44,238 bases of DNA, taken from Lachnospiraceae bacterium. GTDB taxonomy: Bacteria; Bacillota; Clostridia; Lachnospirales; Lachnospiraceae. The stretch is from contig JAKSPC010000014.1 of the NCBI GenBank assembly GCA_024405155.1, positions 1 to 44,238 on the forward strand, in the 5' to 3' direction. Positions 1 through 44,238 of this stretch are shown here, piece by piece. Position numbers and translations under genes: made by a program. Below the pieces are notes generated by a model that did no database searches, had not been told where the DNA came from, and was given only the letters and a program-made list of their open reading frames with translations. Position 1 is the first letter of the stretch. Every line of letters starts with the position of its first letter.

Positions 1-119
1 TCAATTACAAGGAAACGGTTTCTGCTATAGGTTGTGAACTCATTTTTAACTACGTACAACATATCTCACAATTCTCACTGCCCTTACCATTCTCACAAAG
101 AAAAGTGGTCAAAGTGTGG
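1..119. other. Left-edge non-coding stretch
   Basis: I see no convincing gene or terminator here. It lies downstream of the minus-strand small gene that stops at 120 and is AT-rich like the rest of the first 4 kb. A gene reaching in from outside the window cannot be excluded, but no long frame supports one. Confidence 0.4.
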
Positions 120-368
120 TCACGCCGCGTTAATAACCTGAAACAATCCTTTCTCGCCAAGTTCCAGTTCTGCTTTACAACATTTGAACAGGAACTCATT
201 CTGTTCCAGATACATACCGGTTTCTGTATCCATCAGTATCCTGAACAATTCCATCTGCATGAACCTGGCATATGCTTCGTCGCAAGACAGTTTCAGTTCT
301 TTCATGATGAACTTGGTGATATCTACGGCACACATGCCTTTCATGGTCTCAATTTTTCTTTCAGGCAT
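120..368 (-). CDS. Small cassette protein, paralogue of the 2604-2834 product
   Basis: This 82-residue acidic protein has no function I recognise. It is clearly related to the product of 2604-2834: both share a D-E/D-A motif, then a conserved block around T-G-M/L-Y-L-E, then E-L-E-x-G near the C-terminus. Both occupy the third position of a DUF3791/DUF3990-type cassette. The ATG at 368 follows GGAGATGAG, and the gene starts 6 bases after the upstream stop, so it is probably co-translated. By position it could be an antitoxin or accessory protein of the ADP-ribosyltransferase-fold partner, which is missing or decayed in this copy. That role is inference; the paralogy is visible in the sequence. 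Confidence 0.6.
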   Translation of the reverse strand: MPERKIETMKGMCAVDITKFIMKELKLSCDEAYARFMQMELFRILMDTETGMYLEQNEFLFKCCKAELELGEKGLFQVINAA

Positions 369-374
369 AAACTC

Positions 375-557
375 TCATCTCCAATCAATTTGTTTCAGGG
401 AAAGAATTAAGCGATCCGCCACTTCCTGCCTTGAAACAAAATATTGTACCCCAAATATAAAAGCCTTTTCCAAAATCCTTCCGATCATGACCTTTTGTAA
501 CATCAACCTTATCGATTTACGATATTGTTCCATGATAAAGCGGATTGATAAACTCAT
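375..557 (-). pseudogene. Short middle gene, possible remnant of a DUF3990 gene
   Basis: A 60-residue frame starts in an ATGA overlap with the DUF3791 gene upstream and ends just before the third cassette gene. In the intact cassette at 2604-3554 this slot holds a 165-residue DUF3990 protein. Here only a short protein remains. Its V-M-I-G segment and its C-terminal Q-Y-F..R-x-E-V-A-D-R-L weakly resemble the V-I-G-P and Q-Y-S-F-H-T-E-R-A segments of the intact protein. I read it as a deletion remnant of the toxin-like gene. The alternative is a genuine unrelated small protein. The coupled start argues that it is still translated. Confidence 0.35.
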
Positions 558-763
558 GCCCCAACATATCTGTCGATCTCCTCTATCATTTCCTTTGAAG
601 TCATATTATCAAAAATGTCGGGGCACTCAGCCACATAATTGAGGATCAGGTATTTTTCGTCCAACTCTCTGAATTTTTCCGGGGAAAGGCCATGAGCCTC
701 CATGTAATCCTTGGAGACCAGATACATTAAAAATATACTGTTGTTTAGACGTTTATCCGACAT
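554..763 (-). CDS. DUF3791 family protein
   Basis: This 69-residue protein looks like DUF3791, a family of small proteins common in Clostridia beside DUF3990 genes. Visible traits are a hydrophobic N-terminal segment (F-L-M-Y-L-V-S-K-D-Y), an H-G-L-S-P-E-K-F motif and a C-terminal E-I-D-R-Y. It is first in a three-gene minus-strand cassette. A near-consensus promoter lies at 791-819, and AAGGAAGG precedes the ATG. The likely role is antitoxin or chaperone to a DUF3990 ADP-ribosyltransferase-fold partner. Here that partner appears lost, so it could be an orphan antitoxin that protects against the intact copy 2.5 kb away. The function is inferred. Confidence 0.6.
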   Translation of the reverse strand: MSDKRLNNSIFLMYLVSKDYMEAHGLSPEKFRELDEKYLILNYVAECPDIFDNMTSKEMIEEIDRYVGA

Positions 764-790
764 GTATCGCCTTCCTTTTCCTTTTTTATT

Positions 791-819
791 ATTATAACTC
801 TTTCTTTTAGAAATACCAA
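791..819 (-). promoter_or_regulatory. Sigma-A type promoter for the 120-763 cassette
   Basis: On the minus strand TTGGTA (819-814) and TATAAT (796-791) are separated by exactly 17 bases. They lie about 30 bases upstream of the DUF3791 start at 763. This is a strong housekeeping-type promoter. Confidence 0.7.
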
Positions 820-883
820 TTCTATAAATTTTGCGAAGCTCTTCATAAGACTCCCTTCATATACAAGTTTAAAGCCACAATAA

Positions 884-918
884 AAATGTCAAGTAAATCC
901 GATTTTTACTTGACATTT
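884..918. terminator. Bidirectional intrinsic terminator-like hairpin
   Basis: A perfect 14-bp stem (AAATGTCAAGTAAA with its complement) encloses a 7-base loop. CTTTTTT follows on the plus strand and a T-rich tract on the minus strand. No gene adjoins on the plus side. It insulates the cassette promoter from the repeat block to the right. Confidence 0.6.
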
Positions 919-1102
919 CTTTTTTATTTGAAAATGACAGACAGCTTGTCGTTTTGAAATGCTCTAAGTATGAAAAACCATTCGCCTTCCATCCAAATAT
1001 TAAAGAAAAGTTACTGTTCAGAGGTAGGCCAAAACCATGATTCCTGCGCTCCCGGCCGCCTCCTGCCCTTCCATTGACCTGGAATGAGGTTGAAAAAACC
1101 GG

Positions 1103-1366
1103 CATGTGAGCCGGTGAGCGGTTTGAGCTGTGTCCGGCTCACATAAATGCTCAGGAAATTTTTGCCGATTTGGACCTCTGGCGCCCTGACCCCCTTAGCG
1201 GCTCACATCGCTTCCAAAAATCCTGCGGAATCGCCTCAAAACGGTTTACATAATATTCTACATGTGAGCCTAATGACATTAAACCACGCCAGCGGCTCAC
1301 ATCACAGTTTTTTGTCTTTTTCAGCATGTGAGCCGGGACGGCCTAAATGCGCTCTCCGGCTCACAT
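1103..1366. repeat. Dispersed element, copy A: four 42-bp CATGTGAGCC...GGCTCACAT units
   Basis: Four units of exactly 42 bp begin at 1103, 1167, 1261 and 1325. Units 1, 3 and 4 start with CATGTGAGCC and end with its inverse GGCTCACAT, leaving a 23-bp interior. Unit 2 keeps the right arm (1200-1208) but has a degenerate left arm (1167-1176). The same layout recurs at 38533-38797. A short open frame crosses the element at 1147-1395, but its composition is dictated by the repeat and it is not conserved in copy B, so I treat the element as non-coding. It may be a mobile miniature element, a structured RNA or a protein-binding array. Confidence 0.85.
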
Positions 1367-1897
1367 CGCGGTTCCTGAAACTGGCCAACCTCTGAACAGT
1401 AGCACTCTAACTCAAACTCTCGCACAAACCAAACCACCTTCCAGGTTCAATATAAAAAAGTAACCACCTGATTAAGTGATTCCGAGATATTCTATCATCC
1501 CTTTTAATTTCTGATTACTACGAATCGTAGGATTCTATCATCCGTTCAAATAGCCCTTTGAGATCGTAACGGACGGTTGTACCTCTCTGGCAGCCCCATC
1601 CGTCACATCTCCTGATTATCATAAATCGTAGGATTCTAATCAGTGTTCAATGCCGGATTTTCAGTTTTTCTGCGAATTCTTCCAAAATTTCAGTCCTACG
1701 ATTATTGGATTTTAAATGTTAAATATCGTGGGATTTTCACCTCTATCATAACGTTAATGATTTTTCACGAACCACTGCCCTATTCCCATCTGTTTTGACA
1801 AAAATCTGCCTATTGTGAAAACAAGGATTTGTACTCTCTTTTCCCAGATCATCATCGCAATAAGCTGAGATTTTTCTTGATAACTAAAACATACTGA
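1367..1897. repeat. Gene-free stretch with degenerate repeats of a TAGGATTCTATC motif
   Basis: There is no plausible gene here. Three diverged direct repeats of about 35-40 bp begin near 1478, 1511 and 1612. The common plan is CTGATTA, then roughly 10 variable bases, then ATCGTAGGATTCTA, then ATCATCCGTTCAA or a variant. A shorter related copy (ATCGTGGGATTTT) lies at 1725-1737, and an inverted CCTACGATTATTGGATT starts at 1695. The block ends at the methyltransferase stop. Confidence 0.5.
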
Positions 1898-2500
1898 TTA
1901 TTTCTGATTAACAATAATGGCAATCGCGCAGGGCATTCGACCATTTACAACATCGTATTCCACAGATTCAAATCCCATTCCCTTGAAAAAATCTTTGTAG
2001 GACTCCAGGCCGAACTGGCGCTTGAAATCCGCGCCGATCAACTCTAACAGCTTCGCTGCAGCATTGGCACTTTTACTGTCATTATTGATATAGGTCGGAA
2101 TGATCAGTGTTCCGCCCGGCTTGCATACTCTCTGCAATTCGCTCATGGCAGCTTTCGGGTCGTCAAGCAGGTGAATCACGTTGCCGGCAATCACTTTATC
2201 AAAACTGTTGTCCTTGGAGGGGATCGAAAGGATATTGATTTTCTGAAACGTCACATTTTTCTGTTGTCTGCATTTTTTCCTTGCCTGTTTCAGCATACCT
2301 TCAGAATAATCTGTTGCCAGCAGTTCTTTGCAGAAAGGAGCTACCTGAACTGTAATTGCTCCCGTACCGCAGGCACATTCCAGTACACGATCTGACGGAT
2401 CAATATACTTTGCAACTTCTTTCCCCAAGCCAACAAAGACCTTTTTATTATAGACTGTCTCAAAGAAATCATATAGAAAAGCCATCTTATCCCAAAACAT
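1898..2500 (-). CDS. Class I SAM-dependent methyltransferase
   Basis: This is a 200-residue soluble methyltransferase of the Methyltransf_11 (UbiE-like) type. The SAM-binding motif I reads V-L-E-C-A-C-G-T-G-A-I, followed by an acidic end of beta-2 (A-T-D-Y-S) and the post-motif C-K-P-G-G-T-L. A longer frame opens at a TTG (2515), but AAGGTG sits just ahead of the ATG at 2500, so I chose that start. It is a lone gene between a terminator (2551-2582) and a gene-free repeat block. The substrate is unknown. Small stand-alone enzymes of this kind methylate diverse metabolites, and nothing nearby narrows the choice. Confidence 0.85.
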   Translation of the reverse strand: MFWDKMAFLYDFFETVYNKKVFVGLGKEVAKYIDPSDRVLECACGTGAITVQVAPFCKELLATDYSEGMLKQARKKCRQQKNVTFQKINILSIPSKDNSFDKVIAGNVIHLLDDPKAAMSELQRVCKPGGTLIIPTYINNDSKSANAAAKLLELIGADFKRQFGLESYKDFFKGMGFESVEYDVVNGRMPCAIAIIVNQK

Positions 2501-2550
2501 AATCTTCACCTTCAAATCCCTGTTTACATTTTTCTTCTATTTATCCGAAA

Positions 2551-2582
2551 AAAGGATCCGACCGTACCGGCCGGACTCCTTT
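2551..2582 (-). terminator. Intrinsic terminator of the DUF3990 cassette
   Basis: On the minus strand AAAGGAGTCCGG pairs imperfectly with TCGGATCCTTT, and TTTTTT follows. It lies just downstream of the gene ending at 2604. Confidence 0.65.
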
Positions 2583-2603
2583 GCTGTTCCTTTATATTAC
2601 AGC

Positions 2604-2834
2604 CTATATTTCATTCTGCACAATGTGTCCGGATTCCAATTCGTCTTTCAATAATCCATATATATAAACCGGGCTTTCAAGATACAATCCTGTGGATTCA
2701 TCTGTTAGTTTTTCAAAAATCTGCGAATTATAGAATATATGCATAGCATCATCGTAATCAATTGCTTTATCTTCTACGATAAAAGCAATGATATCCTGAG
2801 TGATGCCTTCAATCAATGCTTCCGCTTTAGTCAT
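2604..2834 (-). CDS. Small third protein of the DUF3990 cassette
   Basis: This 76-residue acidic protein is homologous to the 120-368 product, sharing a central F-E-K-L-T-D-E-S-T-G-L-Y-L-E type block and a C-terminal E-L-E-S-G. The frame could open at 2864, but AGGAGG lies 9 bases before the ATG at 2834, which follows the DUF3990 stop after a single base. I chose 2834. It is the last gene of the three-gene cassette and ends before the terminator at 2551-2582. I do not recognise a named family. Conserved linkage to DUF3990/DUF3791 in two copies suggests a neutralising or accessory role, which is inference. Confidence 0.65.
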   Translation of the reverse strand: MTKAEALIEGITQDIIAFIVEDKAIDYDDAMHIFYNSQIFEKLTDESTGLYLESPVYIYGLLKDELESGHIVQNEI

Positions 2835-2835
2835 C

Positions 2836-3333
2836 TCAGGCACCCTCCTTCTTAAGAAGTGCAACAGCCCGCTCCGTATGGAAGGAATACTGACGTGTAA
2901 GCTTTTTATACTTCATTCCTTCTACAAGGGTATCTATATCTATCAGCTCATCTTCAAACTGCCTGAATAATAGAGCTATATCATCATTAGCTACAGGACC
3001 GATAACAACATCGTATCGGCAATCTTTATTGTTGTCTTCTTCAACAAAGGTTCTTTTTCTATCTCGATTTGCAATAACGAATCTGGCCCATTCCTCTGTT
3101 GGTGAATCAAATTCTTTAACAATAAGTTCTCCGTTGGTAAATATTGTTTCATCAAAAGAGAAAGCGTTAACAACCGGATTCCCGCCATAAATACGTGCTG
3201 TGCGCTGAGACATTTTCACAGCTTGTTCCTTAATATCTGTCAAATAAAAGCCCTGACCGAAATCCTTATTCGGACGGCATTTAGACAAGTCGATAACATC
3301 TATAGCAATATTGGACCCATGGTAAAGAATCAT
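2836..3333 (-). CDS. DUF3990 protein, ADP-ribosyltransferase-fold toxin candidate
   Basis: This 165-residue protein carries the DUF3990 signature: an N-terminal I-L-Y-H-G-S-N, then N-K-D-F-G-Q-G-F-Y-L-T-D, then Y-D-V-V-I-G-P-V-A-N-D, and a C-terminal Q-Y-S-F-H-T-E-R-A. The family is placed in the ADP-ribosyltransferase fold (H-G and F-G-x-G-F-Y-L-T being the NAD-pocket elements), and such proteins are predicted toxins. It overlaps the DUF3791 gene by ATGA and is followed after one base by the third cassette gene, giving tight translational coupling typical of toxin-antitoxin units. It appears full length. A role in modifying a host or phage target is inferred; no target can be read from the sequence. 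Confidence 0.8.
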   Translation of the reverse strand: MILYHGSNIAIDVIDLSKCRPNKDFGQGFYLTDIKEQAVKMSQRTARIYGGNPVVNAFSFDETIFTNGELIVKEFDSPTEEWARFVIANRDRKRTFVEEDNNKDCRYDVVIGPVANDDIALLFRQFEDELIDIDTLVEGMKYKKLTRQYSFHTERAVALLKKEGA

Positions 3334-3554
3334 GCAAGAACTCCTCCATTATTACGACAGATGATTTCAAGATCATCTATTGCATCATCAAGGGACAGCG
3401 TATGCTCTATGTCATAGTTTTCCTTCAGAAAATGGATTCCTTTATTATCGTAAAGATATGTGAAGGCCGCACGCGGGCTCAATGAATTCCGCTTTGCAAA
3501 TTCATTGATACAAACTACGACATAATTTATTTGCTTTCTTACTTCTTCTGACAT
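3330..3554 (-). CDS. DUF3791 family protein, first gene of the intact cassette
   Basis: This 74-residue protein has the DUF3791 pattern: N-Y-V-V-V-C-I-N-E-F-A near the start, L-S-P-R-A-A-F-T-Y-L, G-I-H-F-L, then E-H-T-L-S-L-D-D-A-I-D-D-L. AGGAGAAG lies 4 bases before the ATG, and a TATAAT box sits about 30 bases upstream on the minus strand. It overlaps the DUF3990 gene by 4 bases. Such genes almost always travel with DUF3990 and are plausible antitoxins. It is divergent from the DUF3791 protein at 554-763, so the two cassettes are probably not recent duplicates. Confidence 0.7.
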   Translation of the reverse strand: MSEEVRKQINYVVVCINEFAKRNSLSPRAAFTYLYDNKGIHFLKENYDIEHTLSLDDAIDDLEIICRNNGGVLA

Positions 3555-3611
3555 GTCTTCTCCTGTTTGATTGAATTATATCATAAATCATACCGGCAAA
3601 GAAAGGATTTA

Positions 3612-3663
3612 ATTTCCGATTCAGGACTCACTGCGTCCTGAATTGTAATCAACCATCGGAAAT
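3612..3663. repeat. Nested inverted repeats around ATTTCCGAT
   Basis: ATTTCCGAT (3612-3620) pairs with ATCGGAAAT (3655-3663). Directly inside it TCAGGAC pairs with GTCCTGA (3621-3641). A third half, AATTCCGAT, follows at 3682-3690. It could be a structured RNA or a protein-binding site upstream of the minus-strand cassette. Confidence 0.5.
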
Positions 3664-3741
3664 CGGTCGTCATGTTGACTTAATTCCGATTCGGCTTTTT
3701 CAGGGTGATAGTTGCAGAAGCAGGAAGAGTGGATAAATAAA

Positions 3742-3775
3742 AATAACCGCAGCGTTCTGAACTGCAGTTATTTTT
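3742..3775 (+). terminator. Intrinsic terminator-like hairpin
   Basis: AATAACCGCAG pairs with CTGCAGTTATT (one mismatch), and TTTT follows on the plus strand. No plus-strand gene lies upstream, so its client is unknown; it may be left over from a lost gene. Confidence 0.5.
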
Positions 3776-3809
3776 GTGTCTTATCTTTCATCAACTGATG
3801 ATAGTCTAG

Positions 3810-3968
3810 TCAATAGATTCTTTTGGTCATACTCACGGTTGACGCGGCATTAGACGGAACAAATCTGGTCTGTCCTCTCACCCCGTACTCGGCAGATAAA
3901 CTGATTACCGTTCCTGCCGTAACAAACCGTTTCAAATGAGTCACATATGCGCCGGACACAGTATGCAT
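3810..3968 (-). CDS. Doubtful small ORF, 52 residues
   Basis: A frame starting at ATG 3968, directly after an in-frame TAA, runs to TGA at 3810. It encodes a mildly basic 52-residue peptide beginning M-H-T-V-S-G-A-Y-V and ending T-K-R-I-Y. I see no good ribosome-binding site and no family match. It could be a gene fragment or chance, and is listed only because it is the longest frame in this gap. Confidence 0.15.
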   Translation of the reverse strand: MHTVSGAYVTHLKRFVTAGTVISLSAEYGVRGQTRFVPSNAASTVSMTKRIY

Positions 3969-4039
3969 TTTTTATAAGCTCATCTTTTCAAGCCCAAATT
4001 ATTTCTTTTATCATTTTTTATCACAGAGGGTATAAAAAT

Positions 4040-4073
4040 CCCCGGAAGCCTTGATTTATAAGGCTTTCCGGGG
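4040..4073 (-). terminator. Terminator of the GMP synthase gene
   Basis: A 13-14 bp stem of CCCCGGAAGCCTT with its complement has a short AT loop. On the minus strand it is followed by a T-rich tract and begins 10 bases after the stop at 4083. Confidence 0.85.
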
Positions 4074-4082
4074 ACTGTGAAA

Positions 4083-5063
4083 TCATTCGTACTCTATGGT
4101 CGCCAGGGGCTTGGTGGACAGGTCGTAAAGGACTCTGTTGACGCCCTTTACTTCCTTAAAGATCCGGTCGCGGATCTTGAAGAGAAGCTCGTAGGGGACT
4201 TCCGGCACGGTGGCGGAGGTGGCATCTACGGAGTTGACCGCACGGATGACTACCATCCAGTCGTCGGTACGCTTGCCGTCCTTGATGCCGGTGGAGGTGA
4301 AATCCGGTACTACGGTGAAGTACTGCCATACCTTTCCTTCCAGGCCCGCGTTTGCGAATTCCTCACGCAGGATGGCGTCGGACTCTCTCACTGCCTCCAG
4401 GCGGTCACGGGTGATGGCGCCTACGCAGCGGACACCGAGTCCCGGTCCGGGGAAGGGCTGACGGTATACCATGTTGTCGGGAAGGCCCAGCTCCTTGCCC
4501 ACCATTCTGACTTCGTCCTTATAAAGAAGCTTTACAGGCTCGCAGAGCTCAAATTTCAGATCTTCGGGAAGGCCTCCCACGTTGTGGTGTGCCTTGATGC
4601 CGTGGGACTCCAGGATGTCCGGATAGATGGTGCCCTGTGCCAGGAACTTTACGCCGGTGAGCTTTCTTGCTTCTTCCGCGAAAACGTCGATGAATTCCTT
4701 GCCGATGATCTTTCTCTTGGTCTCGGGGTCGGTGACGCCTGCCAGCTTGTCCAGGAAACGGTCGACTGCGTCCACATAGACAAGATCCGCACCCAGTTCC
4801 TCACGGAATACCTTCACTACCTGCTCCGGCTCTCCTTTTCTTAAGAGACCGTGGTTTACATGCACGCAGGTGAGCTGCCTGCCGATGGCCTTGATGAGAA
4901 GTGCTGCCACTACGGAAGAATCCACACCGCCGGAAAGAGCCAGAAGTACTCTGTCATTTCCCACCTGTGCTCTGATCTTTGTGATCTGCTCATCGATGAA
5001 CGCCTTCGCAAGCTCCGGTGTATTGATGCGCGCCATGGTTTCAGGTCTTACATTGCTGTCCAT
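4083..5063 (-). CDS. guaA: GMP synthase ATP-pyrophosphatase subunit, no glutaminase domain
   Basis: This converts XMP to GMP with ATP and ammonia in purine synthesis. The 326-residue protein has the PP-loop S-G-G-V-D-S-S, the G-T-I-Y-P-D segment, the R-Q-P-F-P-G-P-G-L loop and the C-terminal dimerisation domain ending K-P-L-A-T-I-E-Y-E. Bacterial GuaA is normally about 510-525 residues, with an N-terminal class I glutamine amidotransferase. That whole half is absent here, and no separate amidotransferase gene is next to it, so the protein resembles the archaeal GuaAb subunit. The ATG at 5069 is only one base from AAGGGG; the ATG at 5063 has better spacing. It appears monocistronic, with a terminator at 4040-4073. 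Confidence 0.9.
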
Positions 5064-5154
5064 ATTCATACCCCTTAATGAAAACTAAATCCGATTATCT
5101 GCCCTGGGGGACATCCCCGATTGCAGAAAATTATAAATACTTTTCTTCCAAAAT

Positions 5155-5180
5155 GAAAGTGTTTTTTGCACTTTCTTTTT
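5155..5180 (-). terminator. Terminator-like hairpin after the aminotransferase gene
   Basis: GAAAGTG and CACTTTC flank a T-rich loop, and the outer A/T arms extend the stem. It sits just beyond the minus-strand stop at 5192. The tract after the stem is only moderately T-rich. Confidence 0.5.
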
Positions 5181-5191
5181 GCGCAGCAAAC

Positions 5192-6397
5192 TTATCCCAG
5201 TGCTTCCACGCCTGCCGCGATCTGGCTGATGGCTCTTTCCAGATCGTCTTCACCAGCAGCGAAGCAGAACCTGAGGAACGTTCCCCTGGTCACGCCGTTT
5301 GCGATGCCGGGAACGGAACTTACCTTGCACTGCCGTAAAAGCCACTCGCTGACGATCTCCGACTGCTCTTTCTTTCCGGGCACGTAGCCGGGAAGTTTCT
5401 TTAACAGGCTCTCGTCAAAACCGGTCCATGCATAGAAAGCGCCTTCCGGAACGATGCAGTGAATGCCGGGAATGGAATTTAAGCCCTCCACAAACATGTT
5501 TCTTCTCTTCTCGTAGGAAAGACGCATCATCTCCATGTCGCCCAGCTGATCCAGCGCCACGACACAGGCTTTCTGCACGAAACCGCAGGTCTGGGTAAGG
5601 GTGTGTCCGAAGAAACGGCCGGCCACTTTGGCGATCTCCGTGGAAGAAGCCATGTATCCCGCTCTCCAGCCGGTCATGGCAACGCTCTTGGAGAAGCCGT
5701 TCACCGTGATGACTCTGTCTTTGATCTCTTCGTCAGCGGCAGGGCTCACGTTTTTGTTGCCGTCGAAAATAATGCGCTCATACATTTCATCGGAGAGAAG
5801 GACCACCTCCGGATGTCTCTGCATGACGGCCTTGATGGCAGCCATTTCCTCCTTATGAAGGATGAGTCCGGTGGGATTGTTGGGATAGTTGATGATGATC
5901 ATCCTTGTCTTATCCGTAATGGCATCTTCCAGAGTCTTTTCATCGATGCGGTAGTTGTCGGCGGGATCCAGTTCGATCTCCACGGGAGTAACGCCCAGAG
6001 ACTGGCAGATGGAGGGATAGGACACCCAGTAGGGAGCCAGGCAGATGACCTCATCGCCCGCGTTGCAGAGAGTGGCTACGGCAAGATAAATGGCGAACTT
6101 TCCGCCGGGAGTCACGATGATGCCCTCGGGATCCTGCACGATACCGTTCTCATCCAGGAGCTTCTTTGCGATCCTTTTTCTGAGTTCCGGAAGACCGGGG
6201 CCGGTGGTGTAGTGGGTAAACCCGTTCTTCATCCATTTGATGGCTTCCTCGGTGATGACTTCCGGGGTGTCGAAATCCGGCTCGCCGATGCTCAAGTCGA
6301 TGATCTGCGGATCGTTTTTCTTCAGTTCTTTTGCCAGCTGGCTCATGGCCATGGACTTGGAGGGAGTGATGTTTTCGATGTTTCTGTTAAACTTCAT
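5192..6397 (-). CDS. PLP-dependent aminotransferase, class I/II (AspB-like)
   Basis: This 401-residue fold-type I enzyme has D-L-S-I-G-E-P-D-F at the N-terminus, the Y-P-N-N-P-T-G substrate/PLP loop, S-D-E-M-Y-E, the Schiff-base lysine in N-G-F-S-K-S, and the C-terminal arginine region T-F-L-R-F-C-F-A. It transfers amino groups between an amino acid and a 2-oxoacid. The family includes aspartate, aromatic and branched-chain aminotransferases, and the sequence does not settle the substrate. It overlaps the upstream MFS transporter gene by ATGA, so the pair is probably one operon in which the carrier moves the amino acid, oxoacid or a derivative. Confidence 0.9.
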   Translation of the reverse strand: MKFNRNIENITPSKSMAMSQLAKELKKNDPQIIDLSIGEPDFDTPEVITEEAIKWMKNGFTHYTTGPGLPELRKRIAKKLLDENGIVQDPEGIIVTPGGKFAIYLAVATLCNAGDEVICLAPYWVSYPSICQSLGVTPVEIELDPADNYRIDEKTLEDAITDKTRMIIINYPNNPTGLILHKEEMAAIKAVMQRHPEVVLLSDEMYERIIFDGNKNVSPAADEEIKDRVITVNGFSKSVAMTGWRAGYMASSTEIAKVAGRFFGHTLTQTCGFVQKACVVALDQLGDMEMMRLSYEKRRNMFVEGLNSIPGIHCIVPEGAFYAWTGFDESLLKKLPGYVPGKKEQSEIVSEWLLRQCKVSSVPGIANGVTRGTFLRFCFAAGEDDLERAISQIAAGVEALG

Positions 6398-7635
6398 TTA
6401 ACTCTTTCCTTTCTTACATAAGGCTTGAATACAAACACCAGGATCGCGATGATCGCACATCCCAGCAATCCGTAAATAAAAAACACAGGACGGTACTGTC
6501 CGAAACTGTCATACAGCGCGCTGCTTATGGATACCGAAAAGGCGGAGGCCAGCATGGTACCCGTGGAACACCGGGACAGCATGTATACGTAATCGTCACC
6601 CGACGCAAAGGTATCCAGCAGGTTGGGAATGGTCAGCGTATTGATGCAGGCGGAGATCCCCGTGGTTATGGAAGCCGCGTAGATCGCCGGAATGCTCTGG
6701 GCGCCCGATGCCAGAAGCAGAAAGCCTCCCGCCATCAGGGCCGTCACAAAGATCACGCTCTTCCGGATGCCGAATTTTTCCGCCGCCGGTCCCAGAGACG
6801 CCTTGCTGGTGATGTTTCCCACCATGGCAAGACTGGTAAGATAGGAACCGAATACCACGGTGTAGCCCAGAGTATGCGCATAGTGGGGAAGCATGCTGGT
6901 CATGCCGCAGCTCAGGTTGCACATGACGGCAAGGACCACGGCCCACAGGAAACGCTTTTTCTTTTCCGTACGGGGAAGTGCCATGCCGCGCTCTCCCATG
7001 ACCTTCTGATCCTCTTTTGCTTCCTCGTCCGCGCCATAGGCGGTAAGGCCAAGCTCTGCCGGGGATTTGATCACCATGATCACCGCAGGAAGTGCCACCA
7101 GAAGAAGTACCGCACCGCGGATCACGTAGGAAGCTCTCCAGCCGAACCGGTCGATCATCTGACCCATCAGAAGGCTGGTAAGGATCCCGGAAAAACCGGA
7201 TGCCACGAAACAGATGGAAAGCGCCAGTTTCTTTTTTTTGATAAACCAGTTGTTCACCAGCATGGGCACCGGGATATACAGAAGAAAGGCGCTGCCGATG
7301 CCGGCTACGATGGCCGCCGCACACCAGTGCCAGATCTCCGTAAACATGCTCATTGCCATGAACGGCAGATGATACAGAAGAAAACTTACGGCAAGGACTG
7401 CTTTCAGCGGGAATTTCCTGTAGAACCAGTCCACCTTGAAAAGGACGATGGCGGAGGTCACCCCCTGGAAGATACAGTGGATCATCAGTTTCGAGAGGTC
7501 AAATCCCAGCTCGCTGGTGATCTCCGGATAGAAAAGCCCGTTGCAGTTGGTCATTCCCAGTGCCGACATGTTGATGAGACAACAGGCAATGAGGATCCTC
7601 CAGGCGGGATGTATCTTAGGTTTTGCTGTTTCCAT
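6394..7635 (-). CDS. MFS transporter, 12 membrane segments
   Basis: This 413-residue integral membrane protein has about twelve hydrophobic segments and a charged central loop near residues 190-225 (A-D-E-E-A-K-E-D-Q-K-V), the usual break between the two six-helix halves. It looks like the major facilitator superfamily, in the broad group annotated as oxalate:formate-like or monocarboxylate carriers. Transcription runs from this gene into the aminotransferase with a 4-base overlap, so a shared amino-acid or 2-oxoacid substrate is likely. The substrate is not identifiable from sequence alone. Confidence 0.85.
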   Translation of the reverse strand: METAKPKIHPAWRILIACCLINMSALGMTNCNGLFYPEITSELGFDLSKLMIHCIFQGVTSAIVLFKVDWFYRKFPLKAVLAVSFLLYHLPFMAMSMFTEIWHWCAAAIVAGIGSAFLLYIPVPMLVNNWFIKKKKLALSICFVASGFSGILTSLLMGQMIDRFGWRASYVIRGAVLLLVALPAVIMVIKSPAELGLTAYGADEEAKEDQKVMGERGMALPRTEKKKRFLWAVVLAVMCNLSCGMTSMLPHYAHTLGYTVVFGSYLTSLAMVGNITSKASLGPAAEKFGIRKSVIFVTALMAGGFLLLASGAQSIPAIYAASITTGISACINTLTIPNLLDTFASGDDYVYMLSRCSTGTMLASAFSVSISSALYDSFGQYRPVFFIYGLLGCAIIAILVFVFKPYVRKERVK

Positions 7636-7715
7636 GGTCAGTCACACTTCTTTCCCGGAAGGCGGAACACACCTTCACAAAAAGACAGTATAACACCATT
7701 CAGGCAATAAAAAAA

Positions 7716-7746
7716 GCACCTTGCACGGGAAACCCGCGTAAGGTGC
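7716..7746 (-). terminator. Terminator of the CarD-like gene
   Basis: GCACCTT and AAGGTGC arms enclose a GC-rich inner stem with an AAA loop. On the minus strand seven T residues follow. It lies 17 bases after the stop at 7763. Confidence 0.85.
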
Positions 7747-7762
7747 ATGATTTTTGGACTGT

Positions 7763-8272
7763 CTACAGATACCACTGTTCCTGCATCTCGGAAAGGATAT
7801 TCATCATTTCCGCCATTTCCTTGCCCAGTGCCGTGGCAAGTTCCGGATACAGAGCAGCCTGTGCCATGGAAAGGTACCGCTCGTCCACGGCCGTGGACTT
7901 CTTTCCCTGTTCCTCCCGTTCCCGGTTTCTGATGTTCAGGTTCTTGATGATGCTCACCAGGGATACGGGATCGTTGCTCTTGATGGCGTCCTTGTATTCC
8001 TGTTCCCGTACCTTTTCGGAGGCGATCACTGCCGCATGGATCTGAGGCACCATTTTCAGAAGGTCCATTGCCTCTGCCTTGGTCATAATGGGACGCATGT
8101 TGCTCTTGTCGCTCTCCACGGGAACGAAAAGACGCGCGTTCTCATTGCTGTAAGGGCTTAAGAGATAGCACTCCCTTTCCTCTTCTTCCTCAGAACGGCT
8201 GTACATGGTGATATCCACCACTCTGCACACACCGGTATTCGCTTTTACGATGTACTGTCCAACCTCGAACAT
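7763..8272 (-). CDS. CarD/CdnL-family transcription regulator
   Basis: This 169-residue protein has an N-terminal CarD/TRCF RNA-polymerase-interacting domain (M-F-E-V-G-Q-Y-I-V, G-V-C-R-V-V-D-I, then L-F-V-P-V) and a helical C-terminal half with the conserved basic stretch K-N-L-N-I-R-N-R-E-R-E. CarD proteins bind the RNA polymerase beta subunit and stabilise open promoter complexes, often at rRNA promoters. Clostridial genomes carry several small paralogues. GGGGG precedes the ATG, with a promoter at 8295-8323 and a strong terminator downstream, so it is a single-gene unit. Confidence 0.85.
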   Translation of the reverse strand: MFEVGQYIVKANTGVCRVVDITMYSRSEEEEERECYLLSPYSNENARLFVPVESDKSNMRPIMTKAEAMDLLKMVPQIHAAVIASEKVREQEYKDAIKSNDPVSLVSIIKNLNIRNREREEQGKKSTAVDERYLSMAQAALYPELATALGKEMAEMMNILSEMQEQWYL

Positions 8273-8294
8273 AAAAAACCCCCATACATAGCAT

Positions 8295-8323
8295 AATATA
8301 CCATACCTTTTCCAAAAATGTAA
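8295..8323 (-). promoter_or_regulatory. Promoter of the CarD-like gene
   Basis: On the minus strand TTACAT (8323-8318) and TATATT (8300-8295) are 17 bases apart, about 23 bases upstream of the ATG. Confidence 0.6.
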
Positions 8324-8473
8324 GTATATTTATGTAAACAATTTCGCCCGGATACGCTTTTTGTGCTCTTCTTTTTTTCTTAAAACCTTGCAGTTTTCCG
8401 CCGGGGCTGATAGACTGTTCCCTGGGTTTTTTGGTTTCCTCTTCAAAAAGCTTAAGAAAGTGAAGTGACAGAT

Positions 8474-9862
8474 ATGGCAAAAGCAGTTGGTGATTTTTCA
8501 AAAGGGAAGGTCTCTTCCCATATCGTAAGGCTGGGACTCCCCATCATGGCGGCGGAACTGGTGCACGTGCTTTACAACCTGGTGGACCGCATGTTCATCG
8601 GCCACATGGAGAACGTGGGCACGGCGGCGCTGACCGGCGTGGGCGTGGTATTCCCTCTGATCACCATGATAACGGCATTTGCCAACCTCTGCGGCAGCGG
8701 GGGCGCGCCTCTTTCCTCCATAGCAAGAGGCGAGGGCGATGACGAAAAGGCGGAGCGCATCCTGGGCACCTCCTTTACCATGCTCCTTACCATCGGCCTC
8801 ACACTTACCGTGCTTCTGTATGCCATCGCTCCGTGGGCCATCGAACTTCTGGGCGGCGATGAGGAAACGCTTCCCTACGCCCTCTCCTATTTCCGCATTT
8901 ACGTGCAGGGCACGGTCCCCGTAATGATCAATCTGGGCATGAATCCTTTCATCAATGCCCAGGGATTCCCCAGGATCGGCATGCTCACCGTGATCATCGG
9001 CGCGGTGATGAACATCATCCTGGACCCCATCTTTATTTTTGCTCTGGGCATGGGCGTGCAGGGGGCCGCCATCGCCACGGTGATCTCCCAGATCGCCGGC
9101 GCCCTGTGGGCACTTTTGTTCCTTTGCGGAAAAAAGCCCATCCTGCGGCTGAAAAGACTTGCCTTTGACCCGCAGGCGGCAAAGAGCATCGTAAGCCTGG
9201 GCGTGACCGGCTTTACCTTTAAAGTGACCAACAGCATCACACAGGCAGTGATCAACATCACGCTGAAGGCCTGGGGCGGTACCGCTTCCACGCTGTATGT
9301 GGGTGCCATGTCCATCATCAACTCCATCCGTGAGATTGCGCAGCTCCCCAGCTCCGGCTTTATGAGCGGTGCCCAGCCGGTGATGGGATTCAACTACGGA
9401 GCAAAGCTTTACCGCAGAGTTTCCGACTCCATCCGGTTCGTATTTTTTGCCATCCTCTTCTTAAACACCACCATGTGGCTCATTGTGGAACTTTCTCCGC
9501 AGACACTGATCGGCATATTTACCAATGACCCGGAACTGATGGAAACGACCGTAAAGTGCATCCGCATCTATTTCCTGGCATTCCCCTTCATGACGCTGCA
9601 GATGGTCGGCCAGCACACTTTCGTGGCACTCAACTATCCGAAGCAGGCATTGTTCTTCTCCCTGTTCCGGAAGCTTGGGCTCATCCTGCCCTTTACCCTG
9701 ATCCTGCCCCGGCTGGGTCTTGGTGTCATGGGTCCCTTCTGGGCGGAAGTCATTTCCGAACTGGTCGGCGCCACCTCCGCTTTCACCGCCATGTACTTTA
9801 TTATCTGGCGAAAGATGAAGAAGGCGGCGGAAGCCGAAGAAGCCGCGCAGAAAGCGACGTAA
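8474..9862 (+). CDS. MATE-family efflux transporter
   Basis: This roughly 462-residue membrane protein has about twelve hydrophobic segments in two similar halves. Typical MATE features are the N-terminal I-V-R-L-G-L-P-I-M segment, Y-N-L-V-D-R-M-F-I-G, and the mid-protein P-S-S-G-F-M-S-G-A-Q-P-V-M-G-F-N-Y-G-A. Such carriers export cationic drugs or metabolites using a Na+ or H+ gradient. A GTG at 8465 opens the frame and an ATG follows at 8474. I prefer the ATG because the purine-rich AAGAAAGTGAAG sits upstream at better spacing, but the GTG is possible. It converges on hpf across a shared terminator. Confidence 0.9.
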   Translation: MAKAVGDFSKGKVSSHIVRLGLPIMAAELVHVLYNLVDRMFIGHMENVGTAALTGVGVVFPLITMITAFANLCGSGGAPLSSIARGEGDDEKAERILGTSFTMLLTIGLTLTVLLYAIAPWAIELLGGDEETLPYALSYFRIYVQGTVPVMINLGMNPFINAQGFPRIGMLTVIIGAVMNIILDPIFIFALGMGVQGAAIATVISQIAGALWALLFLCGKKPILRLKRLAFDPQAAKSIVSLGVTGFTFKVTNSITQAVINITLKAWGGTASTLYVGAMSIINSIREIAQLPSSGFMSGAQPVMGFNYGAKLYRRVSDSIRFVFFAILFLNTTMWLIVELSPQTLIGIFTNDPELMETTVKCIRIYFLAFPFMTLQMVGQHTFVALNYPKQALFFSLFRKLGLILPFTLILPRLGLGVMGPFWAEVISELVGATSAFTAMYFIIWRKMKKAAEAEEAAQKAT

Positions 9863-9883
9863 AGCAGAGGAAAAACCGCACAA

Positions 9884-9911
9884 AAAAGAGGCTGCCGCGG
9901 CAGCCTCTTTT
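9884..9911. terminator. Bidirectional terminator between the MATE gene and hpf
   Basis: A perfect 13-bp stem, AAAAGAGGCTGCC with its complement, has a 2-base loop, with A and T tracts on both sides. It serves the two convergent genes. Confidence 0.9.
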
Positions 9912-9929
9912 CAATTGTATCTCTGAATC

Positions 9930-10466
9930 TTACATATCTTCCGGTGTGATGAGTCCATAGGTACCGTTCTTTCTCTTATATACCACACAGGTCTCATTGG
10001 TCGACGCATCCTTGAATACGAAGAAGTTGTGTCCGGTAAGTTCCATCTGCAGGCATGCCTCTTCGGGATCCATGGGCTTGAAATCGAACTTTTTCACCTT
10101 TTCGATCTTAATGGTCTCTTCTTCTGCGGGATCATACTCGCCGCTGTCAAAGAGCTCTGCAAAACTAGCCGCTGCCTGTGTGCGGTCTTCCAGTTTTGTT
10201 TTGTGACGGCGGATCTGGCGCTCCAGAAGAGCCTGTACGAAATCCAGAGAGGTATAGAAATCATCTGTTGACTGCTCGGCTCTGAGCAGTCCTCCCTTGA
10301 TCGGGATGGTCACCTCAATGGTCCTCATATCTTTCTGCGGAGAAAGCGTCACCGTTGCGGTAACATCATCACCGAAAAACTTGTCAAGCTTTCCCAGCTT
10401 CTTCTCAACACGCTTCCGCATGGTATCGGAAACATCCACGCCTAAACCTTTGATGTTAAACTTCAT
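9930..10466 (-). CDS. hpf: Ribosome hibernation promoting factor, long form
   Basis: This 178-residue protein has two domains: an N-terminal RaiA/HPF domain (M-K-F-N-I-K-G-L-G-V, K-L-G-K-L-D-K-F-F, R-R-H-K-T-K-L-E-D-R) and a C-terminal dimerisation domain (F-D-F-K-P-M-D-P-E-E-A, H-N-F-F-V-F, Y-K-R-K-N-G-T-Y-G-L-I). The long form makes 100S ribosome dimers in resting Gram-positive cells. The frame opens at a GTG (10475), but AGGAAG abuts that codon and lies 8 bases before the ATG at 10466, so I chose the ATG. A consensus promoter lies at 10498-10526. Confidence 0.95.
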   Translation of the reverse strand: MKFNIKGLGVDVSDTMRKRVEKKLGKLDKFFGDDVTATVTLSPQKDMRTIEVTIPIKGGLLRAEQSTDDFYTSLDFVQALLERQIRRHKTKLEDRTQAAASFAELFDSGEYDPAEEETIKIEKVKKFDFKPMDPEEACLQMELTGHNFFVFKDASTNETCVVYKRKNGTYGLITPEDM

Positions 10467-10497
10467 AGTGGTCACTTCCTTTCTTTAGGATGATTCG

Positions 10498-10526
10498 ATT
10501 ATACCATCAAAGTATCCTCATATCAA
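10498..10526 (-). promoter_or_regulatory. Promoter of hpf
   Basis: On the minus strand TTGATA (10526-10521) and TATAAT (10503-10498) are 17 bases apart. They lie 32 bases upstream of the ATG at 10466. Confidence 0.8.
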
Positions 10527-10581
10527 CAAAATGCACAAGGAATACACAAATAATACAGAGTTATTATGCACAATATAAAAA

Positions 10582-10678
10582 ACGCGGGCGGATTGCGACG
10601 TCGCCTGCTTTGGGACGAGTTGCAGCGATAGCTGCACCCGAAGGCCCAAACAGGCGATGCGCAGGGTACCGCCCGCGT
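10582..10678. repeat. Structured intergenic repeat, copy 1, doubling as terminator of the AAA ATPase gene
   Basis: ACGCGGGCGG (10582-10591) pairs perfectly with CCGCCCGCGT (10669-10678). Inside, TCGCCTG..TTTGGG pairs with CCCAAACAGGCGA, and a TGCAG..CTGCA apical hairpin follows. On the minus strand TTTTTT follows the outer stem directly, just downstream of the ATPase stop at 10685, so it can terminate that gene. Its end sequences recur at 33391-33500. Confidence 0.75.
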
Positions 10679-10684
10679 ATGAAT

Positions 10685-11917
10685 TTACACCTGTACCAGA
10701 AACTTTGTAATGGGATAGTTGATGATGCCGCCCTTATTGACCTTCGTCTCCTCATCCATGGACAGCACCATTTTGAAGTAGTTGTCCCGGATCTTCGTAA
10801 GGGTGCCGAATTCTTCTTTGACGGTCTCTTTATCCAGAAGGTACGCGCAGACGTTCAGGTACGTCCGGTCGTCTCCCTTTCTGGCAATGAAATCCACCTG
10901 ACTGGTACCGTGCTTGCCCACGTAGACGTTAAAGCCCCGTGTGAGAAGTTCCGTGTACAGAACGTTTTCCAGTGCCGCGTCCAGAGGAACTTCCTCATCG
11001 CCCATGGCGGCATTTCTCATGGCAAGATCCGCCATGTAGTATTTTTCCTGGGTCTCCAGTTCCCGGTCATCTTTGATATCGAACCGTTTTACCCTGCCTA
11101 TGATGCCGGCGCCGATGAAGGCATCCAGAAAGCTGTATACGGTATCTACGGAAATGGTGATCCCCTGTCTCTTTACGTAATCCTTGACTGCCTTGGGGGA
11201 GAAGGTCTCGCCCACGTGGCTCATCAGAAATTCCAGTATCTTGTCGATATGGGAAATATCGCGCAGTTTTCCCACCTGCACCACATCTCTTAAAAGCGCG
11301 GCACTCAGGGTATCCCGCAGATAATTCTCCACGCAGGATTCCGTTTTTTCCTCCAGGGAGAAGATCCCCGGCATGCCTCCTCTGCGCAGATACTCTTTCA
11401 GCAGAACGATCAGATCCGGTTCTTCCACTTTGGCTCCCTCTTCCTTCTGCTCTTCCTTTTTAAACTCCAGAAATTCCGAAAACGTCAGCGGATACACGTC
11501 GATCTTTACATAGCGGTATCCCAGATCTTTGGCAAAATTTTCATACAGAATGGTCTGGTTGGAGGCGATCACGTAGAACTCGCAGTTGTGGAAGTTCATC
11601 ATTTCGCAAAGCACTTCCGCCCAGCCTTCAATACACGGCATCTCGTCGAAGAAGAAGTACATCCTGTCATGTGCTTCCTGCAGGAATTCGATCAGCAGTC
11701 CCCGTAAAGAGGCCGTATCACGGAAATAGGAGTAAATAAGGCCCTCGAAGTTGATATACACGATGTTTTCCCGTGATATCCCTCCGTTCTCCAGTTCCTG
11801 AATGAATTGTCTGATTATGGTCGTTTTGCCCGCGCGCCGCATGCCGGTGATGATCTTGACTTCTTCCCTCCCGGCATACATCTCGAGCTTTTTGAGATAC
11901 AGGTCTCTTTGAACCAT
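10685..11917 (-). CDS. AAA ATPase with C-terminal DUF4143
   Basis: This 410-residue protein has the AAA_14 plus DUF4143 layout. The Walker A motif is T-G-M-R-R-A-G-K-T-T near residue 30, and the Walker B-like segment is M-Y-F-F-F-D-E-M-P. The second half carries R-R-G-G-M-P-G, a winged-helix-like segment and a nuclease-like V-D-F-I-A-R-K-G. These proteins are widespread, often in many copies, and their role is poorly defined. A longer frame reaches 11953, but GGGTGGGG precedes the ATG at 11917. It is flanked by structured repeats at both ends (10582-10678 and 12017-12167), suggesting an independently acquired unit. Confidence 0.85.
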   Translation of the reverse strand: MVQRDLYLKKLEMYAGREEVKIITGMRRAGKTTIIRQFIQELENGGISRENIVYINFEGLIYSYFRDTASLRGLLIEFLQEAHDRMYFFFDEMPCIEGWAEVLCEMMNFHNCEFYVIASNQTILYENFAKDLGYRYVKIDVYPLTFSEFLEFKKEEQKEEGAKVEEPDLIVLLKEYLRRGGMPGIFSLEEKTESCVENYLRDTLSAALLRDVVQVGKLRDISHIDKILEFLMSHVGETFSPKAVKDYVKRQGITISVDTVYSFLDAFIGAGIIGRVKRFDIKDDRELETQEKYYMADLAMRNAAMGDEEVPLDAALENVLYTELLTRGFNVYVGKHGTSQVDFIARKGDDRTYLNVCAYLLDKETVKEEFGTLTKIRDNYFKMVLSMDEETKVNKGGIINYPITKFLVQV

Positions 11918-12016
11918 AAAAATACCCCACCCGATTATAATTTCCCACATCATACATCGGGCGGGGCCATAAGTCTATACTTTTTCGGTTTTAGTCGATA
12001 TATTGTAAGAATTCAG

Positions 12017-12167
12017 TAACTATTCAGAACCTCCTGAAAAGAACTGGAAACAGAATGTTTACATTCTGTTTCCGAGGTCTTTCAGGAGGCTGCGATTAGC
12101 AGACGCACAGCACATGAGCATGAAGCGAAGCGGAATGCGAATGTACTGCGCGGGTTCTGAATAGTTA
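12017..12167. repeat. Three-way-junction-like intergenic inverted repeat
   Basis: TAACTATTCAGAACC (12017-12031) pairs perfectly with its complement at 12153-12167. Inside lie two arms. The first (12031-12088) has CTCCTGAAA/TTTCAGGAG and a near-perfect 13-bp GGAAACAGAATGT hairpin. The second, about 12104-12150, pairs CAGCACAT with ATGTACTG around a GCGAAGCG loop. It lies between the maf stop and the ATPase start on the minus strand and may form a stable RNA. Confidence 0.7.
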
Positions 12168-12173
12168 AATAAT

Positions 12174-12752
12174 TCAAGTCCACGAAATAACTCCGTTTTT
12201 CACCAGAAGGGCGGCGATCTCACCCACAGGGAATCCCACCACCGTGTAATAATCCCCGTTGATCTTCTTTACCAGAAGCGCTCCCAGCCCCTGGATGCCG
12301 TAGGCGCCGGCCTTGTCCATCGGTTCTCCCGTGGCCACATAGGCGTCGATCTGCGCATCGGAAAGCGGGAAGAACGTCACGTCCGTGGCAGAGGTGAAAC
12401 TCTCCTCAAAGCCTTTGGAAAGGATGGTCACACCAGTGAGCACCTGATGTGTCTTCCCGGCAAGTTCCCGGAGCATCCTTTTCGCATCTTCTTCGTCCTT
12501 CGGCTTCCCGTAGATCTTTCCGTCACAGACCACGACGGTATCGGAGCCGATCACTGTCACGTCCTCTCCCCTGTGGCGGTCATACACTTCTTTCGCCTTC
12601 TGCGCGGAAAGTACCCGGGCTGTATCCGTCACAGGCGTTCCTGCCGGAATGATCTCCTCCCCCACGGCAGGCTCGCAGGAAAACTCCACGGCGAATTTCT
12701 GCATCAGTTCCTTCCGCCGGGGCGATCTGGAAGCAAGGATCAGTCTACTCAT
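12174..12752 (-). CDS. maf: Maf family nucleoside triphosphate pyrophosphatase
   Basis: This 192-residue protein has the Maf signature: L-I-L-A-S-R-S-P-R-R-K-E-L near the N-terminus, V-I-G-S-D-T-V-V at mid-protein, G-K-P-K-D-E-E-D-A, and K-A-G-A-Y-G-I-Q-G-L near residue 150. Maf proteins hydrolyse non-canonical or modified dTTP/UTP-type nucleotides to monophosphates and can restrain septation. The start overlaps the end of the HicB-like gene by 8 bases, so the two are co-transcribed. The gene ends just before the large inverted repeat at 12017-12167. Confidence 0.92.
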   Translation of the reverse strand: MSRLILASRSPRRKELMQKFAVEFSCEPAVGEEIIPAGTPVTDTARVLSAQKAKEVYDRHRGEDVTVIGSDTVVVCDGKIYGKPKDEEDAKRMLRELAGKTHQVLTGVTILSKGFEESFTSATDVTFFPLSDAQIDAYVATGEPMDKAGAYGIQGLGALLVKKINGDYYTVVGFPVGEIAALLVKNGVISWT

Positions 12753-13023
12753 CCCACCCCTCCATCAGACGGATGTTTACGGAAAGGAGCTGCACGATAT
12801 CGCCCTCCTCCACGGTAAGATCTTCCACCTGGCTCACGAAGGGGATGTTGATCTCCTCTTCCTGAAGTTCCAGCTCGATCCAGTCCCGTTCCGCCTCTTT
12901 GGCATTGGCCATGGCCTCTTCATAGTTCTTTCCTGCTGCCCGGCAAAGGGAAAGATCCGGAAAATGCACGGTAAAAGATCCGTCTTCTTTCTTTTTGAAT
13001 ACTGCGGGATACGTAAACTTCAT
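12745..13023 (-). CDS. HicB-like protein without a HicA partner
   Basis: This 92-residue protein has the HicB N-terminal fold: Y-P-A-V-F-K-K..D-G-S-F-T-V-H-F-P-D-L, then an A-x-N-Y-E-E-A-x-x-N-A-K-E-A helix. The C-terminal part, rich in E and V/I, lacks an obvious helix-turn-helix. No HicA-type double-stranded RNA-binding toxin lies on either side. GGAGGAG precedes the ATG, and the gene runs into maf with an 8-base overlap. It may be a housekeeping HicB-like protein rather than half of a toxin-antitoxin pair. Confidence 0.75.
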   Translation of the reverse strand: MKFTYPAVFKKKEDGSFTVHFPDLSLCRAAGKNYEEAMANAKEAERDWIELELQEEEINIPFVSQVEDLTVEEGDIVQLLSVNIRLMEGWDE

Positions 13024-13069
13024 GATAACTCCTCCATACTCCGGTTATGATACCGCAAAACCGGCGCTC

Positions 13070-13097
13070 TTGCAATTTTTTTTGCCGATGGTATACT
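13070..13097 (+). promoter_or_regulatory. Promoter placed for a leaderless transcript
   Basis: TTGCAA (13070-13075) and TATACT (13092-13097) are 16 bases apart. The expected start point, about 7 bases after the -10 box, coincides with the ATG at 13105, and there is no ribosome-binding site. Confidence 0.6.
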
Positions 13098-13104
13098 GTC
13101 TCGT

Positions 13105-13758
13105 ATGGAATTCAAGTATATTTTATTTGACATGGACGGCGTTCTGGCCAATACCAGAGACTCCATCATTGCTACAACAAAATACACACTTTCCCGTTTC
13201 GGCCGCACGCCGGATCCCGAAGTTTTCGGAAGGATCATCGGACCGCCGCTTTTTAAGATCTATCATGAGATCTTCGGTCTCAAAGAAGAGGCGGCCCTGG
13301 AAGCGATGAAGATCTATCAGAAATTCTATGCGGAAACCGCAGTCGATTTGATCCGTCCCTTCCCCGGTGTAAGAGATATGCTCGACCGGCTCATTGCCCA
13401 TGACAGAAAACTGATGGTCTGCACGGCGCGCTATGAACATTCTGCCCGGCTGGTGCTTAACAAACTGGGGATCCTTGACTGCTTCTGCTTTGTGGGAGGC
13501 CTGAACGGCACGGGCGAGGGCTGCCGAACAAAAAAGGCAGACGTGATCGAGTACATTCTGAAAGAACTTACGATCATCGATCGGGAACATGCCCTTATGG
13601 TGGGCGACCGGGCCGATGACATAAACGCCGCCAAAGCCTGCGGCATAGCCTCCATGGGCGTTCTGTACGGATTTGGAAGCAGAGAGGAACTGGAAAAGGC
13701 CGGCGCAGACATGCTGGCGGAAACGTCCGCGGACATTGCCGATCTTATCATTCAATAG
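13105..13758 (+). CDS. HAD-superfamily phosphatase, phosphoglycolate-phosphatase-like
   Basis: This 217-residue HAD hydrolase has motif I L-F-D-M-D-G-V-L (nucleophile D and acid D), a helical cap domain from about residue 20 to 80, motif II near M-V-C-T-A-R, and motif III/IV M-V-G-D-R-A-D-D-I-N-A-A. It resembles Gph/PpaX-type phosphatases of small phosphate esters; the substrate is not readable. The start must be near 13105 to include motif I, yet the promoter -10 box ends at 13097 and there is no Shine-Dalgarno sequence, so the mRNA may be leaderless. It is followed after 3 bases by the metallo-hydrolase gene. Confidence 0.85.
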   Translation: MEFKYILFDMDGVLANTRDSIIATTKYTLSRFGRTPDPEVFGRIIGPPLFKIYHEIFGLKEEAALEAMKIYQKFYAETAVDLIRPFPGVRDMLDRLIAHDRKLMVCTARYEHSARLVLNKLGILDCFCFVGGLNGTGEGCRTKKADVIEYILKELTIIDREHALMVGDRADDINAAKACGIASMGVLYGFGSREELEKAGADMLAETSADIADLIIQ

Positions 13759-13761
13759 ACT

Positions 13762-14511
13762 ATGAAGATTTCTGTATATTATACCGTCAACATGGGGATG
13801 TGCATCCACACCCCCGGTCACAACGTGTGGGTGGACATCTTTCCGGATATCAAGACACCCGCCTTTTCCAAAATGGAAGATGCGGACTGGGACCGCGTAA
13901 AAACGGATCCCGCTTTAAAGCCCACGGAGATCCTGATGACCCACTGTCATCCGGATCATTATTCCCACAGCCGCATGGCGGAGTGCACTGCTCTTTTCCC
14001 GGAGGCAGCGATGCTGGTCCCTGCCGGAACGGCGCTTTCTTCCATTAACGGCTACATTTTCACCGCCGACGATCTTCCCGTGACGCATGTTTCCGGGAAC
14101 GAATTCATCTATGAAGCCGGCGGGCTTCACATCCGCATGCTTAAATCGGAACATTCGTCCGAAAAGTATGCCGACGTCCCTCACTACAGCATCTTTCTTA
14201 CCCAGGAAGAAAAAACGATCTTCATTTCCGGCGACGCCCACGTGACGGGGGAAGCGCTGTATGACGAACTGGAGAAAACGAAGATCGATCTGGCGATCCT
14301 CAATTTCCCCTGGACTTCTCTTTCCAGAGGTCGGGCACTCACGGAGCATGTGGTCGCTCCGGAGCACGTGCTTTTCGTCCATATCCCCAACGCGGAGGAT
14401 AACAACAACGGCTACCGGGAGGTGGCCGAAAGCGGTTCTTCTGTGCTGCGCGTTCCCGACGTGCGCCTTGCCATGACACCTTATACGGAGTTTTCCTATG
14501 ATCTATCTTGA
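13762..14511 (+). CDS. Metallo-beta-lactamase-fold hydrolase
   Basis: This 249-residue protein has the H-x-H-x-D-H metal-binding motif as T-H-C-H-P-D-H-Y, followed by later histidines in S-E-H-S and G-D-A-H-V. It resembles the broad beta-lactamase_2 (UlaG-like) group that cleaves phosphodiesters, lactones or related bonds. It starts 3 bases after the HAD gene stop without its own ribosome-binding site, so it probably depends on translational coupling. It overlaps lplA by 14 bases. The three genes form one plus-strand operon. I cannot assign a substrate. Confidence 0.85.
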   Translation: MKISVYYTVNMGMCIHTPGHNVWVDIFPDIKTPAFSKMEDADWDRVKTDPALKPTEILMTHCHPDHYSHSRMAECTALFPEAAMLVPAGTALSSINGYIFTADDLPVTHVSGNEFIYEAGGLHIRMLKSEHSSEKYADVPHYSIFLTQEEKTIFISGDAHVTGEALYDELEKTKIDLAILNFPWTSLSRGRALTEHVVAPEHVLFVHIPNAEDNNNGYREVAESGSSVLRVPDVRLAMTPYTEFSYDLS

Positions 14512-15487
14512 AACGGGAAGTACCGATCCCACTTACAATCTGGCCTATGAGGAGTGGGTGCTCACACACCTTACCGAGGGGGAGTATCTGATCCTCTGGC
14601 AGAACGACAACGCCATCATCATCGGCAGCAATCAGAACACCCTGCAGGAGATCGATCCCGCTTTCGTACGGGAACATCACATCCGCGTGGTGCGCCGTAC
14701 CACCGGCGGCGGTGCGGTCTATCATGACCTGGGGAATCTCAACTACTCTTTCATCAAAGACAGAACAAAGGATTCCGGCATGGACATGTCGGAGTTCACA
14801 CAGCTTGTGGTAAAAGCTCTGGGAAGCATGGGCGTGGCCGCGGAAGCCAGCGGCCGGAACGACATCCTGGTAGACGGGAAGAAAGTTTCCGGCACTGCCC
14901 AGCGGGTGGTGAATGCCGGCGGAAAGGAACGCATCCTGTATCACGGAACGCTTCTCTACAAGTCCGATCCCGACATGATCCAGGGCGCCCTTCGTGCCGA
15001 TCCCGAAAAATTCAAATCAAAAGCCACCAAATCCGTAAAAAGCCGTGTGGGAAACATTTCCGACTACATGCCGGAAGGTCTTACGCTGTATGATTTCCGG
15101 GACAGGCTGCGCGACCTGCTCTCCTCCCCGGATGACCGCCAGGCCGGTCCGGTCATCGACTATGATGCCGTAAAAAAACTGCGTGACGAAAAGTACGCCA
15201 CCTACGAATGGAACTACGGGCGCTCCCCGGAGTTTGACTACGCAAATAAAAAGCGGTTTGCCGGCGGCACTTTCGAAGTACGGCTCAAGCTGGAAAAAGG
15301 CGTCATCACCGATGCCGCCATCTACGGGGATTTCCTTTCCCTAAAGCCCGCCTCGGAGATCGCCGAAGCCCTCATCGGAAAGCGCTATACCAAAGAAGAC
15401 GTGGCGGAGGTCTTCGACCGCTTCGAAGCAACCGATTACCTGGGTACCATCACAAGAGAGGAAGCCGTTTCCGTAGTCATTTCATAA
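14498..15487 (+). CDS. lplA: Lipoate-protein ligase A
   Basis: This 329-residue enzyme attaches free lipoate, via lipoyl-AMP, to the E2, H or related proteins of oxoacid dehydrogenase and glycine cleavage systems. Visible signatures are N-L-A-Y-E-E-W, I-G-S-N-Q-N, the R-R-T-T-G-G-G-A-V-Y-H-D-L-G-N loop, the V-x-G-K-K-V-S-G-T-A-Q-R motif, Y-H-G-T-L-L-Y, and a C-terminal accessory domain (residues about 240-329) with Y-E-W-N-Y-G. A GGAG site lies inside the preceding gene, which overlaps by 14 bases. It is last in its operon, with a strong terminator shared with the convergent tRNA gene. Confidence 0.93.
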   Translation: MIYLETGSTDPTYNLAYEEWVLTHLTEGEYLILWQNDNAIIIGSNQNTLQEIDPAFVREHHIRVVRRTTGGGAVYHDLGNLNYSFIKDRTKDSGMDMSEFTQLVVKALGSMGVAAEASGRNDILVDGKKVSGTAQRVVNAGGKERILYHGTLLYKSDPDMIQGALRADPEKFKSKATKSVKSRVGNISDYMPEGLTLYDFRDRLRDLLSSPDDRQAGPVIDYDAVKKLRDEKYATYEWNYGRSPEFDYANKKRFAGGTFEVRLKLEKGVITDAAIYGDFLSLKPASEIAEALIGKRYTKEDVAEVFDRFEATDYLGTITREEAVSVVIS

Positions 15488-15503
15488 CTGCGCGGGCGGT
15501 ACG

Positions 15504-15533
15504 AAAAAAGGATGTCTGCAGACATCCTTTTTT
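15504..15533. terminator. Bidirectional terminator between lplA and tRNA-Gln
   Basis: A 30-bp near-perfect palindrome, AAAAAAGGATGTCTG with its complement, is followed by T residues on both strands. Confidence 0.9.
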
Positions 15534-15538
15534 TGAAA

Positions 15539-15610
15539 CAGCGCCACCAGGGTTCGAACCTGGAAATCACGGAGTCAGAGTCCGTTGCCTTACCATTTGG
15601 CTATGGCGCT
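15539..15610 (-). tRNA. tRNA-Gln (anticodon CUG)
   Basis: The minus strand folds as a 72-nt tRNA: acceptor AGCGCCA/TGGCGCT, D arm with GCC/GGC, anticodon stem ACGGA/TCCGT with loop CTCTGAC giving anticodon CUG, variable GATTT, and T arm CCAGG-TTCGAAC-CCTGG. The discriminator base is G. CCA is not encoded (TTT follows), so it must be added after transcription. CUG is the less common glutamine anticodon; a UUG isoacceptor is expected elsewhere. It has its own promoter (15643-15671). Confidence 0.95.
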
Positions 15611-15642
15611 ATGCGATGCGTCTCTCTCGAGACGCAAGTGCA

Positions 15643-15671
15643 ATTATACATACATCCTTACGATTCGTCAA
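15643..15671 (-). promoter_or_regulatory. Promoter of tRNA-Gln
   Basis: TTGACG (15671-15666) and TATAAT (15648-15643) are 17 bases apart on the minus strand. A GCGTCTC/GAGACGC hairpin (15618-15635) lies in the short leader before the tRNA. Confidence 0.85.
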
Positions 15672-15678
15672 GCGTTTT

Positions 15679-17427
15679 TTACATCTTTTCCGGAGCGGAA
15701 AATCCCAGCATGCCGATGGACTTTTCCAGCACTTCCTTCGTAAGCTCCAGAAGGGCGATATAGGAAGCTTTCAGTTCCTCATCCTCGCACTTTAAGATCA
15801 TCACGTTGTGGTAGAAAGTGTTGAAATTGTTGGACACCTCGTAGATGAACTGACAGATCTTATGAGGAGCCTTCTCTTCCCAGGCGGAAGCCACCACTTC
15901 GTTGAAACGGGAAAGAGACAGTGCCAGAGTCTTGGCATCGGCGCTTTCTTCGATGGCCTTTGTAACGGAAGTTTCCGAGCGCTTTCCGTAAGTTCTTAAG
16001 ATACTTCCTATCCTTACGATGGTATACAGGATGTAAGGTCCGGTATTGCCTTCGAAGCTGGTGAAGCGGTCGATATCAAAGATGTAATCCTTTGCCGCCT
16101 GATTGGACAGGTCACCGTACTTGAGCGCCGCAAGGCCCACGGTCTTTGCGATCTTTCTGGCTTCTTCGTCGCTTACTTCGTTCTTGTCACGGGAGGCACG
16201 GATCTTTTCGTAGACCGCATCCTCAATGTCACGGATCAGATCTTCCAGACGCATGACGCCGCCGGAACGGGTCTTGAAGGGCTTTCCGTCCTTGCCGTTC
16301 ATGGTGCCGAACCCCAGGAAGGTAAGGTCCTGTCCGTCCTTTACGATGCCGGCTTTTCTGGCGACGCGGAAGAAACTCATGTAGTGGAGATCCTGCCGCT
16401 TGTCTGCTACGTAAACGTAATCATCCGGCTGGAACAGTTTTTCCCGTTCCACAAGCGTTGCCAGATCCGTGGTGGCGTAAAGGCTGGCGCCGTCAGACTT
16501 TCTTACGATGCAGGGAGGCACTTCCTTTTTGTCTGTGGGCTCCTGAATATCCACCACCAGAGCGCCCTGATCCTCGTGGGCAATGCCCCTCTCTTCCAGA
16601 TCCTTAAGCATCTCCGGGATGTATTTCTGCACGTCGGATTCGCCCTTCCAGAGCTCGAAATGCACGTCCAGGTTATCGTAGTTCTTTTTCAGATCCGCCT
16701 TGGAAAGCTCCATGATGCGTTCCCAGATGCGGGTGCATTCCGGATCGCCTGCCTGCAGCTTTTTGGTGGATTCCAAAGCGCGGGCCTTGAAGGCTGCCGC
16801 TTCCGGCGTAGGTGCGCCGTTTTCGTCCACAGCTTTCGACTTCGCGGAAGCCGCCGGGTAGATATCCTCCAGGTCGGAAAGAGTAAATTCCTTCTGGTTC
16901 CGGTCTTTTAATTCCTCGATAATGAGGCCCATCTGCAGGCCCCAGTCGCCAAGGTGCACGTCACCGATGGCTTCGTGGCCGTTGGCCGCGCAGATCCTCT
17001 TTAACGCCTCACCGATGACGGCGCTCCTGAGATGGCCGATATGCAGGGGCTTTGCCACGTTGGCTCCGCCATAGTCCACGATGACTCTTCTCTTTTCCTG
17101 CCGGATCACGCCAAGGAAAGGATCGCTCTTCATCTCATCCAGATAGGAACCGATGAAGGCGGGCTCCATGGTAATGTTCACGAAACCGGGCATGCAGGCC
17201 TCTGCCTTTCTGATCTCCGGATGCGCGGAAAGTTTTTCCGCCACTTTTTCTGCGATCTCGATGGGCTTCTTTCCCATTTTCTTTGCCAGAGCCATGCATC
17301 CGTTTGCCTGATACTCGCAGAGATCCGGCCGGTCAGATACATTAACACGTCCGAAGCCGGCATCACAGCCGGCTTCGATAAACGCTTTTTCACTGATCTC
17401 AGTTAAAAGTTCTGTAATTTTCTTCAT
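15679..17427 (-). CDS. argS: Arginyl-tRNA synthetase
   Basis: This 582-residue class I synthetase charges tRNA-Arg. It has the N-terminal Add-1 domain, a catalytic domain with D-Y-G-G-A-N-V-A-K-P-L-H-I-G-H-L-R-S, a degenerate KMSKS region around F-K-T-R-S-G-G, and a helical anticodon-binding DALR domain at the C-terminus. A GTG further upstream (17454) opens the frame, but the ATG at 17427, 4 bases after the efp stop and preceded by AAGAGAG, fits the conserved M-K-K-I-T-E-L-L start. It is co-transcribed with efp. Confidence 0.95.
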   Translation of the reverse strand: MKKITELLTEISEKAFIEAGCDAGFGRVNVSDRPDLCEYQANGCMALAKKMGKKPIEIAEKVAEKLSAHPEIRKAEACMPGFVNITMEPAFIGSYLDEMKSDPFLGVIRQEKRRVIVDYGGANVAKPLHIGHLRSAVIGEALKRICAANGHEAIGDVHLGDWGLQMGLIIEELKDRNQKEFTLSDLEDIYPAASAKSKAVDENGAPTPEAAAFKARALESTKKLQAGDPECTRIWERIMELSKADLKKNYDNLDVHFELWKGESDVQKYIPEMLKDLEERGIAHEDQGALVVDIQEPTDKKEVPPCIVRKSDGASLYATTDLATLVEREKLFQPDDYVYVADKRQDLHYMSFFRVARKAGIVKDGQDLTFLGFGTMNGKDGKPFKTRSGGVMRLEDLIRDIEDAVYEKIRASRDKNEVSDEEARKIAKTVGLAALKYGDLSNQAAKDYIFDIDRFTSFEGNTGPYILYTIVRIGSILRTYGKRSETSVTKAIEESADAKTLALSLSRFNEVVASAWEEKAPHKICQFIYEVSNNFNTFYHNVMILKCEDEELKASYIALLELTKEVLEKSIGMLGFSAPEKM

Positions 17428-17431
17428 TCGA

Positions 17432-17989
17432 TCAAACTCTCTTGAGGTACTCACCGGTACGGGTATCGATCTGAACCTTGTCGCCGATGTTTACGAAAAG
17501 CGGAACAGCGATCTGTGCGCCGGTCTCCACGGTTGCGGGCTTGGTAGCGCCGGTAGCGGTATCGCCCTTGAAGCCGGGCTCGGTATCGGAGATCTCAAGC
17601 TCTACGAACATGGGAGGCTCTACGGAGAATACGCTGCCGTTGTAGGAGCAGATCTTGCACATATCATTTTCCTTAACGAAAGTCATGGCATCTGCTGCCA
17701 GCTCGGAAGGAAGGGTGGTCTGCTCGAAGGTATCCGTGTTCATGAATACGTAGTCATCGCCATCCTTGTAGAGATACTGCATATCTATTCTGTCGATCCG
17801 GGCTGCCGGGAATTTCTCGGTAGGTCTGAAAGTCTTTTCCACTACGCCGCCGTTGATCACGTTTCTCAGCTTCGTTCTTACGAATGCTGCGCCTTTGCCG
17901 GGCTTAACGTGCTGGAATTCAACGATCTGAAGTACCTGTCCGTCAATTTCTACTGTAACGCCGTTTCTGAAATCGCCTGCTGAAATCAT
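17432..17989 (-). CDS. efp: Elongation factor P
   Basis: This 185-residue factor rescues ribosomes stalled at consecutive prolines. It has three beta-barrel domains: domain I with [10 protein letters not shown] and the loop K-P-G-K-G-A-A-F, whose Lys32 is the tip residue that is modified in some bacteria; then the OB domains ending in I-D-T-R-T-G-E-Y. A lysine at the tip would need EpmA-type or other modification, or work unmodified. It lies directly upstream of argS and downstream of yqeG. An argS start lies 4 bases after its stop. Confidence 0.96.
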
Positions 17990-18042
17990 AAAAGATCATC
18001 CTCCAAATTAATTTCTCAATAGTGTATATTACTTGTTTTTTT

Positions 18043-18510
18043 CTAATTATGCAAGTACCTAAATGGAATTTCCAGTACCCGTTTCAACTTGATGAACGGC
18101 GTATCCGTTTCCGGCGCCAGAGGTTCTGTGAGGATCATGCGGATCCCGGCGTTTTTCGCACCCCAGGCATCCGTAAAGATCTGGTCTCCCACGGCCGCCA
18201 CCTGATCCTTCGTAAGGCCCATCCGGCGGATGGCTTCCAGGATCTTGTCCGGCTTCGGCTTCAGTGCTTCGCACAGATACGGAACTCCCACACTGTCGGC
18301 AAAAGACTTCGCCCGGGGTTCGTGATTGTTGGACACGATAAACAGCCGGTAGCCCATCTCCTTCAAGTCGTCGATGAGTCCCTTCGCCCGGGCATCCGCC
18401 GGAGCGTCGTGAGGCACCAGGGTGTTGTCGATATCCAGAATGATCCCCCGTAAGCCTTTGGCGTACTCCTTCCGCCAGTCGATGCCGAAAATGTTCTCTG
18501 CTCTCTCCAT
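18043..18510 (-). CDS. yqeG: YqeG-family HAD phosphatase
   Basis: This roughly 155-residue HAD-IIIA phosphatase has motif I L-D-I-D-N-T-L-V-P, motif II I-V-S-N-N, K-P-K-P motif III, and motif IV V-G-D-Q-I-F-T-D. YqeG is a conserved Firmicutes phosphatase of uncertain physiological substrate; a phosphatidylglycerophosphate phosphatase role has been shown for related proteins. An in-frame GTG at 18531 lies inside nrdR, and the ATG at 18510 lies 7 bases after the nrdR stop. I prefer the ATG, although the ribosome-binding site is weak, which suggests coupling to nrdR. Confidence 0.9.
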   Translation of the reverse strand: MERAENIFGIDWRKEYAKGLRGIILDIDNTLVPHDAPADARAKGLIDDLKEMGYRLFIVSNNHEPRAKSFADSVGVPYLCEALKPKPDKILEAIRRMGLTKDQVAAVGDQIFTDAWGAKNAGIRMILTEPLAPETDTPFIKLKRVLEIPFRYLHN

Positions 18511-18517
18511 ACGCGGC

Positions 18518-18985
18518 TCAGTGCTTTGCACTGTCCTTTTCCAGCAGTTTTCCGATCTCGCTGATGAAAGACTTCACGTCCTTGAATTCCCGGTAAACGG
18601 AAGCGAATCTGACGTAGGCGACTTCATCCAGTTCCTTCAGCTTTTCCATGACCTTTTCGCCGATGTACTTCGTGGGGATCTCCCGCTCGCCCAGGGAAAA
18701 GATCTCGTTTTCGATATTGTCGATGGCACGGGTGATCTGCTCGATGGAAACAGGTCTCTTGTGACAGGGAACCACGATGCTCTTTTCGATCTTGGTCCTG
18801 TCGTAGGGCTCTCTGGTCTCGTCTTTTTTGATGACCATGAGAGGAATGGTCTCCAGCTTCTCATAGGTGGTAAAGCGCTTGCCGCACTGCTCGCACTGAC
18901 GGCGGCGGCGTATGGAGGCGTTATCCTCTGCGGGCCTGGAATCGATTACTTTGGTGTCTTCTGCATTACAGAACGGGCATTTCAT
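18518..18985 (-). CDS. nrdR: Transcriptional repressor NrdR
   Basis: This 155-residue protein represses ribonucleotide reductase genes in response to ATP/dATP. It has the N-terminal zinc ribbon (C-P-F-C ... C-E-Q-C-G-K-R-F-T-T) and the ATP-cone domain (V-I-K-K-D-E-T-R-E-P-Y-D-R-T-K-I ... R-F-A-S-V-Y-R-E-F). Its length and motifs are standard. Its start overlaps the DUF975 gene by 20 bases, and yqeG begins just after its stop, so it is in the middle of an operon. Its usual targets (NrdR boxes before nrd genes) are not in this window. Confidence 0.97.
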   Translation of the reverse strand: MKCPFCNAEDTKVIDSRPAEDNASIRRRRQCEQCGKRFTTYEKLETIPLMVIKKDETREPYDRTKIEKSIVVPCHKRPVSIEQITRAIDNIENEIFSLGEREIPTKYIGEKVMEKLKELDEVAYVRFASVYREFKDVKSFISEIGKLLEKDSAKH

Positions 18986-19988
18986 GGTCTTCTCCTTCTT
19001 TTCCTTCCGGCTGTGCCGGGATTTCTGTCACTTCCGCGGCCGGGATGATCTCTGCCGGGATCTGTGCGGCCTGTACGGGCATTTCCGCGGCCGGTGCGGC
19101 CGCAGGCTCTTCCGCAGTCATTTCTGCTTCGGGAACTCCGTATATTCTCTGATACGCGGCAGTTTCCTGCACCTCGCCGCTGATATTCAGATAAAACACC
19201 ATCACGGTGGCTTCCGCGTAGGGCATGATCCACAGCGCCGCCACGGGCACGATCTCCATGGCAATATACCAGAACAGAAAACTGATGGCTGCGGTCCACA
19301 GAAGCTTTATCTTCTTTCCCCGCATAATGCGGAAAGACGTGCCGATGGCATCCATGATCTCCGTTTCCGGCGCATCCAGGATCACAACATCCGAATACAC
19401 CATGGCAAGGGACAGTCCGATCATAATGAACTCTGTAAGGATCATCACGATGGCCAGGGCGTTGAACCAGCCGGTGCCGGAGGTGGTGACCTCCTTAAAA
19501 TGACCGGTGGCCAGGGCGATCATCCAGGTAAACAGCGGAAAGATCAGCGGCACTGCCGTGAAGAAGGTGGTAAGGAATTTGACGGCCACCAGTTTCCAGG
19601 GATGGGCGCTGTTCTTAAAACACCAGAACAGGGTGGAAAGGCCGGTCCCGTCTTTCCGGCAAAGCTCCAGCATGAGCTTTTTTCTGCCGTAATCCAGCCA
19701 GGCGGCCACCACGAAGGCGACGAACAGAAGCGCAAAGGCCACCAGTACGGCAATGAAAGAATATTTGGGATCGGAGCGGATGACTTTCAGCACGTTGGTG
19801 CCCCGTCCCACGATCCTTACGACCACCTTTGCCTCCGGATCGCCGAAGGCTGCGTACAGCCCTGCAAAGCTCAGAAGTCCGCAGAGGAACGTAAGGAAAA
19901 AGGAAACGAAATACGCCCCGATGACAGTGCCGTTACGGCCCAGGAGCGCTTCTCTGGCAACTGCTTTGATCTCTTTTGTTTTCAGCAT
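18966..19988 (-). CDS. DUF975 family integral membrane protein
   Basis: This 340-residue protein starts K-E-I-K-A-V-A-R-E-A-L-L-G, the usual DUF975 N-terminus, followed by about six hydrophobic segments. It ends in a low-complexity cytoplasmic-type tail of about 65 residues rich in Ala, Pro and Glu (roughly residues 275-340). The function of DUF975 is unknown. It overlaps both the small membrane protein upstream (7 bases) and nrdR downstream (20 bases), so the three genes are tightly coupled. The tail is unlike the short ends usual in the family and may be a local expansion. Confidence 0.8.
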   Translation of the reverse strand: MLKTKEIKAVAREALLGRNGTVIGAYFVSFFLTFLCGLLSFAGLYAAFGDPEAKVVVRIVGRGTNVLKVIRSDPKYSFIAVLVAFALLFVAFVVAAWLDYGRKKLMLELCRKDGTGLSTLFWCFKNSAHPWKLVAVKFLTTFFTAVPLIFPLFTWMIALATGHFKEVTTSGTGWFNALAIVMILTEFIMIGLSLAMVYSDVVILDAPETEIMDAIGTSFRIMRGKKIKLLWTAAISFLFWYIAMEIVPVAALWIMPYAEATVMVFYLNISGEVQETAAYQRIYGVPEAEMTAEEPAAAPAAEMPVQAAQIPAEIIPAAEVTEIPAQPEGKEGEDHEMPVL

Positions 19989-20323
19989 ACGAAAGCACCT
20001 CCCTCAAGTCCCAGACGAAGGATGCCGCCGAACATGCGCTGCATCTGTTCCGGCCCGAACACGCCGATGGACCTTAACAAAAACGAAAAGATGGCGAAAA
20101 ACAGCGTCAGCCCGATAATGGCTCCTACCGCCGCGACGATCACCGCCACTACCGCCTCCGTGCACATTTTCTTTCCGCCCCGGGAAAGCAGGGCAAACAC
20201 GAAGGAAAGCACGGCACAGGGAATGCCGAGGACCATAAGCCATGCCGTCATGACGGAAATAATGGCGAATACGAGGGCGGCCGTTGCCAGGCCGTTTGCC
20301 TCCGCTTTTTCCTGAATCTGCAT
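19982..20323 (-). CDS. Small membrane protein, DUF4190-like
   Basis: This 113-residue protein has two hydrophobic stretches in the first half (A-T-A-A-L-V-F-A-I-I-S and G-I-P-C-A-V-L-S-F-V-F-A) and a third around V-V-A-V-I-V-A-A-V-G-A-I-I. The spacing and the basic R-G-G-K-K loop resemble DUF4190-type proteins, which have no known function. The frame opens at a GTG (20332) but GGAGG fits the ATG at 20323. It overlaps the DUF975 gene by 7 bases and starts 31 bases after prfC ends. Confidence 0.65.
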   Translation of the reverse strand: MQIQEKAEANGLATAALVFAIISVMTAWLMVLGIPCAVLSFVFALLSRGGKKMCTEAVVAVIVAAVGAIIGLTLFFAIFSFLLRSIGVFGPEQMQRMFGGILRLGLEGGAFVC

Positions 20324-20353
20324 ACAAAACACCTCCGAACAGTGAAATTTTGT

Positions 20354-21964
20354 TTACTGATTTTCCATGGGAGCGCCGAATTCCGAAAGCTCCAGCCCTT
20401 CGTTTCTTTCCAGCACCATGCGCACGCTCCACTCGTGAGCAAACAGAAGGAGCGGATTTCCTTTCAGATCCTGTACCTTCTTCATGTCGGACGTACCGTT
20501 GATGCGGTCCAGATTCACCTTTTCCGGATGCGCCACCCAGCGCACGTGTTCATAGGGCAGCTGTTCCAGCGCCACTTCCACGTTGTACTCATTTTTCAGA
20601 CGGTACGTGAGCACTTCGAACTGCAGTACGCCTACCACGCCTACGATGATCTCCTCCATGCCGGAGTTCAGTTCCTGGAAGATCTGGATGGCACCCTCCT
20701 GGGCGATCTGCATGACGCCCTTCATGAACTGCTTTCTCTTCATGGTATCGATCTGACGGCAGCGGGCGAAATGCTCCGGCGCGAAGGTGGGGATACCGGC
20801 AAATTTGAATTTCTTATTGGAAACGCAGAGCGTGTCACCGATGGAATAAATGCCCGGATCGAATACGCCGATAATATCGCCGGCGTAGGCCTTGTCGATG
20901 ATCTGGCGTTCGTCCGCCATCATCTGGGTGGGCATGGTGAGCTTTATTTTGCGGCCGCCCTGCACGTGGTTCACTTCCATGCCGGCGTCATACTCGCCGG
21001 AGCAGATGCGCATGAATGCCACACGGTCACGGTGGGCCTTGTTCATGTTGGCCTGGATCTTGAAGACGAATGCCGAGAAGTCTTCCTTGTCCGGCTCGAT
21101 GAGGCCTTCGCTGGACATTCTGGGAAGCGGCGGCAAGGTCATTGCCAGGAAGTGCTTTAAGAAGGGCTCCACGCCGAAGTTGGTGAGGGCCGATCCGAAA
21201 AACACCGGGCTCAGTTTTCCCGCGTTCACCTTTTCCGGATCCAGCTCGTCCGCGGCACCGTCGATGAGCTCCATGTCTTCCATGAGCTTCTGGTAGTTGA
21301 TCACACCGATGACGCTCTGCAGGTTGGGATCGTCGATATCGTATTCCGTAGTCTCCAGTTCCCTGGCGCCTCCCATTTCGGCCTTGAACGTAATGACCTT
21401 GCGGGCTTCTCTCTCATAGACGCCCTTGAAATTCTTGCCGCAGCCGATGGGCCAGTTGACAGGGCAGGTGTGGATGCCCAGCACGTCTTCGATCTCGGAA
21501 AGGAGCTCGAAGGGGTCTCTGGCTTCCCGGTCGAATTTATTGATGAAGGTAAAAATGGGGATGCCTCTCATGACGCAGACCTTGAACAGTTTGATGGTCT
21601 GCGCCTCCACGCCCTTGGATCCGTCGATGACCATGACTGCCGTATCGGCTGCCATGAGGGTGCGGTAGGTGTCCTCGGAGAAGTCCTGATGTCCCGGGGT
21701 GTCCAGGATGTTGATCACTTTGCCGTCATAGACGAACTGCATGGCGGAGGAGGTAACAGAGATGCCTCTCTCCTTCTCGATCTCCATCCAGTCGGATACG
21801 GCGTGCTTGGTGGCTTTTCTTCCCTTTACGGTGCCGGCCAGATTGATGGCGCCGCCGTACAGAAGGAATTTTTCCGTCAGCGTCGTTTTACCGGCATCCG
21901 GGTGAGAGATGATCGCGAAGGTGCGGCGCTTTTCGATTTCTTTTTTCGTAGTTTCGTTTACCAT
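20354..21964 (-). CDS. prfC: Peptide chain release factor 3
   Basis: This 536-residue translational GTPase recycles RF1/RF2 after termination. It has G1 S-H-P-D-A-G-K-T-T-L-T-E-K, the switch segment G-I-S-V-T-S-S, G3 D-T-P-G-H-Q-D-F-S, G4 N-K-F-D, then domains II and III with the RF3-specific C-terminal domain ending in an R-W-V-A-H-P segment. The length is typical (about 530). It is first in the run to the membrane proteins and nrdR. A large inverted repeat (22027-22129) separates it from the surface-sugar operon. Confidence 0.95.
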   Translation of the reverse strand: MVNETTKKEIEKRRTFAIISHPDAGKTTLTEKFLLYGGAINLAGTVKGRKATKHAVSDWMEIEKERGISVTSSAMQFVYDGKVINILDTPGHQDFSEDTYRTLMAADTAVMVIDGSKGVEAQTIKLFKVCVMRGIPIFTFINKFDREARDPFELLSEIEDVLGIHTCPVNWPIGCGKNFKGVYEREARKVITFKAEMGGARELETTEYDIDDPNLQSVIGVINYQKLMEDMELIDGAADELDPEKVNAGKLSPVFFGSALTNFGVEPFLKHFLAMTLPPLPRMSSEGLIEPDKEDFSAFVFKIQANMNKAHRDRVAFMRICSGEYDAGMEVNHVQGGRKIKLTMPTQMMADERQIIDKAYAGDIIGVFDPGIYSIGDTLCVSNKKFKFAGIPTFAPEHFARCRQIDTMKRKQFMKGVMQIAQEGAIQIFQELNSGMEEIIVGVVGVLQFEVLTYRLKNEYNVEVALEQLPYEHVRWVAHPEKVNLDRINGTSDMKKVQDLKGNPLLLFAHEWSVRMVLERNEGLELSEFGAPMENQ

Positions 21965-22026
21965 AAGTACCTCTATCGGGCGGATCCGGCTGTGGCATGT
22001 CCCGTCTGCACTGCTGCTCCGGTTTT

Positions 22027-22129
22027 GATTTTCTAAGCTTTCACACGCAGGTCGTGACGCTCGGGGTCCTGCTCACTGCGCTTCGCTTGTTCGTCCCCTC
22101 GCACTCCCCGCTATGAAAGCTTGAAAATC
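22027..22129. repeat. Long intergenic inverted repeat
   Basis: GATTTTCTAAGCTTTCA (from 22027) pairs with TGAAAGCTTGAAAATC (22114-22129) with one bulged base, so a 16-bp stem closes a GC-rich interior. That interior contains GGGG/CCCC arms and a GCGCTTCGC core, and could fold further. It sits between the rfbD stop and the prfC start on the minus strand. Confidence 0.7.
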
Positions 22130-22186
22130 TGCAATCCTCGCAATGTGCACAACGGTCCATGCCGCTGCCAGATCTGCCCCGTTAGT

Positions 22187-23161
22187 TTATTTCGCAAGTT
22201 CCAAAAGATAACGTCTCAATGCGTCACGCCAGTCGGGAAGAGGCTCGAATCCGTTTGCACGCAGCTTCGATTTGTCGAGGCGCGAGTTGAAGGGACGTGC
22301 GGCCTTGGAAAGGCCGTATTCCGCGGTGGTGACGGGCGTCACTCCTACATTTTCGTATGCCGGGATCTGCCCACTTCCGCTCACGGCAGGGACTCCAAGT
22401 TCTGCAGCCTGCTTAAAGATCTCGCAGGCGAAGTCGTACCAGGAGATGAACCCGCCCTCGTTGGTGGCGTGGTAATAGCCGTACTTTTCCGTAAGGCTCA
22501 TGTCGGCAAGGAGGCGGGCCAGGTCATAGGTATAGGTGGGCGTGCCGATCTGATCGGCTACCACCCGCAGCTGATCGTGGTTTTCCGCCAGTTTCAGCAT
22601 GGTCTTGATAAAGTTATTACCGTTTTTCCCGAATACCCAGGCGATACGGACGATGAAAAACTTATTAAGATTCCCGGTCACTGCCTGCTCCCCCAGGAGC
22701 TTTGTCTTTCCATAGTAGTTCTGCGGGGCATACTCTCTGCAGTCCGGCTGCCAGGGCATCTCGCCTTTGCCGTCAAACACGTAGTCCGTGCTGATGTAGA
22801 TCATGGGAATATCCAGTGCCCGGCAAGCCTTTGCGATGTTTTCCGTGCCGGTCACGTTGATCTTATATACTTTTTCTTTGTTTTCCTCATCCTCGGCGGC
22901 ATCCACCGCGGTCCAGGCCGCGCAGTGCACCACAGCCTCCGGTTTCACGGCCGATATCACTTTTTCTGCAGCCTGCCCATCTGTGATGTCCAGCTGCACA
23001 TAGGAAAAGCCCGGGTCTTTTCCCAGAAGGGACGCCATCTTATTCCGGTAATCCTCTTCGGAAAGGATGTCCGTTCCCACGGCATCAAGGCCGCGTTTTC
23101 TGTACTCCCCCATCAGGTCGTGGCCCAGCTGTCCGCCCACGCCTGTTACCAAAAAGCTCAT
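22187..23161 (-). CDS. rfbD: RmlD-type NAD(P)-dependent sugar-nucleotide reductase
   Basis: This 324-residue protein is an extended short-chain dehydrogenase like dTDP-4-dehydrorhamnose reductase. It has the V-T-G-V-G-G-Q-L-G nucleotide-binding motif, H-C-A-A-W-T-A-V-D-A-A-E, the catalytic Y-x-x-x-K in N-Y-Y-G-K-T-K, S-T-D-Y-V-F-D-G, and R-I-A-W-V-F-G. RmlD makes dTDP-L-rhamnose, but rmlA, rmlB and rmlC are not nearby. It ends a heptose-type sugar operon, so it may instead reduce another nucleotide sugar. It starts 62 bases after the fusion gene. The family is certain; the substrate is less so. Confidence 0.88.
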   Translation of the reverse strand: MSFLVTGVGGQLGHDLMGEYRKRGLDAVGTDILSEEDYRNKMASLLGKDPGFSYVQLDITDGQAAEKVISAVKPEAVVHCAAWTAVDAAEDEENKEKVYKINVTGTENIAKACRALDIPMIYISTDYVFDGKGEMPWQPDCREYAPQNYYGKTKLLGEQAVTGNLNKFFIVRIAWVFGKNGNNFIKTMLKLAENHDQLRVVADQIGTPTYTYDLARLLADMSLTEKYGYYHATNEGGFISWYDFACEIFKQAAELGVPAVSGSGQIPAYENVGVTPVTTAEYGLSKAARPFNSRLDKSKLRANGFEPLPDWRDALRRYLLELAK

Positions 23162-23222
23162 ATCCGATCTCCTGTATCAGTCTCATCGCAGCAGCACATT
23201 TTCGCCGGTCTGCGATCATTTC

Positions 23223-24551
23223 CTATTCCAAAAACTGTTCAATATCCCACGGTTCATTGGTCTGAACCAGTATATTTCGTTTGCAGCCTGCTGCCTCACC
23301 GGCTTTCATGTCCCTGTCATCGTCTCCCACCATGATAGACTGCGAAAGGTCGATGTTGAACCTCTCTGCCGCTTTTAAAAACATGCCGGGCTTCGGCTTG
23401 CGGCAGTCACAGTCAAATTTCAGCTCCGGCCGTTCCCCGGCAAAGCCTTTGTCCGGATGGTGCGGGCAGAAGTAGATGGCATCCAGATAGGCGCCTTTTT
23501 CTCCCAGCTCCGTCTGCATCTTTTTGTGGGTAAGGTCCAGCTCTTCAAAGGACATTTCCCCTCTGGCGATCACCGGCTGATTGGTCACCACGATGGCCAG
23601 ATATCCGGCGGCATTGATCTTTCCGATCTCTTCGGCAGCCCAAGGGAGCACGTGAAAGTCCTCCAGTTTGTGGCAGAACGGCACATAGTAATTGATGGTG
23701 CCGTCCCGGTCCAGAAAGACCGCTTTCTGGCGGTTCTTCAGATTCCTTGCGGTCACGATGCCGTTTTCAAAATCCGCGTTCACGGCCCGGTAACGGTCCG
23801 GTGTGCCCATGTCTTTCACATATTCCGGAGAGTTATAAGCAAACATGGTGCCGGTGCCTGCCAGCGGCTTCAGAAGGTCCCGATCCAGGTCCCACTTTTC
23901 GGGGGCTGTCTCCATCTGCCCCGCGCCTTCGGCAGAAGCGCCCGGCTGCAGCTTATTCTTTTCCCACGGCGGCAGTTCCCCCGGATGGCGTCTTTCCCAC
24001 GCCGCATCGATCACAGAAGGGGAAAGCACGTGAAGCCCTGCGTTGACACGGTTATCATAGTACTTTGGCCGGGGGTCTTCCTTGGTGAGCCATTCTTTTA
24101 CGGCTCCGTCCCCGTCGGTAAGGATCAGGCCGGAATCGTAGGGATGGGAATTGGGGTGCGTAAAAAGGGTCGCTTTTCCGCCTTTTTCCCGGTGGAACTC
24201 CACCAGGCGGCCGAAATCGATATCAAACAGAGAATCCGCATTTAAAAGCAGGAAATCCTCCGTAAGCTCCCCGCGCAGATAAAACAGCGCGCCGGCATTT
24301 CCCAGAGGGACCGTTTCTTCAAAATAGCGGACGGAAACGCCGAAGCGGCTCCCGTCGCCAAAGTATTCCATCACCTTTTCCCGCTGATTGCATACGGTAA
24401 AGATCAGTTCCGTAAATCCCTGCTTTCTGAGACACTCCACTTCCCGCTCCAGGACCGGCTTTCCGCCGATGGGAATGAGGGGCTTGGGGATGTCCGGAAA
24501 AAGCTCACGGATGCGGGTGCCGAAGCCGCCCGCCATGATGACCGCTTTCAT
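23223..24551 (-). CDS. Sugar-phosphate nucleotidyltransferase fused to GmhB-type heptose bisphosphate phosphatase
   Basis: This 442-residue bifunctional protein has two parts. Residues about 1-240 are a nucleotidyltransferase (K-A-V-I-M-A-G-G-F-G-T-R ... K-P-L-I-P-I-G-G-K-P-V-L-E), like the HddC family that makes GDP-heptose. Residues about 265-442 are a HAD-IIIA phosphatase of the GmhB type: V-F-L-D-R-D-G-T-I-N, V-T-N-Q, the zinc loop with C-P-H-H and C-D-C-R-K-P-K-P, and V-G-D-D-D-R-D-M. Together with the kinase it overlaps by 4 bases upstream, it would turn heptose-7-phosphate into an activated heptose for a surface glycan. The nucleotide is not proven by sequence. Confidence 0.85.
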   Translation of the reverse strand: MKAVIMAGGFGTRIRELFPDIPKPLIPIGGKPVLEREVECLRKQGFTELIFTVCNQREKVMEYFGDGSRFGVSVRYFEETVPLGNAGALFYLRGELTEDFLLLNADSLFDIDFGRLVEFHREKGGKATLFTHPNSHPYDSGLILTDGDGAVKEWLTKEDPRPKYYDNRVNAGLHVLSPSVIDAAWERRHPGELPPWEKNKLQPGASAEGAGQMETAPEKWDLDRDLLKPLAGTGTMFAYNSPEYVKDMGTPDRYRAVNADFENGIVTARNLKNRQKAVFLDRDGTINYYVPFCHKLEDFHVLPWAAEEIGKINAAGYLAIVVTNQPVIARGEMSFEELDLTHKKMQTELGEKGAYLDAIYFCPHHPDKGFAGERPELKFDCDCRKPKPGMFLKAAERFNIDLSQSIMVGDDDRDMKAGEAAGCKRNILVQTNEPWDIEQFLE

Positions 24552-25639
24552 GAGAATGCCTCCCGGATCTCGTAGGTCTCCGGCACGGAATACAGCGTCT
24601 TCGTTCCCTCGCTTTCAAATTCAAAGGGAACATACATCAGCTCGTTCATGGCCTTCATTACGTCGTGATGCCTCTCTTTGGGCACGTAGAACACCATGAA
24701 ACCGCCGCCGCCAGCACCCAGGAGCTTTCCGCCCAGAGCGCCTGCCGCCAGCCCTTTTTCGTACAGGGCATCGATGCCGCCGGTGGTCACGGCGCCGCCG
24801 GTCTGCCGCTTTAAGCGCCAGGTCTCATTTAAGAGACGGCCGAAGTCGTCAAGATCCGTACTGTCGTCGGTAAGGATCTTTTCCGCCGCAGGGACCAGAG
24901 AGAGCATCTTTCTAAGCTGCAGCGTCTTTTCCCTGCCGTCTGCCCTGGCGTTTTCTTTCTGAATGTCGGATGAAAAACGGGTAAAGCCCGTAAAGAACAT
25001 CATGAGGTTTGCGTTCAGGGCGCGTTTTCTCTCTTCGGAAACGGAAAGGGGGATCACGGCGTAATCGTAGTCGATAGTTTCTTTTTCCTCCGTCTGCCCT
25101 TTTTCAAAAGCGGGCTGCTTCCGGCTTTTCTTTATGTCTACGGCTTCTCTGCCGAATACGATCTTATTGAAACCGCCGAAGGACGCGGCGATCTGATCCT
25201 GCCAGCCGCCGGCTTCCCGGCACATTTCCCGTTCCAGATAGATGGCCTCATCTGCCAGGCGCTCTTTCGTTTCCGCATGGCCTTTAAGGCCGTGGAACGC
25301 AGAGAGCATCCCTACGGCAAAGGAAGAGGACGTGCCGAGACCGCTCCTTGCGGGAAGATCGGCCTCGTAGGTGATCCTCAGATCCCGCATGCGAAGAAGC
25401 TTCATGGCATTCCGGACTGCCGGATGCTCCAGTTCCTCTGCCTCCGTGACCCGCTCGATCTTTGAATAAGAAAGCTCCGTGCGGTAGCTGAAGAAAGGAG
25501 GCAGATGCCTCACCGTCACGTAGCAGTATTTATCGAATGTCGTGCTGATAACAGCGCCGCCGTTCTCCCGGAAAAACTCCGGCATGTCGGTGCCGCCGCC
25601 GAAAAATGACATTCTGAAAGGTGTGCGTGTAATGACCAT
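24548..25639 (-). CDS. hddA: D-glycero-D-manno-heptose 7-phosphate kinase (GHMP family)
   Basis: This 363-residue GHMP kinase has T-R-T-P-F-R-M-S-F-F-G-G-G-T-D at the N-terminus, the ATP loop P-A-R-S-G-L-G-T-S-S-S-F, and a C-terminal G-G-K-L-L-G-A-G-G-G-G-F-M. The layout matches HddA and related sugar kinases, which phosphorylate heptose-7-phosphate at C1. A longer frame reaches 25678, but GGAGAG lies before the ATG at 25639, which fits the conserved start. It overlaps the nucleotidyltransferase-phosphatase gene by ATGA. A GmhA isomerase, needed for the first step from sedoheptulose-7-phosphate, is not in this window. Confidence 0.88.
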   Translation of the reverse strand: MVITRTPFRMSFFGGGTDMPEFFRENGGAVISTTFDKYCYVTVRHLPPFFSYRTELSYSKIERVTEAEELEHPAVRNAMKLLRMRDLRITYEADLPARSGLGTSSSFAVGMLSAFHGLKGHAETKERLADEAIYLEREMCREAGGWQDQIAASFGGFNKIVFGREAVDIKKSRKQPAFEKGQTEEKETIDYDYAVIPLSVSEERKRALNANLMMFFTGFTRFSSDIQKENARADGREKTLQLRKMLSLVPAAEKILTDDSTDLDDFGRLLNETWRLKRQTGGAVTTGGIDALYEKGLAAGALGGKLLGAGGGGFMVFYVPKERHHDVMKAMNELMYVPFEFESEGTKTLYSVPETYEIREAFS

Positions 25640-25694
25640 GGCCCACTCTCCGCATTCTAATTCAGTGTAATTATACACGCTGCCCCGCGGGTTT

Positions 25695-26974
25695 TCAAGA
25701 AGCGCTTCCGGAGGTGTTTTTGGACTTAAGTTTCCGGATCAGCAGGTTGTCCACTCTGTTTGCCAGATACCCCACCAGAATGGTGACCGGCACCACTGCC
25801 AGCGTATACAGGATCAGGTTCCAGTTGTACGGCTGCCAGGCAAGAGCGATCCAGCCGCCGTTTCCGTCGGCCGCGTATTCCAGGAACTGGAAAGATTCCA
25901 GGGCCACCAGCCCCAGAAGATAGGTCTCATAGGTAAATTTCCCCAGGAAACGGGACAGTACGTTTTCGGTACGGAACTTCATCATGCCGGCGAAAAGCGC
26001 CACATCGAAAAAGACCGTCACCGGCTGCTGGGAAAGCCCGGTGATAAACTTTTGAAGAATGCCCGGGTCGGGACCGTAGTTCTCGGTATAATAGCCAAGC
26101 TTCCTGCGCACCGCGTGGAAAACGGTGAGGGAAACGAAAAACAGCGCCGTAAATGCCGCAAGCTTCCACCAGTAGTTCTTTTTGAACCAGGAAACGATCT
26201 TTTCCTTATAGGAAGCCGTGGCCGCGCCAAGCACGAATCCCGCAGAGGAATTCATCCAGCATTCCCAGTTGAACCACAGGGTGCGTTTCTGCATCCACCA
26301 GCTGGCTTTGGCAAATCCGTCGGGTTCCAGCCACCACCCCGGCTCTCCTGCCCACCAGGCAAAATGCCCCATGACGCTGAACGCTGCCAGTACAAAAACG
26401 GTGGCTCCCGCGTAAAGCCACAGCCTGGCCCGGACCGTCTTTAACCGGGTGCGGGAAAACCAGAACACCAGATAAAAAAGGAACAATACAAACGGAAACC
26501 ATCCGTAGGGATTCAGCTGCGTAAGACCCAGCACGCCGAAAATGATCTTCGGTGCGGAAGCCTTTCCCACCGCGCGGAAGCCTTTCCCACCGCGATGTAA
26601 TTCAGCGCGAAGAGGATGTTGGTCACGTAGAAGGGGACCAGCACCACCGGAAGACGCCGTCTGCCGAAGTTCCTCATGTAGTCCGGATCACGGTCGGCAT
26701 TCAGAGTAAGGCCGTAGCCGGAAGTGAAGAAAAAGATAGAGACCAGGAGAAATCCGATATCGTTGAAAAAACTCAGTTCACCGGTCACTCCGTAGAACGG
26801 CCATTCCTGGGCGATATGATGGAAAATAATGAACAGGGCCGCGATCCCGCTAAGAGATTTCGTGGAATCCTTCGACAGAAAATCCTCATGGAACCGATCT
26901 TTAAAACCGGCAAAGCGTCCGCCCCACAAAAGGAAGAGAAAGCATAACAGATATACGGCATATGAAAGGATCAT
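25695..26974 (-). pseudogene. Acyltransferase-3 family membrane protein, split by a 20-bp tandem duplication
   Basis: The two frames are halves of one membrane O-acyltransferase (OatA/WecH-like). The 5' half has S-L-S-G-I-A-A-L-F-I-I-F-H-H-I-A and F-F-F-T-S-G-Y-G-L; the 3' half has the later membrane helices. The break is an exact tandem copy of GCGGAAGCCTTTCCCACCGC (26554-26573 and 26574-26593). Removing one copy joins the frames as N-Y-I-A-V-G-K-A-S-A-P-K-I-I-F-G. The ATG at 26974 follows GGGGG. It heads the surface-sugar operon, 55 bases before hddA, so it may acetylate the glycan when intact. Confidence 0.9.
26554..26593. repeat. Perfect 20-bp tandem duplication inside the acyltransferase gene
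   Basis: GCGGAAGCCTTTCCCACCGC occurs twice back to back. Twenty bases is not a multiple of three, so it shifts the frame. Loss of one unit by slippage would restore the gene. Confidence 0.95.
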
Positions 26975-27149
26975 AACGCGTTCCCCCTTTTCCTCCCCGC
27001 TTTCCTGATCCGCAGAGAGAATTATCCAATTCACTATACCACAAAGCATCCTTCATTTCACGAATTTTCGAGACAAAAACCGCCATCCGTTCCGGCCCGG
27101 TGCCGTCGATTTTCGGCATTATGACTACTTTGGCGACTTATTTTTGTGA

Positions 27150-27190
27150 GTTGTGACGAAGTGGTAGTTGCTACAACTTTTCGGTTGTGA
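27150..27190. promoter_or_regulatory. Possible operator upstream of the glutamate operon promoter
   Basis: GTTGTGA occurs at 27150-27156 and 27184-27190, and between them AGTTGCTACAACT (27166-27178) is a perfect palindrome. The cluster ends 5 bases before the -35 box, a usual place for an activator or repressor site. The protein is unknown. Confidence 0.4.
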
Positions 27191-27195
27191 AACAT

Positions 27196-27224
27196 TTGAC
27201 CATAAAACTGTTTGGATTTATACT
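27196..27224 (+). promoter_or_regulatory. Promoter of the methylaspartate operon
   Basis: TTGACC (27196-27201) and TATACT (27219-27224) are 17 bases apart. The leader is about 60 bases, and AGGAGG lies 10 bases before the first ATG (27292). No cobalamin riboswitch fits in so short a leader. Confidence 0.8.
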
Positions 27225-27291
27225 TTCAGGGTGGTATCCTACCTATTAAGAACGTGAATTTTTCTTCATTACAACAGGAGGAATTTTATCC

Positions 27292-28131
27292 ATGAGAGAA
27301 ATTGACAGCAAGGTCATCACCAAAGCCGTGAGAGACCTTTGCATCGAGGCCAATTCCTTCCTTCCGGAAGACATCAAGGCCCGCATCCAGAAAGCCTGCG
27401 ACACCGAGCCCTGGCCCCTTGCCAAGTCCATTCTGGGCATTATTAAGGACAACTATGAGATCGCCGAAGAAAACCGTGTGCCCATCTGCCAGGATACCGG
27501 CATGGCCTGTGTTTTTCTGGAGATCGGCCAGGACGTGCACATTACCGGCGACCTGGAGACAGCCATTCATGAAGGCGTAAAGCTTGGATACACCGAGGGC
27601 TTTTTAAGAAAATCCGTAGTGCGCGATCCCCTGGACCGCGTAAACACCGGCGACAACACCCCGGCCATGATCTATTACAACATCGTTCCCGGCGATAAGC
27701 TGACTCTCACCGTGGCTCCCAAGGGCTTCGGTTCCGAAAACATGAGCCAGATCAAAATGCTGAAGCCTTCGGACGGTCTTCAGGGCGTAAAGGATTTCGT
27801 CCTCAAAGTCGTGGAAGACGCCGGCCCCAACCCCTGCCCTCCCGTGGTGGTAGGCGTAGGTATCGGCGGCACCTTTGACAAGGCTGCCTTCCTTGCAAAG
27901 AAGGCCCTCATGAGAAGCACCGACGTAAGAAACGCTAAGCCCTTCTACGCCGATCTGGAAAATGAGCTTTTAGAGAAGATCAACGCCAAAGGCATCGGTC
28001 CCCAGGGCGTGGGCGGACACACCTATGCACTGGCCGTAAACATCGAAGAAATGCCCACCCACATCGCAGGTCTTCCCTGTGCCGTCAACATCAACTGCCA
28101 CGTGACCCGTCACAAGACAGTGGAACTGTAA
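27292..28131 (+). CDS. Mesaconase / class I fumarate hydratase, alpha subunit
   Basis: This 279-residue subunit belongs to the two-subunit oxygen-sensitive class I hydro-lyases (fumarase, L-tartrate dehydratase, mesaconase). Candidate [4Fe-4S] cysteines are in V-P-I-C-Q-D-T-G-M, N-P-C-P-P-V-V-V-G and L-P-C-A-V-N-I-N-C. By position, directly upstream of its beta subunit and the glutamate mutase genes, it should hydrate mesaconate to (S)-citramalate, the third step of the methylaspartate pathway. Fumarate hydration cannot be excluded from sequence alone. It is the first gene after the operon promoter. Confidence 0.88.
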   Translation: MREIDSKVITKAVRDLCIEANSFLPEDIKARIQKACDTEPWPLAKSILGIIKDNYEIAEENRVPICQDTGMACVFLEIGQDVHITGDLETAIHEGVKLGYTEGFLRKSVVRDPLDRVNTGDNTPAMIYYNIVPGDKLTLTVAPKGFGSENMSQIKMLKPSDGLQGVKDFVLKVVEDAGPNPCPPVVVGVGIGGTFDKAAFLAKKALMRSTDVRNAKPFYADLENELLEKINAKGIGPQGVGGHTYALAVNIEEMPTHIAGLPCAVNINCHVTRHKTVEL

Positions 28132-28150
28132 TTCGAAAGGAGACATGGAC

Positions 28151-28708
28151 ATGATAAAAAAAGTGACAGCGCCTCTTACGAAGGAGCAGTTAAAGGATCT
28201 TCATTCCGGTGACGATGTTCTCATTACCGGCGTGATCTATACCGCCAGAGATGCCGCGCACAAAAGACTGTGCGAGCTTCTGGCTGAGGGAAAGGAACTT
28301 CCCTTTGATGTGAAGGATTCCATCATCTACTACGTAGGCCCCACCCCCGCAAAGGAAGGCCAGGCCATCGGCAGCGCCGGTCCCACCACCAGCTACCGCA
28401 TGGATGCCTACTCTCCCGCCATGATCGCCGCCGGCCAGACCGGCATGATCGGCAAGGGCAAAAGAGGTCCCGAGGTGATCGAAGCCATGAAACAGCACGG
28501 TGCCGTATACTTCGGCGCCATCGGCGGAGCCGGCGCTTATCTCTCCCGCTGCATTAAAAAAGCGGAAGTGGTCTGCTATGAAGACCTGGGAAGCGAAGCC
28601 GTACGCCGCCTGGAAGTGGTAGACTTCCCCGCGTTCGTCATCATTGATTCCGAAGGAAACAATCTGTACGAGACCGGAAGAAAAGCTTATCTGGATTCCG
28701 TTAAGTAA
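28151..28708 (+). CDS. Mesaconase / class I fumarate hydratase, beta subunit
   Basis: This roughly 185-residue subunit has [31 protein letters not shown], and [11 protein letters not shown], all typical of the fumarase C-terminal (beta) domain that shapes the active site with the iron-sulfur alpha subunit. An ATG at 28145 is only 2 bases from AAAGGAG; the ATG at 28151 has an 8-base spacing and I chose it. It begins 19 bases after the alpha subunit gene, giving an obligate pair. Confidence 0.9.
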
Positions 28709-28734
28709 ATTCAACATACAGAAAGGAACACATT

Positions 28735-29151
28735 ATGGAAAAGAAAAAGATCGTCATTGGTGTCATCGGCGCTGATGTACACGCAGTAGGAAACACGATC
28801 ATGAACCGTGCTCTTACCGACGCAGGTTTCGACGTGACCAATCTGGGCGTTCTGGTACCCCAGGAAGAGTTCATCGAAGCAGCCATCGAGACAGGTGCCG
28901 ACGCCATCCTCGTTTCCTCCCTTTACGGACAGGGCGAGATCGACTGCACCGGCTTCCGTCAGAAGTGCGATGAAGCTGGATTAAAGGGCATCCTCCTCTA
29001 TGCCGGCGGAAACCTGGTAGTAGGCAAGGTTCCGGCAGATGAGATCGAGCGCCGCTACAAGGAGCTTGGCTTCGACAGAGCCTTCCCGCCGGGAACCGAT
29101 CCCTCCGTAGACATTGAGTACCTTTACAGAGACCTGAACATGGAAGCATAA
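28735..29151 (+). CDS. glmS: Glutamate mutase sigma subunit (B12-binding)
   Basis: This 138-residue cobalamin-binding subunit has the D-V-H-A-V-G form of the D-x-H-x-x-G motif, with His16 as the lower axial cobalt ligand, then S-S-L-Y-G-Q-G and G-G-N-L-V-V-G. It works with GlmE to convert L-glutamate to (2S,3S)-3-methylaspartate by an adenosylcobalamin radical mechanism. Its length is normal. GlmL and GlmE follow directly, and the cobalamin adenosyltransferase lies further down the same operon. Confidence 0.95.
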
Positions 29152-29156
29152 GTCAC

Positions 29157-30593
29157 ATGAACACAGTATTACTGATCGATTTCGGAAGTACATACACCAA
29201 GGTGACGGCTGTCGATACCGTGAGCGAACAGGTGCTCGGCACCGCCCAGTCCTTTACCACCATCGAAACGGATATCATCGAGGGCCTCAACAACGCACTC
29301 GCCATCCTTTTCGAAAAGACCGGAAAACTGGAGATCAACGAGCAGTACGCCTGCTCTTCCGCTGCCGGAGGTCTTCGCATGGTGGCCATCGGCCTGGTAC
29401 CGGAGCTTACCGCAAAAGCGGCCAAGCAGGCATCCCTGGGCGCCGGCGCAAAGGTCATAAAGACTTTCGCCTACGAGCTCACCGAAGGTGACCTTAAGGA
29501 GATCGACCGCATCGATCCGGATATCTGCCTTCTTTCCGGAGGCACGGACGGCGGCAACCGGGAAAACATCATCTATAACGCAAGGATGCTTGCAAAAAGC
29601 ACGAAGAATTTCCCCATCATCATTGCGGGAAACCGGAGCGCGGCAGATGAATGCGCGGAGATCCTTAAGGAAAAACAGACCATCGTCTGTGAGAACGTCA
29701 TGCCCCGCCTGGACATCCCCAACGTGGGTCCCGTTCAGGAAGAGATCCGCAATCTGTTCTTAAAGCAGATCGTCAAGGCAAAAGGCCTTTCCGAAGCGGA
29801 AAACCTCATTAAGGGCATCCTGATGCCCACCCCCTCGGCCATGCTCACCGCCATGAAACTTCTGGCAAAGGGCACCAGGACCGAAGACGGCATCGGCGAT
29901 CTTCTGGGCGTTGACCTGGGAGGCGCCACTACGGATATCTACTCCATGGCCTTCGGATTCCCCACCACAGCAAACTGCGCGCTGAAGGGACTTCGCGAAG
30001 ATTACGCAAAGCGTACCGTGGAAGGCGACATCGGCATGCGCTACTCCATCCACGGCATCGTGGACGCGGCAGGTATCGCCCGGATCTGCGAACTCTCCGG
30101 TCTGGACGAAGACCGCGCAAAGGAGATCATCGATTACCTGGGCACCCACACCTACGTTCTTCCGAAAAACATCGTGGAAGACGGTTCGGAGAAGGAAGTC
30201 CTTCCCGGAACGGATTACACCATGGATGAGCTCTCTCACCTGGATTTCGCCCTGGCAGGCGCTGCCATCGAAGCAGCCGTCACCAGGCATGCCGGAAAGC
30301 TGGAGGAGTATTTCACTCCCTTAGGCGTAAGCTACATGCAGACCGGCAAGGACCTTACCAAGGTCACCAAGGTGATCGTCACCGGCGGAGCTCTCATCCA
30401 CACCACCCGAACGGCAGAGATCGCGTCCCACGCCTTCTTCTCTCCGCTCACACCCATGTCTCTTAAGCCAAAGCGCGGGGACATACTCGTAGACAGAAAA
30501 TATATCCTGGCGTCCATGGGACTTTTAAGCACCGTGTACCCGGATATCGCTCTCAGAATAATGAAAAAGGAGCTAATCAAAGATGAACCTTGA
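29157..30593 (+). CDS. glmL: Glutamate mutase-associated protein GlmL (MutL)
   Basis: This 478-residue protein is an ASKHA-fold ATPase with an N-terminal [12 protein letters not shown], a mid-protein D-L-G-G-A-T-T-D-I phosphate loop and V-T-G-G-A-L-I near the C-terminus. GlmL always sits between glmS and glmE; a chaperone or reactivase role for the mutase is generally proposed. It starts 5 bases after glmS and overlaps glmE by 11 bases. Do not confuse it with the DNA mismatch-repair protein MutL, which is unrelated. Confidence 0.93.
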
Positions 30594-32058
30594 GATCAGA
30601 AACAAGAAATGGTCAGACGATGAATTCCTGAAAGTGGAAAAGGAAGTCCTGGCCACCTGGCCCACCGGTAAAGACGTAAATCTTACCGAAGCGATCGACT
30701 ATCACAAAAGACTGCCGGATCACAAAGTATTCACCAAAAAGCTGAACAAGGCAAAGGCCGAGGGAAAGACCCTCATCCAGCCCAGAGCAGGTGTAGGTCT
30801 CATCGAGAACCACATCAAGCTCATGCAGCATCTGCAGGACTTCGGCGAGACCGATCTTCTGCCCACCACCATCGACTCCTATACCCGTCAGAACCAGTAT
30901 GAAAACTGCGCTGAGGGTATCCGTCGTGAGAAGGAAATGATGGCTTCCGGAAACTTCCATCCCCTTCTTAATGGCTTCCCCGCTGTTAACCACGGTATCG
31001 CCGGCTGCCGTCAGGTATGCGAATCCGTAGAGACTCCCCTGCAGATCCGTCACGGCACCCCCGACGCCAGACTTCTTGCCGAGATCACCCTGGCAGGCGG
31101 TTTCACCTCTTACGAGGGCGGCGGGATCTCCTACAACATTCCTTACGCAAAGAACATTCCGATCGAGCAGACCATGAAGGACTGGCAGTACGTTGACCGT
31201 CTGGTAGGCGTTTACGAAGCCAACGGCGTACCCATCAACCGTGAGCCCTACGGTCCCCTTACCGGAACGCTGGTTCCTCCCTGCCTTTCCCACGCCGTAG
31301 CCATCATCGAGGCTATCGTTGCCGCAGAGCAGGGCGTCAAGAACATCACCGTAGGTTACGGCCAGCTGGGCAACCTGATCCAGGACGTGGCAGCCATCCG
31401 CACGCTGGATGAGCTCACCAACGAGTATCTGCAGAAATTCGGATACAATGACGTAAACGTTACCACCGTTCTTCACGAGTGGATGGGCGGCTTCCCCGCA
31501 GACGAGGCAAAGGCTTTCGGTCTGATCGGCTGGGGCGCAGCTGCTGCTGCTCTTTCCAAGGCCACCAAGGTCATCGTAAAGAGCCCTCACGAAGCATACG
31601 GCGTACCCACCATGGAAGCGAACGCGGCAGGTCTGCGCTGCACCAAGCAGGTAGTCACCATGCTGCAGGAGCAGTCCATCCAGGGCCCCAGACTTCAGTC
31701 CGAAATGGCCATCATCAAGGCCGAGACCAGATGCATCCTTGACAAGTGCTTCGAGCTTGGCAAGGGCGACTGGTGCCAGGGTGCCATCGCCGGCATCAAT
31801 TCCGGTGTCATCGACATCCCGTTCGGTCCCGCAAAGTGCAACGCAGGTCTCATGCTTCCCGCACGTGACAATGACGGTGCCGTTCGTATCCTTAACACCG
31901 GCAACCTTCCCTTCACCGATGACTTAAAGAACTTCCACCACGACAAGCTGGCTCAGAGAGCAAAAGTGGAAGGCCGCGACGTTTCCTTCAACATGGTAGT
32001 TGACGACGTATACGCCGTAGGACTCGGTCACCTGGTAGGAAGACCCGGAATGAGATAA
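30583..32058 (+). CDS. glmE: Glutamate mutase epsilon subunit
   Basis: This 491-residue TIM-barrel subunit holds the glutamate-binding site of glutamate mutase. Family features visible here are the P-R-A-G-V-G segment, Q-I-R-H-G-T-P-D, the [14 protein letters not shown] loop and [10 protein letters not shown]. The usual length is about 483. AAAGGAG lies before the ATG, inside the end of glmL. It needs GlmS and adenosylcobalamin. Confidence 0.96.
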
Positions 32059-32093
32059 GTTAAAACATTTATTTTTATAAAGGAGAATTAATC

Positions 32094-33338
32094 ATGAAAA
32101 TCGTTGATCTTGTATGTGCTCCCGGCCGTACCGGTTTCTTCTTCGATGACCAGAAGGCCATCAAGATGGGTGCAAAGTCAAACGGTGCCGCTTACGTAGG
32201 CGCACCCGCAACTCCCGGATTCAAGTCCATCCGTCAGGCCGGCGAATCCATCTCCGTTCTTCTGGTCCTGGAAGACGGCCAGATCGCTCACGGCGACTGC
32301 GCAGCTGTTCAGTATTCAGGTGCCGGCGGACGTGATCCCCTGTTCCTTGCAGAGGAGTTCATCCCCGTGATCGAAAAGTACATCAAGCCCGCCATCGTTG
32401 GCAAGGAAGCCGACAACTTCAGACAGCTGGCAAAAGAGATGGAAGCCATCACCGTTGACGGCAAGAGACTTCACACCGCTATCCGCTACGGCGTTTCCCA
32501 GGCTCTTCTGGATGCCGTTGCAAAGGCTCACAAGAAGCTTATCTGCGAAGAGGTTGCTGACGAATACGGCCTTACCGTTTCCGAAGAAATGGTTCCGATC
32601 TTCACCCAGTCCGGCGACAACCGTTATGAGAACTCCGACAAGATGATCATGAAAGGCGCTCAGATCCTTCCCCACGCTCTGATCAACAACGTTGAGACCA
32701 AGCTTGGCAAGGACGGTTCCATCCTGAAGGAGTACGTTGCATGGCTTCGTGACCGTATCCAGGAGCTTCGTCCCACCGAGGACTACACCCCCATCATGCA
32801 CATCGACGTATACGGCACCATCGGCCAGGCATTCGGCGATGACAACTTCGTTGGCATGGCAGACTACATCGCAGACCTTGAGCAGATCGCAAAGCCATTC
32901 AAGCTTCGCATTGAGGGACCCATGGATGCAGGCGAGAGAGAAAAGCAGATGCTCTGCATGAAGGGCCTTCGTGAAGAAATGGACAAGAGAGGCATCAACG
33001 TTGAGCTGGTAGCTGACGAGTGGTGCAACACTCTGGAAGACGTTATCTACTTCTGCGACAACAAGGCAGGCCACATGGCTCAGATCAAAACTCCCGACCT
33101 TGGCGGAATCAACAACACCATCGAAGCAGTTCTGTACTGCAAAGAGCACGGTTTCGGCGCTTACCAGGGCGGTACCTGCAACGAGACCAACCGCAGCGCA
33201 GAAGTCTGCGTAGAGTGCGCAATGGCTACCAAGCCGGATCAGATCCTGGCAAAGCCCGGCATGGGCGTTGATGAAGGCTACATGATCGTTTACAACGAGA
33301 TGAGCCGTATCCTCGCTCTGCGCGCTGCAAAGCACTGA
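32094..33338 (+). CDS. mal: Methylaspartate ammonia-lyase
   Basis: This 414-residue enolase-superfamily enzyme removes ammonia from 3-methylaspartate to give mesaconate. It has the barrel motifs H-I-D-V-Y-G-T-I-G, R-I-E-G-P-M-D, V-A-D-E-W (metal ligands D/E) and the catalytic lysine 332 in Q-I-K-T-P-D-L-G-G (Lys331 in the classic clostridial enzyme). Its length matches the family (413). AAAGGAG precedes the start, 35 bases after glmE. A GC-rich hairpin and a structured repeat follow before the adenosyltransferase gene. Confidence 0.96.
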   Translation: MKIVDLVCAPGRTGFFFDDQKAIKMGAKSNGAAYVGAPATPGFKSIRQAGESISVLLVLEDGQIAHGDCAAVQYSGAGGRDPLFLAEEFIPVIEKYIKPAIVGKEADNFRQLAKEMEAITVDGKRLHTAIRYGVSQALLDAVAKAHKKLICEEVADEYGLTVSEEMVPIFTQSGDNRYENSDKMIMKGAQILPHALINNVETKLGKDGSILKEYVAWLRDRIQELRPTEDYTPIMHIDVYGTIGQAFGDDNFVGMADYIADLEQIAKPFKLRIEGPMDAGEREKQMLCMKGLREEMDKRGINVELVADEWCNTLEDVIYFCDNKAGHMAQIKTPDLGGINNTIEAVLYCKEHGFGAYQGGTCNETNRSAEVCVECAMATKPDQILAKPGMGVDEGYMIVYNEMSRILALRAAKH

Positions 33339-33351
33339 TCACCTGAAATAC

Positions 33352-33380
33352 GACCGGCGGTGCCCTGTGTATCGCCGGTC
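33352..33380 (+). terminator. Hairpin after methylaspartate ammonia-lyase
   Basis: GACCGGCG (33352-33359) pairs perfectly with CGCCGGTC (33373-33380). TTGTTG follows, a weak T tract, so it may be a partial terminator or an mRNA-stabilising stem rather than a full stop. Confidence 0.5.
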
Positions 33381-33390
33381 TTGTTGCACA

Positions 33391-33500
33391 GTTCTCCGGG
33401 TGGATTGCGAGCTGTGCGTGCTTCGCAGCGAGTTTCGCAGCGAAGCGAGAACTGTCCGAAGCTGCGAACACGCACCGAAGCATGGTACCGCCCGGAGAAC
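33391..33500. repeat. Structured intergenic repeat, copy 2
   Basis: GTTCTCCGGGTGG (33391-33403) pairs with CCGCCCGGAGAAC (33488-33500). Inside, GTGCGTGCTTCGCAGC pairs with GCTGCGAACACGCAC, and the core carries TTCGCAGCGA twice. Its ends, GGATTGCGA and GGTACCGCCCG, match copy 1 at 10582-10678, while the interior differs. Confidence 0.75.
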
Positions 33501-33520
33501 GTGGCATCATTGGAGGCAAG

Positions 33521-34063
33521 ATGGAGAAGGGTCTGATACAACTGTATTACGGCGACGGCAAAGGCAAAACAACAGCCGCCATGGGTTCGGTGCTGCGTGC
33601 CGTGGGACACGGTCTCAAGGTGCTGGTCTTTCAGTTCTTAAAAAGCCCGGACGGCAGCGGTGAAGTAAAGATCTTAAAGACGCTTCCCGGCGTGACCTAC
33701 ATGGACAACACCGTGGACGCTCCCTTCCTCTTCAACCTCACCCCCGAACAGCAGGAATATTTCGCCGATCTCTACCGCGCGCAGTTTCGTGAACTTTGCG
33801 ATAAGATCCGTTCCGGCGAATATGATGTGGTGGTCCTGGACGAGCTCCTGGACGCCTGCAACTTAGGGATCCTCCCCAAAGAAGACGTGTGCCGCATGAT
33901 GGAAGAAAAGCCTGCGTGCACCGAGCTGATCATCACCGGTCACAGATACGACGGCTGCGACATCTCGCCCTATATCGAGAGAGCCGATTACGTGACCAAT
34001 TGTAAGAAAGAAAAACACCCGTTCGACCGGGGCGAAGGCTGCCGCGACGGGATCGAACAATAA
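33521..34063 (+). CDS. Cob(I)alamin adenosyltransferase, CobA/BtuR type
   Basis: This 180-residue P-loop enzyme transfers adenosyl from ATP to cob(I)alamin. It has Y-Y-G-D-G-K-G-K-T-T (P-loop residues 11-17), V-V-V-L-D-E-L-L, and I-I-T-G-H-R-Y. A longer frame starts at 33482 inside the structured repeat, but GGAGG lies before the ATG at 33521, and conserved residues begin there. It is placed between the glutamate mutase/lyase genes and the citramalate lyase genes, so it probably supplies the mutase cofactor locally. Confidence 0.9.
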   Translation: MEKGLIQLYYGDGKGKTTAAMGSVLRAVGHGLKVLVFQFLKSPDGSGEVKILKTLPGVTYMDNTVDAPFLFNLTPEQQEYFADLYRAQFRELCDKIRSGEYDVVVLDELLDACNLGILPKEDVCRMMEEKPACTELIITGHRYDGCDISPYIERADYVTNCKKEKHPFDRGEGCRDGIEQ

Positions 34064-34082
34064 ATATCAAAGAGGTTTTTCT

Positions 34083-34349
34083 ATGGAGATCAAGAAATCT
34101 GCCACTGCGGGCACCATGGAATCCAGCGACGCATTCGTAATGGTTTCCCCCGCGGACGAGCTTATCACAGAGATAAACTCCGTGGTCTATACGCAGTACG
34201 GCAAAGCCATTGAGGCATGCGTGAAAGAAACGCTGGCGTCACTTGGCGTTACCAAAGGAAAAGTAGCAGTGACCGACAAGGGCGCCATTGACTGCGTCAT
34301 CGCGGCACGTGTCGAGACAGCGGTAAAACGCGCGGGAGGTGAAAACTGA
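34083..34349 (+). CDS. citD: Citramalate/citrate lyase acyl carrier protein, gamma subunit
   Basis: This 88-residue CitD homologue has an N-terminal A-T-A-G-T-M-E-S-S-D like the A-x-A-G-T-L-E-S-G-D of known CitD. Ser14 is the expected attachment site of the phosphoribosyl-dephospho-CoA arm. It carries the acetyl/citramalyl group between subunits. It lies downstream of mesaconase and glutamate mutase genes, so the substrate is expected to be citramalate, giving acetate and pyruvate. CitC, CitX and CitG, needed to build and acetylate the arm, are not in the window. Confidence 0.9.
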   Translation: MEIKKSATAGTMESSDAFVMVSPADELITEINSVVYTQYGKAIEACVKETLASLGVTKGKVAVTDKGAIDCVIAARVETAVKRAGGEN

Positions 34350-35221
34350 TGAGACGTTCCATGCTTTTTATTCCCGGCAACACCCCCAACCTTCTGATGA
34401 ACGGTGACATTCTGGGTGCCGATGCCGTGATCCTCGATCTGGAAGATGCCGTTTCTCCCGCAGAAAAGGACTCCGCCAGGATCCTTGTGAGAAATATTTT
34501 AAAGAACCTCCGTTACCAGGGCTGCGAGATCATCGTCCGCATCAATCCCGTGGACACGGATTTCTGGCAGAAGGACCTGGATGAGATCATCCCCTTAAAG
34601 CCGGATCTCATCATGCCGCCGAAGAGCTCCTCCGGCGACTATGTGCGCACCGTTTCCGACTACATCGGCAAGCTGGAGGAAAAGTGCGGGTTCGAAAAGA
34701 ACACCGTAAAGCTCATCCCCCTGATCGAGACGGCGCTCGGCGTGGAGAATGCTTATGACATCGCCTCCGCCTGCGACAGAGTGGCCGCCATCTTCCTGGG
34801 CGCCGAAGACCTTACCGCAGACCTTCGCTGCGTTCGTACCAAAGAGAGCCGGGAGATCCTGTATGCCCGTCAGAGACTGGTGACAGCAGCCAGAGCTGCC
34901 GAAGTGGACGTTTACGATACGCCTTTCACCGACGTTGACGATCTGGAAGGACTTGTGAAAGACGCGGAAACCGCAAAATCCATGGGCTTTACCGGCAAGG
35001 CTTCCATTTCCCCCCGTCACGTGGACGGCATCAACACAGTCTTCTCTCCCACCGAAAAAGAGATCGCCTATGCGCACGAAGTCATGGAGACCATTGAACG
35101 GGCAAAGAAAGAAGGCAAGGGCGTGGTCGCCCTTCGGGGAAAGATGATCGACGCTCCCATCGTGAACCGCGCAAAGCGCGTTCTGGAAATGGAAAAGGCT
35201 ATTTTCGGAGGTGAAGACTGA
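34349..35221 (+). CDS. citE: Citramalyl/citryl-ACP lyase, beta subunit
   Basis: This 290-residue TIM-barrel subunit has R-R-S-M-L-F-I-P-G-N-T-P, D-L-E-D-A-V, I-P-L-I-E-T-A-L-G-V and the F-L-G-A-E-D-L-T metal-site segment. It cleaves the acyl-ACP intermediate (citramalyl-ACP to acetyl-ACP and pyruvate in this setting). Its ATG overlaps the citD stop (TGATGA), and its own stop overlaps the citF start in the same way, so the three subunits are translationally coupled. Confidence 0.93.
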   Translation: MRRSMLFIPGNTPNLLMNGDILGADAVILDLEDAVSPAEKDSARILVRNILKNLRYQGCEIIVRINPVDTDFWQKDLDEIIPLKPDLIMPPKSSSGDYVRTVSDYIGKLEEKCGFEKNTVKLIPLIETALGVENAYDIASACDRVAAIFLGAEDLTADLRCVRTKESREILYARQRLVTAARAAEVDVYDTPFTDVDDLEGLVKDAETAKSMGFTGKASISPRHVDGINTVFSPTEKEIAYAHEVMETIERAKKEGKGVVALRGKMIDAPIVNRAKRVLEMEKAIFGGED

Positions 35222-36633
35222 TGAGCAAATTAGTGGAAAACATTGGCGAAGCCATCAGAAAAACAGGTCTTAAGGATGGAATGACCATCTCCTTCCATCA
35301 TCACATGAGAAACGGTGACCACGTTCTGAACATGGTCCTTGAGGAAGTGGCAAAGCAGGGGATCAAAGATATCACCGTTAATGCCAGTTCCATTTTCGAC
35401 GTGCACGAACCCATCATCGATCACATTAAAAACGGCGTAGTGACAGGCATCGAGTGCAACTACATGGGCAGCAAGGTAGGGCATGCCATCTGCGAAGGCA
35501 TCATGGAAAAGCCCGTGATCTTCCGCACCCACGGCGGACGTCCCTCCGACATGGAGAAAGGGACCAGCCACATCGACGTGGCCTTCATCGCGGCTCCCAC
35601 TTCCGACGATATGGGCAACTGCACCGGTAAGATCGGAAAAAGCGCCTGCGGTTCCATCGGCTACGCTTTCGCGGATGCCATGAATGCGGACAAGGTAGTC
35701 ATCGTTACCGACAACCTGGTGCCCTATCCCCTGACAGGCGCTTCCATTCCGGAGGTCTACGCAGACTATGTCGTTGCCGTAGACGAGATCGGCGATCCCA
35801 AGGGCATCGTTTCCGGTACTACGAAGATCACCCGTGATCCGGTGGGACTTCGCATGGCAGAGTATGCCGCCAGGGTCATCGATGCTTCAGGCCTCCTGAA
35901 AGAAGGCGTGTCCCTTCAGACCGGTGCCGGCGGCGCAACGCTGGCCGCTGCCAAATTCATCAAGGAGATCATGCTGGAACGCGGTATCGTGGGTTCCTTC
36001 GGCATGGGCGGCATCACCGCCTACATGGTAGACATGCTGGAAGCCGGCTGCTTCCGCTCCCTCATCGACGTGCAGTGCTTCGATCTGGACGCTGTCAGGA
36101 GCCTTCGTGACGATCCCCGCCACATGGAAGTTTCCGCCACCCAGTACGCCGGCGTTTCCGGAAAGAGCGCTGCCGTGGATTCTCTGGACGTGGTGCTTTT
36201 AGGCGCCACCCAGGTGGACGTGAACTTCAACGTAAACGTGCACACCGATTCCAACGGCTACATCATGGGCGGTTCCGGCGGACATTCCGATACGGCAGCC
36301 GGCTCCAAGCTTTGCATCATCATTGCTCCGCTCACCCGTGCCCGTCTTCCCCTGGTGGTGGACAGAGCGCTCACCATCTCCACTCCAGGCAAGGACGTGG
36401 ACGTGGTAGTGACCCAGCGAGGCATTGCCGTAAATACCAGGTACGGAAAGAATAAGGAACTGAAAGAAAAGCTCATCGCCGCACACCTTCCGGTCTGCGA
36501 GATCGAAGACCTTAAGAAGAAGGCAGAGGAGCTTTCCGGCGTCCCGGCATCACTTCCCCTTTCCGACCGTGTAGTGGCAAAAGTGCTCTACCGCGACGGT
36601 ACGGAGATCGATACCATCAAAGCCGTAAAGTAG
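35221..36633 (+). CDS. citF: Citramalate/citrate:ACP transferase, alpha subunit
   Basis: This 470-residue protein is the CoA-transferase-like alpha subunit, exchanging acetate on the carrier protein for citramalate. Visible features are S-F-H-H-H-M-R-N-G-D-H-V, R-T-H-G-G-R-P, L-Q-T-G-A-G-G-A-T-L and G-G-S-G-G-H-S-D-T-A. Enterobacterial CitF is about 510 residues; this one is some 40 shorter at the N-terminus. It is the last gene of the operon, which ends at tandem hairpins (36643-36835). The citramalate assignment is inferred from the operon. Confidence 0.93.
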   Translation: MSKLVENIGEAIRKTGLKDGMTISFHHHMRNGDHVLNMVLEEVAKQGIKDITVNASSIFDVHEPIIDHIKNGVVTGIECNYMGSKVGHAICEGIMEKPVIFRTHGGRPSDMEKGTSHIDVAFIAAPTSDDMGNCTGKIGKSACGSIGYAFADAMNADKVVIVTDNLVPYPLTGASIPEVYADYVVAVDEIGDPKGIVSGTTKITRDPVGLRMAEYAARVIDASGLLKEGVSLQTGAGGATLAAAKFIKEIMLERGIVGSFGMGGITAYMVDMLEAGCFRSLIDVQCFDLDAVRSLRDDPRHMEVSATQYAGVSGKSAAVDSLDVVLLGATQVDVNFNVNVHTDSNGYIMGGSGGHSDTAAGSKLCIIIAPLTRARLPLVVDRALTISTPGKDVDVVVTQRGIAVNTRYGKNKELKEKLIAAHLPVCEIEDLKKKAEELSGVPASLPLSDRVVAKVLYRDGTEIDTIKAVK

Positions 36634-36642
36634 TCAAACGGG

Positions 36643-36760
36643 ATTTTCCATCCGCGAGCCCCTTTTTCGGCCTTCCGGTTGAAAAGAACCTCCGTCGCGA
36701 ACGCATGCCCGCCGGCATTTTCCATCCGCAGGCCTGTTTTTCGGCCTTCCGGTTGAAAAG
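36643..36760. repeat. Two 44-bp direct repeats before the citF terminator
   Basis: Near-identical 44-bp copies at 36643-36686 and 36717-36760 start ATTTTCCATCCG and end CCTTCCGGTTGAAAAG, 74 bases apart. Each can fold as an imperfect hairpin that resembles the terminator arm TTCCATCCG at 36793-36801. They look like duplicated, partly decayed terminator units. Confidence 0.7.
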
Positions 36761-36790
36761 ACGCTGCGGCGTGCCAATTGCAAAGGACAA

Positions 36791-36835
36791 AAATTCCATC
36801 CGAAAGCCTCAAAAATGGCCTTTCGGATGGAATTT
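36791..36835. terminator. Terminator of the methylaspartate operon
   Basis: AAATTCCATCCGAAAG (36791-36806) pairs perfectly with its complement (36820-36835), and CTTTTT follows on the plus strand. It also faces the convergent GH32-like gene ending at 36880. Confidence 0.9.
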
Positions 36836-36879
36836 CTTTTTCTGGTACTAATTTATTATACAGACCGCACGTCCGTACA

Positions 36880-38469
36880 TTATACATGGCTGCTATCATA
36901 AATGCTTCCCATGGACCATATCTTAAGATCTGAGATCTGCACTTCGCTTCCCATTGCCGTCAGACTGATCCCATCGCTGTCAGACCTTGAGGGATATACC
37001 ATCTGCATCACCACGTTCTGATGATTGGCAAACACTTCGATCATGCATTTGTCGATCACCACTCTCAGCTCCATCGTTCCGTCTTCATCAGCATCAAAAT
37101 ATGCCGTTTCCGGCACTCTGCCCCGCACGTCCGGACACAGAGAGGAAACCAGCGTGTCTATCGTTACGGCGTTGTGGGGGATCTTCGCGCCGACGGACAT
37201 GTAGATATTGATATCCGTGTATTCCGCCAGGTCGTCGCTTCTCAGCACCCGAAGCCGCAGCGCGCGGGCCTTTTTGAGATCCACCCTCATCTGAATGTCC
37301 AGTTTGTTTCCCCGGGCGGAAAGAACTTCCTCCGTAAACGGTTTCAGTGAAAGCTCACCGATCTCCGTTTCTTTCTCATGAAGGGAATCGACGGCTTCTG
37401 CCGGATCGATCCGGACCGTTCCCGAAGCACCGGGCGTCATATGATACATCAGACTGAAGGCGCCGTTTCGCGGCGGTACCTTCTTCGCGTCTTTCGTATT
37501 GAAGATCACGTACGCGCCGCCGTTTCCGTCGGACATGGCGCAGGGAGCCTGATAGCTGGAGCAGGCCCGCGGTCCGTGGTTGAACCGCATGGACCGTTCC
37601 GGATAGAACCTGTGTGTGTTTTTGTCAAATCCTCCCAGGGTCAGATAGGCACCGTCCAGGTGACTGAAGTTGAAGAGTGCGTACCCGTCTCCAAACGGAA
37701 CGAAATACGGACAGGCGCCGTCATTTCCTGCAGGGATCTGCGGAAATCCGCCCGGAGCAAGTTCGCCGATATAGGTCCAGTCCTTCAGATCTTTCGAAGT
37801 AAACATCTGTTCCACCATGATGTTTTTCGGATCTATGCCGCGCTTTTCCTGATCTCCGTAAAGACAGCCGGATAAGGAATAGTATCCCGTCTCGTCCTTC
37901 CACAGATACGGGTCGAACAGGCCGTAAGGACGGCCGCCGTTCGTTTCGGCATCCGGGAGGAGCGGGATCACCGGGTTTTTCGGCTCCTTTTCCCAATTGA
38001 GGAGCAGCGGGTCTTTTGCATACGCGATCATCGTCCCTTTCCATCGTCCGTGGTAGATGGCGACCACGCGGTCCTCTTCCACCAGCGTCGCCCCGCTGTA
38101 GCAGGCATACTCCAGGTCCGGATACAGCGCCAGCGGCAGGTCTTTCCAGTGGACCAGATCCGTACTGACGGCATGCCCCCAGTGAACACGGTGCGCGGAA
38201 TAGTCCGGATTCTCCTTCGGCGGAAACGCCTGATAAAAGATGTGATATCTGCCCTTCCAGAAACAGAGCCCGTTGGGATCGTTGATGATGCCGTCCGGGG
38301 AATAGTAATGAAAGACCGGATTCCACGGGCTGTCCTTGTATTTCTCCCGGTATTCCCGGTAGGCCTTCATCTGTGCGCTGGTCTTCAGTTTTTCCTTCTG
38401 TTCTTCCAGGTCTCCCTCAAAAATCTCCTTTTCGATGGAACTGGGTCGATATTCAATACAAGCTGGCAT
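36880..38469 (-). CDS. GH32-like two-domain protein with altered catalytic motifs
   Basis: This 529-residue protein has an N-terminal five-bladed propeller of glycoside hydrolase family 32 (fructan or sucrose hydrolases) and a C-terminal GH32C beta-sandwich (E-L-R-V-V-I-D-K-C-M-I-E-V-F-A-N). The nucleophile motif N-D-P-N-G (Asp64) is intact. The R-D-P motif reads F-D-P (Asp186 kept), and the E-C-P acid/base motif reads A-C-P (Ala252), so the expected general acid is missing. There is no signal peptide; a basic-acidic N-terminal extension of about 45 residues precedes the domain. GGAG lies before the ATG. It is separated from the glycyl-radical operon by repeat copy B, so a shared role is uncertain. 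Confidence 0.85.
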   Translation of the reverse strand: MPACIEYRPSSIEKEIFEGDLEEQKEKLKTSAQMKAYREYREKYKDSPWNPVFHYYSPDGIINDPNGLCFWKGRYHIFYQAFPPKENPDYSAHRVHWGHAVSTDLVHWKDLPLALYPDLEYACYSGATLVEEDRVVAIYHGRWKGTMIAYAKDPLLLNWEKEPKNPVIPLLPDAETNGGRPYGLFDPYLWKDETGYYSLSGCLYGDQEKRGIDPKNIMVEQMFTSKDLKDWTYIGELAPGGFPQIPAGNDGACPYFVPFGDGYALFNFSHLDGAYLTLGGFDKNTHRFYPERSMRFNHGPRACSSYQAPCAMSDGNGGAYVIFNTKDAKKVPPRNGAFSLMYHMTPGASGTVRIDPAEAVDSLHEKETEIGELSLKPFTEEVLSARGNKLDIQMRVDLKKARALRLRVLRSDDLAEYTDINIYMSVGAKIPHNAVTIDTLVSSLCPDVRGRVPETAYFDADEDGTMELRVVIDKCMIEVFANHQNVVMQMVYPSRSDSDGISLTAMGSEVQISDLKIWSMGSIYDSSHV

Positions 38470-38532
38470 CCCTGCTCTCCTTTATGCTTATGACCGTCAA
38501 GAAAAATAGAACAAATCTCACCTCAAAACCGG

Positions 38533-38797
38533 CATGTGAGCCTCTGAGCGGTTTGAGCCGTATCCGGCTCACATAAATGCTCAGAAAACTTTTGCCGATT
38601 TGGACCTCTGACGCCTTGACCCCCTCTCCGGCTCACATTGCTTCCGAAAAGTCTGCTGAAATTGTCGCAAAACAGTTTACATAACTTTCTGCATGTGAGC
38701 CTGTCGGCGCCAAACCACGTCAGCGGCTCACATCGCAGTTTTTTGCCTTTTTCAGCATGTGAGCTAAAATGGGCTTAAAGCGCTCTGCGGCTCACAT
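38533..38797. repeat. Dispersed element, copy B: four 42-bp CATGTGAGCC...GGCTCACAT units
   Basis: Units of exactly 42 bp begin at 38533, 38597, 38692 and 38756. The layout (64, 95, 64 bases between unit starts) repeats that of copy A (64, 94, 64), and the intervening sequence is clearly homologous. As in copy A, unit 2 has the degenerate left arm GATTTGGACC. It lies in the same orientation as copy A, between the GH32-like gene start and the kinase gene end. Confidence 0.88.
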
Positions 38798-38940
38798 CGC
38801 ATTCTTTTCCTTTGTAAAAGGAATCTCATGCGCTTGCGGCAGCGGGCGCGAGCAGAGCGAGCGGCCAGGCGGAGTTATGCAGACACGCAAGCCCGGAAAG
38901 GCAGCTGCTTACGCTTTCTCGCAGGCGGCTTTCCGGCTGA
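38798..38940 (-). terminator. GC-rich hairpins after the kinase gene
   Basis: CCGGAAAG (38893-38900) and CTTTCCGG (38929-38936) close a stem just past the kinase stop at 38941. A second, CTTGCG/CGCAAG, covers about 38833-38890. The minus-strand tract after them is not T-rich, so terminator strength is uncertain. Confidence 0.5.
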
Positions 38941-39693
38941 CTACAGACCGGACTCATGCAGGATCGAATACTCACCGCTGCTTTCCAGATACAGCATCAG
39001 GTCTGCAGGCATTGTATTCCGCAGACACATCCGCACATTATACATATCAGAGAAATCAACAAACTCTTCTGCGTCTTTTCGGGGGATCCCTGCACGTACT
39101 CTTCTGTCGATCAGCCTGGATCGAAGGAATTCCTGATCTGCCGAAATGCTGATCGTGTAATCGGCATACTTTGACAGATCTCTCCAGCCTTTCTCATTCA
39201 GAAGCAGATAGTTGCCTTCCAGGAGAACGATATCGGAATCCACGATCAGTGCATCTTCCACCGGGTCTTCTTTTATCCTGTCAAAATCAGGCCAGGTACC
39301 GGTTTTTCCTGCAGCAACTTCCCTGATCTTTCCTTCGAGTTTTTCAATATCAAACGTTTCCGGGCAACCTTTCACCTTTGCCATAAGGATTTCTTCTCCC
39401 TCGCGGAAAAGCGTATGGGTATCGAGATATGACTGGTACTTGTGGTATCCATCCATCCCCACCACTGTGATCTTCTCCATCCCCGGTATCCCGTCAGCCA
39501 TGCACGCCAGTACTTTTGTGAGAGTGCTCTTTCCTGCGGCAGGCGGTGCAGCCGCCATAACGAGTATCCGGCCGTTTTTCTGTTTCTGCAAAGCATCCAG
39601 CTTATGAAGAAGCGGCAGAAAGATCTCTTTCACATTCTGATCCGAGTATTTCGCCCGAACCGGCATGTTGTTTATCATCAGATCAAAAACCAA
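38941..39693 (-). CDS. P-loop nucleoside/sugar kinase-like protein
   Basis: This roughly 250-residue cytoplasmic kinase belongs to the uridine kinase/phosphoribulokinase/pantothenate kinase-like group. It has Walker A A-P-P-A-A-G-K-S-T-L, then V-G-M-D-G-Y-H, and V-L-L-E-G-N-Y-L-L-L. Relatives are annotated only as nucleoside/nucleotide kinase family protein. The frame extends to an ATG at 39750, deep inside the regulator gene. AAAGGAG precedes a TTG at 39693, which overlaps the regulator stop by 11 bases, so I chose the TTG; the ATG at 39678 is the alternative. As last gene of the glycyl-radical operon it may phosphorylate that pathway's substrate or product. Confidence 0.8.
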   Translation of the reverse strand: MVFDLMINNMPVRAKYSDQNVKEIFLPLLHKLDALQKQKNGRILVMAAAPPAAGKSTLTKVLACMADGIPGMEKITVVGMDGYHKYQSYLDTHTLFREGEEILMAKVKGCPETFDIEKLEGKIREVAAGKTGTWPDFDRIKEDPVEDALIVDSDIVLLEGNYLLLNEKGWRDLSKYADYTISISADQEFLRSRLIDRRVRAGIPRKDAEEFVDFSDMYNVRMCLRNTMPADLMLYLESSGEYSILHESGL

Positions 39694-40735
39694 ATCTACT
39701 GCTCTCCTTTCCTCTGCCGTCAATGAAATATACCTTAGGTTCCTGTACATGATTCATACTGTTTCGTTCTGCCAGACACGAAAGGATCCTTTTTGTCATT
39801 GATTCAAAATCCTGCTCCAATGAATAAATACCAAGATCATCAGCTTCGGGACAACGGTCAAACATGACCGCATGTCTTTTCACTCCCTTTGATCGGAAGT
39901 ATTTTTCCAAAACAGCGCCAAATTCGCCTATCGAATAAAGCACTCCGTCAGCCCCTTCCAGCTCATTCATGATTTCCTCCATCATCCTGTCCGGAAACCG
40001 CACATAACGATCGGAATACTTCCAGGGGATCCTGCAGATCCTGCCGTCCGGTTCCAATTCCCGGAAAAACTTCTCTCTTGCTGCTATATTTCCGATCCGC
40101 AGCTGTTCCCAGCCAACATATGCGATTTTCCGGCAGCCTGCTTTTTTCAGGATCTCATGCAGGCTCCGGATGGCATGCTTGTTATCGATGCATACGCAGT
40201 CTGCGTACGGGTTTTCCAGAGGGGAGTCAAAAAAAACCAGATTCATACCAAGTCCGGTCAGCTTTTTTAATTCGTGCGGGCAGATCTCCAGGTCTTCCGG
40301 CCAGATAACAACATTCCGGAAACCTTTTTCATAAATCTTAAAAAGGCAGTCACTCAGCGACGATCCATTTGCCGCCTGTTTATACATGACCAGGGAACCG
40401 CATTTTTCAGCTTCTGTCTGAAAAGCTCCCATGAATCTGGAGAAGAAATAATTCTCTGCAGGAGCCACAATGGTAATAACATCCATTTCCCGGTTTCGCG
40501 GGCCATAGTACAAAGACACTCTTGTGCCGCTTCCCTGCTGACGATCAACGATCTGTTCCTCTTCCAGAAGGTCTAATGCCTTACGCACGGTAACTCTGCT
40601 GACGCCCAGATCTTCTGCCAGTTTCCGTTCTGACGGAATATAATCGCCATCTGCATACACGTCATTATAGATCTGTCCGCATATATGCCGCCTGACCTTT
40701 AAATACAGTTTCTTCTGTTCAGCGCTTTCTGTCAT
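39683..40735 (-). CDS. GntR-family regulator with LacI-type sensor domain
   Basis: This 350-residue protein has a GntR winged helix at residues about 10-75 (Y-I-P-S-E-R-K-L-A-E-D-L-G-V-S-R-V-T-V-R-K-A) and a periplasmic-binding-protein-like effector domain after it, as in AraR. Such regulators bind a sugar or sugar phosphate and release DNA. Its start overlaps the glycyl radical enzyme stop by ATGA. The palindrome at 44057-44075, over the operon's -10 region, is the natural operator candidate, implying autoregulation and induction by the substrate of the pathway. Confidence 0.9.
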   Translation of the reverse strand: MTESAEQKKLYLKVRRHICGQIYNDVYADGDYIPSERKLAEDLGVSRVTVRKALDLLEEEQIVDRQQGSGTRVSLYYGPRNREMDVITIVAPAENYFFSRFMGAFQTEAEKCGSLVMYKQAANGSSLSDCLFKIYEKGFRNVVIWPEDLEICPHELKKLTGLGMNLVFFDSPLENPYADCVCIDNKHAIRSLHEILKKAGCRKIAYVGWEQLRIGNIAAREKFFRELEPDGRICRIPWKYSDRYVRFPDRMMEEIMNELEGADGVLYSIGEFGAVLEKYFRSKGVKRHAVMFDRCPEADDLGIYSLEQDFESMTKRILSCLAERNSMNHVQEPKVYFIDGRGKESSRFGF

Positions 40736-43119
40736 TCTTTCATCTCCGTAGATGCAGGATCCAGTCTTTTGATGATATCTTCCTGGATCTCCGGAGATAA
40801 GTCAAGAAAATTCACAAAAGTCCCGTGGATACGAACGATATAGACGCCGCTCGGAGCATACTTTTTGGGGTCCGCCAGAACTTTTCTCAGCATTTCCTGC
40901 GTTGTCACATTCATATACAGGTAAAACGGCGACACATCCTTATCGTCAATCGCATTAAAGAACAAAGGAGTAAAGATCTTATTCTTAAACTCCATTCCCT
41001 TTTCTTCCGTTGTATTCCCCTTAAAATATCCCGGATCGATCCCGAAATGGGAAGCGTATCCGCCGCACATAGTGCAGAAGGGAAGGTTCCTGTTGGAGAG
41101 CATCCTCATGCCGATACCGCCGGAGGCATCTCCGAACAGCGGATCAACGCCATAATTCAGCATTTCTCTTGCCTTTCTTCCGTCGGGAGTCGCTCCCACC
41201 CAGTATCCGTACATGAGATGCGTTGATGGTGTGGAGTAATCCGGCCGGAATGGATTTCCCAGATAGTTCTTCTTTGATGCAACGATTTTTGATACTCTGT
41301 ACGCGAGGTCAGCGGCTTCCCTGTCAACTTTCGGGATATTATTTCCGTATTTGTCACAACTTGCCAGATACTGCCGCATCTCCTCATCATGTTCGAAGTT
41401 ATCCATAAGGGCACAAAGCATCCTGTCGGCATCACCCGGTCTTTCGGCAAGAAGCGTATCGATGGCAATAAAGGAATCTGCCAGAACGGTCAGTCCATGG
41501 ATCAGGCAGCCGCTGCCGTTGTACCTGGTCCCCTGAACTTTTGTATCACGCATATCTATGCCGCTTTCCATTCCTCCCATCATTGTGGAAAGGAAGGGGA
41601 CCTGATACAGGCTCAATGCCGCGGAAGCACGATTTGCGGCCTTCACCATGTGGTCAACATACCCATCCAGTTCACGATAAAAGATCTCCCGGATATTCTT
41701 CAGAAGTTCCTTAGGCTCCCTGACTCCCAGTTCCTCGTAAGTTTTTCCGATCTGTTCCCCGCTGATCTCGGACTTCCCTCCCTGCAGCACCAGCTCCAGC
41801 ACTTTAGGAAGATTGAGCCAGCTGTTTGTGGTATTTCCGTTGTCTTTTCCCATGATCAGCGGTTCCTGGCACCCTGCGACCGAATAATCCGGAAGGTCTT
41901 CCTCCTCTACGCCGTTTGCCGCAAGAACCTGAAACAGTGCATCGTCATTGAACAGCGAAGGCGTAAGTACTCCGGGAGTAAAAAAGAATCTTCCAAGTTC
42001 CCGGTACAATACGTCAGGCGTATTCTTGTGCAGCTTCACAGAGAGAATGGGCTGCGGCAGATTCATGTCGAAATACGCATCCAGAAGCGCAAACGATGCC
42101 GGGTCTGTTAAATCGTTTCCTTTTGTATCCCGGCCGCCGATAAGAATATTTTGAGAAATTGCCCAGCTTCTGTCCGCCACATTAAAAAATACCAGAAGAT
42201 GCTTGAACAGAGATGCCGCATCCGTCCTGTCAGCCTTGGAAGCTGCCATATACGGAGCGAAGATCCGATCCGCGTTTCCTACGGAAAAAGCGTACGGATT
42301 CGGTGTCTGCTCCAGACACATGCATTGCCAGATCAGAATAAACGCCTGTATTGCCTCATAAAGATCCTCTGCACCGTGGGCCGGTACTTTTTTCAATGTC
42401 TCTGCCAGGAGCAGGAATCTATCCCTGGCTTTTCCTTCTGCGGCTTCTGCCTTCTTTAACGCAAGATCTCTGTATCTCTCCGACAAAACCAGAAGATTCT
42501 TTGCCGAAATGATCATTGCATCGTAGTAATCCTTCTTTTCCGCGGAAGCACTTTGCTTTTTGCTTTCCAGCTCACAGATCATGTGATCCACACCATATTT
42601 CAGATACTTTCGAACATCCGGGATCACATGGCCTGTCACCTGTTCAATAAAGAACACAGCTTCTTTCGTGTACTTTTCTGCCGGTTTGTATGCCGACGTC
42701 AACGCTTTCGCAAACTGATTTCTGCTGTAGTATGCCTTTACTTTCTCAATCCGCTCCCCGGTAATGTCTCCATAAGGCTCAATATCCCCAAAAACAGCAA
42801 CCGGATCACAGTAACCTGCGAAAGATGACACTTTGAAACCGGGGTTGATAAGAGCGTATGAACGGGCGAACGCATCGTCCTGCGTTCCCGCAAATACATG
42901 ATAGTCCCCCAAAGAAAGCGGGATCCGCTTAAGGATCTCCGTGTTCATTTTCGCGATCCGGATACAGTCGGACAGATCCCTGAACTTCTCGTCGCACTCC
43001 ATGGCGATCTCGCGGGCATAAAACCATCCTGTCAGGTGGTCCAGGCTCCGTTCTTCCTGAAATCTTTTTTTTGCCAGTTCGGTGATCTCGTCAGCCGAAT
43101 AAAGTTCATGAATTCTCAT
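40732..43119 (-). CDS. Glycyl radical enzyme of unknown substrate
   Basis: This 795-residue protein is a member of the pyruvate formate-lyase/dehydratase superfamily. The thiyl-radical loop is V-A-G-C-Q-E-P, Cys417 with Glu419, the C-x-E pattern of the lyase and dehydratase branch (diol dehydratases, choline lyase, isethionate lyase) and not the C-C pair of pyruvate formate-lyase. The glycyl radical loop near the C-terminus reads V-R-I-H-G-T-F (Gly766), whereas R-V-S/A-G-Y/F is usual. Its length is normal. AGGAAG lies before the ATG. The activase is 49 bases upstream and the regulator overlaps downstream. No shell-protein gene is visible, so it is probably cytosolic and not in a microcompartment. 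The substrate cannot be named from sequence. Confidence 0.9.
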   Translation of the reverse strand: MRIHELYSADEITELAKKRFQEERSLDHLTGWFYAREIAMECDEKFRDLSDCIRIAKMNTEILKRIPLSLGDYHVFAGTQDDAFARSYALINPGFKVSSFAGYCDPVAVFGDIEPYGDITGERIEKVKAYYSRNQFAKALTSAYKPAEKYTKEAVFFIEQVTGHVIPDVRKYLKYGVDHMICELESKKQSASAEKKDYYDAMIISAKNLLVLSERYRDLALKKAEAAEGKARDRFLLLAETLKKVPAHGAEDLYEAIQAFILIWQCMCLEQTPNPYAFSVGNADRIFAPYMAASKADRTDAASLFKHLLVFFNVADRSWAISQNILIGGRDTKGNDLTDPASFALLDAYFDMNLPQPILSVKLHKNTPDVLYRELGRFFFTPGVLTPSLFNDDALFQVLAANGVEEEDLPDYSVAGCQEPLIMGKDNGNTTNSWLNLPKVLELVLQGGKSEISGEQIGKTYEELGVREPKELLKNIREIFYRELDGYVDHMVKAANRASAALSLYQVPFLSTMMGGMESGIDMRDTKVQGTRYNGSGCLIHGLTVLADSFIAIDTLLAERPGDADRMLCALMDNFEHDEEMRQYLASCDKYGNNIPKVDREAADLAYRVSKIVASKKNYLGNPFRPDYSTPSTHLMYGYWVGATPDGRKAREMLNYGVDPLFGDASGGIGMRMLSNRNLPFCTMCGGYASHFGIDPGYFKGNTTEEKGMEFKNKIFTPLFFNAIDDKDVSPFYLYMNVTTQEMLRKVLADPKKYAPSGVYIVRIHGTFVNFLDLSPEIQEDIIKRLDPASTEMKE

Positions 43120-43168
43120 TTTTCCACTTCCTATGATTTTAATAAAGATGATACGCTGCGCGTCATGA

Positions 43169-44041
43169 TCAGGTATGAATACAGGTAAATCCGTTTTCTG
43201 TCATTGTTTTTTCAAAGAAATCAACTGTTTCCTTTGGTATTTTTTGGGCAGGCATTTTATATGCAAGACCGCATTGTTCCCATTTTGCTTTTCCAAACTC
43301 GTGATACGGCAGGAATTCGATTTTTATGTTGTCTCTGCAGACATGCTGACGTATGAAGGAAACAAATCCGGACGCATCTTCTTTTCCGGCATTGAAACCG
43401 GGGATCAAAGGGACTCTTATCAGGACATTTTCGGTTGCTTCCGTTGCCTTCTGCAGGACCTTTCCCGTAACGGAATTCGAAACGCCAACCCACTTTTTAT
43501 GAACTTCCGCGTCGTAATGCTTTACGTCGATGATCCAGTGATCGACAAACGGGATCAGTTCTGCCAGACCGATATTGGAACCATTCGTCTCTACTGCACA
43601 ACTGATCGACGATTGTTTCAGCCGTTTCAGCAGCTCACCAACTGCTTCCAGCTGAACGGAGATCTCACCGCCGGTCAATGTCACCCCGCCGTTATCAAAA
43701 TACAGGGGTTTTGACCTCTCACACTCAGCTGCGATATCATCGATTTCATATTCTCTGCAGGAAAGTCTGATCCCCCTCTGCCTGTTTCCTGTCACACAGC
43801 CTTTTTCTTCACATACACTGCATAAGCTGCGGTCCAGTGTACCGTCTCTGACTGCCCCCTTTTCGCAGCAGCCTTCATATAACCATTCTTTATCTGTCAT
43901 CAGTATTCCGCCCGGTTCTAAACCTTCCGGATTGGAACACCACGGACATCTCATGTTGCATCCCTGCAAATGAAATACAAGACGGTTCCCGGGACCATCC
44001 TGCGAATAATTAAACCCCTTTTGAAAGATCTTCAACTTCAT
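43169..44041 (-). CDS. Glycyl-radical enzyme activating protein (radical SAM)
   Basis: This 290-residue radical SAM enzyme makes the glycyl radical on its partner. The cluster motif is C-N-M-R-C-P-W-C (Cys28, Cys32, Cys35), with G-G-E-I-S for SAM binding and the D-V-K-H segment later. Residues about 55-95 form a cysteine-bearing insert (Cys58, 59, 74, 77, 82, 95), where most activases carry a ferredoxin-like domain with two CxxCxxCxxxC sets; here the set is irregular. It is the first gene of the operon, followed by the glycyl radical enzyme after 49 bases. Confidence 0.92.
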   Translation of the reverse strand: MKLKIFQKGFNYSQDGPGNRLVFHLQGCNMRCPWCSNPEGLEPGGILMTDKEWLYEGCCEKGAVRDGTLDRSLCSVCEEKGCVTGNRQRGIRLSCREYEIDDIAAECERSKPLYFDNGGVTLTGGEISVQLEAVGELLKRLKQSSISCAVETNGSNIGLAELIPFVDHWIIDVKHYDAEVHKKWVGVSNSVTGKVLQKATEATENVLIRVPLIPGFNAGKEDASGFVSFIRQHVCRDNIKIEFLPYHEFGKAKWEQCGLAYKMPAQKIPKETVDFFEKTMTENGFTCIHT

Positions 44042-44056
44042 TGATTATTCTTAATT

Positions 44057-44075
44057 GGTATTATATATAGATACC
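44057..44075 (-). promoter_or_regulatory. Operator and -10 region of the glycyl-radical operon
   Basis: GGTATTATATATAGATACC is a 19-bp palindrome with one mismatched pair, 16 bases upstream of the activase ATG. Read on the minus strand it contains TATAAT (44065-44060), so a bound repressor would cover the -10 box. The GntR/LacI-type protein at 39683-40735 is the likely ligand. No clear -35 box is seen. Confidence 0.6.
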
Positions 44076-44238
44076 ATTTGTGAATAAAAAAAAGAGACTG
44101 CAAATACTTTATACAGAATGAAAGAAAATCTGTCAAGTAGATCCCATTCACGTCCAATAGAACAAATCACATCTCAAAAACGGCCTTCACTTGCAAAACT
44201 AAATTCCACCCCAGAAAACGAAAAAGTGGATTTTACTT
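44076..44238. other. Right-edge intergenic stretch
   Basis: No gene is visible. AATAGAACAAATC followed by CTCAAAA and CGGC (44156-44186) matches the flank of repeat copy B (38504-38533). AAATTCCAC (44202-44210) could pair with GTGGATTT (44227-44234) as the terminator of a gene beyond the window. Confidence 0.45.

Follow-up and report, generated by a model that had tools for sequence, protein, structure and literature searches.

A discrete glycyl radical enzyme family with a divergent glycine loop, encoded beside a kinase in a Lachnospiraceae operon and likely to act on a sugar or polyol

What does a glycyl radical enzyme (GRE) act on when it is encoded with an activase, a regulator bearing a putative sugar-type sensor and a kinase? 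This question is raised by a contig of a Lachnospiraceae bacterium. The analysed window (44,238 bases) is one entire contig of a 2.03-Mb genome that is 93% complete, so that genes beyond position 44238 could not be read. The last 5 kb of the window hold four minus-strand genes in the order activase, GRE, GntR-type regulator and kinase, with the following features.

44056..44076: palindromic operator TGGTAT-N9-ATACCA, TGGTATTATATATAGATACCA, 14 bases upstream of the activase start codon, 0 mismatches
43169..44041, minus strand: radical SAM activase, 290 aa (TIGR02494, PF04055, CNMRCPWC motif)
40732..43119, minus strand: GRE, 795 aa, of a discrete family of predicted eliminases
41863..41871, minus strand: Cys loop C417-Q418-E419, the CxE eliminase motif (CQE in 89/89 rows)
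40816..40833, minus strand: Gly loop R763-I-H-G766-T-F, with G766 the presumed radical glycine (89/89 rows)
39683..40735, minus strand: regulator, 350 aa, with a GntR-type DNA-binding domain (PF00392) and a putative LacI/RbsR-like sensor
38941..39693 (TTG start) or 38941..39750 (ATG start), minus strand: P-loop kinase, PRK09270/FrcK type (NF006745)

An earlier note, made from the letters of the window, had described four packed minus-strand genes behind a palindrome, separated by a 49-base gap and then a 4-base ATGA overlap, and the open reading frame coordinates agreed with it on all of these points. Its 11-base overlap between kinase and regulator holds from the TTG start at 39693 but becomes 68 bases from the first ATG. 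The sister genome G311 encodes a kinase of 68% identity, one of whose internal Met residues lined up by eye with the TTG start. The four genes and their conserved palindrome form a genuine operon. Elsewhere in the window, the plus strand at 27292-36633 carries genes that by eye resemble a methylaspartate-type glutamate fermentation set: two hydro-lyase subunits, parts of a B12-dependent mutase, a methylaspartate ammonia-lyase-like gene, and the alpha and beta subunits of a citrate/citramalate lyase.

The GRE had been called an orphan, a label that had to be dropped, as relatives were found encoded in 204 genome stretches (tblastn, E 1e-3). The best 80 of the 204 (here the related loci, with L numbers) were 59-78% identical; many of their hosts are gut or rumen Clostridia, one is labelled Propionivibrio, and the cultured ones include Blautia schinkii, Faecalicatena contorta, Extibacter muris and Claveliimonas bilis, among others. 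Within the same taxonomic family, 15 of 299 genomes carry a GRE that is at least 59% identical (two in pieces), and the next matches below the GRE family in these genomes are at 32-33%; judged by these identities the family is discrete. Mean column identity was 73% among 50 aligned members. A tree built by a quick method from 89 family rows of at least 700 residues (88 different, L073 and L153 being the same) and six outgroups united the family rows with support 100 and placed the window GRE in a starred clade of 20 rows, nine of them labelled Lachnospiraceae and 13 having the FGGY-type kinase K4. YbiW and PflD fell outside the family, in an outgroup part that is unreliable because it has branches of length 10 and long outgroup rows.

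No characterised member of the family was found, nor was any publication on it in the open-licence literature, a scope that gives no proof of absence. Among the matches listed, solved PFL-type GREs were about 16-24% identical to the window GRE, and the closest structures by both E and Z were propanediol and glycerol dehydratases. Matches to the NCBIfam equivalogs HypD, CutC, HpsG, HpfG, IAD, HPAD and PFL were all far under the cut-offs (HypD, 171 of 1100 bits; CutC, 132 of 1050). Low identity and these cut-offs together rule out close kinship with a characterised GRE. The earlier note had itself named tight clustering with a known GRE as the outcome that would count against it; with no solved GRE listed above 24% identity, this comparison came out in its favour. 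The gut contains many abundant GREs to which no function has been assigned (PMC11574389).

The window GRE has a PFL-like fold with its catalytic Cys in a CxE Cys loop, C417-Q-E419, as expected from its earlier description as a C-x-E enzyme. CxE is given as the eliminase motif of GREs in excerpts of PMC7077986 and PMC8473560, and the motif would imply C-O elimination chemistry here. G766, R763, C417 and E419 were invariant in 50/50 aligned members, and both the CQE and RIHGTF loops were present in 89/89 family rows. Six other GREs that were compared have RVxG[YF] in the Gly loop, as against RIHGTF in the family. The Pfam model Gly_radical (PF01228) gave no match at E 10 in the last 156 residues of the window GRE or in the GREs of L054, L076 and L064 (4/4 members tested), while it does match YbiW, PflD and the divergent GRE of L187. 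Because RIHGTF occurs in 89/89 rows and PF01228 fails in 4/4 members, the aligned loop is a family-wide departure and not a local error. The same departure from RVxG[YF] and the same PF01228 failure could be read as marks of a pseudoenzyme that no longer bears a glycyl radical; the invariant G766, R763, C417 and E419, the loops kept in every row and an activase homologue at 75/80 related loci all speak against this, and we consider it very improbable. If active, a family with an invariant RIHGTF loop would widen the presumed requirements around the glycyl radical.

The activase itself scored 190 bits against TIGR02494 (cut-off 174), also matched PF04055, and has the cluster motif CNMRCPWC (C-x3-C-x2-C); the above-cut-off score and the homologue at 75/80 loci bear out its assignment as a dedicated activase for the GRE.

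A second divergent GRE family was seen at L186 (8821-11031), L187 (8621-10822) and L185, with a Cys loop GCHWM that lacks CxE and a Gly loop RVTGF. At L186 and L187 its neighbours are an activase-like gene, a cupin-like protein of 258-261 aa and a PMI-like protein, and L187 has in addition two Gfo/Idh-like genes and a sugar-isomerase-like gene (by eye).

The regulator had been proposed to join a GntR domain to a LacI-type sensor. The GntR part was confirmed (PF00392, 64 bits); the sensor matched weakly, the C-terminal part giving hits to the NCBIfam models UriR (2e-6) and RbsR (1e-5), both far below cut-off, with Pfam Peripla_BP_1 at E 0.07. The predicted palindromic operator was found, without a mismatch, at 44056-44076. 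When up to two mismatches were allowed, the window had 4 matches to the pattern, compared with a mean of 0.64 in 100 shuffles, none of which had 4. Relatives of the regulator occur at 33/80 related loci (that of L035 is a 50-residue piece), and the exact operator TGGTAT-N9-ATACCA was present at 27 of these 33 compared with 0 of the 47 regulator-less loci (Fisher 7e-16). For the 23-base form TTGGTAT-N9-ATACCAA, the genome's only site at up to one mismatch is 44055-44077, with one mismatch. Among 24 genomes, 18 have one exact site each, 17 of these lying at the GRE operon by coordinates; in genome G259 the exact site and the GRE are on different contigs, and on the GRE contig (L026) the shorter operator motif precedes a GDSL-type gene. 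The same search at up to one mismatch in the 24 genomes revealed no apparent wider regulon that would expose a transporter, and the extra one-mismatch sites look like background, since a reversed-pattern control matched in 8 of the 24.

At L044, L047, L052 and L054 the operator stands directly ahead of a xylulokinase gene (at L046 it overlaps the chosen start of the reading frame), and therefore the unit there is XylB-activase-GRE-regulator. Because the operator lies between them and the xylulokinase gene, the upstream ABC and dehydrogenase genes of L047 and L054 look like separate units. We regard the GntR/LacI-type protein as a local operon regulator that would bind the palindrome and act by repression. 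The family has cultured hosts, a compact set of genes and, in many of these hosts, a regulator with a single clear operator, which makes a direct search for the substrate feasible through growth and induction experiments.

The P-loop kinase was also as predicted, being of the PRK09270/FrcK type (NF006745, 283 bits, cut-off 228), with 3c8u, named 'Fructokinase', as its best solved match (E 9e-20). No match to this kinase type was found at the 80 related loci, and in G311, a genome searched with no GRE match, the kinase stands apart from any GRE; it was therefore ruled out as a family-wide partner. Relatives exchange the kinase type, using two FGGY types or a ROK kinase where the window has the FrcK-like enzyme. 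FGGY-type kinases are in the same gene run in 55/78 operons (K4 in 42, XylB8 in 12), L031 and L066 being left out of the 80 loci because the choice of reading frames gave no GRE frame there, and a ROK kinase follows the GRE in L078 and L095. In a 341-genome class sample, K4 (E 1e-40 or better) was found in 13 of the 14 GRE-positive genomes compared with 16 of 327 others, the fourteenth being the present genome. XylB-type kinases (12/78 operons) fit a ketose better than mannose, and XylB accepts 1-deoxyxylulose.

Other neighbours in relatives point to mannose and fructose. A PMI-like protein is found in 21/78 operons and, at 50% identity or more, in 8/14 GRE-positive genomes of the class sample compared with 1/327 others, the class-sample count leaving out G577 (30% identity); in G411 it is on a different contig from the GRE. 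L173 encodes a D-lyxose/D-mannose isomerase type and L028 a D-mannose-isomerase type (NCBIfam matches below the equivalog cut-off in both), and L078 has an isomerase of the same Pfam family as that of L173 (Pfam D-lyxose isomerase). Mannose/fructose-type enzymes thus substitute for one another in the relatives. L077 encodes a D-psicose 3-epimerase, positioned upstream of the operator there. GH38 genes accompany at least 6 of 92 operons (the 78 loci plus the window and the class-sample loci), five inside the gene run and one, at L078, near but outside it, where 0.46 would be expected for 8-kb stretches on a background of 49 places in 27 genomes, fragments included; the GH38 label of L090 comes from clustering with L089, which is close in the tree. 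Fructose-6-phosphate aldolase (FSA) is a neighbour at 8/80 loci, and these proteins share Gln59 and Tyr131, residues with a known functional meaning in FSA, with the two E. coli enzymes FsaA and FsaB; a ninth, more distant FSA-type neighbour (L162) is without the FsaA/FsaB residues at 59 and 131. Of the 78 operons, 4 include FSA in their gene run, 6 a Zn dehydrogenase and 3 an aldo-keto reductase. Neighbour counts that do not come from clustering are minima, because 20 proteins were scanned with Pfam and 20 with NCBIfam. The earlier note had seen no aldolase or transporter in the window; some relatives have an aldolase, ABC transporters and isomerases near the operon.

Several further arrangements were observed. 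A DUF2961 protein (PF11175) sits between GRE and K4 at L164 (8790-9863), and K4-type kinases adjoin DUF2961-like proteins (by eye) at L175 (1289-2335) and L179 (3922-4959) with no GRE nearby. A long frame at L166 (6334-9729) fuses a GH38 alpha-mannosidase to an aldo-keto reductase domain. Uroporphyrinogen-decarboxylase-like genes recur (by eye) at L078 (6250-9244 and 13989-15152), L158 (10984-12051) and L181 (12446-13507).

The GRE family was absent from the 24 other genomes of the genus, so that only the present genome among 25 carries it; one of the others has a different GRE, at 29% identity. GC3 was 0.48-0.55 in the four operon genes, compared with 0.655-0.76 in eight other genes measured. 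The low GC3 and the absence from the 24 other genomes suggest horizontal transfer, and the whole four-gene operon was probably acquired from another bacterium. The kinase probably arrived with it, as low GC3 is common to kinase and GRE (0.54), whereas the adjoining GH32 gene has 0.66. This GH32 gene (36880-38469) was rejected as an operon member: it is 471 bases away, its GC3 lies outside the operon's 0.48-0.55, and a relative was found at 1/80 loci. Between it and the kinase, at 38530-38800, there are repeated hairpin-like units, ATGTGAGC...GCTCACAT.

These findings support the earlier suggestion that the substrate is probably a sugar or a polyol, and likewise the view that no characterised pathway fits in full. 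The reading that we prefer, at a probability of roughly 0.4, is that the GRE is a radical C-O eliminase acting on an unphosphorylated carbohydrate and that the sugar so formed is trapped by a kinase of its own. This sugar would most likely be one of the hexoses in the mannose/fructose series, as the isomerases and GH38 among the relatives' neighbours indicate. The activase would install a radical on G766, from which it would pass to C417; the thiyl radical would abstract hydrogen from an alcohol carbon of the carbohydrate, E419 would take the hydroxyl proton, and the adjacent C-O bond (of a glycoside, an ether or a ring oxygen) would cleave. The sugar product would then be phosphorylated by the co-encoded kinase (FrcK-like in the window, FGGY or ROK in relatives), with a mannose-type isomerase added in some relatives, while the GntR/LacI-type protein would sit on the palindrome before the activase and let go on sensing the sugar. 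In relatives, the sugar importers encoded close to the operon are ABC transporters, which makes it more likely that the GRE acts first and the kinase second.

A simple route by way of free mannose and class I mannose-6-phosphate isomerase is not supported for the present genome: no model match to that enzyme was found in the genome, at 93% completeness, or in 6 of 26 other GRE genomes, so free mannose would need another route. The eight class-sample genomes whose PMI-like protein is at least 50% identical each encode a ManA above the cut-off as well, and the extra PMI-like copy may therefore have a substrate other than mannose-6-phosphate. A more novel reading, in which the GRE is a radical glycoside (or ether) lyase with a new Gly-loop type that frees mannose from a conjugate by C-O elimination and turns the departing aglycone into an aldehyde or ketone, seems to us rather improbable; if it were true, the aglycone aldehyde or ketone would serve as an electron sink and elimination would replace hydrolysis.

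A doubtful alternative is anhydroglycolysis without a PTS, with the kinase taking the place of the E. coli PTS. A free 1,5-anhydrohexitol, either anhydroglucitol or anhydromannitol, would be ring-opened by the GRE; the kinase would convert the resulting 1-deoxyketose to its 6-phosphate, and FSA would cleave this to hydroxyacetone and glyceraldehyde-3-phosphate, a step known for FSA. Ketose-type kinases fit this route, ybiW and pflD genes lie near fsaA and fsaB, and FSA is a neighbour at 8/80 loci; moreover, YbiW and PflD yield 1-deoxyfructose-6-phosphate from anhydrosugar 6-phosphates, as stated in part of PMC12441222. Yet FSA shares the gene run in only 4/78 operons, and 9 of 27 GRE genomes, the present one included, gave no FSA/TalC-like match at E 1e-10, which rules out FSA as a general requirement. 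The route also leaves the PMI-like, mannose-isomerase-type and GH38 neighbours unexplained, and identity to YbiW and PflD is 19-24%. With neither a class I mannose-6-phosphate isomerase nor an FSA-like gene seen in the genome, neither simple pathway closes; as the results oppose both the simple mannose route and anhydroglycolysis, we commit ourselves to the reaction class and the likeliest hexose series.

It is unlikely that the GRE is instead a polyol dehydratase serving as an electron sink, turning a free polyol into a deoxy-ketose or deoxy-aldose, in the manner of glycerol and propanediol dehydratases, for a kinase or dehydrogenase to handle. The best-matching solved structures listed, and the Zn dehydrogenases and aldo-keto reductases in some gene runs, agree with such a role. 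However, where glycerol dehydratase has His281, Ser282 and Asp447, residues with roles in that enzyme, the window GRE aligns Phe276, Ala277 and Thr431, although His164 and the CxE Glu are retained, and the dehydrogenase genes of L047 and L054 look like units separate from the operon. The reverse order of reaction, in which an ABC-imported sugar is phosphorylated before the GRE cleaves the sugar phosphate, would match the use of phosphates by the known sugar-type GREs YbiW and PflD (PMC12441222, in part) and the frequency of a kinase as GRE partner. We think this order improbable, as the free-sugar isomerase types of L028, L078 and L173 would be easier to place after the GRE.

Among known systems, the B12-independent glycerol/1,2-propanediol dehydratases (1r8w, 5i2g, 9rco) resemble the window GRE in fold, CxE motif, activase and best fold scores, and differ in identity (23-24%), in the Gly loop and at positions 281, 282 and 447; they are not known to have a kinase partner. 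Sugar repressors that are GntR/LacI chimeras, AraR of Bacillus subtilis among them, join a GntR DNA-binding part to a LacI-like sensor, a layout that the regulator described here would share, and this regulator has its own palindrome, TGGTAT-N9-ATACCA. FrcK-like/PRK09270 kinases (3c8u) are matched above the NF006745 cut-off, the family name being generic and the substrate predicted. YbiW and PflD, as described in section 5.1 of PMC12441222, open the rings of 1,5-anhydroglucitol- and 1,5-anhydromannitol-6-phosphate to 1-deoxyfructose-6-phosphate after PTS import. They share with the present family the CxE motif, a sugar-type metabolism, FSA neighbours in some relatives, and a conserved His that aligns with one of PflD in the segment TPSTH/TVSAH; they differ in identity (19-24%), in the PTS there as against a separate kinase here, and in that no FSA-like match was found in the present genome. 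The GRE family may work like YbiW and PflD, although by sequence it does not belong with them.
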